Below the pieces are notes generated by a model. The model was not told where the DNA came from. It did not search any database and saw only the letters and a list, made by a program, of their open reading frames with translations. Shown here piece after piece: positions 1 to 64,000 of a stretch of DNA of 64,000 nucleotides (the first letter of the stretch is position 1; every line of letters starts with the position of its first letter). This stretch comes from Cohnella herbarum (GTDB taxonomy: Bacteria > Bacillota > Bacilli > Paenibacillales > Paenibacillaceae): contig NZ_CP051680.1 of assembly GCF_012849095.1 (NCBI RefSeq), forward strand, positions 5,890,001 to 5,954,000, written 5' to 3'. The translations under genes were made by a program, and so were the position numbers.

Positions 1-13
1 CAAGCCGGATAGC

Positions 14-1165
14 TTAAGATAATGGTTCGTTAATACGGATGTTATGGACGGCGAACTCCCCTGCCGCGAACGTAAGCAGATTGACTCCTTCCGCGGCTAA
101 CTCCGTCTTATCTTTCTTGCTGAGCGGCCGGAAGGGATCGATGACGAGAGTGGCGGTATCGCGCTCCTTGGTAATCTTCCACATTCCTTGGACGAAGCCG
201 TCAATCAGGAATGTAGAGCGAATAATTCCGTTAATCGTGAACACGCGCTTCCGGTCGTCTTCTGAGATGATGCGGCTTCGGTCGGCATGGGAGAGAAGAG
301 CGTTATCGAACTCCGCCATGAATTTCGCGGATATCGGCGCGTCCGGATCGGGTAACGGAGCATCGGGGAGATCGAACACCTCCTTGCCGTGCTCGTCGCG
401 GAAGATTCGCAGACGCGGCCGCATAAGGCTGATCACGCCGTTAAGCTTCGTCAAGCCGGACCAAGCTTGCATGTCCTGAACGGTAGCCGGGCCGAATGCG
501 GCCAAATATCTTTCGATTATCGTTTCTATTGAGCTATCGACAGAGCAATCGACGGAAAGACCGGTTCCAAGCCAAGTCTCCGCGGAAGTATGGGCGGCTT
601 GGCCGCTTTCTCCCCAAAGCCCGCGCGGCGGCACTTGAACAAGCGGGATATGCGTGCGCACGATATTGGCGATGGCGGAAGGATCAAGGTCGCGCCACCG
701 CTCGTCCTCGGCTAGAAGGGCGCTGATCTCTTGAAAAGTACGGGGACGCTCCTCGACGAGCGCCCGTCCCGCCGCGGAGAGTGCCTCTTGGTCTATGGCC
801 GTAAGGTGTTTGCCGTAGCTTCCTCGCAAGCCGCGTTCGAGAACGGGCTGCAGAAGAGGGCGGAGCGCTAGGCAGTCACGGGACGAGACGAGGTGGATCG
901 TCGAGCGCATGAGCGCGATCCTTACCGCTTGTCGGGACTGGATCAGCTTAGACAATTCCGCCTGTTGAAAGTCGGCAAGGCGAGCCCATAATCCGATATA
1001 AGGAGGGTTAGGAGCTTGCGCTTGCAGCCCCACCAGATGCTCTATCGCTTCCAGAGCAGACATCTGCTTGCGCTGGATCAACATCTGCCGTTCGAGCAAT
1101 GCCCGGTTAAGGGAGCGCTTGCTGAGGACGGGGCCAGGCTCAACTTGGAAAGGGTTAGCCGACAT
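14..1165 (-). CDS. Winged-helix HTH_42 protein, AlkZ-like DNA glycosylase
   Basis: Member of the winged-helix HTH_42 family, which includes the AlkZ-type DNA glycosylases that excise bulky alkylated bases and unhook interstrand crosslinks. A Q-x-Q motif (LQAQAPNPPY, Gln48 and Gln50) sits where AlkZ has its catalytic glutamines. The 383-residue length fits the family, and there is no signal peptide or membrane segment. The ATG has GGAGG nine bases upstream. It reads in the same direction as the DinB gene but is separated from it by a terminator, so it probably has its own promoter. Family membership is clear. Glycosylase activity is inferred from the motif. Confidence 0.8.
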   Translation of the reverse strand: MSANPFQVEPGPVLSKRSLNRALLERQMLIQRKQMSALEAIEHLVGLQAQAPNPPYIGLWARLADFQQAELSKLIQSRQAVRIALMRSTIHLVSSRDCLALRPLLQPVLERGLRGSYGKHLTAIDQEALSAAGRALVEERPRTFQEISALLAEDERWRDLDPSAIANIVRTHIPLVQVPPRGLWGESGQAAHTSAETWLGTGLSVDCSVDSSIETIIERYLAAFGPATVQDMQAWSGLTKLNGVISLMRPRLRIFRDEHGKEVFDLPDAPLPDPDAPISAKFMAEFDNALLSHADRSRIISEDDRKRVFTINGIIRSTFLIDGFVQGMWKITKERDTATLVIDPFRPLSKKDKTELAAEGVNLLTFAAGEFAVHNIRINEPLS

Positions 1166-1206
1166 GATTCCGTACCTCCGTTGCTGGTGATATTCCCATT
1201 ATAAAC

Positions 1207-1240
1207 AAGAAACCCTGACAATAGCCTGTCAGGGTTTCTT
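1207..1240 (-). terminator. Rho-independent terminator after the DinB gene
   Basis: A perfect 14-bp stem (AAGAAACCCTGACA and its complement) with a six-base loop lies directly after the stop codon of the DinB gene. The outer arms supply T-rich ends on both strands. It separates the DinB gene from the AlkZ-like gene. Confidence 0.85.
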
Positions 1241-1244
1241 GGCG

Positions 1245-1715
1245 TTACAGCAGCCTTTTATAATTTTTGATGGCGTTGAGGTGCATGCCTTCATGGTACA
1301 GATTAAAGCTGAGAAATTGATCGATCGACCCCAGAGTCATTCCGGCGGACGTCGTATACGGCGGACTGATTTGTTCATGAATACGGGGAGCGAGAGCTTC
1401 GCGAATCCGCTCTTGTTGGTCCTTCAACAGGGTTTCCAATTGTTGCAGACTCGGCGCGGGAAAGGATACTTGGCTCGTTAACGGCGAAGTGCCGGATTCG
1501 AACCGTTCCTTGAACCCTTCGGGCAGAAGTAGGGGAAGATTCGCGTGAAGAAAGGCGAACCGTTCCAGGACGACGTAAATGTGTCCCAGATTCCATCGAA
1601 TCGAGTTTCGAAATCCTTCGGGAATCCGGTCCGCGATTTCCTCCGAGACTCCTTCCATCGCTTTGAAGGTTTGACCTCTTACGAAAGCCAACTGCTTGAA
1701 TAAAAAGTGTTCCAT
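1245..1715 (-). CDS. DinB family protein
   Basis: Four-helix-bundle DinB/YfiT-type protein of 156 residues. Most members bind a metal through three histidines and many act as thiol-dependent S-transferases, but the substrate cannot be told here. Candidate metal ligands are the His in NLGH and the two His in YHEGMHL near the C-terminus. The start at 1715 (MEHFLFKQ) is preferred over a longer frame from 1760 because GGAGG lies eight bases before it. It is followed at once by a strong terminator. Confidence 0.8.
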   Translation of the reverse strand: MEHFLFKQLAFVRGQTFKAMEGVSEEIADRIPEGFRNSIRWNLGHIYVVLERFAFLHANLPLLLPEGFKERFESGTSPLTSQVSFPAPSLQQLETLLKDQQERIREALAPRIHEQISPPYTTSAGMTLGSIDQFLSFNLYHEGMHLNAIKNYKRLL

Positions 1716-1808
1716 CGGCCTTCCTCCTTGCCTTAATCCCATTTTTCGCCATTTTACCATAATCGAAGCCTCTTCACATCGCCGTAGTTCGTGCTTTGAC
1801 GGATTTTC

Positions 1809-2837
1809 TTATCGCTGCAGGTCCTTCAAGTATACTTTTCTGCCAGATTGCGCGGAGAGATAGAGCGCTTCGAGGGTTTCGGCAAGCGCGATTCCTTCCT
1901 CGATGCCCGTGGATAACCCGCTCTCTTCACCTTGAATCGCCTTTAGCCATAAGGAAAGAGTAGACTCGCCGGCTTCGGGCATCGTGGCCGCCTTCCGCAG
2001 CGCGTCCGAGTGGGAATCCCGTGAGAAAGCGCGAACTACGCTATCCGAAGATCGCAGTAGCTTGCGATGCACGCCCGTTGACCCGCTGCCCAAGAAACTT
2101 CCCGACGTTCCGTAGAGCTCGATGGAGAAGGGCGATTGGTCCGCGGCATAACTGGTATCGCATATGGCGAGAGTTCCATTGGCATATTCGAAAATACTGA
2201 CCGCGTTATCTTCGGCCGCATGGCCCGTATAGCTAGCGGTAACGGCGGTGACGGCAAGCGGTTGACCCAGTATCCACCGCATCAGGTATAGGCAATGAGC
2301 GCCAAGATCGGTAAATACGCCATAGCCCGAATCCAGAAATCGGGATGCGAGAGGGACGGCGCCGCTAGCGCCGTCGTGGGCATTTCGAATCCGCACGCTT
2401 GTGATCTCGCCGATCGCTCCCGTATCGGCAACCTTCTTGGCCGCCAGATTGACGGGCCAACGTCTTAGCGACATATCGATCGCGAAGTGGATGCGGGAGC
2501 GGCGAATCCAATCCGCAACCCGGTTTGCTTCTTGCAGCGATAGTGCCATGACTTGATCGGCGAGCACATGCTTGCCGGCTTTGGCCGCGATTTCGATCAG
2601 GGATGCGGCCTGTTCCGTCGAGCTGTCGACGATGACGCCGTCCAAATCGGAACGTGCCAGGAGCGCCGCGAGATTCGGCTCGAACAAGACTCCGAATTCA
2701 TCGGCGTAGGCTTGTCCCCGCGCTAAGTCGTCATCCCAGACGGCGATGATCGTCGCTTCGGGAAATTCGGCCAGATCTCTGACGAAGCTCTTGACATGAT
2801 AGTGGTTCCAACAACTGAGCATAGCGATATTAGGCAT
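1809..2837 (-). CDS. Gfo/Idh/MocA family oxidoreductase
   Basis: NAD(P)-dependent sugar or inositol dehydrogenase-like protein of 342 residues. It has an N-terminal Rossmann fold (about residues 1-120) followed by the C-terminal alpha/beta substrate domain. The motif AGKHVLADQ is the family's conserved strand, usually EKP, with the catalytic-region Lys replaced in this variant. GGAGG precedes the ATG at 2837 by seven bases. It is the last gene of a minus-strand run with a sugar epimerase, a PIG-L deacetylase and a transporter, so it probably oxidises a sugar derivative. The exact substrate is unknown. Confidence 0.88.
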   Translation of the reverse strand: MPNIAMLSCWNHYHVKSFVRDLAEFPEATIIAVWDDDLARGQAYADEFGVLFEPNLAALLARSDLDGVIVDSSTEQAASLIEIAAKAGKHVLADQVMALSLQEANRVADWIRRSRIHFAIDMSLRRWPVNLAAKKVADTGAIGEITSVRIRNAHDGASGAVPLASRFLDSGYGVFTDLGAHCLYLMRWILGQPLAVTAVTASYTGHAAEDNAVSIFEYANGTLAICDTSYAADQSPFSIELYGTSGSFLGSGSTGVHRKLLRSSDSVVRAFSRDSHSDALRKAATMPEAGESTLSLWLKAIQGEESGLSTGIEEGIALAETLEALYLSAQSGRKVYLKDLQR

Positions 2838-2868
2838 TGCGATACCTCCGATTTACGGACTTTCACGG

Positions 2869-3747
2869 CTATAGATTTACGGCGACGATCGCCAGGATTC
2901 CCGTCAGAATGCCGAGCGCGCCGCCCTTGGTCAGCTTTTCTTTGAAGACGACGGCGGAGGCGAGCGTAAGCAGCACGATCATGCTGCCGTTGACGAAAGG
3001 ATACAGGTAAGCTCCCGGTAACCGGCCGGACAGATAAGTCATTAACGCGTTCCCGATTCCGGTCGTTAAGCCTACTCCGACGACGATGAGGAGGGTGCTC
3101 CTAGTAATGCGAACGGTTGAGTCGACCGACTTCCGTTTCAGGCCGGCTACGATCCAGCCGAGCGCGGAGCAGAGGCTTGCGGCCAAGAAGCCGACCAGCA
3201 TCAATTCCATCGCCTCGCGTCCGTCGAGCATCGATTGATGCGCCTTAGCGAGCACGGGAATGAGCCCGTTAAACAGGAAAGCGAGCAGGCAGTAGAAGAT
3301 CCAACTTCTCTGCGCCCGTTGCTCTTGTCCCGACTGCCCTCCGTAGATTTGAATGAAGTAGAACGAGAGCAGGAACAAGGCCAACCCCGCCAGCTTCGTC
3401 GGGCCCGCGCCTTCCTGCCACAGCGTCATGCTGGCGATTACGGGAACCATCAGGCTGACGGAAAAATAGAAGGACGAATACGACAACGGACCGGTATTCA
3501 TGGCGCGAGTGTAGAAGAACATGGTTAAAGTAAAGACCGCCCCGTACAGGCTTCCGAATAGCCATGTTCCCGAACTGATCGTGGGCGAACCGCCGATTGC
3601 CCACCCTAGAAGCGAACCGATGGCGATCAAAGTACTGTACGAGGAGATTAATCCGAACAGAGATCGGTTGGACCTCAACTCCGGCAGTCTTTTCAAGCAT
3701 AAAGTCTGGAGGACGAACATGAGAGCGGCAACTGCGGCTAACAGCAT
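2869..3747 (-). CDS. EamA/DMT family transporter
   Basis: Polytopic membrane protein of 292 residues with about ten hydrophobic segments, arranged as the two EamA repeats of the drug/metabolite transporter superfamily. The ribosome binding site is weak (AGGA close to the ATG). The gene starts 13 bases after the PIG-L gene ends, so it is probably translated from the same mRNA. The neighbours suggest movement of a sugar or sugar-amine metabolite. Direction and substrate cannot be read from the sequence. Confidence 0.82.
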   Translation of the reverse strand: MLLAAVAALMFVLQTLCLKRLPELRSNRSLFGLISSYSTLIAIGSLLGWAIGGSPTISSGTWLFGSLYGAVFTLTMFFYTRAMNTGPLSYSSFYFSVSLMVPVIASMTLWQEGAGPTKLAGLALFLLSFYFIQIYGGQSGQEQRAQRSWIFYCLLAFLFNGLIPVLAKAHQSMLDGREAMELMLVGFLAASLCSALGWIVAGLKRKSVDSTVRITRSTLLIVVGVGLTTGIGNALMTYLSGRLPGAYLYPFVNGSMIVLLTLASAVVFKEKLTKGGALGILTGILAIVAVNL

Positions 3748-3760
3748 GATTCCTGCCGGT

Positions 3761-4600
3761 TCAACGCTCTGCCGATCGAACGAGCATCGGGAAGAGGGCT
3801 TTCATCTCATCGTCGTTAGGACGACGGCCGTAATGGGCGATCTCGAAAGGCTCGGCGTATCGGATGCTCTCCGCCTGTTCCGCGCCGTACCATTTGTTCA
3901 GAGCGGGCTTCATCTCTTCGGAGACGACCATGAATTCGGCCCAATGTTTCAGCAGGAACCCTCGTTTGTCTTCCCAGCTCTCGGGAACCTGGTCAAGGAA
4001 TCCGGCTTGCCAAGGGGTGAATTCATAGAATTGAGTCGCATGGGCATCGCACGCTAGAAGTTTTTTCTCCAGAACGGATTCAATGTCCAAGACGATATCC
4101 GCCGAATAAAGGCGTTTCATCGAATAGTCCGGCATCAGAAGCACGACGGGCCCTTGGCTTAGTGCGGGGACGTCTGGTACCGCGTTCGGGGTCTTGGCGA
4201 CGAAGGAGGCCGCATCGCTAACGACCTTGCCGGCATACCGGTTATCGGAATGGGCGCCTCCTTCCGGATGGAAGGTAATGACGACGTCCGCTCTCCATCG
4301 GCGAATTTGCCGGACCACTTCGTTGCGTACCGCAATCGTCGGAAGCAGCTCCCCGTCCGGCGTATCGAGCACTTCGTACTCGTCGATTCCTAGTTTGCTC
4401 GCTGCATTAACGGCTTCGGTTTTTCTCCGTTCCACCAACTCCGTGCCGCTAATCGCATAGTGTCCGCAGCTCCCGTTCGTTAGCGACAGAAACTTCACCC
4501 GGTGTCCCATCTCCGCGAACAACGCGGCGGTCCCGCCGGCGTAGATGTCCGGTTCATCGGGATGAGCTCCGATGACGATCACTCTGATTTCTTTATTCAT
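3761..4600 (-). CDS. PIG-L family deacetylase
   Basis: LmbE/PIG-L zinc-dependent N-deacetylase of 279 residues, a family acting on N-acetylglucosaminyl compounds. The diagnostic AHPDE motif appears near the N-terminus (GAHPDEPD), and a further zinc-ligand candidate is the His in GGAHSDN around residues 116-122. The start at 4600 is chosen because GGAGG lies eight bases before it; a longer frame from 4615 would place that ribosome binding site inside the gene. The gene lies between the epimerase and EamA genes, which suggests deacetylation of an amino-sugar in a catabolic route. The substrate is inferred only from context. Confidence 0.87.
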   Translation of the reverse strand: MNKEIRVIVIGAHPDEPDIYAGGTAALFAEMGHRVKFLSLTNGSCGHYAISGTELVERRKTEAVNAASKLGIDEYEVLDTPDGELLPTIAVRNEVVRQIRRWRADVVITFHPEGGAHSDNRYAGKVVSDAASFVAKTPNAVPDVPALSQGPVVLLMPDYSMKRLYSADIVLDIESVLEKKLLACDAHATQFYEFTPWQAGFLDQVPESWEDKRGFLLKHWAEFMVVSEEMKPALNKWYGAEQAESIRYAEPFEIAHYGRRPNDDEMKALFPMLVRSAER

Positions 4601-4629
4601 TCCAATGACCTCCAAACCTTCGTAGGGTT

Positions 4630-5670
4630 TTAACCGTTCAGTCCTAAGTCCTTCAATACTTGCTGAAGGTACTTGCGAGAAGCGTCCAAGCGTTCGTCCA
4701 TTTCATCCCAATAGCTAATCGCCTCGTAGACTTCCGGACTCATCCACTCTCCGGAAGCAATCCGCTTCTCGCATATCGCGGCCAAACGGACGAGCTCGGC
4801 AACTTCCGCCAGGCTAAGGTCGGGATGAACATCCCTCCATTGCTCCACGTAGATGTCCATATGCATGAGTCCTTTGTGATCCTCGACCTGAACGTGCAAA
4901 TTCGGGTTTACCTTGCCTATCTCCGCGAAGATCGCCGGGTAGTCGACGATGCCTTGTCCCGAAGCCTTCAACTGGCGCACAAGTCCGTTGTCGGAAAAAT
5001 AAAGGATGCCGTCCTTGGCATGCATCTGGTGGATATAGGGAGCGGCCCGCTTGGCGACCGCGACGGGATCTTCGGCCCGGGACAAGACGTTGGCCGTATC
5101 GAACGCGACGCCGAGAACGTCTTCTCCGACTTCCTCGATCATTCTTAGAACCTCGTAGGAGGTGATCTCCTCGTGCGTTTCGAGATTAATGCGCGAACCG
5201 GAATCTCTTAGCGCAGGCGCCAGCGTCTTCAAGAATCGGGTGGTCGCCTGCAACTGCTCCTCCCAAGCGACGTCCGTGCGGAAGCGATCGTTCACGAAGT
5301 AACCGGAGTGGCCTCCTCGCCAACCGGCCGTGACGCCGATCAGCTCGTGGGCGCCCATCTCCGCGGCGGCGTGAATTTGCTTCTCCATAGCCAGCATATA
5401 ATCCCCTCCGCCGAGCTGCCAGATTTCCGGCGATTCCGTCGCGTTGTAGGGATTCACTCTGCCGACTCCGAAATCAAGGAACATTCCCAGCCTCTTGGCG
5501 CAAGAAGCGGCTTCCCGCAGCACGCCGACGTCCAAGCTCACGGATACGTAGATCGGGGATTTGTAATAAACTCCCTCATAGCCGTCCGCCTTCGCCTTCT
5601 CGAGCACTTGTTCGACCGGCATATGTTCGTCTTTCAAATATCCGTGATGCAGCTCTATGCCTACTTTCAT
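4630..5670 (-). CDS. Sugar phosphate isomerase/epimerase (xylose isomerase-like TIM barrel)
   Basis: AP-endonuclease-2 / xylose-isomerase-like TIM barrel protein of 346 residues. Candidate metal ligands are the Glu in NLETHEE, the Asp in FDTANV and the His in QMHAKDG, in the usual family order, followed by HVQVEDHKG. AAGGAGG lies just before the ATG at 5670. It is the first gene downstream of the solute-binding protein gene, from which it is separated by a terminator. It appears to head a four-gene block with the PIG-L, EamA and oxidoreductase genes. The sugar is unknown. Confidence 0.85.
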   Translation of the reverse strand: MKVGIELHHGYLKDEHMPVEQVLEKAKADGYEGVYYKSPIYVSVSLDVGVLREAASCAKRLGMFLDFGVGRVNPYNATESPEIWQLGGGDYMLAMEKQIHAAAEMGAHELIGVTAGWRGGHSGYFVNDRFRTDVAWEEQLQATTRFLKTLAPALRDSGSRINLETHEEITSYEVLRMIEEVGEDVLGVAFDTANVLSRAEDPVAVAKRAAPYIHQMHAKDGILYFSDNGLVRQLKASGQGIVDYPAIFAEIGKVNPNLHVQVEDHKGLMHMDIYVEQWRDVHPDLSLAEVAELVRLAAICEKRIASGEWMSPEVYEAISYWDEMDERLDASRKYLQQVLKDLGLNG

Positions 5671-5719
5671 TACCGTAACCTCCTTGGTTTGCCATGCGCC
5701 GTTTTCCGTCAGAAAAACA

Positions 5720-5760
5720 CCGGGAAAGCCTTGTCTCGCGTTGAAGCAAGGCTTTCCCGG
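5720..5760 (-). terminator. Terminator after the solute-binding protein gene
   Basis: A 14-bp perfect stem (CCGGGAAAGCCTTG and its complement) is followed on the minus strand by a GTTTTTC tract. It lies between the solute-binding protein gene and the epimerase gene. It may end most transcripts while letting some read on into the catabolic genes. Confidence 0.85.
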
Positions 5761-5790
5761 CGTATTCCCATCCGAATGAACGATCGATTA

Positions 5791-7377
5791 TTATTTCAAA
5801 GTATTGTTATAAATCTCGAGAAGCTTAGTAACGCCTTTGTCGTTGATTTCCTTCACGTAACCGTCCCAATCCTTCTCCACGGTAGACTTACCATAGATAA
5901 ATTGCTCTTGGGATCTCATGAAGAAGTCGTGTACGGTCGTGCTTCTCATCGTTTCTTCTTCCTTGTCGGCCGGGGTCAGCTTAGGCACCTTCGCAACGGA
6001 AGGGAACCAATTCTTAGCGTTGGCTTCCGCGGTCAATGAATCGACTAACGGGTTGTTCAACACCTTGGAGAACCAATCGTACGTAAATACGGTCGTGAAG
6101 TTGTTGTTGGACGCGCCGACGTTCCATAACGCTTTCTGGATCATGCCGCTGCTTTTCACCGCTTCGGTGAATTCGCGGTTGCCGTCTTTCTCGACGAACG
6201 TTTCGTCTTGGATGCCCCAAGTACCGAGATTGATCGCTTCGTCGCTGTACAGCCAGTTTACGTATTCGAGCAATTTGTCGAAGTTCGGTTTCTTAGCCGC
6301 GCTTGCCGGAATGACGTAAGCGAAGTTGATGCGTTGAGCGGACGGTCCTTTGACGCCTCCGGGTCCGGCGATCGGAGGGAGCGGGGCAAGCTCGAAGTCG
6401 GGCGATACGTTCTTCTTGCCGTCGGCGTTAATCTGGCCGAGCTCGCTGATCCAAGTATAGGTAAACACGCTTTGTCCCGTGGCCATCTTCTGTTTCCATT
6501 GGTCCGTGCTGGAGGTGAAGATTTCCGGATCGGCCAATCCTTCCTTCATCAGGCGGCTTAAGAAGGCGACATACTGTTTGTAGTTATCGCTCGTATAGGC
6601 ATATTCGAACGCTTGTTTGTCGGAGTTATACAGGAATCCGTTGTATGCGGGCCCGATTCCCCAAGCCGCTCCCGACAGATTGATGAGTCCGAGCGCTCCG
6701 TTCAGGTTAGCCATCGGATAACCTTTCGGGTCGGCTTCTTTCAATTTCTTCAACACGTTATAGAGCTCGTCCATCGTTGTCGGGGCTTGCAGATTGTGTT
6801 TCTTGAGCAGATCGACGCGGATGACGGGAGCGGTATTGTACATCGCCGATTCGAACATGAACGGTAGACCGTACAGCTTGCCGTCCTTCAACGTCCAGTT
6901 GTCGATTTCCTCGGATATTTTATATTTTTCGAGCTTTTCCTTCAGGTTCGGCAGTTTGTCCATATAATCGCTGATCGGCAGGAATACTCCCGTTTGGGCG
7001 AATTCCATATAGACGGGATGCTCCACGTAACTGACGAGATCCGGGGCGGAGCCGGAGCTGAGCACGATCTTAAGTTTGTTCTGGTAATCCGCGTCCGGAG
7101 TAGGCTGGATGTCCAGCTTCACGTTCGCGAGTTTCTGGAACTGCTCGAGCACCGGCCAAGCCGCATTGTAGGGGTAAGAAGGATTGTCGTCGTACATCAT
7201 GGAGATGGTAATCGGCTCGTCGCCGCCTTTGCCCGCGGATGCCGCACCGCCGGTTTCCTTCGCGTTCGATCCTGAATTCGAGTCTGAGCATGCCGATAAG
7301 ATGGCGGTCATCGCCAGCGTTAACGCGAGTCCTCCGGCCAGCCACTTGCTTTTCTTTACGCCTTGTACCTCTTTCAT
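5791..7377 (-). CDS. ABC transporter extracellular solute-binding lipoprotein (LplA-like)
   Basis: Carbohydrate-binding lipoprotein of 528 residues that delivers ligand to the two permeases encoded upstream. The N-terminus has a basic region, a hydrophobic core and a lipobox (AILSAC), followed by a Ser/Asn/Gly-rich linker. The length fits the LplA/YtcQ group, which binds oligosaccharides. The start at 7377 (MKEVQG) has GGGAGG about ten bases upstream; the frame could open at 7416, but that would lengthen the signal peptide without a ribosome binding site. No ATPase gene is present, so a shared MsmX-type ATPase is expected. Confidence 0.9.
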   Translation of the reverse strand: MKEVQGVKKSKWLAGGLALTLAMTAILSACSDSNSGSNAKETGGAASAGKGGDEPITISMMYDDNPSYPYNAAWPVLEQFQKLANVKLDIQPTPDADYQNKLKIVLSSGSAPDLVSYVEHPVYMEFAQTGVFLPISDYMDKLPNLKEKLEKYKISEEIDNWTLKDGKLYGLPFMFESAMYNTAPVIRVDLLKKHNLQAPTTMDELYNVLKKLKEADPKGYPMANLNGALGLINLSGAAWGIGPAYNGFLYNSDKQAFEYAYTSDNYKQYVAFLSRLMKEGLADPEIFTSSTDQWKQKMATGQSVFTYTWISELGQINADGKKNVSPDFELAPLPPIAGPGGVKGPSAQRINFAYVIPASAAKKPNFDKLLEYVNWLYSDEAINLGTWGIQDETFVEKDGNREFTEAVKSSGMIQKALWNVGASNNNFTTVFTYDWFSKVLNNPLVDSLTAEANAKNWFPSVAKVPKLTPADKEEETMRSTTVHDFFMRSQEQFIYGKSTVEKDWDGYVKEINDKGVTKLLEIYNNTLK

Positions 7378-7454
7378 AGTGCAACTGCCTCCCTTGTGTT
7401 GGTATAAATCTATCATAAAAGCTGTTCAGGCTGGGCCTGCGAGAGTAACGGAAA

Positions 7455-8333
7455 TCAGCCCTTCACGGAACCGAGCATGACTCCCTTGGCAAAATACTTC
7501 TGGGTAAACGGGAAAATGAGCATAATAGGCAACGTGGTCGACATAATGGCCGCCGCCTTGAGAGAAGCCGAAGAGATGTTATTCCCGGTGTCGCCGACTT
7601 GGCCGACGTTGCCCGCCAGATCGGATCCGGCAATGATATTGCGAACGATCATCATGACCGGATGTTTATCCGTGCTGTTCAAGTAGATCATGGAGTTAAA
7701 CCAGTTGTTCCAGTAATACACGACGAGGAACAACGTAATGGCCGCCAGAATCGGTTTGGAGAGCGGAAGGATGATCTGCGCGAGAATGCGAAACGGATTC
7801 AAGCCGTCCAGCATGGCGGATTCTTCGATTTCCTCGGGAATCCCTTGGAAGTAGGTCATCATCAGCAGCAAGTAATAAGGCGTGATGCTGAAGGGGAGAA
7901 CGATGGCCCAGATAGTGTCGATCAGACCCAAGCTTTTGACAAGCATGTAAGTCGGGATAAGTCCGCCGCTGAAGAACATCGTGAACATGATGAACAGAAT
8001 GAGCAGCTTCCGGCCTTTCAACGCTCTCTTGGATAACGGATAAGCGCAGATCGTTAGCATGAATAGGCCGATCGCGGTTCCGAGAGCCGTCTGAATAACG
8101 GAGTTCTTAAAGCCGGCCAGAATGCTAGGATGTTGAAAGACGCGAAAGTAAGAGTCCAAGTTAAAGCCTTGGGGCCATAAGCCGACTTTGCCTCCCACTA
8201 CGGCATTTGATTCGCTCAATGACACCGACAGTAGATGCAAGAACGGGACAAGGATAGAGGCCGCAAGGAGGAGCATTACGACCGAATTGAAAGCCATGAA
8301 CCATTTGAAGCCGCTAGAACGGCGGTACAGCAT
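7455..8333 (-). CDS. Carbohydrate ABC transporter permease (LplC/YtcP-like)
   Basis: Inner-membrane permease of the MalG/CUT1 class, 292 residues, with six hydrophobic segments. The EAA-type ATPase-docking loop is visible (EEIEESAMLDGLNPFRI), and the C-terminus ends in GVMLGSVKG, typical of LplC proteins. AAGGAGG precedes the ATG at 8333. It pairs with the permease at 8515-9417, but a repeat element of about 145 bp is inserted between the two permease genes. It forms the membrane channel with that partner. Confidence 0.93.
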   Translation of the reverse strand: MLYRRSSGFKWFMAFNSVVMLLLAASILVPFLHLLSVSLSESNAVVGGKVGLWPQGFNLDSYFRVFQHPSILAGFKNSVIQTALGTAIGLFMLTICAYPLSKRALKGRKLLILFIMFTMFFSGGLIPTYMLVKSLGLIDTIWAIVLPFSITPYYLLLMMTYFQGIPEEIEESAMLDGLNPFRILAQIILPLSKPILAAITLFLVVYYWNNWFNSMIYLNSTDKHPVMMIVRNIIAGSDLAGNVGQVGDTGNNISSASLKAAAIMSTTLPIMLIFPFTQKYFAKGVMLGSVKG

Positions 8334-8356
8334 TTATTTTCCTCCTTCTAGAGGGA

Positions 8357-8501
8357 GTTCATAAAGTCGTCTTTTGATCCGAAGTTATGCAAGGAGCGGA
8401 TTCGACATCGAATCTTGAATCCAACCTTCCCGGAAACATGGTCGAGCAGTTCCGTCAGGCGAACGACCAGCCTCGGTGCTGAAAAAGCTGACTTTTTGAA
8501 C
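8357..8501 (-). repeat. Intergenic repeat element, copy A (terminal inverted repeats)
   Basis: About 145 bp. It begins and ends with near-complementary ends (GTTCATAAAGTC at one side, GACTTTTTGAAC at the other). On the minus strand its start (GTTCAAAAAGTCAG), the block TTCAAGATTCGATGTCG and its end match the element at 60951-61118, which lies in the opposite orientation. It is non-coding and sits between two permease genes of one operon. The matching ends and internal blocks make this a dispersed repeat of MITE or structured-RNA type. I believe similar elements are common in Paenibacillaceae, but that is from memory. Confidence 0.8.
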
Positions 8502-8514
8502 TCTCATTTTTTGA

Positions 8515-9417
8515 TTAGTACAAAGAAAAGCCGGATATTTTTCTAGAGATATAGTTGCCCGCCGATACGAGCATGAGCCCGATCAATCCGCCGAATAAGC
8601 CGACGGCCGTCGCATAGCTGTAATTGTTGTTCTGCAAGCCCATCCGGAAGACGAAAGTATCGATAATGTCGCTTGTCGTGGAATTGCTCGGCGTATAGAG
8701 CAGCAATACTTTCTCGAAACCGAGCGTAAGCATGGAGCCGAGCGAGATGATGAGCACGACGGATATCGTCGGCAGAATTTGCGGAATCGTCACGCTGAAC
8801 GTTTGACGCCATCTTCCCGCGCCGTCCATTTCGGCGGCTTCGTACAGTTGGGTGTCGACCGATGCTAACGCCGCGGTATAGATGATCGCGTTCCAGCCCA
8901 TGAACTGCCAAATGTCCGACGAAATGTAGATCGCGCGGAACCAGCCCGGTTCGTTCACGAAGAAGATCGGATCGATTCCGAACTGTCCAAGGAAGGAATT
9001 CACGATTCCATTCGTCGGCGAGAGAATTTCCTTCAGTATTCCCACGACGACGACGACCGCGACGAAGTTAGGGAAATAAGAGATCGTCTGGATGATCGTC
9101 TTGAGCTTCTTATTCAGAATTTCGTTCAGTAGCAGAGCGAACAGAATAGGAAGCGTGAACGTGATGGCCAGATTCAGGACGCTGAGCAGGATCGAATTCT
9201 GGAAAGCCGCCCAGAAGGTCGGGTCGTTCCAGAACATCTTGAAGTATCGAAGCCCGGCCCATTCCTCCCCGTACATCGAGCCGCCGGGTACGTATTTACG
9301 AAAGGCGAGCACGTTGCCTACGATCGGTCCGTATCTGAAAATAAGGAAATACGCGATCGGCAGCACGAGCATGAGATAGTAGTGATTGTAGCGTTTGAAG
9401 TAGGGACTCACCCGCAT
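8515..9417 (-). CDS. Carbohydrate ABC transporter permease (LplB-like)
   Basis: MalF/CUT1-class permease of 300 residues and six membrane segments. The EAA loop reads YEAAEMDGAGRWRQ. The start at 9417 (MRVSPYFKRY) has AAGGAGG with six-base spacing; the frame extends to 9483 but without a better start. It is the first gene of the minus-strand importer operon (LplB-like, LplC-like, binding protein). Its promoter should lie in the 230-bp gap shared with the divergent AraC regulator. Confidence 0.92.
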   Translation of the reverse strand: MRVSPYFKRYNHYYLMLVLPIAYFLIFRYGPIVGNVLAFRKYVPGGSMYGEEWAGLRYFKMFWNDPTFWAAFQNSILLSVLNLAITFTLPILFALLLNEILNKKLKTIIQTISYFPNFVAVVVVVGILKEILSPTNGIVNSFLGQFGIDPIFFVNEPGWFRAIYISSDIWQFMGWNAIIYTAALASVDTQLYEAAEMDGAGRWRQTFSVTIPQILPTISVVLIISLGSMLTLGFEKVLLLYTPSNSTTSDIIDTFVFRMGLQNNNYSYATAVGLFGGLIGLMLVSAGNYISRKISGFSLY

Positions 9418-9649
9418 AACCAACCTCCTTCGGTTTTGTCTTCCCTTATCCAAACACATCCGAAAGCGGCTTCCTACGGCCAATCTCGCTCCGATGTCAC
9501 ACGATTCTACTTCCCGGAAGTCACAAAAACGGACAATGTAACACTTTTCTACCTATTTGGATTAGCGGCGGATGAGGTTATTGACGGCGCGCGGCGTACA
9601 TAATACCCTTTGTTTCTAGGCTCTGTTTATTGAAAGGGGGGAAATGTGC

Positions 9650-11983
9650 ATGGGGCGGTTGGCGAATATGTGGAGAGTAAGCTTCCGGAGCATTTTCTTC
9701 CGTTTCATTATTTTGTTCGTTTCGATTTCCGTGCTCATTCAAATCATTAATTTCGTGACCTATAACGTGTATCTCCAATACGTTCAAACCCGAATCGAAA
9801 GAAATTACGACAGTTCGCTTTCCAACGTGGCCGCTTCGCTTAACCATCTGTTCGAGGGTATTTACCAATCCAACTTTTTGCTTTCGCTCGATCCGAGCGT
9901 TCTAAGCGTTTTCTCCGGGGAAGGGGATGCCGAGGGAACGGCCAAGTACGCAGATATTAGCCAAAGCGTTCGCTCTTTGGCGCGGATTAAATACATCGAC
10001 TCCTCTATCGACAGCGCCTATATCTTTAAACGCAAAGACGATTTGATCATCAGCAACGAGGGGACTTACTCGGCATCCTACTTCTATGACAAAGTGTATC
10101 GTTTCGAGGAGTACCCGGCCGAATTCTGGAAAACGCATAGCTCGGGTTACAAGCTGTTCTCCATATTGCCTCCATCGCAGACCAGCGGATCGGAACGTAA
10201 TGAAGGCAAGGTCATTATTCCTATCGTTCAATCGAAGATCGCCGAGTACTGGTCCAACAATCTGTACGTGATCAATCTGAATGCCCAATACATCGTCCGA
10301 CTGCTGCAAGATTACAAGCTCACGCCGGGCAGCGTGTTGTTCATCGCCGACAAGAACGGGACCATGCTCGCTTCGTCGGAGCCGGATTTCGTTCGCAATC
10401 CGGAGTTGCAGGCTTTCATGGGCAGCCTTCTCGAAGCTCCCGATTCCAAATCGCAAGCGGTTTATAAAAAACAAAAAATGAGGGTCGTCACCCTCAATAC
10501 GAATTTCTTCTATAACGACGTCGTCATGATTGCCGGGGTACCCGAGAACGACATCCGCAGCAGTCTGAGCAATATGGAGAAACTAAGATGGGTTTCGGCG
10601 ATCTTCACGCTGCTGCTCAGCTTGATTCTGTCCGTTGCCTTCAGCAAAAACCTGTACGCGCCGATTAAGTCGCTCGTCGATCGCCTGAACGGACCTCAGA
10701 CGAAAGGCAAACGCTCCATGAACGAATTCGAATATTTGAACGACGAAATCGGACGAATCATGAACAACGTGCAAACGCTGAATCAGCAGCTTTCCTATGC
10801 GCTCCCGCTCGCGAACGAGCAATTTTTGGTGAAAATGCTGAAATACAATTACCTATACGACGACGTCAGCGTGGAGGCCTACCAGAAGAACGGCAGCTTC
10901 TCGTTCGAGAACGATCATTTCATGATCGCCTTGTTCCAGTTCAACTTTCGCAAGCCGTTCTATGATTCCTTCAACGAATCGTTTCAGAACGATTCGTCGA
11001 GAATGCTAACGAAATTGCTGACGTCCTTGCTGCCGATGGACTATCCTTGTTACTTGCTGGAGATGGATTCGCATTTGTTCTGCTTGTTGGTGAACGTTCC
11101 CGAAGGGGCCGATCAAGTGTTATATCAAAAGTATTGCGAGGATATCGTGGAACTGTTCCGCAAGGACGAGGACTTCCTGAGGGTTCATGCGGGCATCGGA
11201 AGCGTGCGCAGAGGATATAAGGGCATGCGGCAATCGTACATCGAAGCGATGAAGGCGCTCTGGCGCATCTCGCCGTTCGACGGGAAACGGGTCTATACTT
11301 TCACCGAAGCGGACAATGAGCACGACGTAACGAGATACTTGTTAAGCAAGGAGGACGAGAACCGATTGTTCAATCTTCTTCTGTCCGGCAAGAAAGAGGA
11401 ACTGCACGGTCTGTTGAAGCAGATTATCGGCCACAATTTGTCCGCCGGGATCACCGCCCCGTTACTTCGCGAATTGTATATGAGGTTCTACATGATAGGG
11501 CTTCAGGTTCTGAAGCAGCGGGACAGGGAGCTGGACGGAGAAATCGGCAAATCGTATACGGGCTTCATCTTGTCCAACGAGTCTCCTTCCGTCGACGAGA
11601 TTACGGAATCGATCTTCGCTTACTTCGAGAATGTCGCGACCGTCTGCGGCGAGAGCCAGGACAAGTTCGACGTCGGGTCGTTCAAAGCGTTCATTAGCCA
11701 GCACTATCACGAGGATATCCATCTTGAGATGTTGGCCGAGAAATATAACACCTCCGCGCAATATATGTCCCGGTTGCTTAAGAGAGAGCTCGGGGTAGGC
11801 TTTCAGGAATACCTGCTCGATCTTAGAATCCGCAAAGCGAAAGAACTGCTGGCCCAATCCGAGCGGAAGATCGGCGACATCTGGGAGGCCGTCGGCTTTA
11901 ACAACCGGAATACGTTCATCCGCGCGTTCAAGGGGAAAGAGGGCATTACTCCGAGCGAGTATCGCAGCAATATGAGCAAGTGA
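9650..11983 (+). CDS. Membrane-bound AraC family regulator with extracellular sensor
   Basis: Protein of 777 residues with a membrane segment near residues 13-35, an extracytoplasmic cache-like sensor region, a second membrane segment near 308-330, a cytoplasmic linker and a C-terminal AraC double helix-turn-helix (roughly 675-775, ending GFNNRNTFIRAFKGKEGITPSEYR). This architecture is known for regulators that sit beside LplABC importers and sense the transported sugar or its binding protein. Start 9650 is chosen over 9644 because AAGGGGGG ends eight bases before it. It is divergent from the importer operon, which is its likely target. Confidence 0.9.
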   Translation: MGRLANMWRVSFRSIFFRFIILFVSISVLIQIINFVTYNVYLQYVQTRIERNYDSSLSNVAASLNHLFEGIYQSNFLLSLDPSVLSVFSGEGDAEGTAKYADISQSVRSLARIKYIDSSIDSAYIFKRKDDLIISNEGTYSASYFYDKVYRFEEYPAEFWKTHSSGYKLFSILPPSQTSGSERNEGKVIIPIVQSKIAEYWSNNLYVINLNAQYIVRLLQDYKLTPGSVLFIADKNGTMLASSEPDFVRNPELQAFMGSLLEAPDSKSQAVYKKQKMRVVTLNTNFFYNDVVMIAGVPENDIRSSLSNMEKLRWVSAIFTLLLSLILSVAFSKNLYAPIKSLVDRLNGPQTKGKRSMNEFEYLNDEIGRIMNNVQTLNQQLSYALPLANEQFLVKMLKYNYLYDDVSVEAYQKNGSFSFENDHFMIALFQFNFRKPFYDSFNESFQNDSSRMLTKLLTSLLPMDYPCYLLEMDSHLFCLLVNVPEGADQVLYQKYCEDIVELFRKDEDFLRVHAGIGSVRRGYKGMRQSYIEAMKALWRISPFDGKRVYTFTEADNEHDVTRYLLSKEDENRLFNLLLSGKKEELHGLLKQIIGHNLSAGITAPLLRELYMRFYMIGLQVLKQRDRELDGEIGKSYTGFILSNESPSVDEITESIFAYFENVATVCGESQDKFDVGSFKAFISQHYHEDIHLEMLAEKYNTSAQYMSRLLKRELGVGFQEYLLDLRIRKAKELLAQSERKIGDIWEAVGFNNRNTFIRAFKGKEGITPSEYRSNMSK

Positions 11984-11995
11984 GTTTATCGTTTT

Positions 11996-12040
11996 AGGGT
12001 TGGCCATGCTTTCCGTTGGACATGGCCAACCCTCTTTTAT
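11996..12040 (+). terminator. Terminator after the AraC gene
   Basis: A 13-bp stem (AGGGTTGGCCATG and its complement) is followed by CTTTTATT on the plus strand. It lies between the convergent AraC and folD genes. Confidence 0.88.
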
Positions 12041-12052
12041 TGTTGATGTTTG

Positions 12053-12898
12053 CTATTTAGCTAATTTTTCAGCGGCTGCAACGGTGTGCTTGAGCAATGC
12101 GGCTATCGTTACCGGCCCGACCCCTGCGGGGACGGGAGTAATCGCAGAAGCTTTAAGCAAACAACCATCATAGTCGACATCCCCTATGTTCCCCTCATTG
12201 TAACCGGCATCCAGTACAATTGCTCCCGATTTTATCCAATCGCCTTTAACAAATCTGGGCTTACCGACCGCTGCTACTACAATATCGCCTAAACGGACAA
12301 TATCTTCTAAGTTCGTTGTTTTGGAATGGCATGTCGTCACGGTCGCGTTTTGGTTTAAGAGCATGATGGATACGGGTTTTCCAAGGATCGGGCTTCTCCC
12401 GATCACGACAGCATGCTTTCCTTCTATTGAGATATTGTAATAGTCTAGTATCGCAATGATCGCTGCCGGAGTGCAGGAAGGGAAGTCGGCGAAACCGAAG
12501 GCGTTTTGAGCGAATCCCAGAGTGGTCACTCCATCTACGTCCTTTTCAATGCTTATAGCTTCAAATGCGGCCCTTTCGTCTATTTGATGGGGAACGGGAT
12601 GCTGCAACAATATTCCGTGAACGTTGGGGTCGGCATTGAGTTTACGAATAGCTAAGATTAATTCACCCGTTGATGTATCCTTAGGAAGATCTAATCGAAT
12701 TGATTGGATACCGAGTCGCTTGCATGCGTTTCCCTTCATCCTTACATAGGTAGCCGATGAAGGATCGTCACCGACTAAAATAGTCGCTAGGCAAGGAACG
12801 ATTCCTCTTTTCGCTAAACTCTGGATTGCCCCCGACAAGCTTTCTTTGATGTCTGTCGCGACCCGATTCCCATCCAAAATCAATGTTTCCGGCAACAT
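12053..12898 (-). CDS. folD: FolD, methylenetetrahydrofolate dehydrogenase / cyclohydrolase
   Basis: Bifunctional folate enzyme of 281 residues that interconverts 5,10-methylene-, 5,10-methenyl- and 10-formyl-tetrahydrofolate. Visible motifs are the catalytic Tyr-x3-Lys (YVRMK), GILLQHPVP, DVDGV, the NADP-site GRSPILGKP and ITPVPAGVGPVT. Several differ from the usual forms (PAGVGPVT rather than PGGVGPMT, SCTPAAI rather than PCTPxG), so this is a divergent FolD. Start 12898 (MLPETL) has GAGGG eight bases upstream. Expression is under a ZTP riboswitch and terminator in the leader, linking the gene to purine and folate stress. Confidence 0.92.
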   Translation of the reverse strand: MLPETLILDGNRVATDIKESLSGAIQSLAKRGIVPCLATILVGDDPSSATYVRMKGNACKRLGIQSIRLDLPKDTSTGELILAIRKLNADPNVHGILLQHPVPHQIDERAAFEAISIEKDVDGVTTLGFAQNAFGFADFPSCTPAAIIAILDYYNISIEGKHAVVIGRSPILGKPVSIMLLNQNATVTTCHSKTTNLEDIVRLGDIVVAAVGKPRFVKGDWIKSGAIVLDAGYNEGNIGDVDYDGCLLKASAITPVPAGVGPVTIAALLKHTVAAAEKLAK

Positions 12899-12923
12899 TT
12901 CATCATCCCTCTCTATTCGGATC

Positions 12924-12963
12924 AAAACATAAAGAGGCAAGGGAAGACTCTCCCCTTACCTCT
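12924..12963 (-). terminator. Riboswitch expression platform: intrinsic terminator of the folD leader
   Basis: On the minus strand AGAGG-type and AAGGG arms pair with CCCTT and CCTCT, followed by TTATGTTTT. The hairpin starts right after the conserved 3' end of the ZTP aptamer and lies about 25 bases before the folD start. Ligand binding should prevent its formation and allow transcription into folD. Confidence 0.85.
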
Positions 12964-13030
12964 GCCCAGGCGTACGGCTAGATATCTATGCGCTCCCTCA
13001 TGGTTACCCATGTTCCGCCAGTGACACATA
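12963..13030 (-). ncRNA. ZTP (pfl) riboswitch upstream of folD
   Basis: Read on the minus strand, the conserved blocks of the pfl motif appear in order: CACTGGCGGAA, a CATGG-GTAA-CCATG hairpin, GGGAGCG, a variable stretch, then GCCG and CGCCTGGGCA. A terminator follows immediately and folD follows that. Known pfl RNAs bind ZTP/ZMP, signals of 10-formyl-THF shortage, and turn on folate and purine genes. A promoter lies just upstream at 13047-13075. Confidence 0.93.
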
Positions 13031-13046
13031 GTTGATTTGTGACTTA

Positions 13047-13075
13047 ATCATAGCAACGAAATACAAAATTTTCAA
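13047..13075 (-). promoter_or_regulatory. Sigma-A promoter of folD
   Basis: TTGAAA and TATGAT lie exactly 17 bases apart on the minus strand. Transcription would start about 10 bases before the ZTP aptamer. Confidence 0.85.
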
Positions 13076-13101
13076 TAATGGACTTTTTGCGAGAAGCTCC
13101 A

Positions 13102-14436
13102 TCAGACCTTGGTCGGTTGAGGCCGATAAGAGCTTCCGAACATATCTTTGCGTCGATATGCACTAAGAATAAGACCGACTGCCGCCAATTCGATCACCAT
13201 GCCGGAGCTCCAATTCATAATCGGCAGCCTCAGCCCGAGTATTGGCAGCAATCCCGCGCACATCAGCAAATTCCATGCCAATTGAATGCCCAGTACCGCT
13301 ATCAAACCGACCACCAGGTTTTTGGCATAAGAGTCTTGAAGCTTGGCTCCCATACGAGCTATCCTTACGACGAACAAGAACGCAAGCAAGGCGACGGCAA
13401 TACCGAACACCCAACCGAAGTTGTAAACCAAGTAGGAATAGAACAGTTCGCTCGACGCTAAGGGCAACTTATCATTAACGATGCCGAAGCCTTGCCCCCA
13501 CATGCCGCCCGATTGAATAGCTTCCACGGAGCGTAATACCAAGTAGCCTTCTGTCTGCGCATGCGTATCCGGATTCAAAAACGCACTCAATCTGCTCCAT
13601 TCATAATCGAACGACCCGTTAAGAAGTACCGGAACCGTCATAAGAACAAGCGCGCTCAATCCAGTAATCAATAGCTTCATTTTCCCGGATACCAGCAGAA
13701 GAACGGCTAAACCAAAGCCATAAATTAATAAATAGGCGAAAGCGGGCGCCGGTACGTATAATAACGCGGGAATTAGCATGAATAAGACGGCGTCTTTCCC
13801 AAGCTCTACGGCTTCCTCGCGCAAGCCTTGCGCTGCGGGTTTCTTTCTCTGCAGCATGCCGGCAATGGCGATAAGGAGCAAATAAGGCGAAGCCGCATAC
13901 ACATTGAAGTTGAACGGACCTAAGAGAAGCCACTGAGTAACGCCGTTTACCTGAACGCTTTGCCAATGAACCGCCGCCATGAGCAGCAATGTCGCTCCGT
14001 ACAAGACCCAGGAGTAGCGAATCAGTTTGCGATAATCGACAAAATAGAGCCCGATCATAACCGCGACACCTACGAAGCCGTAAACAAGTTTGCGGTCGAT
14101 CATGCCGTCTACGGAAAGGCGCAACGTAAACATCGATACGAGTCCGATTAGAAACATTCCGGCAACCAAAGCGATGACGCCCCATTCGGGCTTAGGCTTA
14201 TGCGCGGTATGTAGTTGCTTGCCCACCTGCTCGGGATCGCCCATGTGCCGCAGCGCCTCGATCATCGCCTTTTCTTCCGGCATACCGCTCTGCGCAACCC
14301 TCTCCGCGGTCAGTTCCTCCAGATGGCTGAGCAACTCGTGTCTAATCTCCTCGTGCACTTCTTTGGCCTTTACTTGCGCGCATATTTTATGGAGATAGGC
14401 GTTGACCTCCGGGTGACGTTCTAGGCTGTGGCTCAT
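13102..14436 (-). CDS. HAAS-domain SEDS protein (FtsW/RodA/SpoVE family)
   Basis: Protein of 444 residues. Residues 1-75 form a soluble HAAS-type helical domain (RHELLSHLEELTAERV, then an MGDPEQVGKQL end), and about ten membrane segments of a SEDS protein follow. SEDS proteins polymerise peptidoglycan glycan strands. The loop RLSAFLNPD and AIQSGGMWGQGFG match the family. Where RodA/FtsW have HTDFIF with the catalytic Asp, this protein has SSELFY, with Glu330 in place of Asp. The gene overlaps the PadR stop by ATGA and is preceded by GGGGAGGGG, so the two are translationally coupled. It may be a specialised or inactive SEDS protein. Confidence 0.85.
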   Translation of the reverse strand: MSHSLERHPEVNAYLHKICAQVKAKEVHEEIRHELLSHLEELTAERVAQSGMPEEKAMIEALRHMGDPEQVGKQLHTAHKPKPEWGVIALVAGMFLIGLVSMFTLRLSVDGMIDRKLVYGFVGVAVMIGLYFVDYRKLIRYSWVLYGATLLLMAAVHWQSVQVNGVTQWLLLGPFNFNVYAASPYLLLIAIAGMLQRKKPAAQGLREEAVELGKDAVLFMLIPALLYVPAPAFAYLLIYGFGLAVLLLVSGKMKLLITGLSALVLMTVPVLLNGSFDYEWSRLSAFLNPDTHAQTEGYLVLRSVEAIQSGGMWGQGFGIVNDKLPLASSELFYSYLVYNFGWVFGIAVALLAFLFVVRIARMGAKLQDSYAKNLVVGLIAVLGIQLAWNLLMCAGLLPILGLRLPIMNWSSGMVIELAAVGLILSAYRRKDMFGSSYRPQPTKV

Positions 14437-14765
14437 GCGTGCCCCTCCCCGATGACGCGCTCGACAGTCGTCCGAAACAAAGACCATTCCCGTTGTTTCT
14501 CGCCAAGCTGCTTGCGTCCTTCTTCCGTAATCCGATAATATTTGCGCTTCCGGCCGCCTTCCTCGTTCCAGTACGCCTCCACGAACCGTTCGACTTCAAG
14601 CGTATGCAAGATCGGATACAGCGTTCCTTCTTTTAGCGTAAATACGCCGTCCGATTTGCGTTCGATTTCTTTGGTTATCTCGTACCCGTACATATCTTTT
14701 TGCCCGAGTAGCGTCATGATGAGGATGACGGTACTGCCCTTCATGAGTTCCTTATTGATTTTCAT
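14433..14765 (-). CDS. PadR family transcriptional regulator
   Basis: Winged-helix repressor of 110 residues. The PadR core is clear (YGYEITKEIERKS, then LKEGTLYPILHTLE and KRKYYRITEEGRK). The start at 14765 (MKINKEL) has GAGGG eight bases upstream; a longer frame opens at 14786 without a ribosome binding site. It is coupled by a four-base overlap to the HAAS-SEDS gene, a pairing known for PadR and HAAS-domain membrane proteins. It probably represses its own operon through the repeats just upstream. Confidence 0.92.
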   Translation of the reverse strand: MKINKELMKGSTVILIMTLLGQKDMYGYEITKEIERKSDGVFTLKEGTLYPILHTLEVERFVEAYWNEEGGRKRKYYRITEEGRKQLGEKQREWSLFRTTVERVIGEGHA

Positions 14766-14796
14766 AACTTTTTCCCTCGATCTCATATTGTCGTTT

Positions 14797-14821
14797 ATCT
14801 ATGCATCGTAAATCTATGTAT
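14797..14821 (-). promoter_or_regulatory. Candidate PadR operator (direct repeat)
   Basis: Two copies of ATCTATGYAT (plus-strand reading) start 15 bases apart, about 30 bases before the padR start. Repeated ATGCAT/ATGTAT half sites are typical of PadR operators. The assignment rests on position and pattern only. Confidence 0.45.
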
Positions 14822-14907
14822 TAGTGTAAACGAGAATTTGCGGATTTACAAGTCAAGTCCATACAACCGGATTTTTGGCTACAACAAAAGAAAAAGAAAA
14901 AGAAAAA

Positions 14908-14957
14908 GCGAAACAGCGCAAGCGTTAGAAGATGAACTTCTCCGTGCGCAGTTTCGC
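14908..14957 (-). terminator. Terminator after the universal stress protein gene
   Basis: On the minus strand GCGAAAC and GCGCA arms pair across a large loop, followed by CTTTTTCTTTTTCTTTTTC. The T-rich tract is the complement of an AAAAAG triplication at 14888-14907. Confidence 0.75.
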
Positions 14958-14986
14958 TATATTTGTGACGCTTTCTTGATCAGAAT

Positions 14987-15418
14987 TTACTTCATGATCA
15001 TAACCGGAATATGCGCATGAAGGATGACGTTGTGGCTGACGCTGCCGACCATCAATTCCTTGAAGGAGCTTAGTCCCCTGCTGCCCATGACAATGAGATC
15101 GCAGTCGCTGTTCTCGGCATAATCGATGATCGCTTGAGCTGGAGAACCCGCGAGTACGACCACGTCCGACAATGGCAAATCCCCCGTAATTTCCTTAACC
15201 TTGTCGATAATCGCGTTACCTTGCTCCCTCACTTGATCTTGGTAGGCATCGGGCTGGGCGAAGGTCATGTCCGCAAGGACAACCGGCTGAAGATTGATGA
15301 CATGCGCAACGGTGAGCTGTGTGGCGGCGTTTCCCTTAACAAGTTCGATGGCTTTATCCAACGCTCTCGCGGATGATTTAGAGCCGTCATAGGGGACTAG
15401 AATATGTTTGAATATCAT
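14987..15418 (-). CDS. Universal stress protein (UspA family)
   Basis: Nucleotide-binding stress protein of 143 residues. It shows the family start (MIFKHILVPYDGSKSS) and the ATP-binding motif G-x2-G-x9-G-S/T near the end (GSRGLSSFKELMVGSVS), so it belongs to the ATP-binding type. Start 15418 has GGAGGG six bases upstream. It is a single-gene unit with its own terminator. Its role in stress or dormancy cannot be stated more exactly. Confidence 0.92.
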   Translation of the reverse strand: MIFKHILVPYDGSKSSARALDKAIELVKGNAATQLTVAHVINLQPVVLADMTFAQPDAYQDQVREQGNAIIDKVKEITGDLPLSDVVVLAGSPAQAIIDYAENSDCDLIVMGSRGLSSFKELMVGSVSHNVILHAHIPVMIMK

Positions 15419-15605
15419 GCTGAACCCTCCGATAGTCATAGTAATCAATATTAACCACATAGGTGGCCAACTTAAACAGGCTGGAATAGGAACGATGGAT
15501 GGTTAGTTTTCCACGATTTACACAATTTCACTCAAGCGAGTAGCCCTTTTCCCCGAAAAAAGGATATAGTTAGTACATGGCATTTATTTTCCGGAGGTTA
15601 GCAGC

Positions 15606-16115
15606 ATGATGAATGTGGAGAAGCAACAACCCAAGCTTAACGTTCCGGTTACGGGACTCGAGAAAATGCTCAGTGCGGCGACGCTTATCGCGATGATTTG
15701 GTCGATTGTTTACGTTTGTGTGCAATGGACGGATATGCCGGACAGAATTCCTATTCATTTCAACGGCAAAGGGCAAGTCGACGGGTGGGGGAGCAAGTGG
15801 ACGCTGATTATCCTTCCGATCGTTTCTTTGCTTTTGTATAGCGGATTAACCGTTTTGTCCAAATTCCCGCATGTTTATAATTATCCCCTTCCGATTACGG
15901 AACAGAACGCGGCAGCGCAATATTTATTGGCAAGGAAACTGCTAGGCTGGATAAACCTTGAAGTCGTTGCGTTATTCGGCTACATCACATGGATATCCGT
16001 AAAAGTAGGCAAAGGTTACGGGGATGGGTTAGGGTTATGGTCTTTGCCGATTATTTTGGGTGTCCTCTTCGGAACGTTAGCCATCTATTTCGTACGCGCG
16101 TTTAGAATGAAATAA
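15606..16115 (+). CDS. DUF1648 membrane protein
   Basis: Membrane protein of 169 residues with four hydrophobic segments. The DUF1648 signature follows the first segment (DMPDRIPIHFNGKGQVDGWGS). This family includes YhdH/SdpI-like membrane proteins of Firmicutes; a role in immunity or signalling is known only for SdpI itself. GGAGG lies eight bases before the first of two adjacent ATGs. It stands alone 72 bases before the ABC-F gene. Confidence 0.85.
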   Translation: MMNVEKQQPKLNVPVTGLEKMLSAATLIAMIWSIVYVCVQWTDMPDRIPIHFNGKGQVDGWGSKWTLIILPIVSLLLYSGLTVLSKFPHVYNYPLPITEQNAAAQYLLARKLLGWINLEVVALFGYITWISVKVGKGYGDGLGLWSLPIILGVLFGTLAIYFVRAFRMK

Positions 16116-16186
16116 GCGGGTTGGATTTTTATGATATGATACGGGGAGTAGTTCCGTATTCTAGCGATAAAGTAGGTAGATGAGAT

Positions 16187-18124
16187 ATGCATTTGTTATC
16201 CGTTGAAAATATATCGAAAAGCTATAGCGATAAAATGTTGTTCGAGGACGTAACGTTCGGTATCGAAACCGGAGATAAAGTCGGAATCATCGGCGTAAAC
16301 GGCACCGGAAAATCGACGTTGCTGAAGGTGATCGCGGGACTGGAGCCCGCCGACTCCGGTAAGGTGTCGATCGGCCGGTCGGTCGTGCTTCGAATGCTCG
16401 CGCAGGATCCGGCGTTCGCTCCCGACGAGACGGCTCTGGAGCATGTGCTCGGCGGGGAATCTCCGCAGTTAAAAGCCGTTCGCGACTATGCCGAGATTTT
16501 GGAGGCGTTGGCTCGGAGTCCGGAGGACGCGCGGTTGCAAGCGCGCATGGTTGCCGCGAATCAGCGGATGGACGAGTTGGAGGCTTGGCAATTGGAAAGC
16601 GAAGCCAAGACCGCGCTCACGAAGCTTGGCATCCTGAACTACGACGACAAAGTATCGACGTTCTCGGGAGGACAACGGAAGCGGGTCGCGATGGCGGCGG
16701 CGCTTCTTCAGCCTTCCGACGTGCTTATTCTCGACGAGCCGACGAACCATATCGATAACGATTCGGTTGCTTGGCTCGAAAGCATGCTTCAGAAGCGTAA
16801 AGGCGCTTTGCTTATGATCACGCATGATCGTTATTTTCTTGACCGGGTCAGCAACCGGGTCATCGAGCTCGATCAAGGCCGCGCTTACTTCTACGAAGCG
16901 AACTATAGCCGGTTTCTGGAGCTAAAGCTGGAGAGGGACGAGCGGGAAGCGGCCAGCGAAGCCAAACGCCAGAACTTGCTGCGCAACGAGCTCGCATGGA
17001 TTCGCCGCGGAGCGCAAGCCAGGTCGACGAAGCAGAAGGCGCGGATCGATCGGTTCGAGGCGCTGAAGGAGCAAGGGCCGAAAGCGGCCGCGGGCAAGAT
17101 GGACGTGTCGATCGCTTCTTCGAGGCTCGGGAAGAAGATTATCGAGATCGAGCATCTCGTGAAAAGATTCGGCGATCGGACGCTGATCAAAGATCTGAGC
17201 TATATTGCGGTACCGGAGGATAGAGTCGGAATCGTAGGACGCAACGGGAGCGGCAAGTCGACGCTGCTCAAGCTAATCGCGGGCCAACTTGTGCCCGACG
17301 GAGGAACCGTGGAGCTCGGCACGACGGTGAGGCTCGGCTGGTTCAGCCAAGAGCACGAAGAGATGGACGAATCGCTTCGGGTCATGGAGTATATTCGTGA
17401 AGGGGCGGACCAGGTCAAAACTTCGGACGGCTCCACGATATCCGCGGGACAGATGCTGGAGAGGTTCCTGTTCTCCCCTTCGATGCAGTGGTCGGTCATT
17501 TCCAAGCTGTCGGGCGGGGAGAAACGCCGGCTGCAATTGCTCAGAGTGCTGTTGAATGCACCCAACGTACTGCTCCTGGACGAGCCCACCAATGATCTCG
17601 ACATCGCTACGCTGACGGTCCTGGAAGATTACTTGGACGATTTCCCGGGAGTCGTCGTTACCGTTTCCCATGATCGCTATTTCCTTGATCGCACCGTCGA
17701 TCGCATTCTTGCGTTCGAGGGCGACGGCATCGTGTCGCACCACGTGGGCAACTACTCCGATTATCAGGCGTTCGCGGAACGGCAAGAAGCGGCGAAAGCG
17801 GCTGCGGCCGCTCCCGCGAAGGGTAATGCGTCCGTTTCCGCAGCGGTGTCCGCGAAGCCGGAGAGTAAGGAACGGCCGGTGCTCAAGATGTCCTATAAAG
17901 ATCAGAAGGACTTCGAGCAGATCGACGATTGGATCGCGGAAACGGAAGAAGCGATATCGTCCGTCGCCGCGCAAATGGAGGCTTCTAGCAGCGACTCCGT
18001 TCGTCTTCAGGAGCTTGCGGAGGAGCAGCAACGCCTCGGAACCAAGCTGGACGGCTTGCTCGAGCGTTGGACGGAGCTCAACGAGCTTGCCGAGCAGATC
18101 GCCGCGAACAAGAACGCGAAGTGA
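16187..18124 (+). CDS. yfmR: ABC-F family ATPase (Uup/YfmR type)
   Basis: Cytosolic ABC-F protein of 645 residues with two ATPase domains joined by the P-site tRNA-interaction linker, plus a C-terminal coiled coil (about 575-640). The first domain has GVNGTGKST and FSGGQRKRV, the second GRNGSGKST and LSGGEKRRL, both with DEPTN Walker B motifs. The basic RRGAQARSTKQKAR stretch and the coiled coil fit Uup/YfmR, which rescues ribosomes stalled in elongation. The ribosome binding site is weak (GGTAGATGAG). A strong terminator follows. The orthologue name is inferred from architecture. Confidence 0.85.
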   Translation: MHLLSVENISKSYSDKMLFEDVTFGIETGDKVGIIGVNGTGKSTLLKVIAGLEPADSGKVSIGRSVVLRMLAQDPAFAPDETALEHVLGGESPQLKAVRDYAEILEALARSPEDARLQARMVAANQRMDELEAWQLESEAKTALTKLGILNYDDKVSTFSGGQRKRVAMAAALLQPSDVLILDEPTNHIDNDSVAWLESMLQKRKGALLMITHDRYFLDRVSNRVIELDQGRAYFYEANYSRFLELKLERDEREAASEAKRQNLLRNELAWIRRGAQARSTKQKARIDRFEALKEQGPKAAAGKMDVSIASSRLGKKIIEIEHLVKRFGDRTLIKDLSYIAVPEDRVGIVGRNGSGKSTLLKLIAGQLVPDGGTVELGTTVRLGWFSQEHEEMDESLRVMEYIREGADQVKTSDGSTISAGQMLERFLFSPSMQWSVISKLSGGEKRRLQLLRVLLNAPNVLLLDEPTNDLDIATLTVLEDYLDDFPGVVVTVSHDRYFLDRTVDRILAFEGDGIVSHHVGNYSDYQAFAERQEAAKAAAAAPAKGNASVSAAVSAKPESKERPVLKMSYKDQKDFEQIDDWIAETEEAISSVAAQMEASSSDSVRLQELAEEQQRLGTKLDGLLERWTELNELAEQIAANKNAK

Positions 18125-18140
18125 GAAGGCTGGCGTAAAT

Positions 18141-18185
18141 AAAACAGGCGAGATTCCATCTCATTCGATGGATCTCGCCTGTTTT
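18141..18185 (+). terminator. Terminator after the ABC-F gene
   Basis: A long stem (AAAACAGGCGAGAT with one mismatch, then CCATC) pairs with its complement and ends in GTTTTGGTTTTGG. Confidence 0.9.
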
Positions 18186-18260
18186 GGTTTTGGAGGGTAT
18201 GGATCGGGCGGGTAAGGCGGCTGCTTGAGTGCGTCCGTTATTGCACCGACCCTCAAGCAA

Positions 18261-18334
18261 ATAACGTTACAGGATCACTTTATTCCAGCTCAACCGGCTC
18301 CGACAAGGGCAATAACGTTACGGCATAACGCTAT
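18261..18334. repeat. AACGTT-rich intergenic repeat, copy 1
   Basis: This 74-bp unit opens with ATAACGTTAC, continues GGATCACTTTATTCCAGCTC and ends with ATAACGCTAT. It is clearly related to the unit at 18374-18448. It contains palindromic AACGTT cores at each end. It lies in a 329-bp gene-free stretch (18186-18514) in which nothing else is seen. Confidence 0.75.
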
Positions 18335-18373
18335 TTGCCTCGGTGAGGAGCGATTCGAGTCAGCTGCTCAGAG

Positions 18374-18448
18374 TTAACGTTATGGGATCACTCTATTGCA
18401 GCTCATCCGACCCCGACAACGACCAATAACGTTACTGGATAACGTTAT
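18374..18448. repeat. AACGTT-rich intergenic repeat, copy 2
   Basis: Same unit as copy 1: TTAACGTTAT, GGATCACTCTATTGCAGCTC, then AATAACGTTACTGGATAACG. Differences from copy 1 are scattered point changes. The two copies are direct repeats about 112 bp apart. Confidence 0.75.
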
Positions 18449-18514
18449 CCCGCCCCCAATGCGGCACAGGTGACGAGAGGGTGCCGACAGATTCGCTCGG
18501 TGCGTGTGCTATCC

Positions 18515-18901
18515 TTATTCCCCCGGGAAGGAGAACGCGACTTCATGAACGCTGAGTTTGGCGCCGAGCATGATGCCCGAGCCCGGTTTCGGCTGTTCGC
18601 CATGGGCAGGCTGACCGCCGTGGCTAGGCTGTTCGCCGGCAGCGGCTCCTTCGGGCGGTTTCGGACGCGAGTGGGCGTGAGCCTGCTTAAACGCGTCGCT
18701 GTTCACCCATCCGTCGAATGCCTCGCGGCTTTCCCAAGTGGTGCAAACCTTGAGCTCGTCATGTTCCTCGCCGGCTTCGATCAGCAGCTCCATACGGACA
18801 AAACCGGGCGCATGCTGCACGCCCTTCGGGTTTTTGAATCTTTCGACGACTTCTCCAACGTGACCGGATTTGATTTTTATCGTATTGATCGCGACTATCA
18901 T
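18515..18901 (-). CDS. IsdG-family heme-degrading monooxygenase
   Basis: ABM-fold protein of 128 residues. The IsdG/IsdI catalytic triad is present: Asn6 (AINTIKI), Trp65 (DGWVNS) and His75 (FKQAHAH). These enzymes cut heme with a separate reductase, releasing iron. Between the His and the final beta strand (KLSVHEVAFSF) is an extra hydrophilic insertion of about 25 residues with GEQPxHG-like repeats, absent from the compact staphylococcal enzymes. GGAGG lies seven bases before the ATG at 18901. No heme transport gene is adjacent. Confidence 0.85.
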   Translation of the reverse strand: MIVAINTIKIKSGHVGEVVERFKNPKGVQHAPGFVRMELLIEAGEEHDELKVCTTWESREAFDGWVNSDAFKQAHAHSRPKPPEGAAAGEQPSHGGQPAHGEQPKPGSGIMLGAKLSVHEVAFSFPGE

Positions 18902-19064
18902 AGATATTCCTCCTTCAATGATTCTTCCTCTACTAGTGTATCAAAACTCGGGCGGAATCCGAAATGAAGGAGACGATCCAACTGACGATCACTAGATACC
19001 CTTATCCAACGAGGATCAAAAAGTTGCTCTTATCCAACGACGATCCAACGATGCTAGATTAACT

Positions 19065-20033
19065 TTATCCTTCCAATCTAACTCCGATGCCGAGCCGCTC
19101 CGCTTCCCGCCAATAATAGGCGGCGAGGGTCATGTCGAAAGCGGCCATGCCCATCGGGCTGAAGAAAATAGGCTCGGAGGCCGCGACGCCCTTCAAAGCC
19201 CCTCCGTATACGACATCCCGCAAAGTAACGGTATCGGCCTCGGTTAATCCCGTCTGCGTATGAAGCAGCTCGATATCGGTATTTTCGCGGCAAACCTCTT
19301 GCCAGTTATCGACGACGATAGTCTTGAGGGCGTGAAGGCTTTCCGGCAAATACTCGCGCAAAGAGATGTTCATGAGCAAGGAGCCCGGAGGAGGGAGTTC
19401 GTCGATAAAGCGGGTTGCCGAGGAAGTACAGGTGAAGACGATGTCGCTATTCCGGTAAACTTCTTGCCAATCGGAGGCAATGCGCGTCATAGCTTGCATT
19501 CGTGAATCTAGAGACGACGAATCAATGCCCTTAAGATCGAATAATCGCACGCCGTCCAGCCGGTCGCCATACAACGCTAACAGCATCTTCATATGCCGGC
19601 GCCCGATCGGGCCCCAGCCGATGATTCCGACTTTGTAGCTCCTCCGGCGTTCTAACGCGAAATAATGCCGAAGCATGACCGCGCTGACCGCTGCCGTCCG
19701 AAGCTCGCTGAGCACGCCGCCGACCAGAATCGCGATGGGCACTCCGTCGGCGGGATCGTTAAGGACGATCGTGCTGTGCGCGCGGGGTTTGCCGAGCGCT
19801 ACGTTACCCGGAAAGCTGGCGATCCACTTGATGCCGCTGATCTCCGTATCCCCGCCGACGAAGGAGGGCATGGCGATGATTCGGTTGGCGGGGTTTCTGA
19901 ACCGCAAATAGGGCTTTAGCGGCTGGACGACCTCCGGCGTATCCAACATTCGCAAGGTCGACTCTATTCGGTTGGTCAACAGAGACCAATCAATCCCGAT
20001 CCGGAGGATATGCCCGTTATTTAAGTAAATCAT
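19065..20033 (-). CDS. sbnB: SbnB-like N-((2S)-2-amino-2-carboxyethyl)-L-glutamate dehydrogenase
   Basis: Ornithine cyclodeaminase-family, NAD-dependent enzyme of 322 residues. In staphyloferrin B synthesis SbnB oxidatively hydrolyses the SbnA product to L-2,3-diaminopropionate and 2-oxoglutarate. The SbnB pattern is clear: start MIYLNNGHI, VQPLKPYLR, RIIAMPSFVGG, SGIKWIASFPGN, and NPMGMA-like SPMGMAAFDM near the end. Start 20033 is preferred by alignment with known SbnB and has AAGGGCGGG upstream. A longer start overlapping the sbnA stop (ATGATGA at 20054-20049) is possible. It is coupled to sbnA. Confidence 0.9.
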   Translation of the reverse strand: MIYLNNGHILRIGIDWSLLTNRIESTLRMLDTPEVVQPLKPYLRFRNPANRIIAMPSFVGGDTEISGIKWIASFPGNVALGKPRAHSTIVLNDPADGVPIAILVGGVLSELRTAAVSAVMLRHYFALERRRSYKVGIIGWGPIGRRHMKMLLALYGDRLDGVRLFDLKGIDSSSLDSRMQAMTRIASDWQEVYRNSDIVFTCTSSATRFIDELPPPGSLLMNISLREYLPESLHALKTIVVDNWQEVCRENTDIELLHTQTGLTEADTVTLRDVVYGGALKGVAASEPIFFSPMGMAAFDMTLAAYYWREAERLGIGVRLEG

Positions 20034-20050
20034 TTTCGGCCCGCCCTTCA

Positions 20051-21019
20051 TCATGCGCCAGTGACATGCCGCTGCACCCATTCCTCGTCATATACCGTAT
20101 CCATGTAACGATCACCGCGGTCAGGAAGGATAGCCGCGCATACGGCGCCATCCGGAATGTCATCGCGCATGGCCCGAATAGCGGCAATAACGCCGCCCGA
20201 AGAAGCGCCGGCCATGATCGACTCTTGCCGAACGAGATCCAAGCAGCCTTCGATACACTCCCGTTCCGACACGTAGATGACGCGGTCGATCAATTCTTTG
20301 CGATTGATGGAAGGAGGAAGCGCCGCGCCTAAACCCGGGAACTGTCGAGGCCCCTTCATCCCGCCGAATATGACGCTCCCCTGAGCGTCGACGGCGATAA
20401 TCCGCGTGGGCAGCCCGCTATCCTTAAGTCTCTCCGCGCAGCCCCTTATCGTTCCGCACGAGCTGACTCCGCAGAACAAATAATCGACCTGAGACAGCTG
20501 CTCCAGAATTTCCGGCATCGTCGTCTCGTAATGCGCCCTATAGTTGTTCGGGTTGCCGTACTGGTTCGTCCAATAACAGTTTCCGATTTGCTGCCGAAGT
20601 TCTTGAACACGTTGAATACGGGCCGGCAAATAATCTCCGCTGACCGGATCCGGATGTTCGACTCTCTCGATTTCTCCGTTCAAACATCGAATCAATCTCA
20701 GATGAGCCTCCGTTGTCCTAGGGTCGACGACGCAGATGAAGCGCAAGCCCAAATAGTTGCAGATTTGAGCCAAGCTTAACGCCATATTGCCGGAGCTGGA
20801 TTCGATGACGGTCGTGTCGCGAAGGATTTCCCCCGATCGGATCGCTTCGCGGACGATGAACAAGGCCGGGCGATCCTTCGCGCTTCCGCCGGGATTCATC
20901 ATCTCGAGCTTGCCGTACACCTGGTAGGGCTCATCTTGAAACAAGCGACGAAGAGGAACGAGAGGCGTGCGGCCGATTGTCCGGCACATCCCGTCCATAA
21001 TGCCCATATCCGTGGCCAT
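20051..21019 (-). CDS. sbnA: SbnA-like N-(2-amino-2-carboxyethyl)-L-glutamate synthase
   Basis: PLP-dependent beta-replacement enzyme of the cysteine synthase fold, 322 residues. SbnA joins O-phosphoserine and glutamate. The PLP lysine lies in NPGGSAKDRPA (Lys48), the phosphate loop is SSSGNMA, and SbnA-specific runs VVDPRT, VAVDAQGSVIFG-like IIAVDAQGSVIFG and ILPDRGDRYMD are present. It lies between an adenylate-forming ligase gene and sbnB, with the stop of the ligase 17 bases upstream. No siderophore synthetase (SbnC/E/F type) is in the window, so the diaminopropionate may enter another product. Confidence 0.92.
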   Translation of the reverse strand: MATDMGIMDGMCRTIGRTPLVPLRRLFQDEPYQVYGKLEMMNPGGSAKDRPALFIVREAIRSGEILRDTTVIESSSGNMALSLAQICNYLGLRFICVVDPRTTEAHLRLIRCLNGEIERVEHPDPVSGDYLPARIQRVQELRQQIGNCYWTNQYGNPNNYRAHYETTMPEILEQLSQVDYLFCGVSSCGTIRGCAERLKDSGLPTRIIAVDAQGSVIFGGMKGPRQFPGLGAALPPSINRKELIDRVIYVSERECIEGCLDLVRQESIMAGASSGGVIAAIRAMRDDIPDGAVCAAILPDRGDRYMDTVYDEEWVQRHVTGA

Positions 21020-21036
21020 AAGTCAGAGTTCTCCCC

Positions 21037-22257
21037 TCAGTCGTAGAAAATTCTCTTGTGTTTCAGGACGCGAGCGTCGTAGGAAATCTCCGACGGAACG
21101 ACGCGTATAGCGTGAAGCAGCCCGCCTCTGATCATAATGCCGATCTCCGGTATACGATCCTGCAATTCCAATTCGATACGCTCATAGATTTCCGGAGTCT
21201 TGTCCTTGCTATCGATATGCACCGTTAGGGCGTTGGACTGAACATGGACGCGCACGGTCGCCTCCTTCAAGTGGCGGTACACGACGTCCTCGATATCGTA
21301 GACGCTTATTTTCTCTCCGTGCTTCAGTTCCGTGCCGATTCGCCTGACGATGGCTTGGAAGCTCATCCGGCTTTGCCCCTTCACGACGATCGGACGTAAA
21401 TCCCGCACGATGTCGTACGTCACGTAGCGGATCGCGGGAAATAGATCGCGAGCCCAAGAAGTTAATACGAGCACGGATTCGTTCTCTGGAAGGGGCTCGA
21501 TATCGTCGTACAAAGCCTGAGCCGGGATTCCTTCCGCCTCAATGCCTTCGGCGAAGAGATACCTTCCGTGTTCATGCGAATAGTACGCGATCGTGCCGAT
21601 CTCGATCGAGCCGTAAGTGTCGGTAATGCTCTCCGGCGCTAGCCACAGGCGTTCGGCAACGCTTCGAAGCCACGCCGGGGATGCGATCTCTCCGACGAGC
21701 ACCACCTGTCGAATGCCGTAGGAGGAGGGATCCTCCGCGGAGGCGGCCAAAATACGATCGAGGATGGATGGCATCGTATATAGGAGTTGGGGACGTAGCG
21801 TTCTCAGCCGTTCTAGATGCTCTTCGATCGGTTGCTGGAAAGCGATCGTATCTACTTTGATGCCGATGCGATCGAAGGTTTCCGGGGCGGTGCTGGCCGC
21901 GTGGCCCGTACCCATATCGGATAACGCGGTAGTTATGCCGAACGGCGCGATAATCCGGTTAAAAAGCCCGCTTTTGATCCGAATATACCGGCGTTCGTCC
22001 TCCGCGGAGTAGTAAATGGTTTTCCGGCGCCTTGAGCTCGTTCCGGAGGTACGGTAACACGTCATGTTGTCCCGGGGCTCGAAGGGCGGCCCGGATTGAT
22101 AATAATAACGTTCCAGCATCTCGGACGTCATTAAAGGTAGCAGTTGCAGCGATTGCGCCGTCCGGATATCCGCGCCTTCCGCCGCGAGCATCCGGGCGTA
22201 CCAAGGGAAGACGTCGAGAACTTGCCGAATTTTCCGCGTAAGCCGATCTTCGCGCAC
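21037..22257 (-). CDS. PaaK-like adenylate-forming ligase
   Basis: AMP-forming ligase of the phenylacetate-CoA ligase / coenzyme F390 synthetase type, 406 residues. The P-loop reads CYRTSGTSSRRRK, and later motifs DTYGSIEIG and AIRYVTYDIVRDL match the adenylation fold with its C-terminal lid. GTG at 22257 is preferred because GGAGG lies eight bases before it; the ATG at 22272 has no ribosome binding site. It is the first gene of a tight operon with sbnA and sbnB. It may activate an acid for coupling to diaminopropionate, which is an inference from context. Confidence 0.8.
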   Translation of the reverse strand: MREDRLTRKIRQVLDVFPWYARMLAAEGADIRTAQSLQLLPLMTSEMLERYYYQSGPPFEPRDNMTCYRTSGTSSRRRKTIYYSAEDERRYIRIKSGLFNRIIAPFGITTALSDMGTGHAASTAPETFDRIGIKVDTIAFQQPIEEHLERLRTLRPQLLYTMPSILDRILAASAEDPSSYGIRQVVLVGEIASPAWLRSVAERLWLAPESITDTYGSIEIGTIAYYSHEHGRYLFAEGIEAEGIPAQALYDDIEPLPENESVLVLTSWARDLFPAIRYVTYDIVRDLRPIVVKGQSRMSFQAIVRRIGTELKHGEKISVYDIEDVVYRHLKEATVRVHVQSNALTVHIDSKDKTPEIYERIELELQDRIPEIGIMIRGGLLHAIRVVPSEISYDARVLKHKRIFYD

Positions 22258-22417
22258 GCGATCTCCCTCCATTCTAGCCGTCTAAGGATGTTATTCATTT
22301 ATATGTACGGGATCCAAGCAGGTTCTTCTTTTGCGGGTAGACAACAGCCCTTCCTTATTGTGCGGATAGCCATACAGTATGCTATGAGCCATACCAATTC
22401 TGCCAAGAGAGGAACGG

Positions 22418-23206
22418 GTGATACGAATGAGTAATGAGACCGCGGTGTCCAGCAAGTGGATTAAGACCAAGGTGTTAGCCGGGGATCCCGCGTTAGCCGC
22501 CCATATTCCCGCTACCCGGCGTCTGACGCAAGGAACGCTGATGGCATCGTTGAACCGCTATCGAATGGTTTACGTCAAGCCGGTGTCGGGGTCCCTTGGA
22601 ATCGGGGTTATGCGCATCGATCGAACCGGCGCAGGCTGGACCGTTCAGGCGGGGATGAGTCGGCGTTCGTTCGCCACCTTCGGCGCCATGTACCGTTGGC
22701 TGTTTCCTCGGATGGGCAGGAAGGAGTATCTCGTACAGAGAGGTATTCACGTCTTGAGGCATAACGGCAGACCGATCGATTTCCGAGTCATGATCCAAAA
22801 GGGGCGAAAGGTCGGATGGAAAGTTACGGGGACGGCAGCTCGAGTAGCGCATCCCGGCAAGGCGGTGACGAACGGGAGTCAAGGAGGAAGCATTCACGGC
22901 GCGCGATCGTTGCTGCGGCGGACGGTCGGTCCGAAGACGACCTTGCGCTTGCTCAAGAAGTTTAACCGCTTGGCGTACTCAACGGCACGCCGGTTCACGC
23001 TGGCTTATCCCGGAATGAGAGAGCTGGGGTTGGATATCGCCGTGGATCGCAAGCATCGAGCGTGGATTCTCGAAGTGAATACGAGACCCGATCCTTGTCC
23101 GTTCACGAAACTTGACGATCCATCGATGATTCGGAATATCGTGAGATTCGCCCGCGGCTACGGGCGAACCTATCGGTTGACATGTAATAAAGCCAAGCGC
23201 GGATAG
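22418..23206 (+). CDS. YheC/YheD-like ATP-grasp protein
   Basis: Basic protein of 262 residues resembling the ATP-grasp part of YheC/YheD, known in Bacillus as spore coat-associated. ATP-grasp features are KPVSGSLGIGVMRI, the central RPIDFRVMIQK and the metal-site end WILEVNTRPDP. It is shorter than the Bacillus proteins and lacks their N-terminal part. GTG at 22418 (AGAGAGG five bases upstream) and ATG at 22427 are both possible starts. It is divergent from the diaminopropionate operon. A ligase role with that pathway is conceivable, but a spore role is the default. Confidence 0.75.
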   Translation: MIRMSNETAVSSKWIKTKVLAGDPALAAHIPATRRLTQGTLMASLNRYRMVYVKPVSGSLGIGVMRIDRTGAGWTVQAGMSRRSFATFGAMYRWLFPRMGRKEYLVQRGIHVLRHNGRPIDFRVMIQKGRKVGWKVTGTAARVAHPGKAVTNGSQGGSIHGARSLLRRTVGPKTTLRLLKKFNRLAYSTARRFTLAYPGMRELGLDIAVDRKHRAWILEVNTRPDPCPFTKLDDPSMIRNIVRFARGYGRTYRLTCNKAKRG

Positions 23207-23287
23207 GTTCATGAAATGCAAGGAACCTGAACCGCGTTTCTTCCGTAATAGAATAGGGTAAGCTATTGAATGAGGGAGGAACGCGTA

Positions 23288-23686
23288 ATGAACTGTCCGG
23301 TATGCGAAGGAACTCGTATGAGAGAAGTAGAGAAGAACGGAATTCTGATCGATATCTGCCCTAGCTGCAAGGGGGTATGGCTCGATCGGGGAGAATTGGA
23401 CAAGTTGATGGAAGAGGTCAAGGAAGTCCGCCAAGACTATAACGAATGGTACTACGGGGACTCTACTAAACAGGAAGCGCCGAGAGCCGCGCAACCGCCT
23501 CAGCAGAACTACCAGCAGCCTCAGCAGAATTACCCGCCTCAACAACAGAATTATCAGCAGCCTCAACAGGGTTACCCACCGCAACAGCAATACTCGCAGC
23601 ATGGTCATCACGGCCATTCCCAATATCCGAAATATAAGAAAAAGAAAAGCATGATGGATGTTTTCGGCGACTTGTTTGGCGATTGA
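23288..23686 (+). CDS. Zinc-ribbon (zf-TFIIB) protein with Gln/Pro repeat region
   Basis: Small protein of 132 residues. The N-terminal TFIIB-like zinc ribbon has two CxxC knuckles (NCPVCEG and ICPSCKG) followed by WLDRGELDKL. The middle is a low-complexity region with repeats of QQNYQQPQ / YPPQQ type, then a His-rich stretch and a basic C-terminal tail. Start 23288 has GGGAGGA seven bases upstream. Function is unknown; nucleic-acid binding is suggested by the ribbon only. It shares its terminator with the convergent HAD gene. Confidence 0.85.
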   Translation: MNCPVCEGTRMREVEKNGILIDICPSCKGVWLDRGELDKLMEEVKEVRQDYNEWYYGDSTKQEAPRAAQPPQQNYQQPQQNYPPQQQNYQQPQQGYPPQQQYSQHGHHGHSQYPKYKKKKSMMDVFGDLFGD

Positions 23687-23700
23687 TTTCGTGAATAAAT

Positions 23701-23743
23701 AAAAACTGCCTCCGCAATTCGCGGGAGGCGGTTTTTATTTTGC
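23701..23743. terminator. Bidirectional terminator
   Basis: AAAACTGCCTCCGC pairs, with one wobble, with GCGGGAGGCGGTTTT, flanked by A-rich and T-rich tracts, so it can end both the zinc-ribbon gene and the minus-strand glpP operon. Confidence 0.88.
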
Positions 23744-23760
23744 AATCCGCAAGAACGCTG

Positions 23761-24588
23761 CTATACTCGATAATCGGAGTATTCCCGTTCGGATAACAAT
23801 AACTCGTACAATTCCGATAGCTTGCCGACGGTAAAGGTAGGTTTAATCGGCAGGCGGTCTTGTAAGTCCGAACCGGATTGACGAATCCATACCGATTTCA
23901 TCCCGATCCGATCAGCGCCCGCGATATCCGTAGCGAGATTATCTCCGACCATGACGCATTCCGAAGGGGTAAGCTTATAGGCTCTCATGGCTAATTCGTA
24001 CAAGCAATTGTCGGGTTTGCCGATACTCTTAACGGAGGAGCCCACAATCGACTCGATAGCAGCCATTAGGGAACCGGTCTCCGGGATCACTCTTCCGTCT
24101 TCGCCGGGATGCGAACGATCCGCGTTCGTACTGAGAAGCCGGGCGCCGCGGAAAGATTCGTCCACGATCCGCTGAAGCCGTCGGTAATCGAATTCGGTAT
24201 CCCTTCCAATGACGATGGTATCCGCGATTTCCCGCGCTTCCCATTCAAGAAGCCGATGTCCTTGGCCGGCAATCGCTCTTCGCAAGCTCTCGCTCCCCGC
24301 GACTTTAACGTTTACGCGTCCATATCGTTCGGTCAAATAGCTAGCCACGGCTTCGGTTGCGTTAACGATTTGTTCGTCGTTCAAGCGCAGGCCCATTCCG
24401 GATAGCTTTCGGCCTATTTCGGCGGCGTCTTCTCTGGAATTGTTCGTGATGAACCCGATTCGGATGCCGCCGGATCGAAGCAATTCCAGTAATTCGTTCG
24501 CGCGTTCGGCTAGCTTCCGGCCATAATAGATACAGCCGTCCAGGTCGAAAAACAACGCCTTCGTATTTTTCTCGATTACGCGATTCAT
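23761..24588 (-). CDS. HAD-IIA family phosphatase
   Basis: Haloacid-dehalogenase-type hydrolase of 275 residues, subfamily IIA (NagD / AraL / PGP type). Motif I is FFDLDGCIY, motif II FITNN, motif III around SIGKPDN and motif IV VGDNLATDI. Some HAD-IIA enzymes dephosphorylate glycerol-3-phosphate or sugar phosphates. Start 24588 has GGAG seven bases upstream. It is the last gene of the operon headed by glpP, so a glycerol-3-phosphate phosphatase role is an attractive but unproved inference. A purely housekeeping phosphate-repair role is the alternative. Confidence 0.87.
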   Translation of the reverse strand: MNRVIEKNTKALFFDLDGCIYYGRKLAERANELLELLRSGGIRIGFITNNSREDAAEIGRKLSGMGLRLNDEQIVNATEAVASYLTERYGRVNVKVAGSESLRRAIAGQGHRLLEWEAREIADTIVIGRDTEFDYRRLQRIVDESFRGARLLSTNADRSHPGEDGRVIPETGSLMAAIESIVGSSVKSIGKPDNCLYELAMRAYKLTPSECVMVGDNLATDIAGADRIGMKSVWIRQSGSDLQDRLPIKPTFTVGKLSELYELLLSEREYSDYRV

Positions 24589-24602
24589 CGGCAAACTCCA
24601 TT

Positions 24603-25580
24603 CTATCGTTGTCCTGCTTTCTCCTTCATGTAGTTATCGAGCGAATCGACCCCTCCTTCTCCTTCCAATAACACGACTTCGATCCGGGGAACGCCGTCGC
24701 GCACCTTCACGGATAAAATATGATGAACGTCTCCTTTGCCTTCGAAACAATGAATCCCGCCCGTTTTGCCCATTTGAATATATTGCCGCCCTTGCTTTTC
24801 GGTTACCTCAAGGTAATGTACATGACCGGATACGACGGTATATGGGCGATTGACCAGCAGGCTTTCAAGTCGTTCGAAGATAGGATCGGCTTTTTTCCAA
24901 GCCGGTTGGTGCAAGCAGACGAATGTCCACTCCGCGTCTTCGTTGTCCGCTAATACTCGTTCGAAAAAATCGATTTGTTCGTGACTGAGATGAGGATGGA
25001 TCAAGTTGTCTTCGGTCATTTCGAATCCGGCATACGCGCTTTCTTGGTCGGTTCCTTGCAGAGCGTCTCCGTACGACGATTGCGGATTCCGGATCAGATG
25101 CCGGTTTAACGTTTGTATTCGCTCGACCATCTGCTCCGATACTGGCAATAACTCGGTTTCCGTATTGGCGATAAGGAATAGCGAGTTATGGTAACGGAAC
25201 GCATAATAGTCCAAGCCTTTGCGTTCGTGCCATACTTTGATCATCGTTTCCGTTCCGTAATCATGATTGCCTACCGTTTGAAATACCGGAATCCCGAGCT
25301 CCGACAGCAATCCGTCGATCTTGTCCCATTCCTCGTGCGCTTCTTGCTCGTCGGTCCAATATCCTTCGACTAGATCGCCGATGGAGACGATAAACTCGGG
25401 TTTCAGCTTTTTGGCTGCTTCAAGTCCTTTCTCGAACATGTTGTAGACCGCTCCGCCCGTTCTGTCGCTAAGGATCGCAAAGTCGTAGTCGTCTCCGGTC
25501 GGAGCTGGAAGCTCGCCGAACCATGGTCTTTTGCTTGTGTTGAGCTTCTCTTCGTCGATTATCATTTTATGCGTCATCAT
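24603..25580 (-). CDS. Metallophosphoesterase
   Basis: Calcineurin-like phosphoesterase of 325 residues without a signal peptide. Metal-site motifs are SIGDLVEG, GNHDYG, a VCLHQP histidine and GHVHYLE; the first metal motif (usually DxH) appears altered to LSDRTG. GGAGG lies eight bases before the ATG at 25580. It is encoded between the Ugp-like binding protein and the HAD phosphatase under the glpP leader. That suggests cleavage of imported glycerophosphodiesters inside the cell, as GpdQ does. Substrate is inferred from context. Confidence 0.85.
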   Translation of the reverse strand: MMTHKMIIDEEKLNTSKRPWFGELPAPTGDDYDFAILSDRTGGAVYNMFEKGLEAAKKLKPEFIVSIGDLVEGYWTDEQEAHEEWDKIDGLLSELGIPVFQTVGNHDYGTETMIKVWHERKGLDYYAFRYHNSLFLIANTETELLPVSEQMVERIQTLNRHLIRNPQSSYGDALQGTDQESAYAGFEMTEDNLIHPHLSHEQIDFFERVLADNEDAEWTFVCLHQPAWKKADPIFERLESLLVNRPYTVVSGHVHYLEVTEKQGRQYIQMGKTGGIHCFEGKGDVHHILSVKVRDGVPRIEVVLLEGEGGVDSLDNYMKEKAGQR

Positions 25581-25601
25581 GGGTACAGCCTCCGATTTTT
25601 A

Positions 25602-26915
25602 TTAAGATTGAACTAGCGAATTCGCTTGTTTGGCAGCTTCCTTCATCGCTTCTTCGGGCGATTTCTGGCCTTGCAATGCCGCTTGAATCTGATCGGCGAT
25701 GATCTTCTGCACGCGGGTACCGCCTGTGCCCGGAAAGTTAAACCAAGGTACCATGGTCTCCAACTGTCCGTATGTCGCTTTGTAGTACGGTTTCTCCTCC
25801 AGGAATTTCTGCAAGTCGGGATCTTCGTACGCGCTGACGCGGCTGACCATATAACCGGTGGAGGTCGAAATTTGAACCGAACGCTTCGCGTCCGTTAAAT
25901 ACTTGATAAAGTCCCAAGCCGCTTCTTGTTTTGCCTTATCTATCGTGAAAATCATGAGATTAGAGCCGCCGGCCGGAACGACTTGCTTACCTTGGTAGGT
26001 AGGGAAGGGTGCGGTTCTCAGATCGTATTTGGCGGTTGGCGCAATCATTCCAAGACCGGCGGTCGTATGCACGAGCATCCCGATGTCGCCTTTAGCCATC
26101 GACTCGAAAGGCTGGGTTCCTTGCAGCAACGGCATGGACTTGTCCTTCGTTACCATATCGACGATCGTTTGAACCGCTTTAATGCTGGCTTCGGAGTCTA
26201 GTCCAACCGACTTGCCGTCCGCGGACATCATCCTTCCGCCGTAAGTCTCCATTAACGCTTGGTACAGCCAGCCGAAATCGATCGCCATATTGACGCCGAA
26301 ATGTCCATTCCGAGTCAGCTTCTTCGCGATTTCGGGGAGCTCTTCCCAAGTTTGCGGAGGCGAATCGGGATTCAAACCCGCATCGCGGAATTGATCCGCA
26401 TTGTAATAGAGCACAGGGGTGCTGATCCCGAAAGGAAACCCGATCTGTTGCCCATGCCCATTCTTACCCAGATTCAGCATGCTCGGATAGAAGTCGGAAG
26501 TATCGTATTTCTCTTGCTTGATGAAAGTATCCAGCGGGACGGCGTGAATCGTTTCCGATGCGAACCGGGTATACAGTAACCCGTTCGTGACGACATCCGG
26601 CAATTTTTTGGCCGCCGCCTGAACTTGAAGTTTCTCGACGATTCCTTCGTAACTGTTCTGAACGAAGACGCTTTTGACCCTGACTTTGTTCTGCGAACTG
26701 TTGTAGGCGTCGACGAGCGATTTCGATAAGTCCGCGTTAAGAATATTCCAGAATTCGATCTCGACCGGTCCGCCGTTGGTCGGTTCGGTTGCCTCTGATG
26801 AAGCTGACGTTGACGGGGCAGAACCACCGCCGGCATTGTCCGCCTTTGCTCCGCACGCCGTCAAAGCGATACACAAGATAAGCAATAACCCTGATTTCAT
26901 CCAAGCTTTGTTCAT
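25602..26915 (-). CDS. ABC transporter solute-binding lipoprotein (UgpB-like)
   Basis: Lipoprotein of 437 residues with lipobox LTAC (Cys21) and a short Ser/Thr linker. It has the cluster-1 sugar/glycerophosphate binding protein fold (EFWNILNADLSK at the start of the mature domain, TGYMVSR near the end). GAGGAG precedes the ATG. Operon membership behind glpP points to glycerol-3-phosphate or glycerophosphodiesters as ligand, as for UgpB, rather than to a sugar. Ligand identity is inferred. Confidence 0.87.
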   Translation of the reverse strand: MNKAWMKSGLLLILCIALTACGAKADNAGGGSAPSTSASSEATEPTNGGPVEIEFWNILNADLSKSLVDAYNSSQNKVRVKSVFVQNSYEGIVEKLQVQAAAKKLPDVVTNGLLYTRFASETIHAVPLDTFIKQEKYDTSDFYPSMLNLGKNGHGQQIGFPFGISTPVLYYNADQFRDAGLNPDSPPQTWEELPEIAKKLTRNGHFGVNMAIDFGWLYQALMETYGGRMMSADGKSVGLDSEASIKAVQTIVDMVTKDKSMPLLQGTQPFESMAKGDIGMLVHTTAGLGMIAPTAKYDLRTAPFPTYQGKQVVPAGGSNLMIFTIDKAKQEAAWDFIKYLTDAKRSVQISTSTGYMVSRVSAYEDPDLQKFLEEKPYYKATYGQLETMVPWFNFPGTGGTRVQKIIADQIQAALQGQKSPEEAMKEAAKQANSLVQS

Positions 26916-26964
26916 TTTGATTTCTCCTCTTTCTTTGGATTTATATATTATTCAAAGCAGCTAG

Positions 26965-27792
26965 CTAACCTTTAACGCCGCTTTGAGCGAATCCGTCAAC
27001 AATGTAACGCTGGGCGATCAGGTAGAGGATCAGCACCGGGATCATAGATAAGGTAGCGAGCGCCATGGTGGCCCCCCATTCCATCTGGGTTTCGCTTCGG
27101 AAATATTGAAAGGCGAGCGGCAAAGGCATTTTCTCCGAGTCCGTCAGAACGAGCAGAGGCCAGTTGAATTCGTTGAAGTTGCTTAAGAACGAAAGAACTC
27201 CCAAAGTCCACAGAATCGTTCCGGACAGCCTAACATACACGTTCCACATGACCCGAAGGGGGCCGCATCCATCTATCGTAGCCGCTTCCGCCAACTCCTT
27301 CGGCAGGGTCAGGAACGATTGACGAAGCAGGAAGATCACGAAACCGCTAGCCAGATGCGGCACGATGACTCCGGAAAAAGTATTCAGCGCGTTCATCTGG
27401 TTCACGATGAGATAAGTCGGGACTAGCGTGACTTGCATCGGGATCATCATCGTCATGAGCACGAACAGGAACAGAATGTCGCGCCCCGGAAAACGGTAAT
27501 AGGCGAAAGCGAATGCGGCGCACGCCCCGATAAATAATTGTCCAAGCGTCTGCAATACGCCGATTCTCAAGCTGTTCGCCAGCCAATCGAAGAACGGGAT
27601 GTCCCATAGCGCCTTTTTGTACCCATCCCAATGGATCGGGCCCGTCCAGAGCAAGTGACCAGAGAAGACGTATTCCTCCGAACGCAAGGAGATCGAGATC
27701 ATCCAGAAGATCGGAAGCAGAACCAAGCCTACCAGGCCGAGAAGCAGCAGTTGCTTAACCGTTTCCTCGGTCAGTTTGCGGTATCGAATCAT
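26965..27792 (-). CDS. ABC transporter permease (UgpE-like)
   Basis: MalG/UgpE-class permease of 275 residues with six membrane segments. The ATPase-docking loop reads ELAEAATIDGCGPLR and the C-terminus GFAQSGVKG. GGAGG is eight bases before the ATG. It works with the permease at 27816-28706 and the lipoprotein downstream. No ATPase gene is in the operon, so a shared MsmX/UgpC-type ATPase encoded elsewhere is expected. Confidence 0.9.
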   Translation of the reverse strand: MIRYRKLTEETVKQLLLLGLVGLVLLPIFWMISISLRSEEYVFSGHLLWTGPIHWDGYKKALWDIPFFDWLANSLRIGVLQTLGQLFIGACAAFAFAYYRFPGRDILFLFVLMTMMIPMQVTLVPTYLIVNQMNALNTFSGVIVPHLASGFVIFLLRQSFLTLPKELAEAATIDGCGPLRVMWNVYVRLSGTILWTLGVLSFLSNFNEFNWPLLVLTDSEKMPLPLAFQYFRSETQMEWGATMALATLSMIPVLILYLIAQRYIVDGFAQSGVKG

Positions 27793-27815
27793 AGCGCGAG
27801 CCTCCTTGCGTCGAA

Positions 27816-28706
27816 TTAATAATGTACGAGTTTACGGGAAATTTTTAGCTGTACGACGGTTATGGCCAATACGATCAAGAACAGTAGAATGGAAATAGCG
27901 GCAGCCTTGCCTATACTGAAAAATTGAAAGGCTTCCTGGTATAGTTGATAGACCAGTACGTTCGACGAGTTGTTGGGACCGCCGCCCGTCATGATCTTGA
28001 TCAGCGCGAAGTTCTGAAACGAAGAAATCATACCCATGATGACGATGAACAAGGTGATAGGAGACAAGAGAGGCAGAGTGAGATGGACAAGTTTCCGTAA
28101 CCGCCCCGCTCCGTCGATGGAAGCCGCTTCGTATAGCCCTTTGTCAATCGCCTTCAAACCTGAAATATACAGGAGCATCTCGTAACCGAAGCTTTTCCAT
28201 ATTCCGACGATTGCGACCGCCCACAAGGAGGTCGAACTTTGGGACAACCAATTAGGGCCTTCGATACCGAACACGCTTAGCAGTTCATTAACGATGCCGT
28301 GCTGCTGGTCGTACATCATGCTCCATAGAATAGAGATAACGACAATCGACGAAACAACGGGAAGGTAGAACACGAATCGATAGAAAGCTCGTCCCCGCAT
28401 CAAGCTTTCCAGAATCAATGCCAGCAGGAAGCCTATTATCAACGATAAAGGCATAGTCATGAACATGTAGAGGAACGTATTCTTAAGCGACTTCCAGAAC
28501 ACTTCGTCCCGATTCAGCGATACGTAATTGTCCCAGCCGACGAACGGCTTATCCGGACCGATCATGTCCCAATGTTGGAAGCTTAAGATAAAGGTGAACG
28601 CAAACGGGTAAATGAAGAAAATCGCGTAAAGCGCGAGCGCGGGGGCAAGGAAGACGAAAGGCAAACCAATAGCCTTCCAGCGCGATCCTGTAAATAACTT
28701 AATCAT
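27816..28706 (-). CDS. ABC transporter permease (UgpA-like)
   Basis: MalF/UgpA-class permease of 296 residues, six membrane segments, EAA loop YEAASIDGAGRLRK. Start 28706 (MIKLFTG) is chosen because GGAGG lies eight bases upstream. The frame could extend to 28754, but that would run through the leader terminator hairpin. It is the first gene after glpP and is preceded by the hairpin at 28733-28792, so its transcription is probably controlled by antitermination. Confidence 0.9.
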   Translation of the reverse strand: MIKLFTGSRWKAIGLPFVFLAPALALYAIFFIYPFAFTFILSFQHWDMIGPDKPFVGWDNYVSLNRDEVFWKSLKNTFLYMFMTMPLSLIIGFLLALILESLMRGRAFYRFVFYLPVVSSIVVISILWSMMYDQQHGIVNELLSVFGIEGPNWLSQSSTSLWAVAIVGIWKSFGYEMLLYISGLKAIDKGLYEAASIDGAGRLRKLVHLTLPLLSPITLFIVIMGMISSFQNFALIKIMTGGGPNNSSNVLVYQLYQEAFQFFSIGKAAAISILLFLIVLAITVVQLKISRKLVHY

Positions 28707-28732
28707 TGAAGTTTCCTCCTCGGATATGATAA

Positions 28733-28792
28733 AAAGCTCCGAACAACAATACATACAGACACTGCGCCCGTATGATTGTCGTTCAGAGCTTT
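28733..28792 (-). promoter_or_regulatory. Leader terminator, likely GlpP antitermination target
   Basis: On the minus strand AAAGCTCTGAACGACAAT pairs over 18 bp (two G-U pairs) with a downstream arm ending in GAGCTTTTTATC. An inner CATAC/GTATG pair extends the stem. It lies between glpP and the UgpA-like gene, 14 bases before the latter's ribosome binding site. GlpP-controlled leaders in Bacillus have such a terminator in front of each target. The match is by position and fold, not by a proved GlpP sequence motif. Confidence 0.8.
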
Positions 28793-28930
28793 CTCTTGGT
28801 CGTCACTCTAAACAAAAATCGTTATGATATGAAGTTAGTGGAATGCTGCGGACGATTGTCCGACTACATTTCTTATGTTATCTCGTGTTTGTTATCTTCG
28901 TGTTAAAAGAATCGTCGCTTTATATCAAAT

Positions 28931-29518
28931 CTAATCCGGGATTTGATCGAAGCTCAAATGCCATAGCGTCTGATCGCTGACGGATAAGGAAGTTGCGCCT
29001 GCGGATAAAGCGGCGGCGACCTCGTCGGGCGTTTGAATCAACCCGCTGGCCACGATCGGCGTGTTCTCCAGCTCATGAGCAAACCCGCGGATGACCTTGT
29101 CGATGACTCCGGGCATGAGTTCGACGCCATCGGGCTCGATTTGCTTGCAGAGCTTTAATCCGTTCTCGTAAGCGCCGGAATCAATCGCGAACAAGTGCAA
29201 TATTCCGAATAAGCCGAGTCGTTTCGCTTCTTTGATTAGGTGTCCCTTAGGAGTAACGATTCCATCCGCCCCCGCGTATTCGGCAACCCACTCCACGCTT
29301 TCCCGATCGGTGCTCGATAACCCGCGGATGAGATCAATATGAATAAATGCTCCCTTGCCTGCATCCCGAGCGAGTTTGACGCTTCTTTCGATTTCCTTTA
29401 ACGTGCCGCCCATGAAGAATAGGTTCGTAACGGGGCTGTTCAAGGCAGTCGTTAAATCCTCAGTTTTCCGAACGGCCGCTATGATGGGATTTCCTCCGAT
29501 CTTATGAAGCAACTGCAT
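28931..29518 (-). CDS. glpP: Glycerol-3-phosphate-responsive antiterminator GlpP
   Basis: RNA-binding antiterminator of 195 residues. With glycerol-3-phosphate, GlpP lets RNA polymerase pass leader terminators of glycerol genes. Family features include FFMGGTLKEIE, FIHIDLIRGLSS, DGIVTPKGHLI and PDGVELMPG, covering a TIM-barrel-like fold of usual length. It is the first gene of the minus-strand cluster and lies directly before the hairpin-containing leader of the importer, pointing to local control. Its own start has a G-rich but irregular ribosome binding site (GGTGG, GGAAGG). Confidence 0.93.
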   Translation of the reverse strand: MQLLHKIGGNPIIAAVRKTEDLTTALNSPVTNLFFMGGTLKEIERSVKLARDAGKGAFIHIDLIRGLSSTDRESVEWVAEYAGADGIVTPKGHLIKEAKRLGLFGILHLFAIDSGAYENGLKLCKQIEPDGVELMPGVIDKVIRGFAHELENTPIVASGLIQTPDEVAAALSAGATSLSVSDQTLWHLSFDQIPD

Positions 29519-29635
29519 TCGCCTTCCGCCACCTTTTACTTCGAATGTCTTTATTATTAAAGGGAAGTGTTATTGGAGAGTCGGTTTTTTATTAGGGAAA
29601 TATTAACGTTACACGTAAAGCTCGAAGATTTATCA

Positions 29636-29664
29636 TTGACAATGATAATGAGAACCATTATCAT
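29636..29664 (+). promoter_or_regulatory. Sigma-A promoter of the siderophore ATPase gene
   Basis: TTGACA and TATCAT are 17 bases apart. The Fur box at 29643-29663 covers the spacer and the -10 element, so Fur binding would block RNA polymerase. Confidence 0.85.
29643..29663 (+). promoter_or_regulatory. Fur box
   Basis: TGATAATG and its exact reverse complement are separated by five bases, matching the classical Fur operator GATAATGATAATCATTATC in length and content. It lies over the promoter of the ATPase gene, so iron repression is expected. Confidence 0.92.
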
Positions 29665-29717
29665 TCAAAGCGAGGAAGTATATCGAGATCGGTTCATAAC
29701 GGAGGATGATTGCAACG

Positions 29718-30590
29718 ATGTCACGGTTAAATACAAATCAGTTATCCCTTTCATACGGCAGTCGGCAAATCGTGCAAGAATTGAATTTAAGCGTGCCGGA
29801 CGGCCGGATTACGGCGCTGGTGGGAGCGAACGGATCGGGCAAATCGACGATTCTGAAGTCCATGGCCCGCATACTTACCCCCGTGCAGGGCGGCGTATAT
29901 TTGGACGGCAAGCTCATTCACCGTCAACCGACGAAGGAAGTAGCCAAGAACCTGGCTATTTTGCCGCAGAATCCGTCTTCTCCGGAGGGCTTGACCGTGC
30001 GGGAACTCGTTTCATTCGGGCGTTACCCGCATCAGAAGGGATTCGGAAATCTGTCCGCGGAAGACAACCGCATGATCGATTGGGCATTGCATGCAACGGG
30101 AATGACGACGTTCAGCGGCAGACCCGTAGACCACTTGTCCGGCGGTCAACGTCAACGCGCGTGGATCGCCATGGCTTTGGCGCAAGGAACGGAAGTGTTG
30201 CTGCTCGACGAGCCGACGACGTTCCTGGATATGGCTCACCAGATGGAAGTCATGACTTTGCTGGAGAAGCTTAACAAGGAACAGAAACGTACGATTATCA
30301 TGGTCGTGCATGACCTGAACCATGCCGCGAGATACGCCCAGCATCTCGTCGCGTTGAAGGACGGAACGGTATTATACGAAGGACATCCGGAAGTGGTCAT
30401 GACTTCGCAGATGCTGCGCGAGGTGTTCAATATCGATGCCGATATTATTCCGGATCCGCGTACGGGGGCTCCGCTTTGTTTGCCTTACGGATTGGCGGAG
30501 GAGCCTTCGGAAGAAACCCCCGTTCTCTCGCCGACAAGCGGCGCCCGATCCGTCGAGCCGCAGGAGCAAAGAGTTCAAGCCTTGGCGTGA
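29718..30590 (+). CDS. Ferric-siderophore ABC transporter ATPase (FecE/YusV-like)
   Basis: ATPase of 290 residues. Walker A is GANGSGKST, the signature LSGGQRQRA, Walker [12 protein letters not shown] and the switch His is in VVHDLNH. Family members energise uptake of ferric siderophores or heme. No permease or binding protein gene is adjacent, as with Bacillus YusV, an ATPase shared by several importers. The start at 29718 (MSRLNTNQ) is 12 bases from GGAGG; an ATG at 29706 directly abuts that GGAGG and is unlikely. The C-terminal 40 residues are a low-complexity tail. The promoter carries a Fur box. Confidence 0.9.
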
Positions 30591-30664
30591 CCGGTAGCTC
30601 GACATAAACGCTTTCAACGAATATAAGGGATCTGCCCCTATCGAATAAGTAATTCTCGCCATTC

Positions 30665-30716
30665 ACACCCCCCTCCGTTATTGTTAAAATGTAGGAAACG
30701 GAGGAGGGTGTTTTTT
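30665..30716 (+). terminator. Terminator hairpin overlapping the moxR ribosome binding site
   Basis: ACACCCCCCTCCG (30665-30677) pairs at 12 of 13 positions with the arm at 30699-30711, followed by six T. The right arm contains GGAGGAGGG, the ribosome binding site of the moxR frame at 30720. It probably ends the ATPase transcript and could also hide the moxR ribosome binding site. Confidence 0.7.
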
Positions 30717-30719
30717 GTC

Positions 30720-31681
30720 GTGGATAAACAGATCCTGCAGCAGAAGCTTTCGGCTGTTGCCAGCAACGTAGGTTCCGTCGTAATCGGGAAAGACCAAGTG
30801 CTAGAGCAACTGCTAATCGGACTATTATCTTCAGGACATTTGATTTTGCAAGACGTTCCGGGAACGGGGAAGACGCTCCTCGCGAAAACCCTGGCCAGAT
30901 CATTGGCCTGCGAGATGCGCCGTATCCAATTTACGGCGGATCTGCTTCCGTCGGATGTAACGGGCATTAATTTCTATAACCAACAAGCCGGTCGCTTCGA
31001 ACTGCGTCAAGGTCCCGTATTTACGAACTTGTTGTTAGCGGACGAATTGAACCGCGCAACGCCGCGCACGCAATCCAGCTTGCTGGAGTGCATGGAGGAG
31101 AGGCAGGTTACGATCGACGGAGTGACGTACCCGTTGGAAACTCCCTTTATGGTTATCGCAACTCAGAACCCAATCGATAATCACGGTACGTTTCCTCTTC
31201 CCGAAGCGCAATTGGATCGATTCATGATGTGCGTCTCCATGGGTTACCCCACGGCGGATGAGGAATTGGCGATCTTGCGGAGGTTTACGGGTCGCAATCC
31301 GTTAGATACGTTGGAACCAGCCATAAGCCAACAAGAAATTATGGAGTTGCAGAGCCTCGTGCCTACGGTATATATAAGCGATGAGGTTTACGGTTACATC
31401 ATCGCGATCGTGACGGCTACGCGCAATCATCCGGATATTTCGTTCGGGTAAGCCCGAGAGGAAGCTTGCAGCTCGTAAAAGCAACCCAAGCGCGCGCTTT
31501 GCTTCGAGGGAGAGACTATGTGCTTCCCGACGACGTGAAGGCGTTAATTAAGCCGGTTCTCGCTCACCGGATCATTCTTAAAGACACCTTCCGCGGAGAA
31601 ACGAATCTTGCCGACCGGTTGCTGGACGCCGTGGTTGCGGGAATCCCCGTTCCGACCGAAGCGGTATTGGAGTCGAGGTAG
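30720..31681 (+). pseudogene. MoxR family AAA ATPase, frameshifted
   Basis: MoxR-type AAA+ ATPase, a chaperone-like partner of DUF58/VWA proteins. The first part reads to ISFG and a stop at about 31449-31451; the rest continues in another frame from SPRGSLQLVKATQARA. One missing G in the run at 31446-31448 explains this: restoring it gives FGVSPRGS and a 320-residue protein of normal length. Walker A is VPGTGKT and Walker B LLLADELNRA, both before the break. GTG at 30720 is the likely start. Both parts look well preserved, so the lesion is very recent or a sequencing error. Confidence 0.85.
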
Positions 31682-31683
31682 AG

Positions 31684-32781
31684 ATGGCGGTCATCGTCTG
31701 GGTCGTGATCATAATGACTTTGCTTTATTTGATCCAACGGTTCGTTTATTCTATGTTCGGGCTTAAAGCCGTCACCTATGACCGAACGTTCAGCTCGTCG
31801 CGAATCTATGCGGGTCAAACGGTCGTGATGCAAGAGACGATTGCGAATCGCAAGCGTCTCCCGCTCCCATGGCTGCGGGTAGAGTCTTTGCTTCCCGCGC
31901 AGCTTGTATTCAAGAACCGGGAAGCGCATATGGCGATCAATCGCGGGGATCAACTGCAGAACCATGCGAGCGTATTCAGCATTCCCTCTTATACGGAAAT
32001 CGTAAGGAAACACGAGATCGTATGTCCGCAGCGCGGACGGTATCGCATCGCAAGCTTCACGTTGGCCCTAGGAGACGTCGTAGGGGTGTCGGGTAAATCG
32101 GTTACGCAGGCGGCGGACTGCGAGATTGTCGTGTATCCTAGATTAAAAGAGTTAAGCGATTTTCCCTTGGATGCCAGGAAGTTTTTGCAGAGCGTGAGAA
32201 GCATGATCAGTCCGATCATGGAGGATCACTATTACGTCGCGGGAATCCGTCCGTACAGACAGGGCGATTCTTTCCGCATGGTGAACTGGAACGCGACGGC
32301 TAAGTCGGGAGAACTGCTTGTACATAAGCGGGAAAGCATGCAAGACAATGACTTGACGATCATCTTGAACGCGGAACTGCTTGATTCCGCCCATAATGTC
32401 CGCATTTCGCGGGATAGCTTCGAGGAAGCGCTTAGTTATGCCGCTTCCGCGGCTCAGTATATGATCAGCGGAGGCGGCAAAGCAGGCCTCATCTACAACG
32501 GTATGGTCGAAGGCAACGCCGGAACGGTATTTCGGGCACCGACGAAGTCCGGAGCGGCGCACATGAATACGCTGCTGGAGGCAATGGCTGGCTTCCTGCC
32601 GGAAACGACGCTGGGCTTGTCGTATTTGCTGGAACAATTGATCGGCGAGCGGACGCGCGGGATGAATTATATGCTCCTGTCGGCTTTCGTCGATCGGAAG
32701 CAGGAACAATTGATTCGTCAATTGCGGGGCCAAGGGAACTCCGTGCAATTGCTGCTTATGGGCAAGGAGGGGGCTGCGTGA
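31684..32781 (+). CDS. DUF58 domain-containing protein
   Basis: Protein of 365 residues with one or two membrane segments in the first 25 residues and the DUF58 core (RPYRQGDSFRMVNWNATA, then LLVHKRE) around 195-220. DUF58 proteins carry a VWA-like fold and are encoded next to MoxR ATPases; the biochemical role is poorly known. It starts two bases after the moxR stop and overlaps the next gene, so it is part of a three-gene unit. Confidence 0.88.
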   Translation: MAVIVWVVIIMTLLYLIQRFVYSMFGLKAVTYDRTFSSSRIYAGQTVVMQETIANRKRLPLPWLRVESLLPAQLVFKNREAHMAINRGDQLQNHASVFSIPSYTEIVRKHEIVCPQRGRYRIASFTLALGDVVGVSGKSVTQAADCEIVVYPRLKELSDFPLDARKFLQSVRSMISPIMEDHYYVAGIRPYRQGDSFRMVNWNATAKSGELLVHKRESMQDNDLTIILNAELLDSAHNVRISRDSFEEALSYAASAAQYMISGGGKAGLIYNGMVEGNAGTVFRAPTKSGAAHMNTLLEAMAGFLPETTLGLSYLLEQLIGERTRGMNYMLLSAFVDRKQEQLIRQLRGQGNSVQLLLMGKEGAA

Positions 32782-34088
32782 TGGATCAGCCGCTATTAAG
32801 GTCGCCAGGACTTGGGAAGCTAAGCTTGCGCGTTATCGTTGAAGGATTGATCTGGTTACCCCTGTGGCTAGTCTATTCGGTTAATTTAGGAATATCGGGT
32901 AAGCTAGCCACTTTCGCCGGTATTCTCGGTTTCTTTATTGTGGGTCTATTTCTTTACCGGTTCCCGCCGTTATGGCGCAGGTTAGCGATGATCGCGATTT
33001 TCGTTGTCCTGCTCTCGGTCGGGATCGGACGATATACGAACGACCTTCCGGTCTTCATAGGGATGTGCGTCCTGATCTGGAGAGGGAGATTTCTAACGCT
33101 TCGGCATTGGAACTACGGGCTTGCGTTCGGCGTCTGTTGCGTCGCGCACATTCTTACTTCCCGGAACGAAGCTTGGGCGGATGACCGGCTCGTATTTATT
33201 GTATTGGCCGTCGGCTGGGTTATCGTATGGTTCTATGCGCTTAACAGGAGCCTGATCAATGAAGCCGGCATTCACGATGGGATCGTGACGAGACCCGTAA
33301 GGATGGCTAGCCGCAAATATCTGATGATCTTCCTTGCGGTCGGGCTGGTCGTTATTGCGTTAACCGCGAGTTACGGACAGCAATGGCTCACGCCGAAGCA
33401 GGTCATTAATCCGAACAATAGCTGGATCGATCCGGATCGGTTCATTCCTCCGCCGCAGACGATGGAGAATCCGCCGGGAATGGAGGAGCTGACCAAGGAA
33501 AAAGGGAAGAAGTCCGTTCTATGGGACATTTTCTTCTGGATCATGACCGCGGTCGCCGCTTTCGGGGCCATTTGGTTTATTCGGTTACTGTGGAAAGACC
33601 GGACGTGGACGTTGCAAAAGATTCTCCAATCCATTCGGGAATGGTTGCTGCGGGAGAAGAAAGCCGAGAAGCTTCCGTACGTGGAAGAAAGAAGGAGTAT
33701 CCGGGAAGGAAAGAAAAAGGGTGCGGGTCTTATCGATTCCTTGTTTCGTCGGCAACGGAAGCAACCGGCTTGGGAGCAGTTAAGCAACCCGGAGAAGGTG
33801 CGCCGACTGTACGAGGAAGCGGTCGTAACCGGAATCGGGCAGGGGTATGCTTTTAACGCAAGTCTTACGCCGGCCGAAACGCTGGAGGGCATCGAGAGAT
33901 GGCAAGCCGACGAGGCAAAGCCGGACAACGATAAGAATGCGTCCTACTGGAAACGGCTATTGAATATACGCGCGCACTTACTTGAATTGTACGAAAAAGC
34001 GAAATACAGCCCTCATGAAGTTACCGAGCAAGAAGCCGCGGATTTGAAGGATCGGGTGTCGGGTGGAGGGCATAGACACACCAAGTGA
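32781..34088 (+). CDS. Membrane protein of the MoxR-DUF58 operon (DUF4129-like C-terminus)
   Basis: Protein of 435 residues with about six membrane segments in the first 200 residues, one more near 250-275 and a basic cytoplasmic C-terminal domain. That domain (NPEKVRRLYEEAVVTGIGQGY, then LTPAETLEGIE) resembles the DUF4129 tail of transglutaminase-like proteins that usually complete MoxR operons, but the transglutaminase domain is missing. Start ATG 32781 overlaps the DUF58 stop (TGATG) and has AAGGAGGGGG seven bases upstream. The function is unknown. Confidence 0.78.
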   Translation: MDQPLLRSPGLGKLSLRVIVEGLIWLPLWLVYSVNLGISGKLATFAGILGFFIVGLFLYRFPPLWRRLAMIAIFVVLLSVGIGRYTNDLPVFIGMCVLIWRGRFLTLRHWNYGLAFGVCCVAHILTSRNEAWADDRLVFIVLAVGWVIVWFYALNRSLINEAGIHDGIVTRPVRMASRKYLMIFLAVGLVVIALTASYGQQWLTPKQVINPNNSWIDPDRFIPPPQTMENPPGMEELTKEKGKKSVLWDIFFWIMTAVAAFGAIWFIRLLWKDRTWTLQKILQSIREWLLREKKAEKLPYVEERRSIREGKKKGAGLIDSLFRRQRKQPAWEQLSNPEKVRRLYEEAVVTGIGQGYAFNASLTPAETLEGIERWQADEAKPDNDKNASYWKRLLNIRAHLLELYEKAKYSPHEVTEQEAADLKDRVSGGGHRHTK

Positions 34089-34104
34089 TTGCGCTGCTAT
34101 GCGT

Positions 34105-34150
34105 ACAAAAGGCCGGAACGCTCCGAGAAAGAGCTGTTCCGGCCTCTTGT
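34105..34150. terminator. Bidirectional terminator
   Basis: GGCCGGAAC and its complement form the core stem, extended by CTC/GAG and flanked by CAAAA and CTTGTG. It lies between the convergent membrane-protein and AraC genes. Confidence 0.8.
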
Positions 34151-34169
34151 GCCATGAGCGTTCGTTAAC

Positions 34170-35033
34170 CTATGGGAAAAGACCGTCTTTCAGAAAAAGG
34201 CGATTTTTTTGCCGGTATTTCATAGGCGAGAAGCCGGTGATGCTTTTGAATACTCTTCCGAAATGGGTCAAATTCGCATATCCGACGCGATCGGCGATCT
34301 CGGAGATGGATAATTCAGAATTAGATAATAAAGAACGCGCCTCCTTAACCCTAATGGTATTTATGTATTCAATAAATGTATAACCTGTAGCCGGTTTGAA
34401 GGTCCTGCTCAAGTAAGAAGCGCTTAGAAAAAATTTTTTGGAAACATCGTCTAAAGTAAGCCTTTGGTAAAAGTTTTGATTGATGAAATTTACGGCTTGG
34501 GAGATGGCCTTGTGCGCCAGATTGGACTCAATCAGGTCATAGCGCTGGCTGCTGTCGAGTTTGCGTTTGATGAATAGGAGAAGTTCGGCTAGCATGATTT
34601 TTCGATAATAATGGCTTCCGGGTAAATTTTTCTGATGCTCGGCTATCATTTTGCGGAAGAGCTCCTCGATAAAATCTTGTTCTCGCCCTCCAAGCTTAAT
34701 CGCGCTAGAGCCGGAGCGGAAGCATGACAACGGATCGAAATCTTCATTCTCCTGCAGGAGCGACCGGAGAACTTCTTTCTGAAACAGAAGGGTCACCTTC
34801 TCGTATTCCGAACCGTTCGCGTTCATCGATCGATGCTTGTCGTTCCGATTAATGAGCAATAGCACTCCGCCGACCGTTTGATAGGTTTTATCTTCAATGG
34901 AAGAATAAAGATTGCCGGATACGGTATATTGAATTTCGTAGGCATCGTGTCGATGAAATTCGGATCGTCCGCATTGTGTTGTCTTCTCTCGGCTGATATG
35001 AATTGGATTGGACTTGTAGCATAGATGATCCAA
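34170..35033 (-). CDS. AraC family regulator (cupin sensor)
   Basis: One-component regulator of 287 residues with an N-terminal cupin-like sensor (HRHDAYEIQYTVSG) and a C-terminal AraC domain (LTLDDVSKKFFLSASYLSRTFK and ISEIADRVGYANLTHFGRVFK). The TTG start at 35033 is supported by GAGGGGG seven bases upstream. It is divergent from the secreted GH8 gene 235 bases away, so that gene is its likely target. The effector is probably a sugar. Confidence 0.88.
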   Translation of the reverse strand: MDHLCYKSNPIHISREKTTQCGRSEFHRHDAYEIQYTVSGNLYSSIEDKTYQTVGGVLLLINRNDKHRSMNANGSEYEKVTLLFQKEVLRSLLQENEDFDPLSCFRSGSSAIKLGGREQDFIEELFRKMIAEHQKNLPGSHYYRKIMLAELLLFIKRKLDSSQRYDLIESNLAHKAISQAVNFINQNFYQRLTLDDVSKKFFLSASYLSRTFKPATGYTFIEYINTIRVKEARSLLSNSELSISEIADRVGYANLTHFGRVFKSITGFSPMKYRQKNRLFLKDGLFP

Positions 35034-35219
35034 ATAGAGTCCCCCTCAGCAAGGAATAGGCAGCATTACATCATTCAGATCAAAATACGTAGAAAAGAGC
35101 TGCGGATTAAAGAGATTTGTAGAGAACGAACGAGTAGACCGTGATATATTAACATCAATGCATCGTAAAAAAGAAGGAAGGGAGGCAATTTGCTCCGATG
35201 AGGGCTTTTCGTCGGTCAA

Positions 35220-35239
35220 AAGTTAAAGCGCTTTAACTT
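35220..35239. promoter_or_regulatory. 20-bp perfect palindrome, cre-like operator
   Basis: AAGTTAAAGC is followed directly by its reverse complement. The AAAGCGCTTT core resembles CcpA and LacI-family operators. It lies about 15 bases before the ribosome binding site of the GH8 gene, where a bound repressor would block transcription. Confidence 0.65.
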
Positions 35240-35267
35240 AAATATAAAAAAAGAGGAGGAAATACAT

Positions 35268-36722
35268 ATGAAAGGCTTAATCATGATCCGCAGGACGCTA
35301 TTACTCTTACTGGCATTTATGCTGATCATTCCGTTGAATCTCGCAAGCCTCGTCTCCGCCAATGAAGATTCCAAATCCGTCGTTAAGGAGAGTATAGCAG
35401 AAGACAACTTAAAGACGCAATCGACCGGCGCGGTTAACGGTGCTTTGAAAGCGTTTCCGCAGCATGTCGAATATACCGAAGGGACGATTAAACCGAATCA
35501 CATTAGCCAAGCTCAAATGGACGCAACGGTAGCGAGATTGTACGACGAATGGAAAGCTAAATACGTCAAGAAGCATCCATACTTGAAGAAAACGGAGCCA
35601 GTCCAATATTATGTGTGGTATTCAGACGGGAACTGGTTCGAAAAAGAGCATGACGAGAAGCTGAAGGTCGATTACATGGCGACGACCGTTTCCGAAGCGC
35701 ATGGCTACGGTATGCTGATTACCGCTCTTATGGCCGGGCACGACCGCGACGCGAAGAAAGTCTTCGACGGCATGTTCCGGTACTTCAAGTCGCATCGCAG
35801 CGAAATTAATCCCGATTTAATGGCTTGGAAACAAGGGGATACAGGGAAGGCGATCGTCGACGTAAGCGGAGTGGACTCGGCGACCGACGGAGACCTCGAC
35901 ATCGCATACTCTTTGCTTCTAGCGGATCGTCAGTGGGGTAGCGCGGGAGAGATCAATTATTTAGCCGAAGCCAAGAAAGCGATTGAAGCCGTTATGAAAA
36001 GCGACGTTCACCAAACGGACTGGACGTTGAAGCTGGCGGACTGGGCTGATGATAAAGATCCGAAGTACGGCATCGCAACGCGTCCATCCGATTTCATGTT
36101 GCAGCATATGAAAGATTTCCGCAACGTAACGGGAGATAAGAATTGGGATCGCGTTATCGATCAGACTTATAAAGTCGTGAATGACATTTACGGCAAGTAT
36201 AGCCGTAAAACCGGTCTATTGCCCGACTTCGCGATGAAGAAGGGAGATAAATTCGTTCCGGCGGAGCCGAATTTCCTAGAGTCGGAATTCGATGGGGATT
36301 ACAACTATAACTCCTCCCGCACGCCATGGCGCATCGGCACGGATTATTTGTTGACGGGAGACACTCGCGCTAAGGATCAGTTAAGCACGCTTAATGCTTG
36401 GTTTCGGAAAATAACGAAAGAAAATCCAAGCAAAATCAGAGCGGGCTACAAGCTGAACGGCGCGAAAGCATTGGCTACGTACGAGGATATTACGTTCTCC
36501 GCTCCGTTAATGGTAAGCGCGATGATCGATTCGTCCAATCAGAAGTGGCTCAACAAATTATGGGACTACAATGCCGCGGTTTCCACGAAGGACGATTTCT
36601 ACTTCGGTAACAACTTGCGGTTGCTCAGCATGATCGTCGTCTCGGGCAACTGGTGGACGCCGACGGATCATCGCTCGTCATCTGTCGAGCCTGCTGAACC
36701 AACTGTCGAAACGGAGAAGTAA
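35268..36722 (+). CDS. Secreted glycoside hydrolase family 8 (glucanase/chitosanase)
   Basis: Exported GH8 enzyme of 484 residues; the family hydrolyses cellulose, lichenan, xylan or chitosan. A signal peptide spans about residues 1-31 (ending SLVSANE). The GH8 signature ATDGDLDIAYSLLLADRQWG is at 205-224, and Glu143 in SEAHGYGM is the candidate proton donor. GAGGAGG lies eight bases before the ATG at 35268. Length and motifs fit Bacillus chitosanase/lichenase types, but the substrate cannot be fixed. A palindromic operator lies upstream and a strong terminator downstream. Confidence 0.92.
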   Translation: MKGLIMIRRTLLLLLAFMLIIPLNLASLVSANEDSKSVVKESIAEDNLKTQSTGAVNGALKAFPQHVEYTEGTIKPNHISQAQMDATVARLYDEWKAKYVKKHPYLKKTEPVQYYVWYSDGNWFEKEHDEKLKVDYMATTVSEAHGYGMLITALMAGHDRDAKKVFDGMFRYFKSHRSEINPDLMAWKQGDTGKAIVDVSGVDSATDGDLDIAYSLLLADRQWGSAGEINYLAEAKKAIEAVMKSDVHQTDWTLKLADWADDKDPKYGIATRPSDFMLQHMKDFRNVTGDKNWDRVIDQTYKVVNDIYGKYSRKTGLLPDFAMKKGDKFVPAEPNFLESEFDGDYNYNSSRTPWRIGTDYLLTGDTRAKDQLSTLNAWFRKITKENPSKIRAGYKLNGAKALATYEDITFSAPLMVSAMIDSSNQKWLNKLWDYNAAVSTKDDFYFGNNLRLLSMIVVSGNWWTPTDHRSSSVEPAEPTVETEK

Positions 36723-36736
36723 TTGTATCAATAAGG

Positions 36737-36781
36737 GCGATCTCGGGTTTTTTTTCTAACCTTCGGAGATCGCTTTTTTTT
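36737..36781 (+). terminator. Terminator after the GH8 gene
   Basis: GCGATCTC pairs with GAGATCGC across a T-rich loop and is followed by eight T. Confidence 0.88.
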
Positions 36782-36785
36782 CGCC

Positions 36786-36848
36786 GCAGGAACCTTGTCA
36801 AAGTCGGCCGAGGCGCCGGGCGGGGGCATGCACCCATCGAGTTACGAA
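36786..36848 (+). pseudogene. Relic fragment of an AraC regulator gene
   Basis: 21 codons that translate to AGTLSKSAEAPGGGMHPSSY and Glu. The AraC protein encoded at 49947-50798 reads AGTISQSAEAPGGGMHPSCY and Glu at residues 8-28. The DNA agrees at 51 of 63 positions by my count, most changes being silent third-position ones. The frame stops soon after (TAG at 36864) and has no start. It is a leftover of a paralogue, lying between the GH8 terminator and the histidine kinase gene. Confidence 0.85.
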
Positions 36849-36970
36849 GATTATCCGGTCCAATAGAGCACCAGAAGTCAAGAAAATCATCATTGTTCTA
36901 ATCCGCTAATGCCGATTACCGATTATAATATGAAGTTATACGAATCGCATCAGGCAGGAGCGACCCCTCG

Positions 36971-38737
36971 ATGAACAAATTTAGAATTCCCTGGAAAAAC
37001 TCCGTATACATAAGAATGTTGTTGCTATTTATCGTCATTTTATCCCCCGTCTACGTCATTGGACTTCTGATTTACAACTGGGGCATTCAAGCGGTCAAGG
37101 AACAGGTGTATCAATCGATGGACTCCCAGACGGCGTATTACTTGAACGATCTGGAAACGAAGGTCGAACAAATGAAAATCTTGATGCTCGACAGCCTTAA
37201 CGACGACAATCTCAACAATCTGGCGACGATATCCCCGATCATGAAAATTTCCGAGCGCCGCAGCGCCATTACGAGATTGCAGCAGCGTCTGTTTGCGATC
37301 AAGAGCAGCAGCGAGCTGATAGAGGACGTCGTGGCTTACATACCAGGAACGGACATGCTTGTCTCGGGGGTTTCCGGTTACGATAACATCGGGACGGAAG
37401 ACGCGGAGCGTCTCGGACGGACAGGCCAGAGATTTACGGCCGCGCCAGAATTGGACGGACAATATCTCAAGCTTCGCGCGCCCTTTCCGAATTCGAGGAA
37501 CCGGAAGCCGGTATTTATCGTCGAAGTCACCATATCCGTCGCGCAATTGAACGCTTCGCTCTCCTATCTCGCCCAACCCGGGCTAGGCGAGACTGCGGCC
37601 TTGTTCCGACCTGCCGAGGACGGAATCATCGCCGGCGCGAACGTATCGAAGCAGGTACAGACGATGCAAACGGCAGTTCCCCCTTTGCCAACGAACGGAG
37701 AGGGCAAGTCCTTTGCGGATGTCGGGGGCCGAAGCGTCTTCGCCGTCTACCACTCTTCTTCGAAGCTTAATATGACATTGATTAAATCCGTAACCGTGGA
37801 TACCGTGTTCGGACCCGTTCGAAAGTACCAGAAATGGTTCTGGTTTTTCTCGGCGTCCGCATTCCTCATTATCCTGTTCTTTTCCGTTTCTTTTTACCGG
37901 TCCGTTCACAAGCCGCTCGTAACCGTTATCCGCGCATTTGGCAAGCTGCAGGAAGGGGACTTGAAGGTTCGCATTCATCGGAGGAACAAGGACGATTTCA
38001 ATTACCTGTATTCTCACTTTAATAGGACGGTAAAGCACTTGAACGTGTTGATAGATCAGGCGTACCGGCAGAAGATTCTAGCGCAAAGAGCCGAACTGAA
38101 GCAGCTTCAAGCCCAGATCAACCCCCATTTTCTGTACAATAGTTTCTTCATGCTTCATCGGATGGTCAAGATGGAAGACAACGCCAGGGCGGTTGTTTTC
38201 TCGAAGAAGCTCGGGGAATTCTTTCAATTCGTAACGCGCAACGGAGCCGATGAAGTGCTGCTTGCCAAGGAAACGGATCATGCTCGAATATACGCGGATA
38301 TCCAAGCTATGCGTTTCGTTAGCCGGCTGAGGATCGACTTCGAACCGCTTCCGCCCTCTATTCAGCATTATTACGTGCCGCGAATGATCTTGCAGCCCTT
38401 GATCGAGAACGCGATCGAGCATGGACTGAGGAATAAGGAGAAAGACGGGCAAATCGGCGTGAGTTACAAGGTGTATCCGGAAGTTGTGATCATCGTGGTC
38501 GAGGATAACGGGGAGGGATTGGATGAAGCGGGAAGAAGGCGTCTCGCCCACCAATTCGAAGAATCGTCCGAGCAGGATATGGAGATTACGGCGCTGATCA
38601 ACATTCACCGGCGTCTCCGAATCAAGTTCGGGGCGGATAGCGGCCTTACGCTCTCGACCAGCGAAAGCGGAGGACTTGCGATACAAGTCAAAATAGCCGT
38701 TGGAGGTGGAGAACGTGTATCGGATATTGATCGTTGA
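36971..38737 (+). CDS. YesM-type sensor histidine kinase
   Basis: Membrane kinase of 588 residues with membrane segments near 13-35 and 295-315, an extracellular sensor between them, a HAMP region (RSVHKPLVTVIRAFGKLQEGDL) and the His_kinase/HATPase module. The phosphorylated His is in INPHFLYNS and the ATP site has LIENAIEHGLR and VEDNGEGL. AGGAG lies about ten bases upstream. It overlaps the response regulator gene, with which it forms a two-component pair controlling the importer that follows. Confidence 0.93.
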   Translation: MNKFRIPWKNSVYIRMLLLFIVILSPVYVIGLLIYNWGIQAVKEQVYQSMDSQTAYYLNDLETKVEQMKILMLDSLNDDNLNNLATISPIMKISERRSAITRLQQRLFAIKSSSELIEDVVAYIPGTDMLVSGVSGYDNIGTEDAERLGRTGQRFTAAPELDGQYLKLRAPFPNSRNRKPVFIVEVTISVAQLNASLSYLAQPGLGETAALFRPAEDGIIAGANVSKQVQTMQTAVPPLPTNGEGKSFADVGGRSVFAVYHSSSKLNMTLIKSVTVDTVFGPVRKYQKWFWFFSASAFLIILFFSVSFYRSVHKPLVTVIRAFGKLQEGDLKVRIHRRNKDDFNYLYSHFNRTVKHLNVLIDQAYRQKILAQRAELKQLQAQINPHFLYNSFFMLHRMVKMEDNARAVVFSKKLGEFFQFVTRNGADEVLLAKETDHARIYADIQAMRFVSRLRIDFEPLPPSIQHYYVPRMILQPLIENAIEHGLRNKEKDGQIGVSYKVYPEVVIIVVEDNGEGLDEAGRRRLAHQFEESSEQDMEITALINIHRRLRIKFGADSGLTLSTSESGGLAIQVKIAVGGGERVSDIDR

Positions 38738-40376
38738 CGACGAGCGGCACGTGCTGGATTGGATATACGAGTTGCTGGCAGATCTGAAGGAGCCGGAGCT
38801 CGACGTGTATAAGGCGGGAACCGTTACCGAAGCGCTCGCCTGGTTGGATCGCAGCCGGATGGATATCGTCGTTTCGGATATCTCGATGCCGGGCATGAAC
38901 GGCATTGAGCTTCACGGGAAGATCAGAGAGAAATGGCCGGAATGCAAAGTGATTTTCCTAACGGGATATACGGATTTCGAATTTGCCTATCAAGCGGTGA
39001 AGAACGAGGCGGTCGGCTATATTCTGAAGACGGAGGACGACGACGTCATTGTCGAGACCGTCCTTAAGGCGGTACGCCAGATCGAGGAGAACGCGCGAAG
39101 AGAACGGTTGATGCGGCAAGCGGAGGAAAAGATGAACGCCGCGATTCCGCTGCTTCGCAACGAATGTTTGTCTGGGTTGCTTCGCGGGGAGAGAACTCTG
39201 CCGACGGTCAGACGGCGTCAATTCCGCGAGCTGGCTATTGACTTAAATCCGGAGGAATCCGTAGGGCTGATCGTTGCGCGCATGGATGAACGGCAACTTC
39301 GGGAGCCGGTCAACGCTAGCCCGTTTGCGGGCATTCCCGCACTGCCGGCGGTCGTCGCAAGCGTCACAGAAGCGTTTACGGAACGAAACGCGAGTTGCGT
39401 TCACCTTACGATCGACGGTAACTTGTGTTGGCTTGTACAATCCGATTCCGGCTTCGGCGGGGAAGGAGCGGTTCCTTCCGCGTTTCTAATGGAAACTTTG
39501 GATCAGGTTCAGGTTTTCTGTCGAGATCATTTAGGCCAATCGCTATCCTCCGTCCTGACGGAGGGGACCGTTTCGTGGGCGGAGTTAGCCGATAAATACG
39601 AGCTTCTTCGGCAAGGCCTTGTTCGCCATATGATTTATGGAAGCGGATTCATCCTGTCCGAGAGCGGGATCGCTAGCTTGCGGCAGACGGGTTCGCCTAT
39701 CGGCGTCCGAATAGATCGAAATAAATGGGAAGCGTTAAGAACCCATTTGGAGAAAGGGCAGCGGGAACGGTTCGAGCAGGGACTGGAGGAAATCGGTCGG
39801 ATCATTGCCGAACAAGACGGATCTCTGCGCGATAGCAGCGGCATGGAGGCGTTTTACAATCTCTCGCTTCTGCTGCTGTCGGCCAGTAATCGCTGGGAGA
39901 TGCGGGAGCTCGCTGGCGATCTCGGCTTCATGGAGAAATTGACGAGCCCGGAACGTCATGTTAATTGGCAAGCGGCTATCGGCTTTTTCCGGGAGACGGC
40001 GAATGCGATCTTCGATCTGCTGGACAAGAAGCAGGAGAACGGCGAATTCGATGTCATTCAATATGTCCGGGAGTATATGTCGAAACATCTGCATGAGGGC
40101 ATTTCGTTGGTCGAGTTAGCGGAGGCGGTCTATTTTAATCCCTCTTATCTGTCCCGACTGTTCAAGGAAGTGACGGGTTTAAGCATCACGGCTTATTTGG
40201 CGGACCTCAGATTGGAGAGAGCCGTCGCGATGCTGCAAGAAAACCGCAAGATCGGCGATATCGCGGCTGCCGTAGGCATCGAGTCGCCGGCATACTTCTC
40301 AAGGTTCTTTAAGAAAATGACCGGGCGAACGCCTCAAGAATACCGGGAAGAGCTCATCATCGGCAACAGGTCATGA
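38715..40376 (+). CDS. YesN-type response regulator with AraC output domain
   Basis: Regulator of 553 residues: receiver domain with phospho-Asp in VVSDISMPGMNG, a middle region, and a C-terminal AraC domain (ISLVELAEAVYFNPSYLSRLFK and IGDIAAAVGIESPAYFSRFFKK). GTG 38715 is preferred because GGAGG lies eight bases upstream, inside the end of the kinase gene; the 23-base overlap indicates coupling. It is the partner of the upstream kinase and the likely activator of the importer genes downstream. Confidence 0.93.
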   Translation: MYRILIVDDERHVLDWIYELLADLKEPELDVYKAGTVTEALAWLDRSRMDIVVSDISMPGMNGIELHGKIREKWPECKVIFLTGYTDFEFAYQAVKNEAVGYILKTEDDDVIVETVLKAVRQIEENARRERLMRQAEEKMNAAIPLLRNECLSGLLRGERTLPTVRRRQFRELAIDLNPEESVGLIVARMDERQLREPVNASPFAGIPALPAVVASVTEAFTERNASCVHLTIDGNLCWLVQSDSGFGGEGAVPSAFLMETLDQVQVFCRDHLGQSLSSVLTEGTVSWAELADKYELLRQGLVRHMIYGSGFILSESGIASLRQTGSPIGVRIDRNKWEALRTHLEKGQRERFEQGLEEIGRIIAEQDGSLRDSSGMEAFYNLSLLLLSASNRWEMRELAGDLGFMEKLTSPERHVNWQAAIGFFRETANAIFDLLDKKQENGEFDVIQYVREYMSKHLHEGISLVELAEAVYFNPSYLSRLFKEVTGLSITAYLADLRLERAVAMLQENRKIGDIAAAVGIESPAYFSRFFKKMTGRTPQEYREELIIGNRS

Positions 40377-40470
40377 AAGGTCAAGAAAGTAAAGAGAGTC
40401 CCGTTACGCCGGGTATGGGGTATTCGTTACGATGACATCAGGGCCCATAATACGAACTTGGAGTGAGAAC

Positions 40471-42177
40471 ATGAGAAGAGGAACAAGAGCAACATTTATC
40501 GCATTCGTATGCGCGGCGACGCTGGCGGTCAGCGCTTGCGGGGGCGGAGAGAACAACGGCAATAACGCGAGCCCGTCGAATACGCCGGCGGCTTCGCAGA
40601 GCGAAGGCGCTTCAAGCGCGCAACCGACGGCAAGCGCCGGGGACAGGTACGATCCGCCGATCGAGATTGCTCTCGTCGGCGTAACGGACGATACGCTCGA
40701 AGGGGTTCTCGCCAAGCTTCCCGGAGAGACGTTCGAGAACAACCGGTGGTCGAAGCTGTACGAAGATCAGCTGGGCGTTAAATTCAAGTACAATTGGATC
40801 GCCAAAGGACCGGATCAATTCGTGCAAAAGATGAACGTGTCGATCGCGTCGGGAGACGTGCCGGAATTCATTCAGGTCGGCGCGAGGGAATTGAAGCAGC
40901 TTCAGGAAGCGGACTTGATCATGGATTTGCGGGACGTGTACGAACGGAACGCCGCTCCTTTCACCAAAGAAGTGATGATGCAAGGCGGCAGCGCTTCATT
41001 CGACGCGGCGACGATCGACGGCAAGCTAATGGGAATTCCGGATACCCGTTCATCGATCGATATGGCCCAGTTCGTATGGGTAAGAACGGATTGGCTTCAG
41101 AAGCTGAAGCTTCCCGAGCCTAAGACGATGCAGGACGTAGTCGCGATTGCCGAGGCGTTCAGCACTCAAGACCCGGACGGCAACGATAAGGCGGATACCG
41201 TAGGGCTGCTGCTTCAGAAGGATCTGTTCGGCGGTTTTGCCTCGTTGGAAGGTTTCTTCAATGGTTTCCATGCTTACCCGACCATATGGATAGAGGATGA
41301 GTCCGGCAACCTGGTGCACGGAAGCACGCGGCCGGAAACGAAAGCGGCATTGGCGGAGTTGCAATCGATGTTCAAAAAAGGGCTTTTGGACAAAGAGTTC
41401 GGAGTCAAGGACTGGGGGAAAGCGGCCGAGACCGCTTCCGCGGGCAAAGTTGGTCTGGCTTACGGCCAGCAGTGGTTGAGCGCATGGCCGTTCCAGTCCA
41501 ATCACGACAACGATCCGAACGCGGTATGGAAGGGCTACCCGTTGATGTCCATCGACGACAAGCCGGCCAATACGGAAATCAGTCTCGGCACTTACCAGTA
41601 TTGGGCCGTTCGCAAGGATGCGAAGCATCCGGAAGCGCTGATCAAGATGTTCAACGCGTATATCGAGAAAAACTGGGGCAAGACGGCCGAGTTCGGCAAA
41701 TATTACTTGCCCGGAGACGCGGAAGGGGCATGGAAGCTCTCCCCGGTCACGCCCGAACCGGCCAATAAGAACTTGGATCAATATTTAGCGATCGTGGATG
41801 GAGTTCAGAACAACAAGACTTCCGAGTTGACCGGCGATGCCAAAGTCGTCTACGACAAAATCGCGGCCTATAAGAACGGGGACCAGAAGCAGTGGTCGTG
41901 GGCGGCAGGATACGATGTCGACGGCGTGTATAGCGTTATGAAGCAGTACAAGGATACCGACCGGTTCATGATGAACAAGTTCGTCGGAGCGCCGACCGAA
42001 ACGATGGCGGAGAAGAGCTCGACCTTGGGCAAGCTGACGAACGAGACGTTCACCCGAATCATTCTGGGCGATCTTCCGATCGACGCGTTCGATACGTTCG
42101 TTCAGGATTGGAAAAAGCTTGGCGGCGATCAAATCACGACGGAAGTAAACGAGTGGTACAAGGCGAGCAAGCAATAG
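40471..42177 (+). CDS. ABC transporter solute-binding lipoprotein (LplA-like)
   Basis: Lipoprotein of 568 residues with lipobox AVSAC, then an Asn/Ser/Pro-rich linker of about 40 residues. It belongs to the LplA/YtcQ group of large oligosaccharide-binding proteins. Start 40471 (MRRGTR) has GGAG seven bases upstream; a frame from 40432 would give an unlikely hydrophilic extension. It is first in the order binding protein, LplB-like, LplC-like, under the adjacent YesM/YesN pair. The ligand is likely an oligosaccharide released by extracellular enzymes such as the one at 44092. Confidence 0.92.
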   Translation: MRRGTRATFIAFVCAATLAVSACGGGENNGNNASPSNTPAASQSEGASSAQPTASAGDRYDPPIEIALVGVTDDTLEGVLAKLPGETFENNRWSKLYEDQLGVKFKYNWIAKGPDQFVQKMNVSIASGDVPEFIQVGARELKQLQEADLIMDLRDVYERNAAPFTKEVMMQGGSASFDAATIDGKLMGIPDTRSSIDMAQFVWVRTDWLQKLKLPEPKTMQDVVAIAEAFSTQDPDGNDKADTVGLLLQKDLFGGFASLEGFFNGFHAYPTIWIEDESGNLVHGSTRPETKAALAELQSMFKKGLLDKEFGVKDWGKAAETASAGKVGLAYGQQWLSAWPFQSNHDNDPNAVWKGYPLMSIDDKPANTEISLGTYQYWAVRKDAKHPEALIKMFNAYIEKNWGKTAEFGKYYLPGDAEGAWKLSPVTPEPANKNLDQYLAIVDGVQNNKTSELTGDAKVVYDKIAAYKNGDQKQWSWAAGYDVDGVYSVMKQYKDTDRFMMNKFVGAPTETMAEKSSTLGKLTNETFTRIILGDLPIDAFDTFVQDWKKLGGDQITTEVNEWYKASKQ

Positions 42178-42194
42178 CGGGCGAAGTCGAACCG

Positions 42195-42233
42195 ACGGGG
42201 ATGGGAAAGGGGAAAGCCTTGATCCTTCCCCGT
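42195..42233 (+). terminator. Weak hairpin between binding protein and permease genes
   Basis: ACGGGGA pairs with TCCCCGT across a 25-base loop, followed by a modest T-rich stretch. Such hairpins often raise binding-protein mRNA over permease mRNA. Confidence 0.35.
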
Positions 42234-42264
42234 TGTTGCGTTTGAAGGAATGGAGGCTTTACGA

Positions 42265-43170
42265 ATGTATAAATCGAGAGCGCGATCGCGCAACATGCCG
42301 CTGCATTTGATGATTTTACCCGGATTGCTGCTCGTGCTCGTTTTTTCTTATATTCCGATGGCGGGTACTTACATCGCATTCCAGAAATTTATTCCCGCCA
42401 AGGGTTTTTTCGGCGACCAACGGTGGATCGGATGGGACAATTTTCGTTATTTGCTGGAATTGCCCGACATTTATCAGGTATTATGGAACACCGTCTTCAT
42501 CGCCGTCATGAAAATGGCTGCGGGCATCGTCGTTCCCCTTACGGTCGCTCTGATGTTGAACGAACTTCGGAACCAAGCGATTAAACGGAGCGTGCAGACG
42601 CTGATTTATTTGCCTCATTTTTTGTCGTGGATCATTCTGGGGGGCGTCATGATCGATATTTTGTCCCCTTCTTCGGGAATCGTCAATCAAGCGCTGGGCG
42701 CGTTCGGGATCAAACCGATCTTTTTTCTGGGCAGCAACGACTGGTTTCCTTATACGATGGTGATCTCGGACGTGTGGAAGGAGTTCGGCTTCGCGACGAT
42801 CGTGTATTTGGCCGCTTTGACCGGCATAGATCCACAGCAGTACGAAGCGTCGATCATTGACGGGGCTAACCGCTGGAAGCAGACTTGGTACGTCACGTTG
42901 CCGGGAATGCGGATGATCATCGTACTTATGGCGGTGCTTAGCCTCGGCAACGTTCTGAACGCGGGCTTCGACCAGATCGTGAACCTGTATAGCGCCCAAG
43001 TGTACGCAAGCGGCGACGTTATCGATACTTTGGTTTATCGGTTAGGCTTGCAGCAAGCGCAGTACGGCGTGGCAACGGCCGTCGGATTGTTCAAATCGGT
43101 CGTCTCTTTCTTGTTCATCTCGGTCGCGTATTACGCGGCTTACAAATTGGCGGATTACCGCATTTTCTAG
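42265..43170 (+). CDS. Carbohydrate ABC transporter permease (LplB-like)
   Basis: MalF/CUT1-class permease of 301 residues with six membrane segments and EAA loop YEASIIDGANRWKQ. Start 42265 (MYKSRAR) is chosen because GGAGG lies eight bases upstream, inside a possible earlier ATG at 42250. It pairs with the permease that follows 12 bases later. The ATPase must come from elsewhere. Confidence 0.92.
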   Translation: MYKSRARSRNMPLHLMILPGLLLVLVFSYIPMAGTYIAFQKFIPAKGFFGDQRWIGWDNFRYLLELPDIYQVLWNTVFIAVMKMAAGIVVPLTVALMLNELRNQAIKRSVQTLIYLPHFLSWIILGGVMIDILSPSSGIVNQALGAFGIKPIFFLGSNDWFPYTMVISDVWKEFGFATIVYLAALTGIDPQQYEASIIDGANRWKQTWYVTLPGMRMIIVLMAVLSLGNVLNAGFDQIVNLYSAQVYASGDVIDTLVYRLGLQQAQYGVATAVGLFKSVVSFLFISVAYYAAYKLADYRIF

Positions 43171-43182
43171 GAGGAATCTATC

Positions 43183-44064
43183 GTGCTTGGAAAATCGGCG
43201 GGCGCAAGGGGTTTCTCCGCGTTCAACACTGTTTTTCTTATCGTCTTGTCGTTACTGTGCGTGGCTCCGCTCGTTCATATCGCGGCGGTGTCGCTCAGTT
43301 CGAGTTCTGCCGTCACGGCGGGATGGGTTATATTATGGCCGGTCGACTTCACATGGGATTCTTATCGATTCGTCCTGTCGCGCGGGGAGATCTGGAGTCC
43401 TATGATCGTGACCTTGAAGAGGGTCGTTCTGGGCGGGGGTCTTAATCTGCTGATGACGATTCTGATCGCTTACCCGTTGTCGAAGGAGTCGGCCGTTTTC
43501 CGGGCAAGAACCGGGTATGCTTGGTTTTTCTTCTTTACGATGCTGTTCTCGGGTGGGCTGATTCCATGGTATATGATCATTCGCCAGTTGGAATTGCTGG
43601 ATAGCGTATGGGCGTTGGTGCTTCCGGCGGGCGTTCCCGTCTTCAACATCGTGCTGCTTCTGAACTTCTTTCGACAATTGCCGAAGGAGCTTGAAGAAGC
43701 GGCGTTCATGGACGGTGCCGGTCACTGGACCACGTTGTGGAAAATTTATTTGCCAGCCTCTTTACCGGCCTTGGCTACCGTGTCGTTGTTCGCGGTGGTC
43801 TGGCACTGGAACAGTTGGTTCGACGGACTGATCCTGATGAATCGGCCGGAACATTACCCGCTGCAGAGCTATTTGCAGACGGTCATCATGCAGCGGGACA
43901 TGACGTTCATTCAGCATCTAAGCCGTGCGGAGCTCGCGGTCGTCTCGGATCGCACGATCAAATCCGCGCAAATTCTGATCGCCACGCTTCCGATTTTATT
44001 CGTCTATCCGTTCTTGCAAAGGTTTTTCGTGAAAGGGATCGTTCTTGGAAGCGTAAAAGGCTAA
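43183..44064 (+). CDS. Carbohydrate ABC transporter permease (LplC-like)
   Basis: MalG/CUT1-class permease of 293 residues, six membrane segments, EAA loop ELEEAAFMDGAGHWTT and the typical end GIVLGSVKG. The GTG start has GGAGG eight bases upstream. It completes the LplABC set; the secreted pectate-lyase-like gene follows 27 bases later and is probably cotranscribed. Confidence 0.92.
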   Translation: MLGKSAGARGFSAFNTVFLIVLSLLCVAPLVHIAAVSLSSSSAVTAGWVILWPVDFTWDSYRFVLSRGEIWSPMIVTLKRVVLGGGLNLLMTILIAYPLSKESAVFRARTGYAWFFFFTMLFSGGLIPWYMIIRQLELLDSVWALVLPAGVPVFNIVLLLNFFRQLPKELEEAAFMDGAGHWTTLWKIYLPASLPALATVSLFAVVWHWNSWFDGLILMNRPEHYPLQSYLQTVIMQRDMTFIQHLSRAELAVVSDRTIKSAQILIATLPILFVYPFLQRFFVKGIVLGSVKG

Positions 44065-44091
44065 TCATCTATAAGAATAGAGGGGAAACGG

Positions 44092-46494
44092 ATGAAAAAA
44101 TTCGCGGTTTGGTTTACGGTATTGGCTATGTTGTTATCGGCGATTGAAATGCGCTCAGCTTCGGCTTCTGCCGCGGTTACCGTTCTGTCGGAGGGATTCG
44201 AGAGCGGGACCGGTTCAGCGTTCAAGCTGGGTGCTCCTTATGGCAGCCTTACGTCCTCGGCGGGGGAAAAGCTGGCAGGCGCGTATTCCGTCAAAGGCTC
44301 GAGCGCATCCGGTCAGCAGTGGGCGGAGTTTCTTAAGCTGGATGCCGGCAAGCTCGCGTTGACGCCAAGCAAGGTGTATACGATCAGCTTCAAGTACCGG
44401 GTCGTGAATCCGGAACCTGCCGGCGAGTTTTTCTACCTTTATGGCAAGATTGACGGTACGGGAGAGACGGTCGGCTTTAATTACAATAGCGCGGGTCAAG
44501 TCGTCTGGCGGACCGAACAGCTTGCCGCCGATCATGTCCGCCTCTCCGGTCAGGGCGACGAACGCCTTGCGCAGATGAGCTTCACGGCGAACGGAAGCGG
44601 GAATTACGCCTGGGTATTCGGCATTCATAACGGCGGAACCCTTCTGATCGACGATATCGCCGTCAAGGAAGGCGGGCTTGAGGCGCCGCCGGCGCAGCCT
44701 GCCGATACCGCGGCTACGGAAGGCTTCGAAAGGGGGCAAACTGTCGGCACCGTATGGAAGACCTTGAATGCGGGAGCGGTCTCGAACGACGCGGACAAAC
44801 GAATCAACGGGCAGTATACCGTGAAGGCGACGGCGGGAGCGGCGGAAGAATGGAGGGAGTTTCTGACATCCGATCCCGCTAAGCTGAAGCTGGCGGCAGG
44901 GACCGAGTATACGGTTACGTTCAAGTACAAAGTTTTCTTGGCGGAACCAGCGGACGGTTTCTTCTATTTGTACGCGAAATCCCCTTCGACCGGGGGGATG
45001 TCGGGCTTTAATTTCAGCAGCGGCCAAGACGTGTTATGGCGTAGCGCCGACGTCCCTGAAAGCGGAGTGCAGATCGTAGATCGCGATGGTTATAAGATGG
45101 CCCGACTAACCTTTAAGACAGGCGCCGCCGCGGATTATGCCCTGACCTGGGGCATTCGCAAAGGCGGCGGAATCGCGATCGACGACGTATCGGTTGCGAA
45201 GGGCAGCGTTCCGATCCATTCGTCCGAGCAATACCGGGTCGGTTACGCGAACGTCGCCGATTACGGCGCCATCCCTGACGACGACATGGACGACACCGCG
45301 GCGTTCAAGCAGGCGATTGCTGCCGGGAAGAGCATCTTCGTTCCGGCCGGAACGTACCATGTCAACGAAACGCTTCAATTCCAAAATCAAAATTTGATCG
45401 GTTCGGGTATGTTCGTCAGTACCATCGTCGCGCGGATTGCCGATCCGAAGGCTCCTATTCTGAAAGCGGGACGATCTTCGGTCGTAGCCGATCTCAATCT
45501 TGGGTTCGATAACGGCCTCGTTACCAATCAGGAGGCGGAAGGCGACCGAGTCGGCATATACACGGGAGCGCAATGGTCGTTGCAGCGAGGCTCGTCGGTC
45601 CGTAACGTGCGAATCCAGAATGTAGGAACGGCCCTGTACAGCCCGGAAGGCTTGGGCGCCGAATCCTTCTCCGTTACGTACGATACGCTGGAGATCGAGA
45701 ATTTCTCTTACCGGGGGATCGACTTCCGTGCGAGAAACCGAACGGGCAACGTATTCAACAATATTTACATGAATTCGAATCGTCCGAACATCGATGTGGC
45801 GTTCGCGTTGACTGGCGAGGAGAGCGAGACGGTCATTAACCAGTTAAACGTCGAGCACATGAAGGTGAATACCGCAGTTTTACTTGATGGGGTATACGCC
45901 TTGTCCGCATCCACGGTTCATATTGAAGGCGTTACGCTTCGGAATGCTGACTCCGGTTATGTGACGGTCAACAACAGCTCGGGTTCGATCGGCAGTCTAA
46001 CGGTGTACTATGCTCCTATCGAGAAGAACGGCGTCAGTATCGTGCGGATCGGAAACAATCGCTATGCTACGGGTATGACGTCGTTTCAGCCGGATACCGT
46101 CGGTTATCTGCGAATCGGGACTCTGCACGCCAAAGGTTTAAACGAGAACGATCCGACCTCAGAGACTCACGGGGCGAAGGTAGGGGGGCTAACGAGAGCC
46201 GATGCCTCGGGCTTCGTTTTCTTCGACCGGCCTGCCAACGCTTTGGGCGATTATTCGGTACAATTGGACAATTACGTCTGGTATTCGTACCAGAATGATC
46301 GGAATGTATATGAGCAGTTCCCCGTCGATCCGAACGGTAAAATCTCGTTCATGAAGCTGGGCGCGCTTCCTCTATCGGGCCCGACTGCCAAGCGTCCCGT
46401 GAACCGCATGATCGCTAACGTAACGACGTATTATGACACGGACTTGAAGAAGCTGCTCATATGGAACGGGACAGCTTGGATTTCGATCGCGTAA
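44092..46494 (+). CDS. Secreted pectate-lyase-superfamily protein with tandem N-terminal domains
   Basis: Exported protein of 800 residues. After a signal peptide (about 1-28) come two homologous beta-sandwich domains, about 30-193 and 205-375; compare TISFKYRVVNPEPAGEFFYL with TVTFKYKVFLAEPADGFFYL. A right-handed beta-helix of the pectate lyase 3 / GH55-like type follows (NVADYGAIPDDDMDDTAAF, then FVPAGTYHV). The end carries the small YYDTDLKKLLIWNGTAW motif seen in surface and phage proteins. GAGGGG precedes the ATG. It probably acts on or binds a polysaccharide whose fragments enter through the upstream importer. The enzyme activity is not proved. Confidence 0.85.
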   Translation: MKKFAVWFTVLAMLLSAIEMRSASASAAVTVLSEGFESGTGSAFKLGAPYGSLTSSAGEKLAGAYSVKGSSASGQQWAEFLKLDAGKLALTPSKVYTISFKYRVVNPEPAGEFFYLYGKIDGTGETVGFNYNSAGQVVWRTEQLAADHVRLSGQGDERLAQMSFTANGSGNYAWVFGIHNGGTLLIDDIAVKEGGLEAPPAQPADTAATEGFERGQTVGTVWKTLNAGAVSNDADKRINGQYTVKATAGAAEEWREFLTSDPAKLKLAAGTEYTVTFKYKVFLAEPADGFFYLYAKSPSTGGMSGFNFSSGQDVLWRSADVPESGVQIVDRDGYKMARLTFKTGAAADYALTWGIRKGGGIAIDDVSVAKGSVPIHSSEQYRVGYANVADYGAIPDDDMDDTAAFKQAIAAGKSIFVPAGTYHVNETLQFQNQNLIGSGMFVSTIVARIADPKAPILKAGRSSVVADLNLGFDNGLVTNQEAEGDRVGIYTGAQWSLQRGSSVRNVRIQNVGTALYSPEGLGAESFSVTYDTLEIENFSYRGIDFRARNRTGNVFNNIYMNSNRPNIDVAFALTGEESETVINQLNVEHMKVNTAVLLDGVYALSASTVHIEGVTLRNADSGYVTVNNSSGSIGSLTVYYAPIEKNGVSIVRIGNNRYATGMTSFQPDTVGYLRIGTLHAKGLNENDPTSETHGAKVGGLTRADASGFVFFDRPANALGDYSVQLDNYVWYSYQNDRNVYEQFPVDPNGKISFMKLGALPLSGPTAKRPVNRMIANVTTYYDTDLKKLLIWNGTAWISIA

Positions 46495-46558
46495 CCGCAT
46501 AGGCATAGGATGGAAGTGGGATGGGTACCGATTCTAAATGTCATTACTGCAGTGAGAT

Positions 46559-46604
46559 GTCACAAGCCATGAACCTCCGGCGACGGGGATTCATGGCTTG
46601 TGAC
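46559..46604 (+). terminator. Strong hairpin after the beta-helix gene
   Basis: GTCACAAGCCATGAA pairs perfectly with its complement, the stem continuing with CTCC/GGGG. Seven T appear only about 15 bases later, so it is either a terminator with a distant tract or an mRNA 3'-end stabiliser. The rest of 46495-46752 shows only a weaker hairpin near 46693-46738. Confidence 0.6.
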
Positions 46605-46752
46605 GGTAGGGTGATTAAACTTTTTTTGCTTGATTCTACGAATCTAGCTCCTGAGTGAAGTACACATATCCAATCCGCTAAATGATAGATCTCGTGTTGC
46701 GCCCTCCGTTGGCTAGCAGGCAGTCACCCGGAAGGGCGAATTTGTTTATGCG

Positions 46753-47754
46753 CTACTTCTTCAACATCGGGGCAAAAGCTTTGCTATAGATCCAATGTCC
46801 GTAATCGTTCGGGTGATTAATATTGTTAAGCAGCAGGCTTTCCGGGGTCTTGCCTGCCGCAAGCTCCGAGACCCATTCGGCGTGCCCGTCGGCTACGCCG
46901 ATTCCGTGCTCTTGGCCGAGGCGTCGGATGACGTCGGCATATCGGGAAGTCATGCCGCTCGTATGCTGCCAATTCGGGTTCGGTTCGCAAGGCGTTACGA
47001 GAATGAGGTCGGTATCGCCAGCCGCGCGGATTGCCTCGATCATATATCTAAGATTGCGATCGAATTGTTCTAGCGAAGTCGTGTTGCTGCCATCTTCATG
47101 TATGTTCTGGTCGTTCATGCCGTAGCCGATCGATACGAGGTCCGGTTGGAGAGGTACGACGTCATTGTCGACGCGGCCCGCGCCTCCGTTGGTATTCTCG
47201 CCTCCGATCGACTTGTTCACGATACGAATGCGCCCCTGAGGATACAAGTCGCGAAGGGTGTCCGCGAATCTACCGAAATAAGCTAAGCTTTCCTCGCTGG
47301 CTTCCCCGCCGGTACTGATGCTGTCCCCATAGACGACGTAGAGGGCTTCTTCGCCCGCCGCGAGCTTGCCTACTAAGCGCTTAAGTAATCCGGACCGTTC
47401 GACATCGGAGACCGTCAGGGGCTCGCCATCCGTCGCGGACCTCGTAGAATAATCGACATAAACGGTGTACGACGCATTGCTGAAATCGGGATAGAGATTG
47501 TGATCGAATCCGATCACTCCGTACATGGGATGATGAGTTCCATCGGGAATCCGACTGTCTCTCGTGCGCCGAATCGTTCCCCGGGCGTAATCGACGAGAT
47601 AGTCCGTGCCTTCTTCGTAATCGGTTCGATCCGGATGTTCCGATTTCGATCGGTTACGCACGGCTACCGGTTCTCCGTTAATCGGCGGGTACCTCAGGGT
47701 TAAAGCTTCTTCTCCCATGAATACGAATGCTTCCGCAAGCTGTTTGTTCGCCAT
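46753..47754 (-). CDS. SGNH/GDSL-family hydrolase (esterase)
   Basis: Intracellular esterase of 333 residues. An N-terminal beta-sandwich (about 1-130) precedes the SGNH domain: block I YGDSIS with the nucleophile Ser, block II Gly in SIGGENTN, block III GYGMND, and NHPNDYGH with the catalytic Asp and His. The layout resembles carbohydrate esterases with a preceding jelly-roll domain. No signal peptide is seen. It follows the two dehydrogenase genes in the same direction, suggesting deacylation of an imported sugar. Confidence 0.85.
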   Translation of the reverse strand: MANKQLAEAFVFMGEEALTLRYPPINGEPVAVRNRSKSEHPDRTDYEEGTDYLVDYARGTIRRTRDSRIPDGTHHPMYGVIGFDHNLYPDFSNASYTVYVDYSTRSATDGEPLTVSDVERSGLLKRLVGKLAAGEEALYVVYGDSISTGGEASEESLAYFGRFADTLRDLYPQGRIRIVNKSIGGENTNGGAGRVDNDVVPLQPDLVSIGYGMNDQNIHEDGSNTTSLEQFDRNLRYMIEAIRAAGDTDLILVTPCEPNPNWQHTSGMTSRYADVIRRLGQEHGIGVADGHAEWVSELAAGKTPESLLLNNINHPNDYGHWIYSKAFAPMLKK

Positions 47755-47806
47755 TGAACGTAATCACTCTCCATGTGTTCGTTACTCCCAAAGCGGCACT
47801 CTACAC

Positions 47807-48790
47807 CTACCATTCTAGCACGATTCCGAGGAAAAACACGGTTTTGTTCATGATGATGCGCCAAGCCTCCTCGGCCATCTCGGCCCGAATTCTGTGAGTG
47901 ATCAGCGGAGTCGTCCGCAACCAACCTTCGCCTATGCCCGCAAGCGTATCGTCCATCCGATGTTCCGTCCAGCCTGACGGGCTATGCAGCGTAATCTCTT
48001 GCGCGCGCAGCTCCTGAATATCGACCATGCCCGTCGTACCGAGGAAACCCGCCGATACAAGATGACTGTTCAGCTTCATTGCCGTTTTCAGCTCCCGGAA
48101 CGTATCCATGGCGCCGACCGTGTCTACGACGACGGCGATGTCCGAACGATCGCCGATCCAATCCGCCAAAGCGTTCCGCTTCAGGTTATAGGAGCGAATC
48201 GCCGGCGGTAGCAAATCCAATCTCCCGTCGTGCCTGCCCAATACCGTAACGTCCGCTCCCCTATGTGCAAGAGTCTGCGCGGCCCATTGGCCGACCAGGC
48301 CGTCTCCGATGACGACCGCAACGTCTCCCGGCGTTACCGCAGGACGAATGCCGCAGTTGTAGCCGACCTGAGTCAGAACCATCCCGCTGTACGCGATCGG
48401 ATCGGCTCCTTCGGGAAGCTTCCAGACCTGGCTCTCGTGCGTAACGGAAGGATTGATATGTCCGCCCGTATCGAACATCATGCCGCTTACTTTGCTGACC
48501 GAAGCGAATACCCGGTCTCCCGGCGCGAAGTCGGTCACCCTGTCGCCGACGCTTCTAACGATACCGACCTTTTGATATCCGGCCACTTGAGGAAACGGTA
48601 ACGCATCTCCTGGCCGAGTCACCTGTTCACCGGAGATTCTTTCCCCATATAAGAACGAGGATTCCGTACCGTTGCTGATCCACGAATACTCGAGATCGAT
48701 CACTACGTCCTCGGGACCCGGCTCCGGAACCTCGACTTGCATATAACGTACTTGTCTCACTCCTGTAAATACGACGGCTTTCGCTTTCAT
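47807..48790 (-). CDS. MDR-family dehydrogenase, zinc ligand-free type
   Basis: Medium-chain dehydrogenase/reductase of 327 residues with a GroES-like N-terminal part and a nucleotide fold (VVIGDGLVGQWAAQ). The usual zinc-binding Cys and GHE are replaced (YSWISNGTE and VAGYQKVG), so it is probably zinc-free. The ATG at 48790 has GGAGGAGG six bases upstream, a very strong signal. For that reason it is called as a separate gene, although the reading frame runs in unbroken from the dehydrogenase upstream. Confidence 0.82.
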   Translation of the reverse strand: MKAKAVVFTGVRQVRYMQVEVPEPGPEDVVIDLEYSWISNGTESSFLYGERISGEQVTRPGDALPFPQVAGYQKVGIVRSVGDRVTDFAPGDRVFASVSKVSGMMFDTGGHINPSVTHESQVWKLPEGADPIAYSGMVLTQVGYNCGIRPAVTPGDVAVVIGDGLVGQWAAQTLAHRGADVTVLGRHDGRLDLLPPAIRSYNLKRNALADWIGDRSDIAVVVDTVGAMDTFRELKTAMKLNSHLVSAGFLGTTGMVDIQELRAQEITLHSPSGWTEHRMDDTLAGIGEGWLRTTPLITHRIRAEMAEEAWRIIMNKTVFFLGIVLEW

Positions 48791-48791
48791 G

Positions 48792-49759
48792 TCAAACCTC
48801 CTCCGCAGCTGCAACGAAATCGGTCGGGGGTAGGCATACACTTTGATTGCCTCTTGCGTATTCAACAGCTGAACCGTCTCATGGTAGCGATATAGAGGGA
48901 CATGGTGAGTCTGAAGGCATTCCGTATTCAAGCCTTTGTTGACCACGAGGTCGAGAAGGAGCTCCCGATCGCTTTCCTCGAAGCTCCGGTACTTGTAGGA
49001 CTCGAGCTTAATCCCCTTTGACCAGAGATGGTCCCCGTAACGAACCTCGCCCTTCAGCACGCCAAAGATGACCAAGTGCGAATCGATTCGTTCCAGCAGA
49101 TTTTGCACGGAAGCGGCCGCCCCGACGCAATCGTAACCAAGGTCGAAGCGCTCGTCTCCCAGATCGTCGGAATGCTTTGCGAGCCCGATACCCAAGCCAT
49201 TCACGTAGGCAATTCGTTCGCGATTGATGTCCACTGCAACGACTCGCGAAGCGCCCATCAGGCTAGCTGCCTGCATAGCGAGCATTCCTGCCGGTCCGAG
49301 TCCGGATACGAGCATCGATTTGCCGGAGAGGTCTCCGAATTGCAACAGGCCGATCAACACGCATTTGAACAATTCAAAGGATACGGCTTGCTTCCATTCC
49401 ACGGAGTCGGGAAGTTTAATGAGCTCATGCGTTCGATAATTCAAATATTCGGCATATGCGCCGTTGCCGAGCAGGTGTTCCAAAGACGCTACGCGATCGC
49501 CGACTTTCAGCGAGGTGACCTTCCCTCCAACCGCGACGACCGTACCTGCCATCTCATGACCCGGCCATCCCGGAAGAAGCGGATAGTCGGGCTGTTTGGA
49601 TGCGTCGAACATATCTTTGCCGCCCATCATGTTCATGTCCCAACGCGGGCAAGTAGTTACGATTTCGATACGTACGGTGACTTGGTCTTCTTGCGGATCC
49701 GTCAACGGAGTTTCTATAATCTCGAATGTATTCTTGCCGATGATCTGCAGGGCTTTTAT
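48792..49759 (-). pseudogene. MDR-family zinc-type dehydrogenase, damaged at both ends
   Basis: Medium-chain dehydrogenase with GHEMAGTV and a Rossmann fold (VSGLGPAGMLAMQAA). The family-like N-terminus KALQIIGKNTFEII is encoded in frame up to 49757, but the codon where the start should be is ATA, with no in-frame ATG; TTG at 49705 lacks a ribosome binding site. At the other end the frame runs without stop into the next gene. An added C in the five-C run (48826-48830) would give YPPTDFVAAAEEV and a TGA at 48792-48794. Two independent defects suggest decay, or sequence errors. Confidence 0.6.
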
Positions 49760-49946
49760 GAAAATTCGCCTTCTTTCATTTTCGAGTAGTGTGTTTCATT
49801 GGTTTAAGTGTACAATAGGGAAGGAGGTAAGTATTTGCACAGTATCGTCCTTATTAATATTTAATTTTTCTTGTTTTATAACGTTATTTTAAAATAAATC
49901 ATGATATCGTTTGAACGTAATTGACATTATTATCGGGAGGTCGAAG

Positions 49947-50798
49947 ATGGAAATCAGATACTGCGGAGCAGGGACGATATCGCAGTCGGCCGAAGCGCCG
50001 GGAGGAGGCATGCATCCATCGTGTTATGAAATTCTTTATATTACCGGAGGAAAGGTCAAGTTCAAGTGGCGAGGAAACGTCTGCGAGGCGGAAGCGCCGG
50101 CCGTGTTCATTCTACCCAACTCTACCCCGCATGAGCTGGAGAGCTTGGCAGCCGAAGCCAAATTCCGATTTCTGGAACTCGAGGATCCGGAAGAGTTCCC
50201 GTTCTCCAACGAGCAAGTGGATGATTGGAATTTCATGCAAGCCCGCAAGGATATCTATTCTAAAATCGTGCTCGCGTCTTCGGTCATTCAGTCGCTAGAC
50301 TTCGTCTATCATCTCCAATCGACGGGTCTTGCCGAACAAGACTCGAATCTCGGAGAAGTATGCTTGCTTGAAATTCGGAAGACGTATAAGCTGATCGCCC
50401 ATATTCTGGGGGCGTCAGGGGGCGGAAACGTCGCGGTCGATCGCAAGATCAAGCACAAATCCCGCGCCGCGGTCGACTTGCTGATCGATTATTTGGATTG
50501 GCGGTACAAAGAGAACGTTACGTTGGAGACGCTTGCGGAAATCGTCGCCCTGGATCCCTCTTATCTCGTGAGGCTGTTCAAGAAACATATGAACATGACG
50601 CCGTTCGAATATCTCAGGGATCTTCGCCTTAGAGCCGCGGCCAGTTATTTGTCCGGAAGCGATATGCCGATCAGCTCCATCGTTCAGGAGACGGGATTTA
50701 ACAGCGTTCATCATTTTACGAGGCTGTTCAAGAGTCATTACGGTCAAAGTCCCGCCGAATGGCGCAAGCAGTTGAAATCGCAGGAGCTTATGGCGTGA
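49947..50798 (+). CDS. AraC family regulator (cupin sensor)
   Basis: One-component regulator of 283 residues: cupin N-terminal domain (SCYEILYITGGKVKF) and C-terminal AraC domain (VTLETLAEIVALDPSYLVRLFK and ISSIVQETGFNSVHHFTRLFK). Start 49947 has GGGAGG six bases upstream. It is divergent from the dehydrogenase-esterase genes, its likely targets. The gap between them (49760-49946) is AT-rich and holds TTATTTT with its exact complement at 49884-49897, a possible operator. A relic of a paralogue lies at 36786. Confidence 0.9.
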   Translation: MEIRYCGAGTISQSAEAPGGGMHPSCYEILYITGGKVKFKWRGNVCEAEAPAVFILPNSTPHELESLAAEAKFRFLELEDPEEFPFSNEQVDDWNFMQARKDIYSKIVLASSVIQSLDFVYHLQSTGLAEQDSNLGEVCLLEIRKTYKLIAHILGASGGGNVAVDRKIKHKSRAAVDLLIDYLDWRYKENVTLETLAEIVALDPSYLVRLFKKHMNMTPFEYLRDLRLRAAASYLSGSDMPISSIVQETGFNSVHHFTRLFKSHYGQSPAEWRKQLKSQELMA

Positions 50799-50852
50799 GG
50801 GAGGGGATGCCGATGAGAAGAACATGGATGATTTGGATATAGGTATAAAACA

Positions 50853-50899
50853 AAGAGGCTGTCTCAACGGTCAATGAAGACCTGCCGAGTCAGCCTCTT
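50853..50899 (-). terminator. Terminator after the NlpC/P60 gene
   Basis: AAGAGGCTG and its complement form the stem; on the minus strand it is followed by TGTTTTATACC. It may also serve the convergent AraC gene. Confidence 0.8.
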
Positions 50900-50914
50900 A
50901 CTATAATGCGAATG

Positions 50915-51409
50915 TTACTGCGCTGCAGCTACCTCTGCGACTTGCTCGGTAGCCACTTTCTCGTACGTTCCATCGCTCATGACGCGACGGGCGCCGAGAT
51001 AACGCTTGGCGTAGTAAGATTCATCCAAGGATGTAATCGTAACGCCTTTGGATGCCGCATGGGCAAATTTGTTGTTGCCAACGTAAATCCCGACATGAGA
51101 GACGCCGCTGCCGCTCGTATTGAAGAATACGAGATCGCCTGCGCGAAGTTCATCGTCGGCAATTTTGGTTGCCTTTTCCCAGCTGAACATATCCCGCGAA
51201 GAACGGGGCAAATCGATGCCGAGTTCGTTGAAGACGTACCCCGTAAAGCCGGAGCAGTCGAATCCGCTCGTTGTCGTTCCGCCGTACTTGTAGTCAGTTC
51301 CGATGAGCGGTGCAACCGATTTGTCTAGCTTGGAGTCTGCGAATGCGCTGCCTACCTGGAAAGCTAGGAGTACTGCTAAGGAAAACATGAACATAGACAC
51401 TTTGCGCAA
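50915..51409 (-). CDS. Secreted NlpC/P60 (C40) cell wall hydrolase
   Basis: Exported endopeptidase of 164 residues cutting peptide stems of peptidoglycan. A signal peptide ends near residue 24 (GSAFA). Catalytic Cys52 is in FDCSGF, His105 in SHVGIYVG and a third polar residue near His117. No SH3 or LysM domain is present. The TTG start at 51409 has AAGGAG nine bases upstream. A c-di-AMP riboswitch covers the leader, so the hydrolase is tied to c-di-AMP, a signal of osmotic and wall state. Confidence 0.92.
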   Translation of the reverse strand: MRKVSMFMFSLAVLLAFQVGSAFADSKLDKSVAPLIGTDYKYGGTTTSGFDCSGFTGYVFNELGIDLPRSSRDMFSWEKATKIADDELRAGDLVFFNTSGSGVSHVGIYVGNNKFAHAASKGVTITSLDESYYAKRYLGARRVMSDGTYEKVATEQVAEVAAAQ

Positions 51410-51425
51410 AACCGGTGACTCCTTC

Positions 51426-51545
51426 CAATGCCTACGAGGTTAGCTGGAGGGTTCGGTAGAAGGTTCCCCTATGGCTCGTATGAAGCAAAGCCAATTCACC
51501 CGTGTTGATGGTTCCCCCGTTCCCCGTTGTGCGGGAACTCGGCAA
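51426..51545 (-). ncRNA. Cyclic di-AMP riboswitch (ydaO/yuaA leader)
   Basis: On the minus strand the conserved blocks of the ydaO-yuaA RNA appear in order: TTGCCGA, CGGGGGAACCA, CGGGTGAATTGGC, GCCATAGGGGAACC, CCGAACCC and CAGCTAACCTCGTAGGCATT. The outer GCC and GGC ends can form P1. The ribosome binding site of the hydrolase follows P1 by only a few bases and no terminator lies between, so control is probably at translation or by an overlapping fold. In known cases ligand binding turns the gene off. Confidence 0.94.
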
Positions 51546-51689
51546 TTTTTGATTACTTAGACTTATATATTCGGGTTTCGTGACGAATTTCCTGCATCTG
51601 CTAAATGAGAATTCCTTAATCTGGAGTGAAAAACTCGGGATTGATCTCCTCCTTTAGTCTCAATTTATCCCGCCGATAATAACGCCAAA

Positions 51690-51722
51690 CCCCGGCCGCG
51701 GCCTCGAAAGGCGCAACCGGGG
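51690..51722 (-). terminator. Hairpin after the membrane protein gene
   Basis: CCCCGG and its complement enclose an inner GCCT/AGGC stem. On the minus strand only GGGGTTTGG follows, so termination efficiency is doubtful. The gap 51546-51763 holds nothing else that I can support besides the riboswitch promoter, which I could not place with confidence. Confidence 0.5.
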
Positions 51723-51763
51723 AATGTCCCGTGTCATCTATTGTCGAAGGGGACAAGAGGGGC

Positions 51764-52579
51764 TTACGACTTCGTATTGCACCATACTTGATACTGCGAA
51801 GCGGAAGTCCACAGCTTAAGCAAGGCGCGAACGAAGTGGAAAGCTTGGTGCAGCGCTACGGCGAGAAAGCCTGACCAGAGGAAGGATACGGCCCATGCCG
51901 TCGCGGACACTGCCAATCCGATGCCGAGCAAGATGAAGGTAATTCCCAGAAGAGGGAACGCCCGGCGAAGCGCCAAACTCAGGCCCTTAAAGATTCCTTC
52001 CCGCGAAACCGCCCCGAACTGCATGAATTGAAACAGCAGATGAACAATAAATCCGAACGCCAGCCACGCGGCGGCATAGGGTAGCATTTCCTGAAGCCAA
52101 GCGGATAAGGAGGGCTCCGAGAGAAACCGATCTTCGGCTAACGGCAGCAGCCATGCGGCGGGTAGCAGAATGAGCCCGTTCTCTATCCAGTAGAGCAGCG
52201 TTACCGGCTTCCAAGTCCTTCGCATTCCGGACAATACGCGGGTTCCTTCTCCTTCCAGGGCGTGGTGGAAGGAGTAATAAACGCCGGCGTTGAGCAGGGG
52301 CGTGAGAACCATCCGCATGAGCAGCAGCCCGCCTAACATCCAGAGAACCTCGTTCACGAGATCGGTCTTGAGCAGGCGGAATTGAGCTTCGATGAGGAAC
52401 AGATGGGTCGCGTCGGAGTTTGGATGATCCGCGGGGTAACGGGCTAACACCGGCGTTACGACCGAATCGACGAACCGGTAAAGGAAAAATCCCCACAACA
52501 AGCGATAGAGAAATAGGAGAACCAATACATACTTATGCCGAACGGTCATGTCCCATCCCATTTTTAATAATCGACGCAT
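51764..52579 (-). CDS. Multi-pass membrane protein of unknown function
   Basis: Protein of 271 residues with about six hydrophobic segments and a long soluble stretch after the first. I do not recognise a family. The gene starts 12 bases after the M1 peptidase gene ends, and GAGGTGA lies about seven bases before the ATG, so it is probably cotranscribed with the peptidase gene and may be functionally linked to it. Confidence 0.75.
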   Translation of the reverse strand: MRRLLKMGWDMTVRHKYVLVLLFLYRLLWGFFLYRFVDSVVTPVLARYPADHPNSDATHLFLIEAQFRLLKTDLVNEVLWMLGGLLLMRMVLTPLLNAGVYYSFHHALEGEGTRVLSGMRRTWKPVTLLYWIENGLILLPAAWLLPLAEDRFLSEPSLSAWLQEMLPYAAAWLAFGFIVHLLFQFMQFGAVSREGIFKGLSLALRRAFPLLGITFILLGIGLAVSATAWAVSFLWSGFLAVALHQAFHFVRALLKLWTSASQYQVWCNTKS

Positions 52580-52591
52580 CCCTTAGTCACC

Positions 52592-54586
52592 TCACCACAC
52601 CATTGTTCCGAACAGTCCTTCGATGATTTGAGTTATGCCGGTCGCTATTCGCGAGCGTTCCTGTTGGGGGACTTCGGCCTTGAGATAGTTGTTATATCTG
52701 CGGTTATCGAGAACGACGTTCATGCTAGGATCGATGGCCGCGTAAGTTAACGGCGTAGCGGAAAAGAGCTGTAACTGGACGTGGGTCTGCACGCCGTCCC
52801 ATTTTTTGCGAATGGATTGCCCGTCTTGGAACTTGAGCCAGATCGAGACCGGCTGCGGGCTGCCGCCGTATCGCTTCAGAAGCACGAGGCTTTCGTAACC
52901 TTCGCTAGTCTTGCGCGTGTTGATGTTATCGATCGCGTAATCGGTCATCTCTCCATGCTGGACGTAGGCTTGGAAGAAGTCGGTCCACTTCGTCTTCGTT
53001 ACGGATTCCACGACCTTCTGGAAGTCCGAGGAAGAAGGGTGCTTGAATTTGTAATTCTGAAAATAAGTCCGCAAAATCTTGCTCATCGTTTTGTCGCCGA
53101 CTTGACGCTCCAAGGAAGAAAGTACGAGCTTGCCGCGCAAGTAGACGTTCTCGGCGTACCTATCCGAGGAACTATAGCGCCAAGAGGACTGATGAAGCGG
53201 CTCCGGATGGGTCATATAGCTGGCTTCGATCGGCAGATTGGGAACGACGCCATAGATGCTGGCCATCAATTTATCTTCGGTATACGAAGTAAAGCCTTCG
53301 TCGAGCCAAGCTTCTTCGAATTCATTGGAGGCAACCAGCCCGTACCAGTACTGATGGGCGATCTCGTGGACTAGCGTGCGCTCCAGATCGTATCCGGGAT
53401 TGTCGTCCCGCGCGGCCGCGGCGGTAACGAGCGTCGGATACTCCATGCCTCCGGCTCCATTGCCGTCCTTCGGAGGAACGACGATGGATAACGTGGAGTA
53501 TGGATATTCTCCATACCATTGTCCAAGCTTGGCTAGGGCGGATTTCGCCGCATGCATGTAACGATCCTTCAAGTCCTTGTGGAGCGGGTCAAGGAATAGC
53601 TTGATCCGCACGCCGGGAACCCCGGGGGAAGAGAAGGAGTCTTCCACGTACTCGAATACGGGAGAGGCGGACCAAGCGAAGTCATGGACGTCGTCGGCGT
53701 AAAATTGGAAGCTTTTGCGTCCGCCGGATAGGACGGGCGCCTTCGTTTGGAAACCCGTCGCCGCAATCTTATAGGTTTCGGGAACATCGATGCGGACGCT
53801 GTAGATACCGAAGTCCGAGTAGAATTCCGAATTGCCGTGGTATTGATGCAAATTCCAGCCTTCGGTCGTTCGCCCCCGCATGCCGACCGTCTCGTACACG
53901 GCGACTTTCGGGAACCATTGTCCCGCCATGACGAAATCGCCGGCTTTGCCCATTCTCGCGAATACATCCGGAAGCTTAACGGTGAAGTTCATTCGCAACG
54001 TGATGCTGGATCCGGGATTAAGCGGCTCCGGCAGTCGGAAGGAAACCAACGTCCGGTCGCTCTTGTTGCCATCGTCCGGCTGAACGTAATGGAGGCGGGG
54101 GAGAAGCGTTTCTCCTTGCTCCGTCGTCAAAGCAGTAAGCGCCATGCTTCCATAGCTTCCTTCTTTCATTTTGTCGCCGCGCAGTTGCCCCTTGGATTCT
54201 TTGATGAAGGTGCTGCCGGGTGAAAATGCGTTCGGATAGAGATGTAAATAGAAGTCCGACACGGGTTTGCGGCCGGGATTTTTCCAGGTCACGATTTGTT
54301 CGCCGGACAGACTTCCGTTCTGGTCATCGAGAGAAACGGAGATGTGATACTCCGTTATTCGATCGCTGAGGACAACGGCTTTCGGTTGTTGGGGAGCGTC
54401 GGGTCCCGGATCGGCCTTAGGCTGCGCCGAAGAAGGCGTAGCCGTTACCGGGAGCTCGGACGACGAGGAAGCGGGCAAAGCATATTGGTCTACCCAAGCG
54501 TCGGCAAACCCGAATCGAACAGACATAATAAGTACAGCAGCGGCAGCGACGAAAAGTAACATTCGCAGCGAACGGCGCTTAGGCAT
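52592..54586 (-). CDS. M1 family zinc metallopeptidase, membrane-anchored or exported
   Basis: Gluzincin aminopeptidase-like protein of 664 residues. An N-terminal hydrophobic segment (about 10-28) serves as signal or anchor, followed by a Ser/Pro-rich linker. Zinc motif HEIAHQ lies near 407-412 and the third ligand in WLDEGFTSY; GAGGMEYPT takes the place of the usual GAMEN substrate loop. Start 54586 (MPKRRS) has GGGAGG about nine bases upstream. It forms an operon with the membrane protein gene. The substrate is unknown. Confidence 0.9.
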   Translation of the reverse strand: MPKRRSLRMLLFVAAAAVLIMSVRFGFADAWVDQYALPASSSSELPVTATPSSAQPKADPGPDAPQQPKAVVLSDRITEYHISVSLDDQNGSLSGEQIVTWKNPGRKPVSDFYLHLYPNAFSPGSTFIKESKGQLRGDKMKEGSYGSMALTALTTEQGETLLPRLHYVQPDDGNKSDRTLVSFRLPEPLNPGSSITLRMNFTVKLPDVFARMGKAGDFVMAGQWFPKVAVYETVGMRGRTTEGWNLHQYHGNSEFYSDFGIYSVRIDVPETYKIAATGFQTKAPVLSGGRKSFQFYADDVHDFAWSASPVFEYVEDSFSSPGVPGVRIKLFLDPLHKDLKDRYMHAAKSALAKLGQWYGEYPYSTLSIVVPPKDGNGAGGMEYPTLVTAAAARDDNPGYDLERTLVHEIAHQYWYGLVASNEFEEAWLDEGFTSYTEDKLMASIYGVVPNLPIEASYMTHPEPLHQSSWRYSSSDRYAENVYLRGKLVLSSLERQVGDKTMSKILRTYFQNYKFKHPSSSDFQKVVESVTKTKWTDFFQAYVQHGEMTDYAIDNINTRKTSEGYESLVLLKRYGGSPQPVSIWLKFQDGQSIRKKWDGVQTHVQLQLFSATPLTYAAIDPSMNVVLDNRRYNNYLKAEVPQQERSRIATGITQIIEGLFGTMVW

Positions 54587-54728
54587 ACGGATAACCCTCC
54601 CGTTGACAAGCATCTACGAGATATATATGTGGGTTGTCCGCGGATTATATCTTCGTATCGCAAGGAAAGTGGGATAAGCCGTAAGAATATTGCTGAAGCG
54701 TCAGACGCCGTTTCGCGTCGGGTACGGG

Positions 54729-54765
54729 AAAGAGGCGGCGCGGGATTTATCCGCTCCGCCTCTTT
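54729..54765 (-). terminator. Hairpin after helD
   Basis: AAAGAGGCGG pairs perfectly with its complement across a 17-base loop. Only three T end the stem on either strand, so it is a modest terminator candidate. Confidence 0.55.
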
Positions 54766-54798
54766 CGTTATCCGTTCGCGATCGAAATCATGCGATCG

Positions 54799-56886
54799 TT
54801 ACGCAAGCAATGGGGTCGCTTCGCCATTGAAGATAAGCGTTAACCGGTGAAGCGCGCGGGTACAGCCGACGTACAGCAGCTTGGCATCTTGCGGCGTCAG
54901 CGCGTATTGGCTGTCATTGGCGTTGGCGATGAGCACGGCATCGAACTCGAGGCCTTTGGCCAAATAGACGGGGACGATCGTCACGCCGCCGCGATATTGG
55001 GTTTGCCCTTCGCTGATCAGATTCGCTTCGATTCCGGCTTTCGTCATCGCTTCATGCAAGCTCGAGCATTCCTCGTCCGTTCGTCCGATGATCGCGATCG
55101 TCTGCATGCCGCGATCTCGATTATCCCGAATGAAAGTATCGATAAAAGGAATTTTATCGCCCGCGGCGTTCAGCCGTACGACGTCGACGGGATCCCCGCT
55201 TCGGAATACGGGTACGGCAGGCGGCAGCCCGGTGTCCGTATGAGGGAGAATCCGATTGGCGAACTCGATAATTTCCAGCGTGGAACGGTAGCTCTGCTTT
55301 AATACATGATAGGAAGGATACTCTTCCGCGAATACCGCGGATATCTCTTCCCAACGTTGGACGCCGCGGTAAGCATGAATGCCTTGCGCTAAATCTCCGA
55401 GAATCGTGAAGGAGGGTTCGTTCATGAACGTGTTCAAGAGCGCGATCTGGAACGGCGAAACGTCCTGCGCCTCATCCACGACGACGTGGTCGAAAACAAG
55501 TTTCTCCGCGCCGTTGAGCACGTAATGAATCCACGCGAGGGCGGTCAAATCTTCGGGTTGGACGAAGCCTTTTTTCAGATAGCTTCGCGTTCCCTCGAGT
55601 ACCTTCTTCGGAATCTCGTCAGATGTTCCTGAAGCGAACACGTCCTGATAGAAGGTTAGAGCGTCGGCTTTCGGAAGCTTGTTCGAATAAGCGCGAAGCC
55701 GCTGTTTGCCCGTCTTGGTTTTCTCCTTGCGGATTTTCGGATCGCCGATCGTGTTTAGCTGCATCTCCAGCCATCGGTTGATTCTTGCGTTTAACCTGTC
55801 CAGGCGGGGGGCCAACGGGTAGTGGCGATACTCGACTTCGAACCACTCGCGAATCATCTCCGCGGATAGAACCCGGCCTTCCCAAGCTTCGAATGGCTGA
55901 GCCTGAATAAAATGCTCTTCGAGACGTTGAAGCTTATCGTCCAGCATCTTCTTAAAGGCTAGAGAGCCTTTGAATCGTCCGGGCGTTTCATCGTCGATCC
56001 GAGGCCTGACGCCATCCAGGGAGAACCAGATATTCCCTTCCGATGAGTCCTTCGAAAGCCGTACATTAGCGTTTAATCTCTCCAAAGCCCACTCCACGAA
56101 GGTCGTTTGCTTGACGTGACCGACTCCGAGCTCCGGCAGAACGCCGGAGATGTAATCCAGGAACATCGTATTCGGCGCGAAAATAATCATCCGTTCCGCG
56201 CGAATCTGCTGCTGGTATTGATAGAGCAGGAAGGCAAGACGATGCAAGGCGACCGTCGTCTTACCGGATCCTGCCGCCCCTTGGATAATCAATGCCTTGT
56301 ATCTCGGCGCCCTGATGATCTGATCCTGCTCGGCTTGAATGGTGGAGACGATATCGCGCAGGCGATTATCCTTCTTATCCCCGAGCTTATATAGTAGAAA
56401 CTCGTCGTTCAAGCCGATGTTGTCTCCTCCGCGTTCGTAGCTGTCTACGATGCGGCCGAGTTTCCGATCGCGGATAGATAAATTGCGTTTGCGGTGGATG
56501 TCTCCGTGAATGATTCCGTCCGGTGCTTCGTAGTTAACGGGAGCATCGCCTCCGGTGAAGGAGTAGAATAGGCTCGCAACCGGCGCCCTCCAATCGATAA
56601 CGTACGGCTCGTCGGTTTCGCCGCGGTCCATGCCTCTTTTGCCGATGTACATCGGCAGCGGCTCGGCTTTGCCTTCCTCCCGGAAATCCAGCCGTCCGAA
56701 ATAAGGTTCTTTGGCAAGCAGTTCGAGTCGTTGGCGTTTTTCTTCGCGTTTTTCCTCGAGCAATTGTTCGGTGAAATCCTGCCCTCGGTATACGGGACCG
56801 ATTCCGGCGCGCTGCTGGTCGATCTCCTCGAACGTTTCCCGAAGTCTGCGATATTCCTCTTGGTGAAGGGGGTGCTGCGTTTCCAT
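54799..56886 (-). CDS. helD: HelD, RNA polymerase recycling ATPase
   Basis: UvrD-like superfamily 1 protein of 695 residues that frees stalled RNA polymerase. The long N-terminal coiled coil (about 5-60, rich in Glu/Arg) is the arm that enters the polymerase channel. Walker A is GAAGSGKTT (203-211), Walker B VVDEAQDVSP, and later helicase motifs are LGDLAQGIHAYRG, QSYRST and LAKGLEFDAV. GGAGG lies nine bases before the ATG. The length fits class I HelD of Firmicutes. It is divergent from ywhD. Confidence 0.93.
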   Translation of the reverse strand: METQHPLHQEEYRRLRETFEEIDQQRAGIGPVYRGQDFTEQLLEEKREEKRQRLELLAKEPYFGRLDFREEGKAEPLPMYIGKRGMDRGETDEPYVIDWRAPVASLFYSFTGGDAPVNYEAPDGIIHGDIHRKRNLSIRDRKLGRIVDSYERGGDNIGLNDEFLLYKLGDKKDNRLRDIVSTIQAEQDQIIRAPRYKALIIQGAAGSGKTTVALHRLAFLLYQYQQQIRAERMIIFAPNTMFLDYISGVLPELGVGHVKQTTFVEWALERLNANVRLSKDSSEGNIWFSLDGVRPRIDDETPGRFKGSLAFKKMLDDKLQRLEEHFIQAQPFEAWEGRVLSAEMIREWFEVEYRHYPLAPRLDRLNARINRWLEMQLNTIGDPKIRKEKTKTGKQRLRAYSNKLPKADALTFYQDVFASGTSDEIPKKVLEGTRSYLKKGFVQPEDLTALAWIHYVLNGAEKLVFDHVVVDEAQDVSPFQIALLNTFMNEPSFTILGDLAQGIHAYRGVQRWEEISAVFAEEYPSYHVLKQSYRSTLEIIEFANRILPHTDTGLPPAVPVFRSGDPVDVVRLNAAGDKIPFIDTFIRDNRDRGMQTIAIIGRTDEECSSLHEAMTKAGIEANLISEGQTQYRGGVTIVPVYLAKGLEFDAVLIANANDSQYALTPQDAKLLYVGCTRALHRLTLIFNGEATPLLA

Positions 56887-57009
56887 TGGGGTTGATCCTC
56901 CTTGCGTGAACTACTGACTTTACCTATTGTGGCGCATTTTCGAGAAAAACAATAGACTTATGTTTTCCGTTTTGTTATGATGTTGAGTACAGGATTGCCT
57001 AAAATAGGT

Positions 57010-57023
57010 AGAACAAACGTTCT
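57010..57023. promoter_or_regulatory. LexA-type box
   Basis: AGAAC and GTTCT are separated by four bases, matching the GAAC-N4-GTTC core of the Firmicute LexA operator; the outer bases are A/T instead of C/G. It lies in the divergent region, 98 bases before ywhD and about 125 before helD, so either gene could be in the SOS response. Confidence 0.55.
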
Positions 57024-57120
57024 CATCTAAATGTAAGAAAAAGGAAGCGGGTAAGACCTTGGATTAAGGGGTCTAGAGCCCGGTTTTTTCATATCTAGCG
57101 ACAAAAGATGGAGGATAACG

Positions 57121-57624
57121 ATGGAAAATCAGGACAAACCGGTTGAGAAGAAGAAGCTGTCGCTTAACGTGGTCAGCAACAAGGAGCACAAAGGATTCGG
57201 CGCGGGATCGATCGATTTGAGCCAGGTCGCCTGCGTGATTATCGACGAAGGGGTAGCCTATATCGATGTCGGCGCCATGCACGCGAAGAGCAAGATAGAG
57301 AAGGGGATCAAATTTTCCCCCGACAAGGCGAACGTGCCTAACGGACGTCCGGCTTGGATCGTCTGGGTAGCCGTCGACCGCAACGAGACCGGGTCTTATT
57401 ATGCCGGAGCGACATCGTGCGAAATGCTGATCGATACGGAAGCGAGAAGAGGCTGGAAGCTGTTGCCCGATCACGTTAACCGTTTGGATGCTTCGCTCAA
57501 GCGCAAATATATGCTGGATAATATCGGTCCCGCGGAGAAAGCGGCGCTTAGCAAGCTGCTTACGGAGCATAACGCGGAGTGGTGGGACAATTCTCCCCAA
57601 GCTTTGAAAGATTTGTTGGCTTAA
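57121..57624 (+). CDS. ywhD: YwhD family protein
   Basis: Protein of 167 residues matching the YwhD family of Bacilli, whose function is not known. Recognisable stretches are LNVVSNKEHKGFGAGSID, MHAKSKIEKGIKF and YYAGATSCEM. GGAGG lies six bases before the ATG. It is soluble with no signal peptide and forms a single-gene unit ended by a strong terminator. Confidence 0.88.
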   Translation: MENQDKPVEKKKLSLNVVSNKEHKGFGAGSIDLSQVACVIIDEGVAYIDVGAMHAKSKIEKGIKFSPDKANVPNGRPAWIVWVAVDRNETGSYYAGATSCEMLIDTEARRGWKLLPDHVNRLDASLKRKYMLDNIGPAEKAALSKLLTEHNAEWWDNSPQALKDLLA

Positions 57625-57642
57625 CGGCCGCAAGACGATAGA

Positions 57643-57686
57643 GAAGCCCCCAACCTGATCACGCCGATCGGTTGGGGGCTTCTTTT
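57643..57686. terminator. Bidirectional terminator after ywhD
   Basis: GAAGCCCCCAACC and its complement form a 13-bp stem, extended by GATC pairs, then TTTTATC. It also lies next to the stop of the convergent ABC permease gene. Confidence 0.9.
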
Positions 57687-57691
57687 ATCTT

Positions 57692-58846
57692 CTAGACGAA
57701 CATGCGAGTATCGTTGTTGCGACTGAACCTATAGATGGCAATGAGAGCGAAAGCGGCCGCGAATCCGAAAAGGATGGCGAAGTGCAAGCCGAGGTTGCCA
57801 AAGGTTTCGCCGCTCTGCAGCTTGTTGATGGCATCCAGCAACCAGTGCTGCGGCAGAAAGTTCGATATTTTCTGGATCGAATCCGGCATAATGTTCATCG
57901 GGAAGAAACAGCCCGAGAGCATGCAAGTCGGTATGATGATCAAGTTCTGTACCGCTCCGGCTCCCGCCGTACTCTTGGCGAAGGCTACCATGAGCAGGGA
58001 AAGCCCGACGGCCGCCAACGCGAACAGGAGAAGAACCGGAAATAATTGAGCGTACGGAACGCCGGAATCGATATGGAAGACGTTCTTCATCATGATCAAG
58101 GTGAATACGATCTGCAGCGTCATGATGAGCACGTTAACGATTACGTTGGAGAGGACGTAAGTTCTGGCCGATATGGGCGACGACATCAGACGAAGGAAAG
58201 TGCGGGACTCCTTCTCCTTCAGAATGAGCTCGGACAGGTTAACGGCGGAGAATAACATGAACGTCGCCAGAAATCCGATCGTTTGATAAGTCATATCCTT
58301 CTGGTTCGACGTGTCCTCGATCGTCTCGGCGTCGAGCTTGAAGTTTTGCGCGCCGTATTCGGCATAGAGCTTGTCGAACGTTGCCGGATTGCCCCGCGTG
58401 CCTTTGCCGATGGCGGCTACGTTTCCGATATAATTCTGCAACATGGATTTGACGTAAGCCGTAACCTGAGCGCCTTTCACGGATACGATATCCACTTGCG
58501 CTTCACCGGGGCTTCCCTTCCGCAAGCTATCCGCGAACCCTTGATTAAAGATCAAACCGCTGTCGAGCTTACTCGCGGCGATGTCGCCGCGCAGAGATTT
58601 CTCATCCGTCATCGTGATCTTAATTTGATTCAAGCCCTCGATGAATTTGATCGCATCTTGGGTAATGACTTGATTGCCGTCGTTATTAACGATACCGATG
58701 CGGAGCGTGTTTACGTTGGTGCTGCCGTATAGGAGCGTCGACACCATAATGCCGACAATCGGCAAACCGAGATACACGAGCCAGCTAGACTTGCTGCGGA
58801 ACGTATTTCGCAATGTTTTGCGAATGAGCCATATTATGTCTTTCAT
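57692..58846 (-). CDS. ABC-2 type permease (second of pair)
   Basis: ABC-2 membrane protein of 384 residues: one N-terminal membrane segment (about 20-42), a large extracytoplasmic domain (45-180) and five or six membrane segments after it. The architecture is that of exporters for drugs, toxins or bacteriocin-like peptides. The stop of the preceding permease gene abuts this ATG, and GGGAGG lies within that gene's end, so translation is coupled. It forms a heterodimer with the other permease. Confidence 0.9.
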   Translation of the reverse strand: MKDIIWLIRKTLRNTFRSKSSWLVYLGLPIVGIMVSTLLYGSTNVNTLRIGIVNNDGNQVITQDAIKFIEGLNQIKITMTDEKSLRGDIAASKLDSGLIFNQGFADSLRKGSPGEAQVDIVSVKGAQVTAYVKSMLQNYIGNVAAIGKGTRGNPATFDKLYAEYGAQNFKLDAETIEDTSNQKDMTYQTIGFLATFMLFSAVNLSELILKEKESRTFLRLMSSPISARTYVLSNVIVNVLIMTLQIVFTLIMMKNVFHIDSGVPYAQLFPVLLLFALAAVGLSLLMVAFAKSTAGAGAVQNLIIIPTCMLSGCFFPMNIMPDSIQKISNFLPQHWLLDAINKLQSGETFGNLGLHFAILFGFAAAFALIAIYRFSRNNDTRMFV

Positions 58847-59971
58847 TTATAATGCCTCCCGTTTACGCATAATTAGGGCGGAGATGAGAAGGAAAGCCGC
58901 GGCGATAGCTACGTTGATTCCGATTGTCGGCCAAGCCGCCGATACGTTATCCGAATAAATAATGTTCATTAGCGCATCGTTCGCCCAATGGAGCGGCGAT
59001 AGGTTCATAACGATTCCCATAATGCTGTGCGAATCGTCAAAAGGGAAATAAGCTCCTCCTACGAATGAAGCGATCTGGGTAAAGATCATAATAACCGAGC
59101 GGGATTTCTCTCCTTGGACGAGATAACTAACTCCAAGGCCAAGACTTACGGCCAAGAGCACTTCGGCAGTCAGGATAAGGAATACCAAGCCCATATGGTC
59201 GCCCCAGTTAGCGTGGAACGCGAATTTGCTGACCAGAATAATAATCGATACGCACATCAGGTTAATGACCGTGCATCCGATGACTTTGCCCGCGAACAGT
59301 TCCCCCTTGCTAATGGGTGCAGCCATTAAGCGAGTGGCCGTTTGGCGGGTTCTCTCGCTGCGGAATAAGAAGGAGCCCGACAATGCGGAGTAAAGAGCGA
59401 TCATCGTCGTCATGGAAACGGCGTAATAATCCATGGCGTCGGGAGTTTTGTCGGGATCTAACGAAGTTTCATTGACGAATTTATCGTTCGATTGAATGCT
59501 TGCCATGACCGCCTTCGCTTCCGAAGGAGTCGATTTGAGCGCCGAAGCGGCCAAGTTGTAACGATCGGCGAATGCGGTAAGCATTCCTTGGAGAATATTG
59601 CTTTCGAGCGATTGCTTGCTGTTTCCGTAGAATTTCAACCCTTCGGCGTCGATCTCGACGTATGCCGTGTATTGTCCGTCTTTAATGAGATCCCGGCCGT
59701 TCATTCCGGCTTCCGCAGGATCGATCCGGACGCCTTGCTTTTCGATTTCGTGGGAGAAGCTTTGCCAAGCTTGCGTCAATTGCGGCTGGTTGGCGTTGAT
59801 CTTATAGAGGAGTTGCATCTCTCCGACAAAGGCGTTGCTAGAGAACGCATTCGATAACGCGGTACCGAGAATGAGCATTAATACGATTGGGAAGGCGAGC
59901 ATGAATAGCAACGTTCGCCGCTCTCTCGTTGCGGATTTGATCTCTTTAATCGCGACATTCAGAATATTCAT
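58847..59971 (-). CDS. ABC-2 type permease (first of pair)
   Basis: ABC-2 membrane protein of 374 residues with the same layout as its neighbour: N-terminal segment, large outer domain (about 45-185) and a C-terminal membrane block including PISKGELFAGKVIG. GGAGG lies nine bases before the ATG at 59971. It follows the ATPase gene by 14 bases. The transported compound is unknown; antibiotic or peptide export is typical of such two-permease sets under a two-component system. Confidence 0.9.
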   Translation of the reverse strand: MNILNVAIKEIKSATRERRTLLFMLAFPIVLMLILGTALSNAFSSNAFVGEMQLLYKINANQPQLTQAWQSFSHEIEKQGVRIDPAEAGMNGRDLIKDGQYTAYVEIDAEGLKFYGNSKQSLESNILQGMLTAFADRYNLAASALKSTPSEAKAVMASIQSNDKFVNETSLDPDKTPDAMDYYAVSMTTMIALYSALSGSFLFRSERTRQTATRLMAAPISKGELFAGKVIGCTVINLMCVSIIILVSKFAFHANWGDHMGLVFLILTAEVLLAVSLGLGVSYLVQGEKSRSVIMIFTQIASFVGGAYFPFDDSHSIMGIVMNLSPLHWANDALMNIIYSDNVSAAWPTIGINVAIAAAFLLISALIMRKREAL

Positions 59972-59985
59972 AACGACTCGCCTCC

Positions 59986-60921
59986 TTAGTCTCTTAGATT
60001 CCGCCCGGTCAAGGTAAGGAATACGGTCTCCAGATTCGGTGCTTGCTCTTCGACCGAACGGATTTCGATTCCGTCTTTGATCAACTTCTGGATGACGAGG
60101 TTGAGATTGTTGATTTCGCCTTTGGAGTTGATCTTGATCGTGTTATCTTCGAGTTGCGCGGAGATGACGCCTTGAATTTGTTTCAGTGAATCGATATTTA
60201 CCGAGTCGGTAGCTTTGATCTCGATCCAGATGTTCTTCGTATCGGTAATGATCGCTTTCAGCTGTTCCTTCGTGCCGTCGGCGATGATCTTGCCATGATC
60301 GACGATGGCGATGCGAGTGCAGATTTCCTCGACTTCTTCCATGTAATGGCTCGTATAGATAATCGTGCATCCCATCTGATTCAGCTTGCGGACCGAGTTC
60401 AAGATGTAGTTGCGGGATTGGGGGTCGATTCCGACCGTCGGTTCATCCATGATGATGAGCTTCGGTCTGTGCGCTATGGCGCAAGCGATGTTAAGTCTGC
60501 GCTTCATGCCTCCGGAGAAATTTTTCGGAAAACTCTTCGCCTTGTCGCCGAGACCGACGAAATCGAGCGCCTCCTCGGTTCGTTCCTTCAGCAGATTTCC
60601 TCTCAATCCGTATAATCCGGCGAAAAAGCTCACATTCTCGTAGGAGGTCATGTTCTCGTAAATGGAAATGTCCTGAGGGACGATGCCGATGTTCATCTTG
60701 GCGAACTTGCCGTTAGCTGCAAGGCTGCGGCCGAGAATATCGATTTCGCCTTTGGTGCTGCGCAGCAAGGAGGAGATCATGTTGATCGTCGTGCTCTTGC
60801 CCGCTCCGTTCGCGCCGAGGAACCCGAAAATTTCTCCTTCGCGAATGCTGAGCGACATATTATCCACGGCGATGAAATCGCCGAATTTCTTGGTCAAGTT
60901 ACGAATCTCTAATACGTTCAT
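59986..60921 (-). CDS. ABC exporter ATPase
   Basis: ATPase of 311 residues of the drug/antibiotic exporter type. Walker A GANGAGKST, signature NFSGGMKRRL, Walker B LIIMDEPTVGID and switch His in YTSHYMEE; the extra C-terminal domain (about 220-305) is usual for DrrA-like proteins. Start 60921 (MNVLEI) has CGGAG eight bases upstream; GTG 60930 lies too close to that site. A repeat element separates it from the two-component genes. Confidence 0.92.
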   Translation of the reverse strand: MNVLEIRNLTKKFGDFIAVDNMSLSIREGEIFGFLGANGAGKSTTINMISSLLRSTKGEIDILGRSLAANGKFAKMNIGIVPQDISIYENMTSYENVSFFAGLYGLRGNLLKERTEEALDFVGLGDKAKSFPKNFSGGMKRRLNIACAIAHRPKLIIMDEPTVGIDPQSRNYILNSVRKLNQMGCTIIYTSHYMEEVEEICTRIAIVDHGKIIADGTKEQLKAIITDTKNIWIEIKATDSVNIDSLKQIQGVISAQLEDNTIKINSKGEINNLNLVIQKLIKDGIEIRSVEEQAPNLETVFLTLTGRNLRD

Positions 60922-60950
60922 CCGAATCACTCCGTTTGGGTTAAGTTAGT

Positions 60951-61118
60951 GTTCAAAAAGTCAGGTTTTCAGCACCGAGAAGGTTGGATGAAGCTAGGAA
61001 CTGAGGAGCGGAGCGTAGGAAAAGCCTACGTGAGCACCGGAAGGCCCGGCTGAATTCAAGATTCGATGTCGTATCCGCTTCTTGCTTCGCTCCGTGATCA
61101 AAAGATGACTTTTTGAAC
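60951..61118 (+). repeat. Intergenic repeat element, copy B (terminal inverted repeats)
   Basis: 168 bp starting GTTCAAAAAGTCAG and ending ATGACTTTTTGAAC, so the two ends are nearly perfect inverted repeats. Internal blocks CAGCACCGAG and TTCAAGATTCGATGTCG match copy A at 8357-8501 in the opposite orientation. The middle differs in length and sequence, with its own small hairpin (GTAGGAAAAGCCTAC). It is non-coding and lies between the histidine kinase and ATPase genes. Confidence 0.85.
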
Positions 61119-61218
61119 TACCTTTATAAGAGAATTGTAATGAAATAGGGTGCCCTTATGTCAGTGCATAAGTTCACCCTTTCATATGACAATCTTCATA
61201 TTCGCGACATGACTAAGG

Positions 61219-62328
61219 TCACCCTCTCCCGACAGGGAGGAGAGTCGTCACGCTGAAACCTTTCGTTCCATCGACGATGACGGTTCCTCCCGCGGCTGCC
61301 GCTCTTTCCTCCATGCCGGCGATGCCAAGTCCCTTAATCACTTTATCCGTACCGATTCCGTTATCCGTTACGACCGCTTTAATGAATTTGTTGAGAACAT
61401 GGACTTCGATATGAATTCCAGTCGCCTGGCCGTATTTGAGCGAATTCGTGATCGATTCCATCGCGTTCTCTTGAATGATTTTCCACTGAATGGGCGTGAT
61501 GGCGTCCATATTCCCTTCGTGGGATAACGTCGCGCGAAGGGCGGTCTTGACCGACAGATCGTCCACGATCAGCCGCAGACGGTTAATTCCGAGCTCTTGG
61601 GATTTCGGCTTTATGTCTCTAAGCGTCAGCCGGATTCGCTCCAGCCCTTCCTTGGAGATGGAGATCGCGTTCCGAAGTAACGTAGCGGCCTTGTCCGGAT
61701 CCGTGCCGAGCAGCCGCTTGGATGCTTCCATTTGAATAAGAGCGCCGGCCATCGAATGGCCGATGTCGTCGTGAATTTGCTGGGAGACGCGGTTGCGTTC
61801 CTCCAGTTTGATCGTATACTCGGACTGGCGCATATACTCCTTGTTCTCGTTAAGGGATCGGCTGAGCTTCTGTATGTCCGCGCGCATCGTTTCCCGTTCG
61901 TTCTGAAGGCGCAGCATTTTCTCGATCGAGGCGTGCCCTCCGGCATGAACTAGCAGGCTGAGAAATGCGGCCAGCAAGTAAACGGCAATCAGCGAGGAAG
62001 GGACGAGAGGAATCGGCGCAAGTAAAGCGAGTGCGAACGCGATTTTCTTCTTATTGACCATCCACGCAAGCTCATAGAGATTAATCGGCAACAAGAGGAT
62101 GAATGCCGGAATAAGCCAATAAGAGCAAACGATCGTAAAAGCAGCCGACAGGGCGATAAGCAACAGTCTCGGCTCCGTACGTTTAAGGATCGGAATCGGG
62201 ACATTGATGCAAATATAGATTAATGCGATAAGCACATGCCAGGCATCGAACTTAGAAGCCGAGAACAAGGAGACGGCGATGATGTATGCAAGCAAACCGG
62301 CTTTATTGCCGATGATCCAATTATCCAT
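61219..62328 (-). CDS. Sensor histidine kinase (HisKA_3 type)
   Basis: Kinase of 369 residues with about five membrane segments in the first 130 residues and almost no outer loop, then a coiled coil. The HisKA_3 box is ERNRVSQQIHDDIGHS, with the His phosphorylated, and HATPase motifs are NAMESITNSLKYG and VTDNGIG. This resembles DesK/LiaS-type sensors of membrane stress. GGAGAG lies nine bases before the ATG, 14 bases after the response regulator gene ends. Confidence 0.93.
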   Translation of the reverse strand: MDNWIIGNKAGLLAYIIAVSLFSASKFDAWHVLIALIYICINVPIPILKRTEPRLLLIALSAAFTIVCSYWLIPAFILLLPINLYELAWMVNKKKIAFALALLAPIPLVPSSLIAVYLLAAFLSLLVHAGGHASIEKMLRLQNERETMRADIQKLSRSLNENKEYMRQSEYTIKLEERNRVSQQIHDDIGHSMAGALIQMEASKRLLGTDPDKAATLLRNAISISKEGLERIRLTLRDIKPKSQELGINRLRLIVDDLSVKTALRATLSHEGNMDAITPIQWKIIQENAMESITNSLKYGQATGIHIEVHVLNKFIKAVVTDNGIGTDKVIKGLGIAGMEERAAAAGGTVIVDGTKGFSVTTLLPVGRG

Positions 62329-62342
62329 GAAAAAGAACTCTC

Positions 62343-63062
62343 CTATCCGTCCGACATTCTTACTTCGCCCGTTAAGTAGTAGATCGCGATTTGCGTGCGA
62401 TGCTCTAGGCCGGTTTTGTTGAGAACGGAAGTGATGTAATTGGCGATCGTCCCCTCGGAGATGAACAATTTCTTGGCGATTTCCTTATTGGATAAGCCAT
62501 TCGCGATTTGCGCCATGACAGCGAGTTCGCGTTCGGTGAATAGGCTTCGATTCATGGAACTATGACTCTCGTGGCTTCGAGATATAGAAGGGGGAGTTGG
62601 GGAGGGCGGCGGATCGGCCGGGTCGGTTGGAGCTTTCGCGGTGCCGGAGAACAGACTGTTCTTGATTTTATTCAATACGACGTCCTGAAGAACGTGATGA
62701 TCGTTGTGTACGCTTTTGATGGCATCCCGGATGCTTTCCGGGTCGTTGTTCTTGAGTAAATATCCTTTAGCTCCGGCGTGTACGGCATCGATAATGTTCT
62801 CATCGTCGTCGAAAGTAGTAAGGATAAGAGGTTTGACATTCGTTTCCGCGGTTAGAATGCGGGTGGCCTCGACGCCGTTCATGTTCGGCATCTGCACGTC
62901 CAGCAGCACGACATCGACTTCATGAGAGCGGCAGAAGGCGACCGCTTCCGCGCCGTCCGCGGCCGTACCGACGACTTCAAAGTCCGGAAAAGTCGTTAAT
63001 ATAATTTTCATTCCTTCCCGAATGAAGGAGTTGTCGTCCGCGATCAGTACTTTTATCGTCAT
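62343..63062 (-). CDS. LuxR/NarL-type response regulator
   Basis: Regulator of 239 residues. Receiver domain with acidic pocket ADDNS and phospho-Asp in VVLLDVQMPNMNG, a long Pro/Ser-rich linker (about 145-172) and a LuxR helix-turn-helix (FTERELAVMAQIANGLSNKE, then FISEGTIANYI). GGAGG lies upstream of the ATG at 63062. It forms a pair with the kinase gene that follows and probably controls the exporter. Confidence 0.93.
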   Translation of the reverse strand: MTIKVLIADDNSFIREGMKIILTTFPDFEVVGTAADGAEAVAFCRSHEVDVVLLDVQMPNMNGVEATRILTAETNVKPLILTTFDDDENIIDAVHAGAKGYLLKNNDPESIRDAIKSVHNDHHVLQDVVLNKIKNSLFSGTAKAPTDPADPPPSPTPPSISRSHESHSSMNRSLFTERELAVMAQIANGLSNKEIAKKLFISEGTIANYITSVLNKTGLEHRTQIAIYYLTGEVRMSDG

Positions 63063-63190
63063 AGGAATGAGCCTCCTGGTTTGATGTACCGGGAAATGAA
63101 TCCATAGTCATCTTAACTCATTATGAGGCAGTCGGAAAGATGAGAACAAGGGAGGTCGATGGGGAATCGCATCCTTATTAAAGATTCCTT

Positions 63191-63290
63191 TAACGGAAGC
63201 GACAGCCGTTATTCTGCACAAAAAGATACTTTTCAAAATCTAACGGAAATCAGCGCTCTTATTTTAGTGTTTTCCATGAAAACAGGCCAT
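63191..63290. repeat. Degenerate TAACGGAA repeat
   Basis: Two adjacent 50-base units begin TAACGGAA and share a GC-rich block then TTATT (CAGCCGTTATT versus CAGCGCTCTTATT). Similarity fades in the second half of the unit. It is upstream of the response regulator gene and shows no coding potential. Confidence 0.35.
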
Positions 63291-63466
63291 ATGGGGATAA
63301 ATAAAGGCGCGTAGCTCCGTTTAGAATCTATAAAAGCTTGTTTTCGACGAAATAGCGGCGGTGGCGAGGCTGTCGATTTAATGTTTATAACTCATTTTGG
63401 ATCAAGGATCTATCCTATATAGATGGCAAAAATCAATCCATTACATTGCTCTGAGTACGCTCTCAA

Positions 63467-63701
63467 GCACGGATGGGCCTATAGTGCCAAAAAGTAACGC
63501 TATAGCACTGACTTCGAGCACGGATGGGGCTATAGTGCCAAAAAGTAACGCTATAGCGCTGACTCCGGGCACGGATGGGGCTATAGTGCCAAAAAGTAAC
63601 GATATAGCACTGACTCCGAGCACGGATGGGGCTATAGTGCCAAAGAGTAACGCTATAGCGCTGACTCCGGGCACGGATGGGGCTATAGTGCCAGAAATTC
63701 A
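63467..63701. repeat. 51-bp tandem repeat array
   Basis: Units start at 63467, 63518, 63569, 63620 and 63671, exactly 51 bases apart, the last being partial. Each has GCACGGATGG, GGCTATAGTGCCAAAAAGTA and CGCTATAGC-like blocks; CTATAG occurs twice per unit and can pair across it. Because 51 is divisible by three, long frames stay open on both strands, but none has a credible start or composition. Confidence 0.9.
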
Positions 63702-64000
63702 GCGACTTACAGCTCACTCTCCCTCGGTATCCGACCATTTTGACCCATCAGAGCACGCTATCCTGTGCACCAACTCTCCAATACCCACCATCCGATGAAG
63801 ATAAGGTACTTAACAATGATGGACAAGTTCGATTTTGAGCCTGTCTTGCTATAGAAGGTGACGGATTCTATATTGTTGTCTATATAAAAGTGGCTGCCAG
63901 AACAATTGATAGCGATTTTCTTATTAAGAGACGGCTGACCTCAAACAAAAATCGATTTGACGCGGAGTGTGAATCAGGTTATCCCCAGTTAATAGACAGC
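63702..64000. other. Window end, no gene supported
   Basis: The last 299 bases hold no convincing reading frame, ribosome binding site or terminator. Together with 63063-63466 and the 51-bp array they form about 940 bases without a gene, apart from the repeats listed. Confidence 0.6.

Follow-up and report, generated by a model that had tools for sequence, protein, structure and literature searches.

Four neighboring genes in a 64,000-nucleotide stretch of Cohnella herbarum DNA (the window: contig NZ_CP051680.1, positions 5,890,001 to 5,954,000) are, on balance, probably one NRPS-free module for ligating the rare amino acid L-2,3-diaminopropionate (Dap) late in sporulation, belonging to spore-forming Paenibacillaceae and some of their kin, and not an iron-uptake system. 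A ligase gene, sbnA and sbnB are read in that order from the minus strand, with an ATP-grasp gene divergent from them on the plus strand (Table 1). SbnA and SbnB would supply Dap; the DdaG-like ligase would adenylate a small carboxylic acid (the default guess is fumarate or something similar) and join it to Dap; and the YheC/YheD-type ATP-grasp enzyme would form a second ATP-driven bond, its partner being either another small molecule or a peptide or protein. A sigma-K-type promoter would turn the operon on, so that the mother cell would most likely make the product at a late stage of sporulation, for use in the spore as part of the coat, as a coat modification or as a metabolite. What the computation establishes is the gene families, their linkage, the ligase-SbnA fusion, the conservation of the promoter motif and the distinctness from siderophore sbnAB; substrates, step order, sigma-K control and a role in the spore are predictions. 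Apparently this is known chemistry in a new setting, and no account of this gene set was found among the matches listed in the open-access literature.

Table 1. Features of the module, with positions in the window.
Feature	Position	Strand	Remarks
DdaG-like adenylate-forming amide ligase (LIG)	21037..22257	-	about 406 aa; 411 aa from upstream ATG 22272
SbnA-type PLP synthase, predicted step 1 to Dap	20051..21019	-	TIGR03945 and S. aureus SbnA alignment
SbnB-type dehydrogenase, predicted step 2 to Dap	19065..20081	-	probable start near 20033; TIGR03944 and PDB match
YheC/YheD-type ATP-grasp ligase (GRASP)	22427..23206	+	259 aa; 262 aa from GTG 22418
Sigma-K-like promoter of the operon	22302..22325	-	GAAC 22325-22322, 16-bp spacer, CATA 22305-22302

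The first-pass annotation described a tight sbnA/sbnB operon headed by an adenylate-forming ligase, and both the spacing and the family models agree with it. Ligase and SbnA ORFs are 17 bp apart; those of SbnA and SbnB overlap by 31 bp, assuming the first ATG of SbnB, but the real SbnB start may be an internal one (MIYLNN), since S. aureus SbnB aligns only from residue 16 onward. The GTG start of the ligase is preceded by GGAGG, with the alternative ATG upstream, and the ATP-grasp ORF (22418-23206) likely begins at its internal start, 22427. A Zn-ribbon gene (23270-23686) neighbors the module, and a sugar-type ABC transporter set was spotted by eye at 25602-28754. SbnA scores 422.6 bits against TIGR03945, above the cut-off of 350, and aligns to S. 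aureus SbnA (5d84) with an E-value of 4e-81. SbnB, at 305.3 bits, falls slightly under the TIGR03944 cut-off of 326.9; its best PDB match (E 1e-36) is 4m54, titled a putative ornithine cyclodeaminase and presumably S. aureus SbnB.

The ligase had been called PaaK-like, which holds for its fold but not for its sequence: the PaaK model TIGR02155 gives only 23 bits (cut-off 646), and a PaaK-type CoA ligase was rejected, DdaG being the closest sequence family. Among NCBIfam models the top hit is the DdaG model NF041596, over nearly the whole protein (274 bits, E 1.7e-81), and all 34 module ligases that were scanned match this model; Pantoea DdaG, a fumarate–diaminopropionate ligase, shares motifs and 36.6% identity over 92% with the window protein. 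The known reaction of DdaG is the one guessed in the first-pass annotation, an activated acid joined to Dap. Since 274 bits is below the equivalog cut-off of 700, the enzyme is classed as DdaG-like rather than DdaG, and its acid may differ. In one genus, 13 of 26 loci have the ligase fused to SbnA; no fusion is found in the rest of the 100 loci.

These 100 loci were picked by coordinates from 157 ligase-positive genomes of the family, spread over genera, with the lowest-scoring matches left out. The 100 genomes belong to 11 genera; 93 of them keep all four genes, with SbnA and SbnB following the ligase in the operon, and in 99 the divergent ATP-grasp gene lies within 700 bp of the ligase (898 bp in the remaining one). 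The arrangement is found in about 100 genomes with varying flanks; within about 6 kb, any other family recurs in at most 4 of the 11 genera. Gene presence was scored by tblastn, so that some broken-frame copies count as present (SbnA in L066, for example); an ORF-based table misses the ligase in L080, L081, L131 and L148, where longer ORFs overlapping it were picked instead, and tblastn recovers it in all four. Two genomes, G003 and G022, were inspected apart from the 100; in G022, ligase and SbnA are each spread over more than one frame. A separate set of 34 loci, at least 12 of them identical to fetched ones, was not added. Sixteen new loci from other families have the divergent ATP-grasp in every case and all four genes in 13; they are what remained of 20 after L258 (= L053), L260 (= L059), L250 (98%) and L256 (93% identical) were dropped, the full-set figures being 20/20 for the ATP-grasp, 15/20 for the four genes and 13/20 for the promoter motif. 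A search for this neighborhood was the check suggested at first pass, and neither of the two results named there as refuting came up, whether ligase and ATP-grasp genes not conserved with sbnAB or sbnAB pairs lying regularly in full siderophore clusters.

One alternative is that the operon makes an acyl-Dap small molecule only, and that the divergent gene encodes an unrelated spore-coat protein using the same intergenic region. As predicted at first pass, this gene is YheC/YheD-like: it scores 200.5 bits against PF14398 (Pfam cut-off 26.8), its Mg/ATP motif (ELGLDIA..WILEVN) is intact, and the metal ligands D206, E219 and N221 are invariant across 33 aligned rows. The family has matches at 10 places in the organism's own genome, making a chance neighbor possible; G036 carries the ATP-grasp gene but no ligase; scoring assigns no promoter class to the gene (in 8 of 108 upstream regions the sigma-K-like score is above the 95th percentile of shuffled sequence, other classes being at background); and the module copies form no single supported clade apart from paralogues, so that orthology rests on position and identity. 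Against this, the gene stays beside the ligase in nearly all loci of both sets despite changing flanks, and ligase and ATP-grasp still stand together at loci with no SbnAB found next to them: the Thermoactinomycetaceae loci L058 and L059, and L259. (For the four-gene module as a whole, such loci count against; a third Thermoactinomycetaceae locus, L060, likewise has the pair with no adjoining SbnAB found, its sequence ending shortly past the ligase, as does G922, in whose genome no SbnA above the cut-off was found. In favor of the module, 5 of 6 genomes without SbnB at the locus have an SbnB of 41-47% identity at another site.) An ATP-grasp match of at least 225 bits is present in 29 of 30 ligase-bearing members of the genus, and the remaining one, G002, has a partial match next to its ligase. 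Of the 7 members that lack the ligase, 6 have only paralogue-level matches below 200 bits. An unrelated ATP-grasp is judged quite improbable.

As to what the ATP-grasp enzyme of the proposed module might act on, no shared precursor peptide was found: the 100 loci were searched for ORFs of 20-120 aa up to 1.5 kb from the module, and none recurs in more than 2 genera. The Zn-ribbon protein was also weighed as a possible LysW-like carrier, but its family occupies that site in just 2 of 11 genera and the idea was set aside.

Upstream of the ligase is a conserved AC-N16/17-CATA motif, which has sigma-K architecture. Of 108 non-redundant intergenic regions, 96 contain it and 12 lack it, the mean for shuffled regions being 9.6; counted against control genes (other ORFs), the figures are 92 of 108 module loci and 51 of 728. 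It also precedes dpaA in 20 of 25 cases, and in the new loci from other families it is present in 12 of 16 and absent in 4. Measured by the B. subtilis consensus (-35 KCACM, with AC; spacer 14-16; -10 GCATANNNTA, with CATA), 36 of 108 regions have a strict sigma-K score above the 95th percentile of shuffled sequence. The window's own copy is only a moderate match and a different site had the top score there, which, like the regions lacking the motif, weighs against the assignment. Scores for sigma-E, sigma-G and sigma-A on the operon strand are at background. From this pattern we infer that the operon is under sigma-K control, which would make sporulation a likelier setting for the pathway than iron or antibiotics. 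Presence in 157 of 394 genomes of the family is patchy, indicating that the module is not core sporulation machinery; farther afield, the counts are 37 of 119 genomes in the order, 11 of 398 in the class and 2 of 398 sampled across the phylum.

The older association of sbnA and sbnB is with siderophores: Dap is a building block of staphyloferrin B (PMC3179956), and SbnA and, at a score slightly under its family cut-off, SbnB are common to the module and to the sbn clusters of S. aureus and of a same-genus locus, L216, pointing to Dap supply. A siderophore or metallophore pathway, as an offshoot of staphyloferrin B, is nonetheless rejected as very improbable. The first-pass annotation saw no siderophore synthetase, transporter or Fur box nearby, and this stands: neither enzyme nor transporter is among the seven genes scanned with family models (18515-24594), no IucA/IucC synthetase or transporter family is conserved with the module in the 100 loci, and the best match to the 7-1-7 Fur box is off at 5 positions in the window's intergenic region and at 4 in 18900-22450. 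Across all module loci, Fur-box scores in the intergenic regions resemble shuffled ones, whereas L216, as a positive control, has a box with 0 mismatches, IucA/IucC-type synthetases and a transporter. The module SbnA and SbnB are 45% and 32% identical to the L216 pair; in trees, the module rows form one group each, weakly (59/85 and 60/85), with the siderophore proteins, two rows each, in separate groups, and G1148 has both kinds of SbnA. Nor does sbnAB regularly lie in siderophore clusters: SbnA is above the family cut-off in 29 of 37 same-genus genomes, 28 of these adjoin the ligase by coordinates, and the remaining one (G018, without ligase) sits in a genuine sbn cluster. In this genus, therefore, sbnA is usually not a siderophore marker, a point relevant to automatic biosynthetic-cluster annotation.

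The Pantoea agglomerans route to dapdiamides (DdaA, DdaB, DdaF, DdaG) is also close to the module: in it, an SbnA-like protein, SbnB, DdaG and the ATP-grasp DdaF make dapdiamides (PMC12568646, PMC3179956); as would the module, it forms amide bonds without NRPS condensation. The module's product could likewise be diffusible and dapdiamide-like, an antibiotic or a signal between cells; the dying mother cell would release it, and it would be no part of the spore. The patchy presence fits a specialized metabolite. This reading is considered unlikely: the same four genes are kept in many genera, with a promoter of late mother-cell type, and any further family (carrier protein, dioxygenase, exporter, amidotransferase or another) accompanies them in 4 of 11 genera at most. 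In particular, no DdaC-type dioxygenase, DdaD carrier, hydrolase, DdaH-type asparagine synthase or efflux gene is conserved with the module, and the further Dda genes, including that for DdaF and the last gene of the cluster, are absent from the seven window genes scanned and, within about 6 kb, recur in 4 of 11 genera at most. The module ATP-grasp is of the YheC/D family and about 260 aa long, DdaF 424 aa. A Paenibacillus sp. JDR-2 sbnA/sbnB pair is listed, with product unknown, in PMC3179956. The fungal E-64 pathway likewise uses two standalone ATP-dependent amide-forming enzymes, the ATP-grasp Cp1B and the ANL ligase Cp1D (PMC12568646); its proteins are different and fungal, with no Dap and no link to sporulation.

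For the late-sporulation module, the nearest counterparts of the ATP-grasp protein are the spore-coat-associated YheC and YheD, with which it shares PF14398, the fold and a spore-former distribution. To our knowledge, B. subtilis YheC/YheD are in no known Dap operon. Their genes also differ in being sigma-E/SpoIIID dependent (PMC517825). By analogy with TTLL and RimK/LysX-type ATP-grasp ligases, which act on protein targets, a more specific form can tentatively be entertained, with rather low confidence: that acyl-Dap made late in the mother cell would be ligated by the YheC/D-type ATP-grasp onto a spore-coat or other spore protein. YheC/YheD-type proteins are numerous in this genome, and YheD is a spore-shell protein that coats the B. 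subtilis spore, its function given as unknown in PMC7911427; an ATP-grasp copy genetically tied to a sigma-K-like Dap operon offers a concrete substrate hypothesis for them. If correct, it would mean a so far undescribed spore modification or metabolite, and a first chemical role for the YheC/D family.

The first-pass annotation had described sbnA and sbnB in a tight operon headed by a ligase, with a YheC/YheD-like ATP-grasp gene divergent from it; ORF coordinates and family models bear out the former, and a score above the Pfam cut-off the latter (window at G000:C1:5890001-5954000 of its own genome). The three minus-strand genes are tightly packed. Among family models the ligase scores highest against DdaG (fumarate--(S)-2,3-diaminopropanoate ligase), with a nearly full-length match of 274 bits, below the model's 700-bit cut-off; this model matches all 34 module ligases scanned.

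Module genes and conserved promoter motif in the window
Feature	Position	Strand	Remarks
Ligase	22257-21037	minus	best family model DdaG; first gene of operon
SbnA	21019-20051	minus	above NCBIfam cut-off; operon gene
SbnB	20081-19065	minus	slightly below NCBIfam cut-off; operon gene
ATP-grasp, YheC/YheD type	22427-23206	divergent from operon	above Pfam cut-off
Conserved motif, window copy	GAAC 22325-22322, CATA 22305-22302	minus (ligase strand)	conserved site

The gene directly downstream of the ATP-grasp gene (23270-23686) encodes a zinc-ribbon protein of TFIIB type whose tail is rich in Q, P and Y, present at the same site only in some loci of the same genus and one other. At another place in the window's own genome (G000:C1:19089-24807, loci L175-L179) there are five consecutive YheC/D-type ATP-grasp matches. 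Five TAACGTTA palindromes lie within about 180 bp between ABC-F and ABM monooxygenase genes (18262-18447), with two further copies elsewhere in the window.

The ligase was found in 157 of 394 family genomes, including 30 of 37 genus members. In 100 of these 157 loci, fetched one per genome from 11 genera and with no pair near-identical over 4 kb, tblastn confirmed the anticipated co-occurrence with sbnAB: a divergent ATP-grasp gene lies within 700 bp in 99 and at about 900 bp in the other, L131, and 93 carry SbnA and SbnB no more than 4.5 kb downstream of where the ligase starts. Six of the seven incomplete loci lack SbnB, and the seventh, L144, is truncated where its contig ends. Five of the six genomes without SbnB at the locus have one of 41-47% identity elsewhere; the sole SbnB of the sixth (G063) is 33% identical and clusters with siderophore SbnB on the tree. 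When neighboring ORFs of at least 100 aa were clustered, the four module families were present in all 11 genera, and no further family was conserved with them in more than 4. Ligase and SbnA form a single ORF (734-943 aa) in 13 of 26 fetched loci of one genus; in two genomes of another, g434, frames of 765 and 832 aa stay open across the ligase, which suggests a similar putative fusion. SbnB genes away from the module were also seen at L167-L171 (genomes G280, G276, G277, G201, G205); by eye, that of G276 is accompanied by SbnA and NRPS genes, and those of G201 and G205 adjoin another ATP-grasp gene.

A rival reading would have the module make a siderophore. Among the 29 of 37 genus genomes with SbnA above cut-off, 28 have it adjoining the ligase (coordinates compared by eye); two more, G002 and G022, have the ligase and lower-scoring or split SbnA copies at the locus. 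The exception, G018, lacks the ligase and carries a staphyloferrin-B-like cluster (L216, G018:C1:1494000-1507000, 158-8723) of SbnA, SbnB, an MFS protein, two IucA/IucC-FhuF proteins and a Peripla_BP_2 protein, with a perfect 7-1-7 Fur box. The same box, sought in module intergenic regions, gave 4-7 mismatches (3-7 in shuffled sequence), in keeping with its reported absence. On the trees, the two siderophore rows of each protein, SbnA and SbnB, separate on a supported branch, and the module copies fall into one group with weak support; one genome, G1148, has both kinds of SbnA. On the adjacency to the ligase, the lack of a Fur box and the separate branch, the siderophore reading was rejected, and the expectation that relatives would not regularly carry sbnAB in siderophore clusters held.

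From a sampling of class and order, 20 loci of other families were fetched, of which four were excluded as repeats of earlier loci or 93-98% identical. The divergent ATP-grasp gene is present in all of the remaining 16, the full four-gene set in 13 and the promoter motif in 12; these proportions changed only slightly on going from 20 to 16. The sample is not wholly independent, because some named Paenibacillus loci seem to share its families. Ligase and ATP-grasp occur without adjoining SbnAB in Thermoactinomycetaceae and in G922, a genome with no SbnA above cut-off; in the two family f162 genomes examined (G1131, G1139), SbnA above cut-off lies away from the ligase locus. Such pairs indicate that ligase and ATP-grasp are the core of the module, with SbnAB the usual source of L-2,3-diaminopropionate (Dap). 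L058 and L059 (Thermoactinomycetaceae; about 7100-10150) have YheC/D-type ATP-grasp genes on both sides of the ligase, with no SbnA or SbnB adjoining; the L059 sequence, from Thermoactinomyces, recurs unchanged as L260 in G1139.

In 108 non-redundant intergenic regions, unbiased counting of spaced 3-mer/4-mer pairs ranked GAA-N18-CATA (43 regions) and AAC-N17-CATA (42) highest, about 1 being expected. AC-N16/17-CATA occurs on the ligase strand in 96 and is missing in 12 (mean of 40 shuffles 9.6, maximum 17); within the last 220 bases it is found in 92/108, versus 51/728 for the stretches preceding other ORFs of these loci, and the stricter AAC form in 74/108 versus 10/728. Sigma-K promoters are laid out as KCACM, 14-16 bp, GCATANNNTA (PMC3416734; PMC517825). 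The motif upstream of the ligase is a putative promoter of this layout. Full-consensus scoring on the ligase strand placed 36/108 regions above the shuffled 95th percentile for sigma-K, 2 each for sigma-E and sigma-G and none for sigma-A. In the window's own copy of this region another site outranks the conserved one by strict sigma-K score, so the case rests on conservation; sigma-K control of the operon is nonetheless likely. dpaA, a sigma-K gene in B. subtilis, served as positive control: the AC form precedes it in 20/25 (hand count) and the AAC form in 3/25. All 25 relatives carry dpaA, as expected of spore formers.

In S. aureus, Dap synthesis begins with the condensation of O-phosphoserine and glutamate by SbnA; SbnB then releases Dap and 2-oxoglutarate. 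The module enzymes would do the same, and there is little doubt that Dap is made. Like DdaG, the ligase would adenylate an acid and, probably, acylate Dap; the ATP-grasp enzyme, which very probably belongs to the pathway, would form a second bond via an acyl phosphate. This chemistry would be a variant of the dapdiamide logic already known. The setting is apparently undescribed: no spore-former module of four genes that pairs a sporulation-type promoter with a YheC/D partner was found in the literature searched. Expression from a sigma-K-type promoter would place the pathway in the late mother cell, and its product might, more tentatively, be located in or on the spore.
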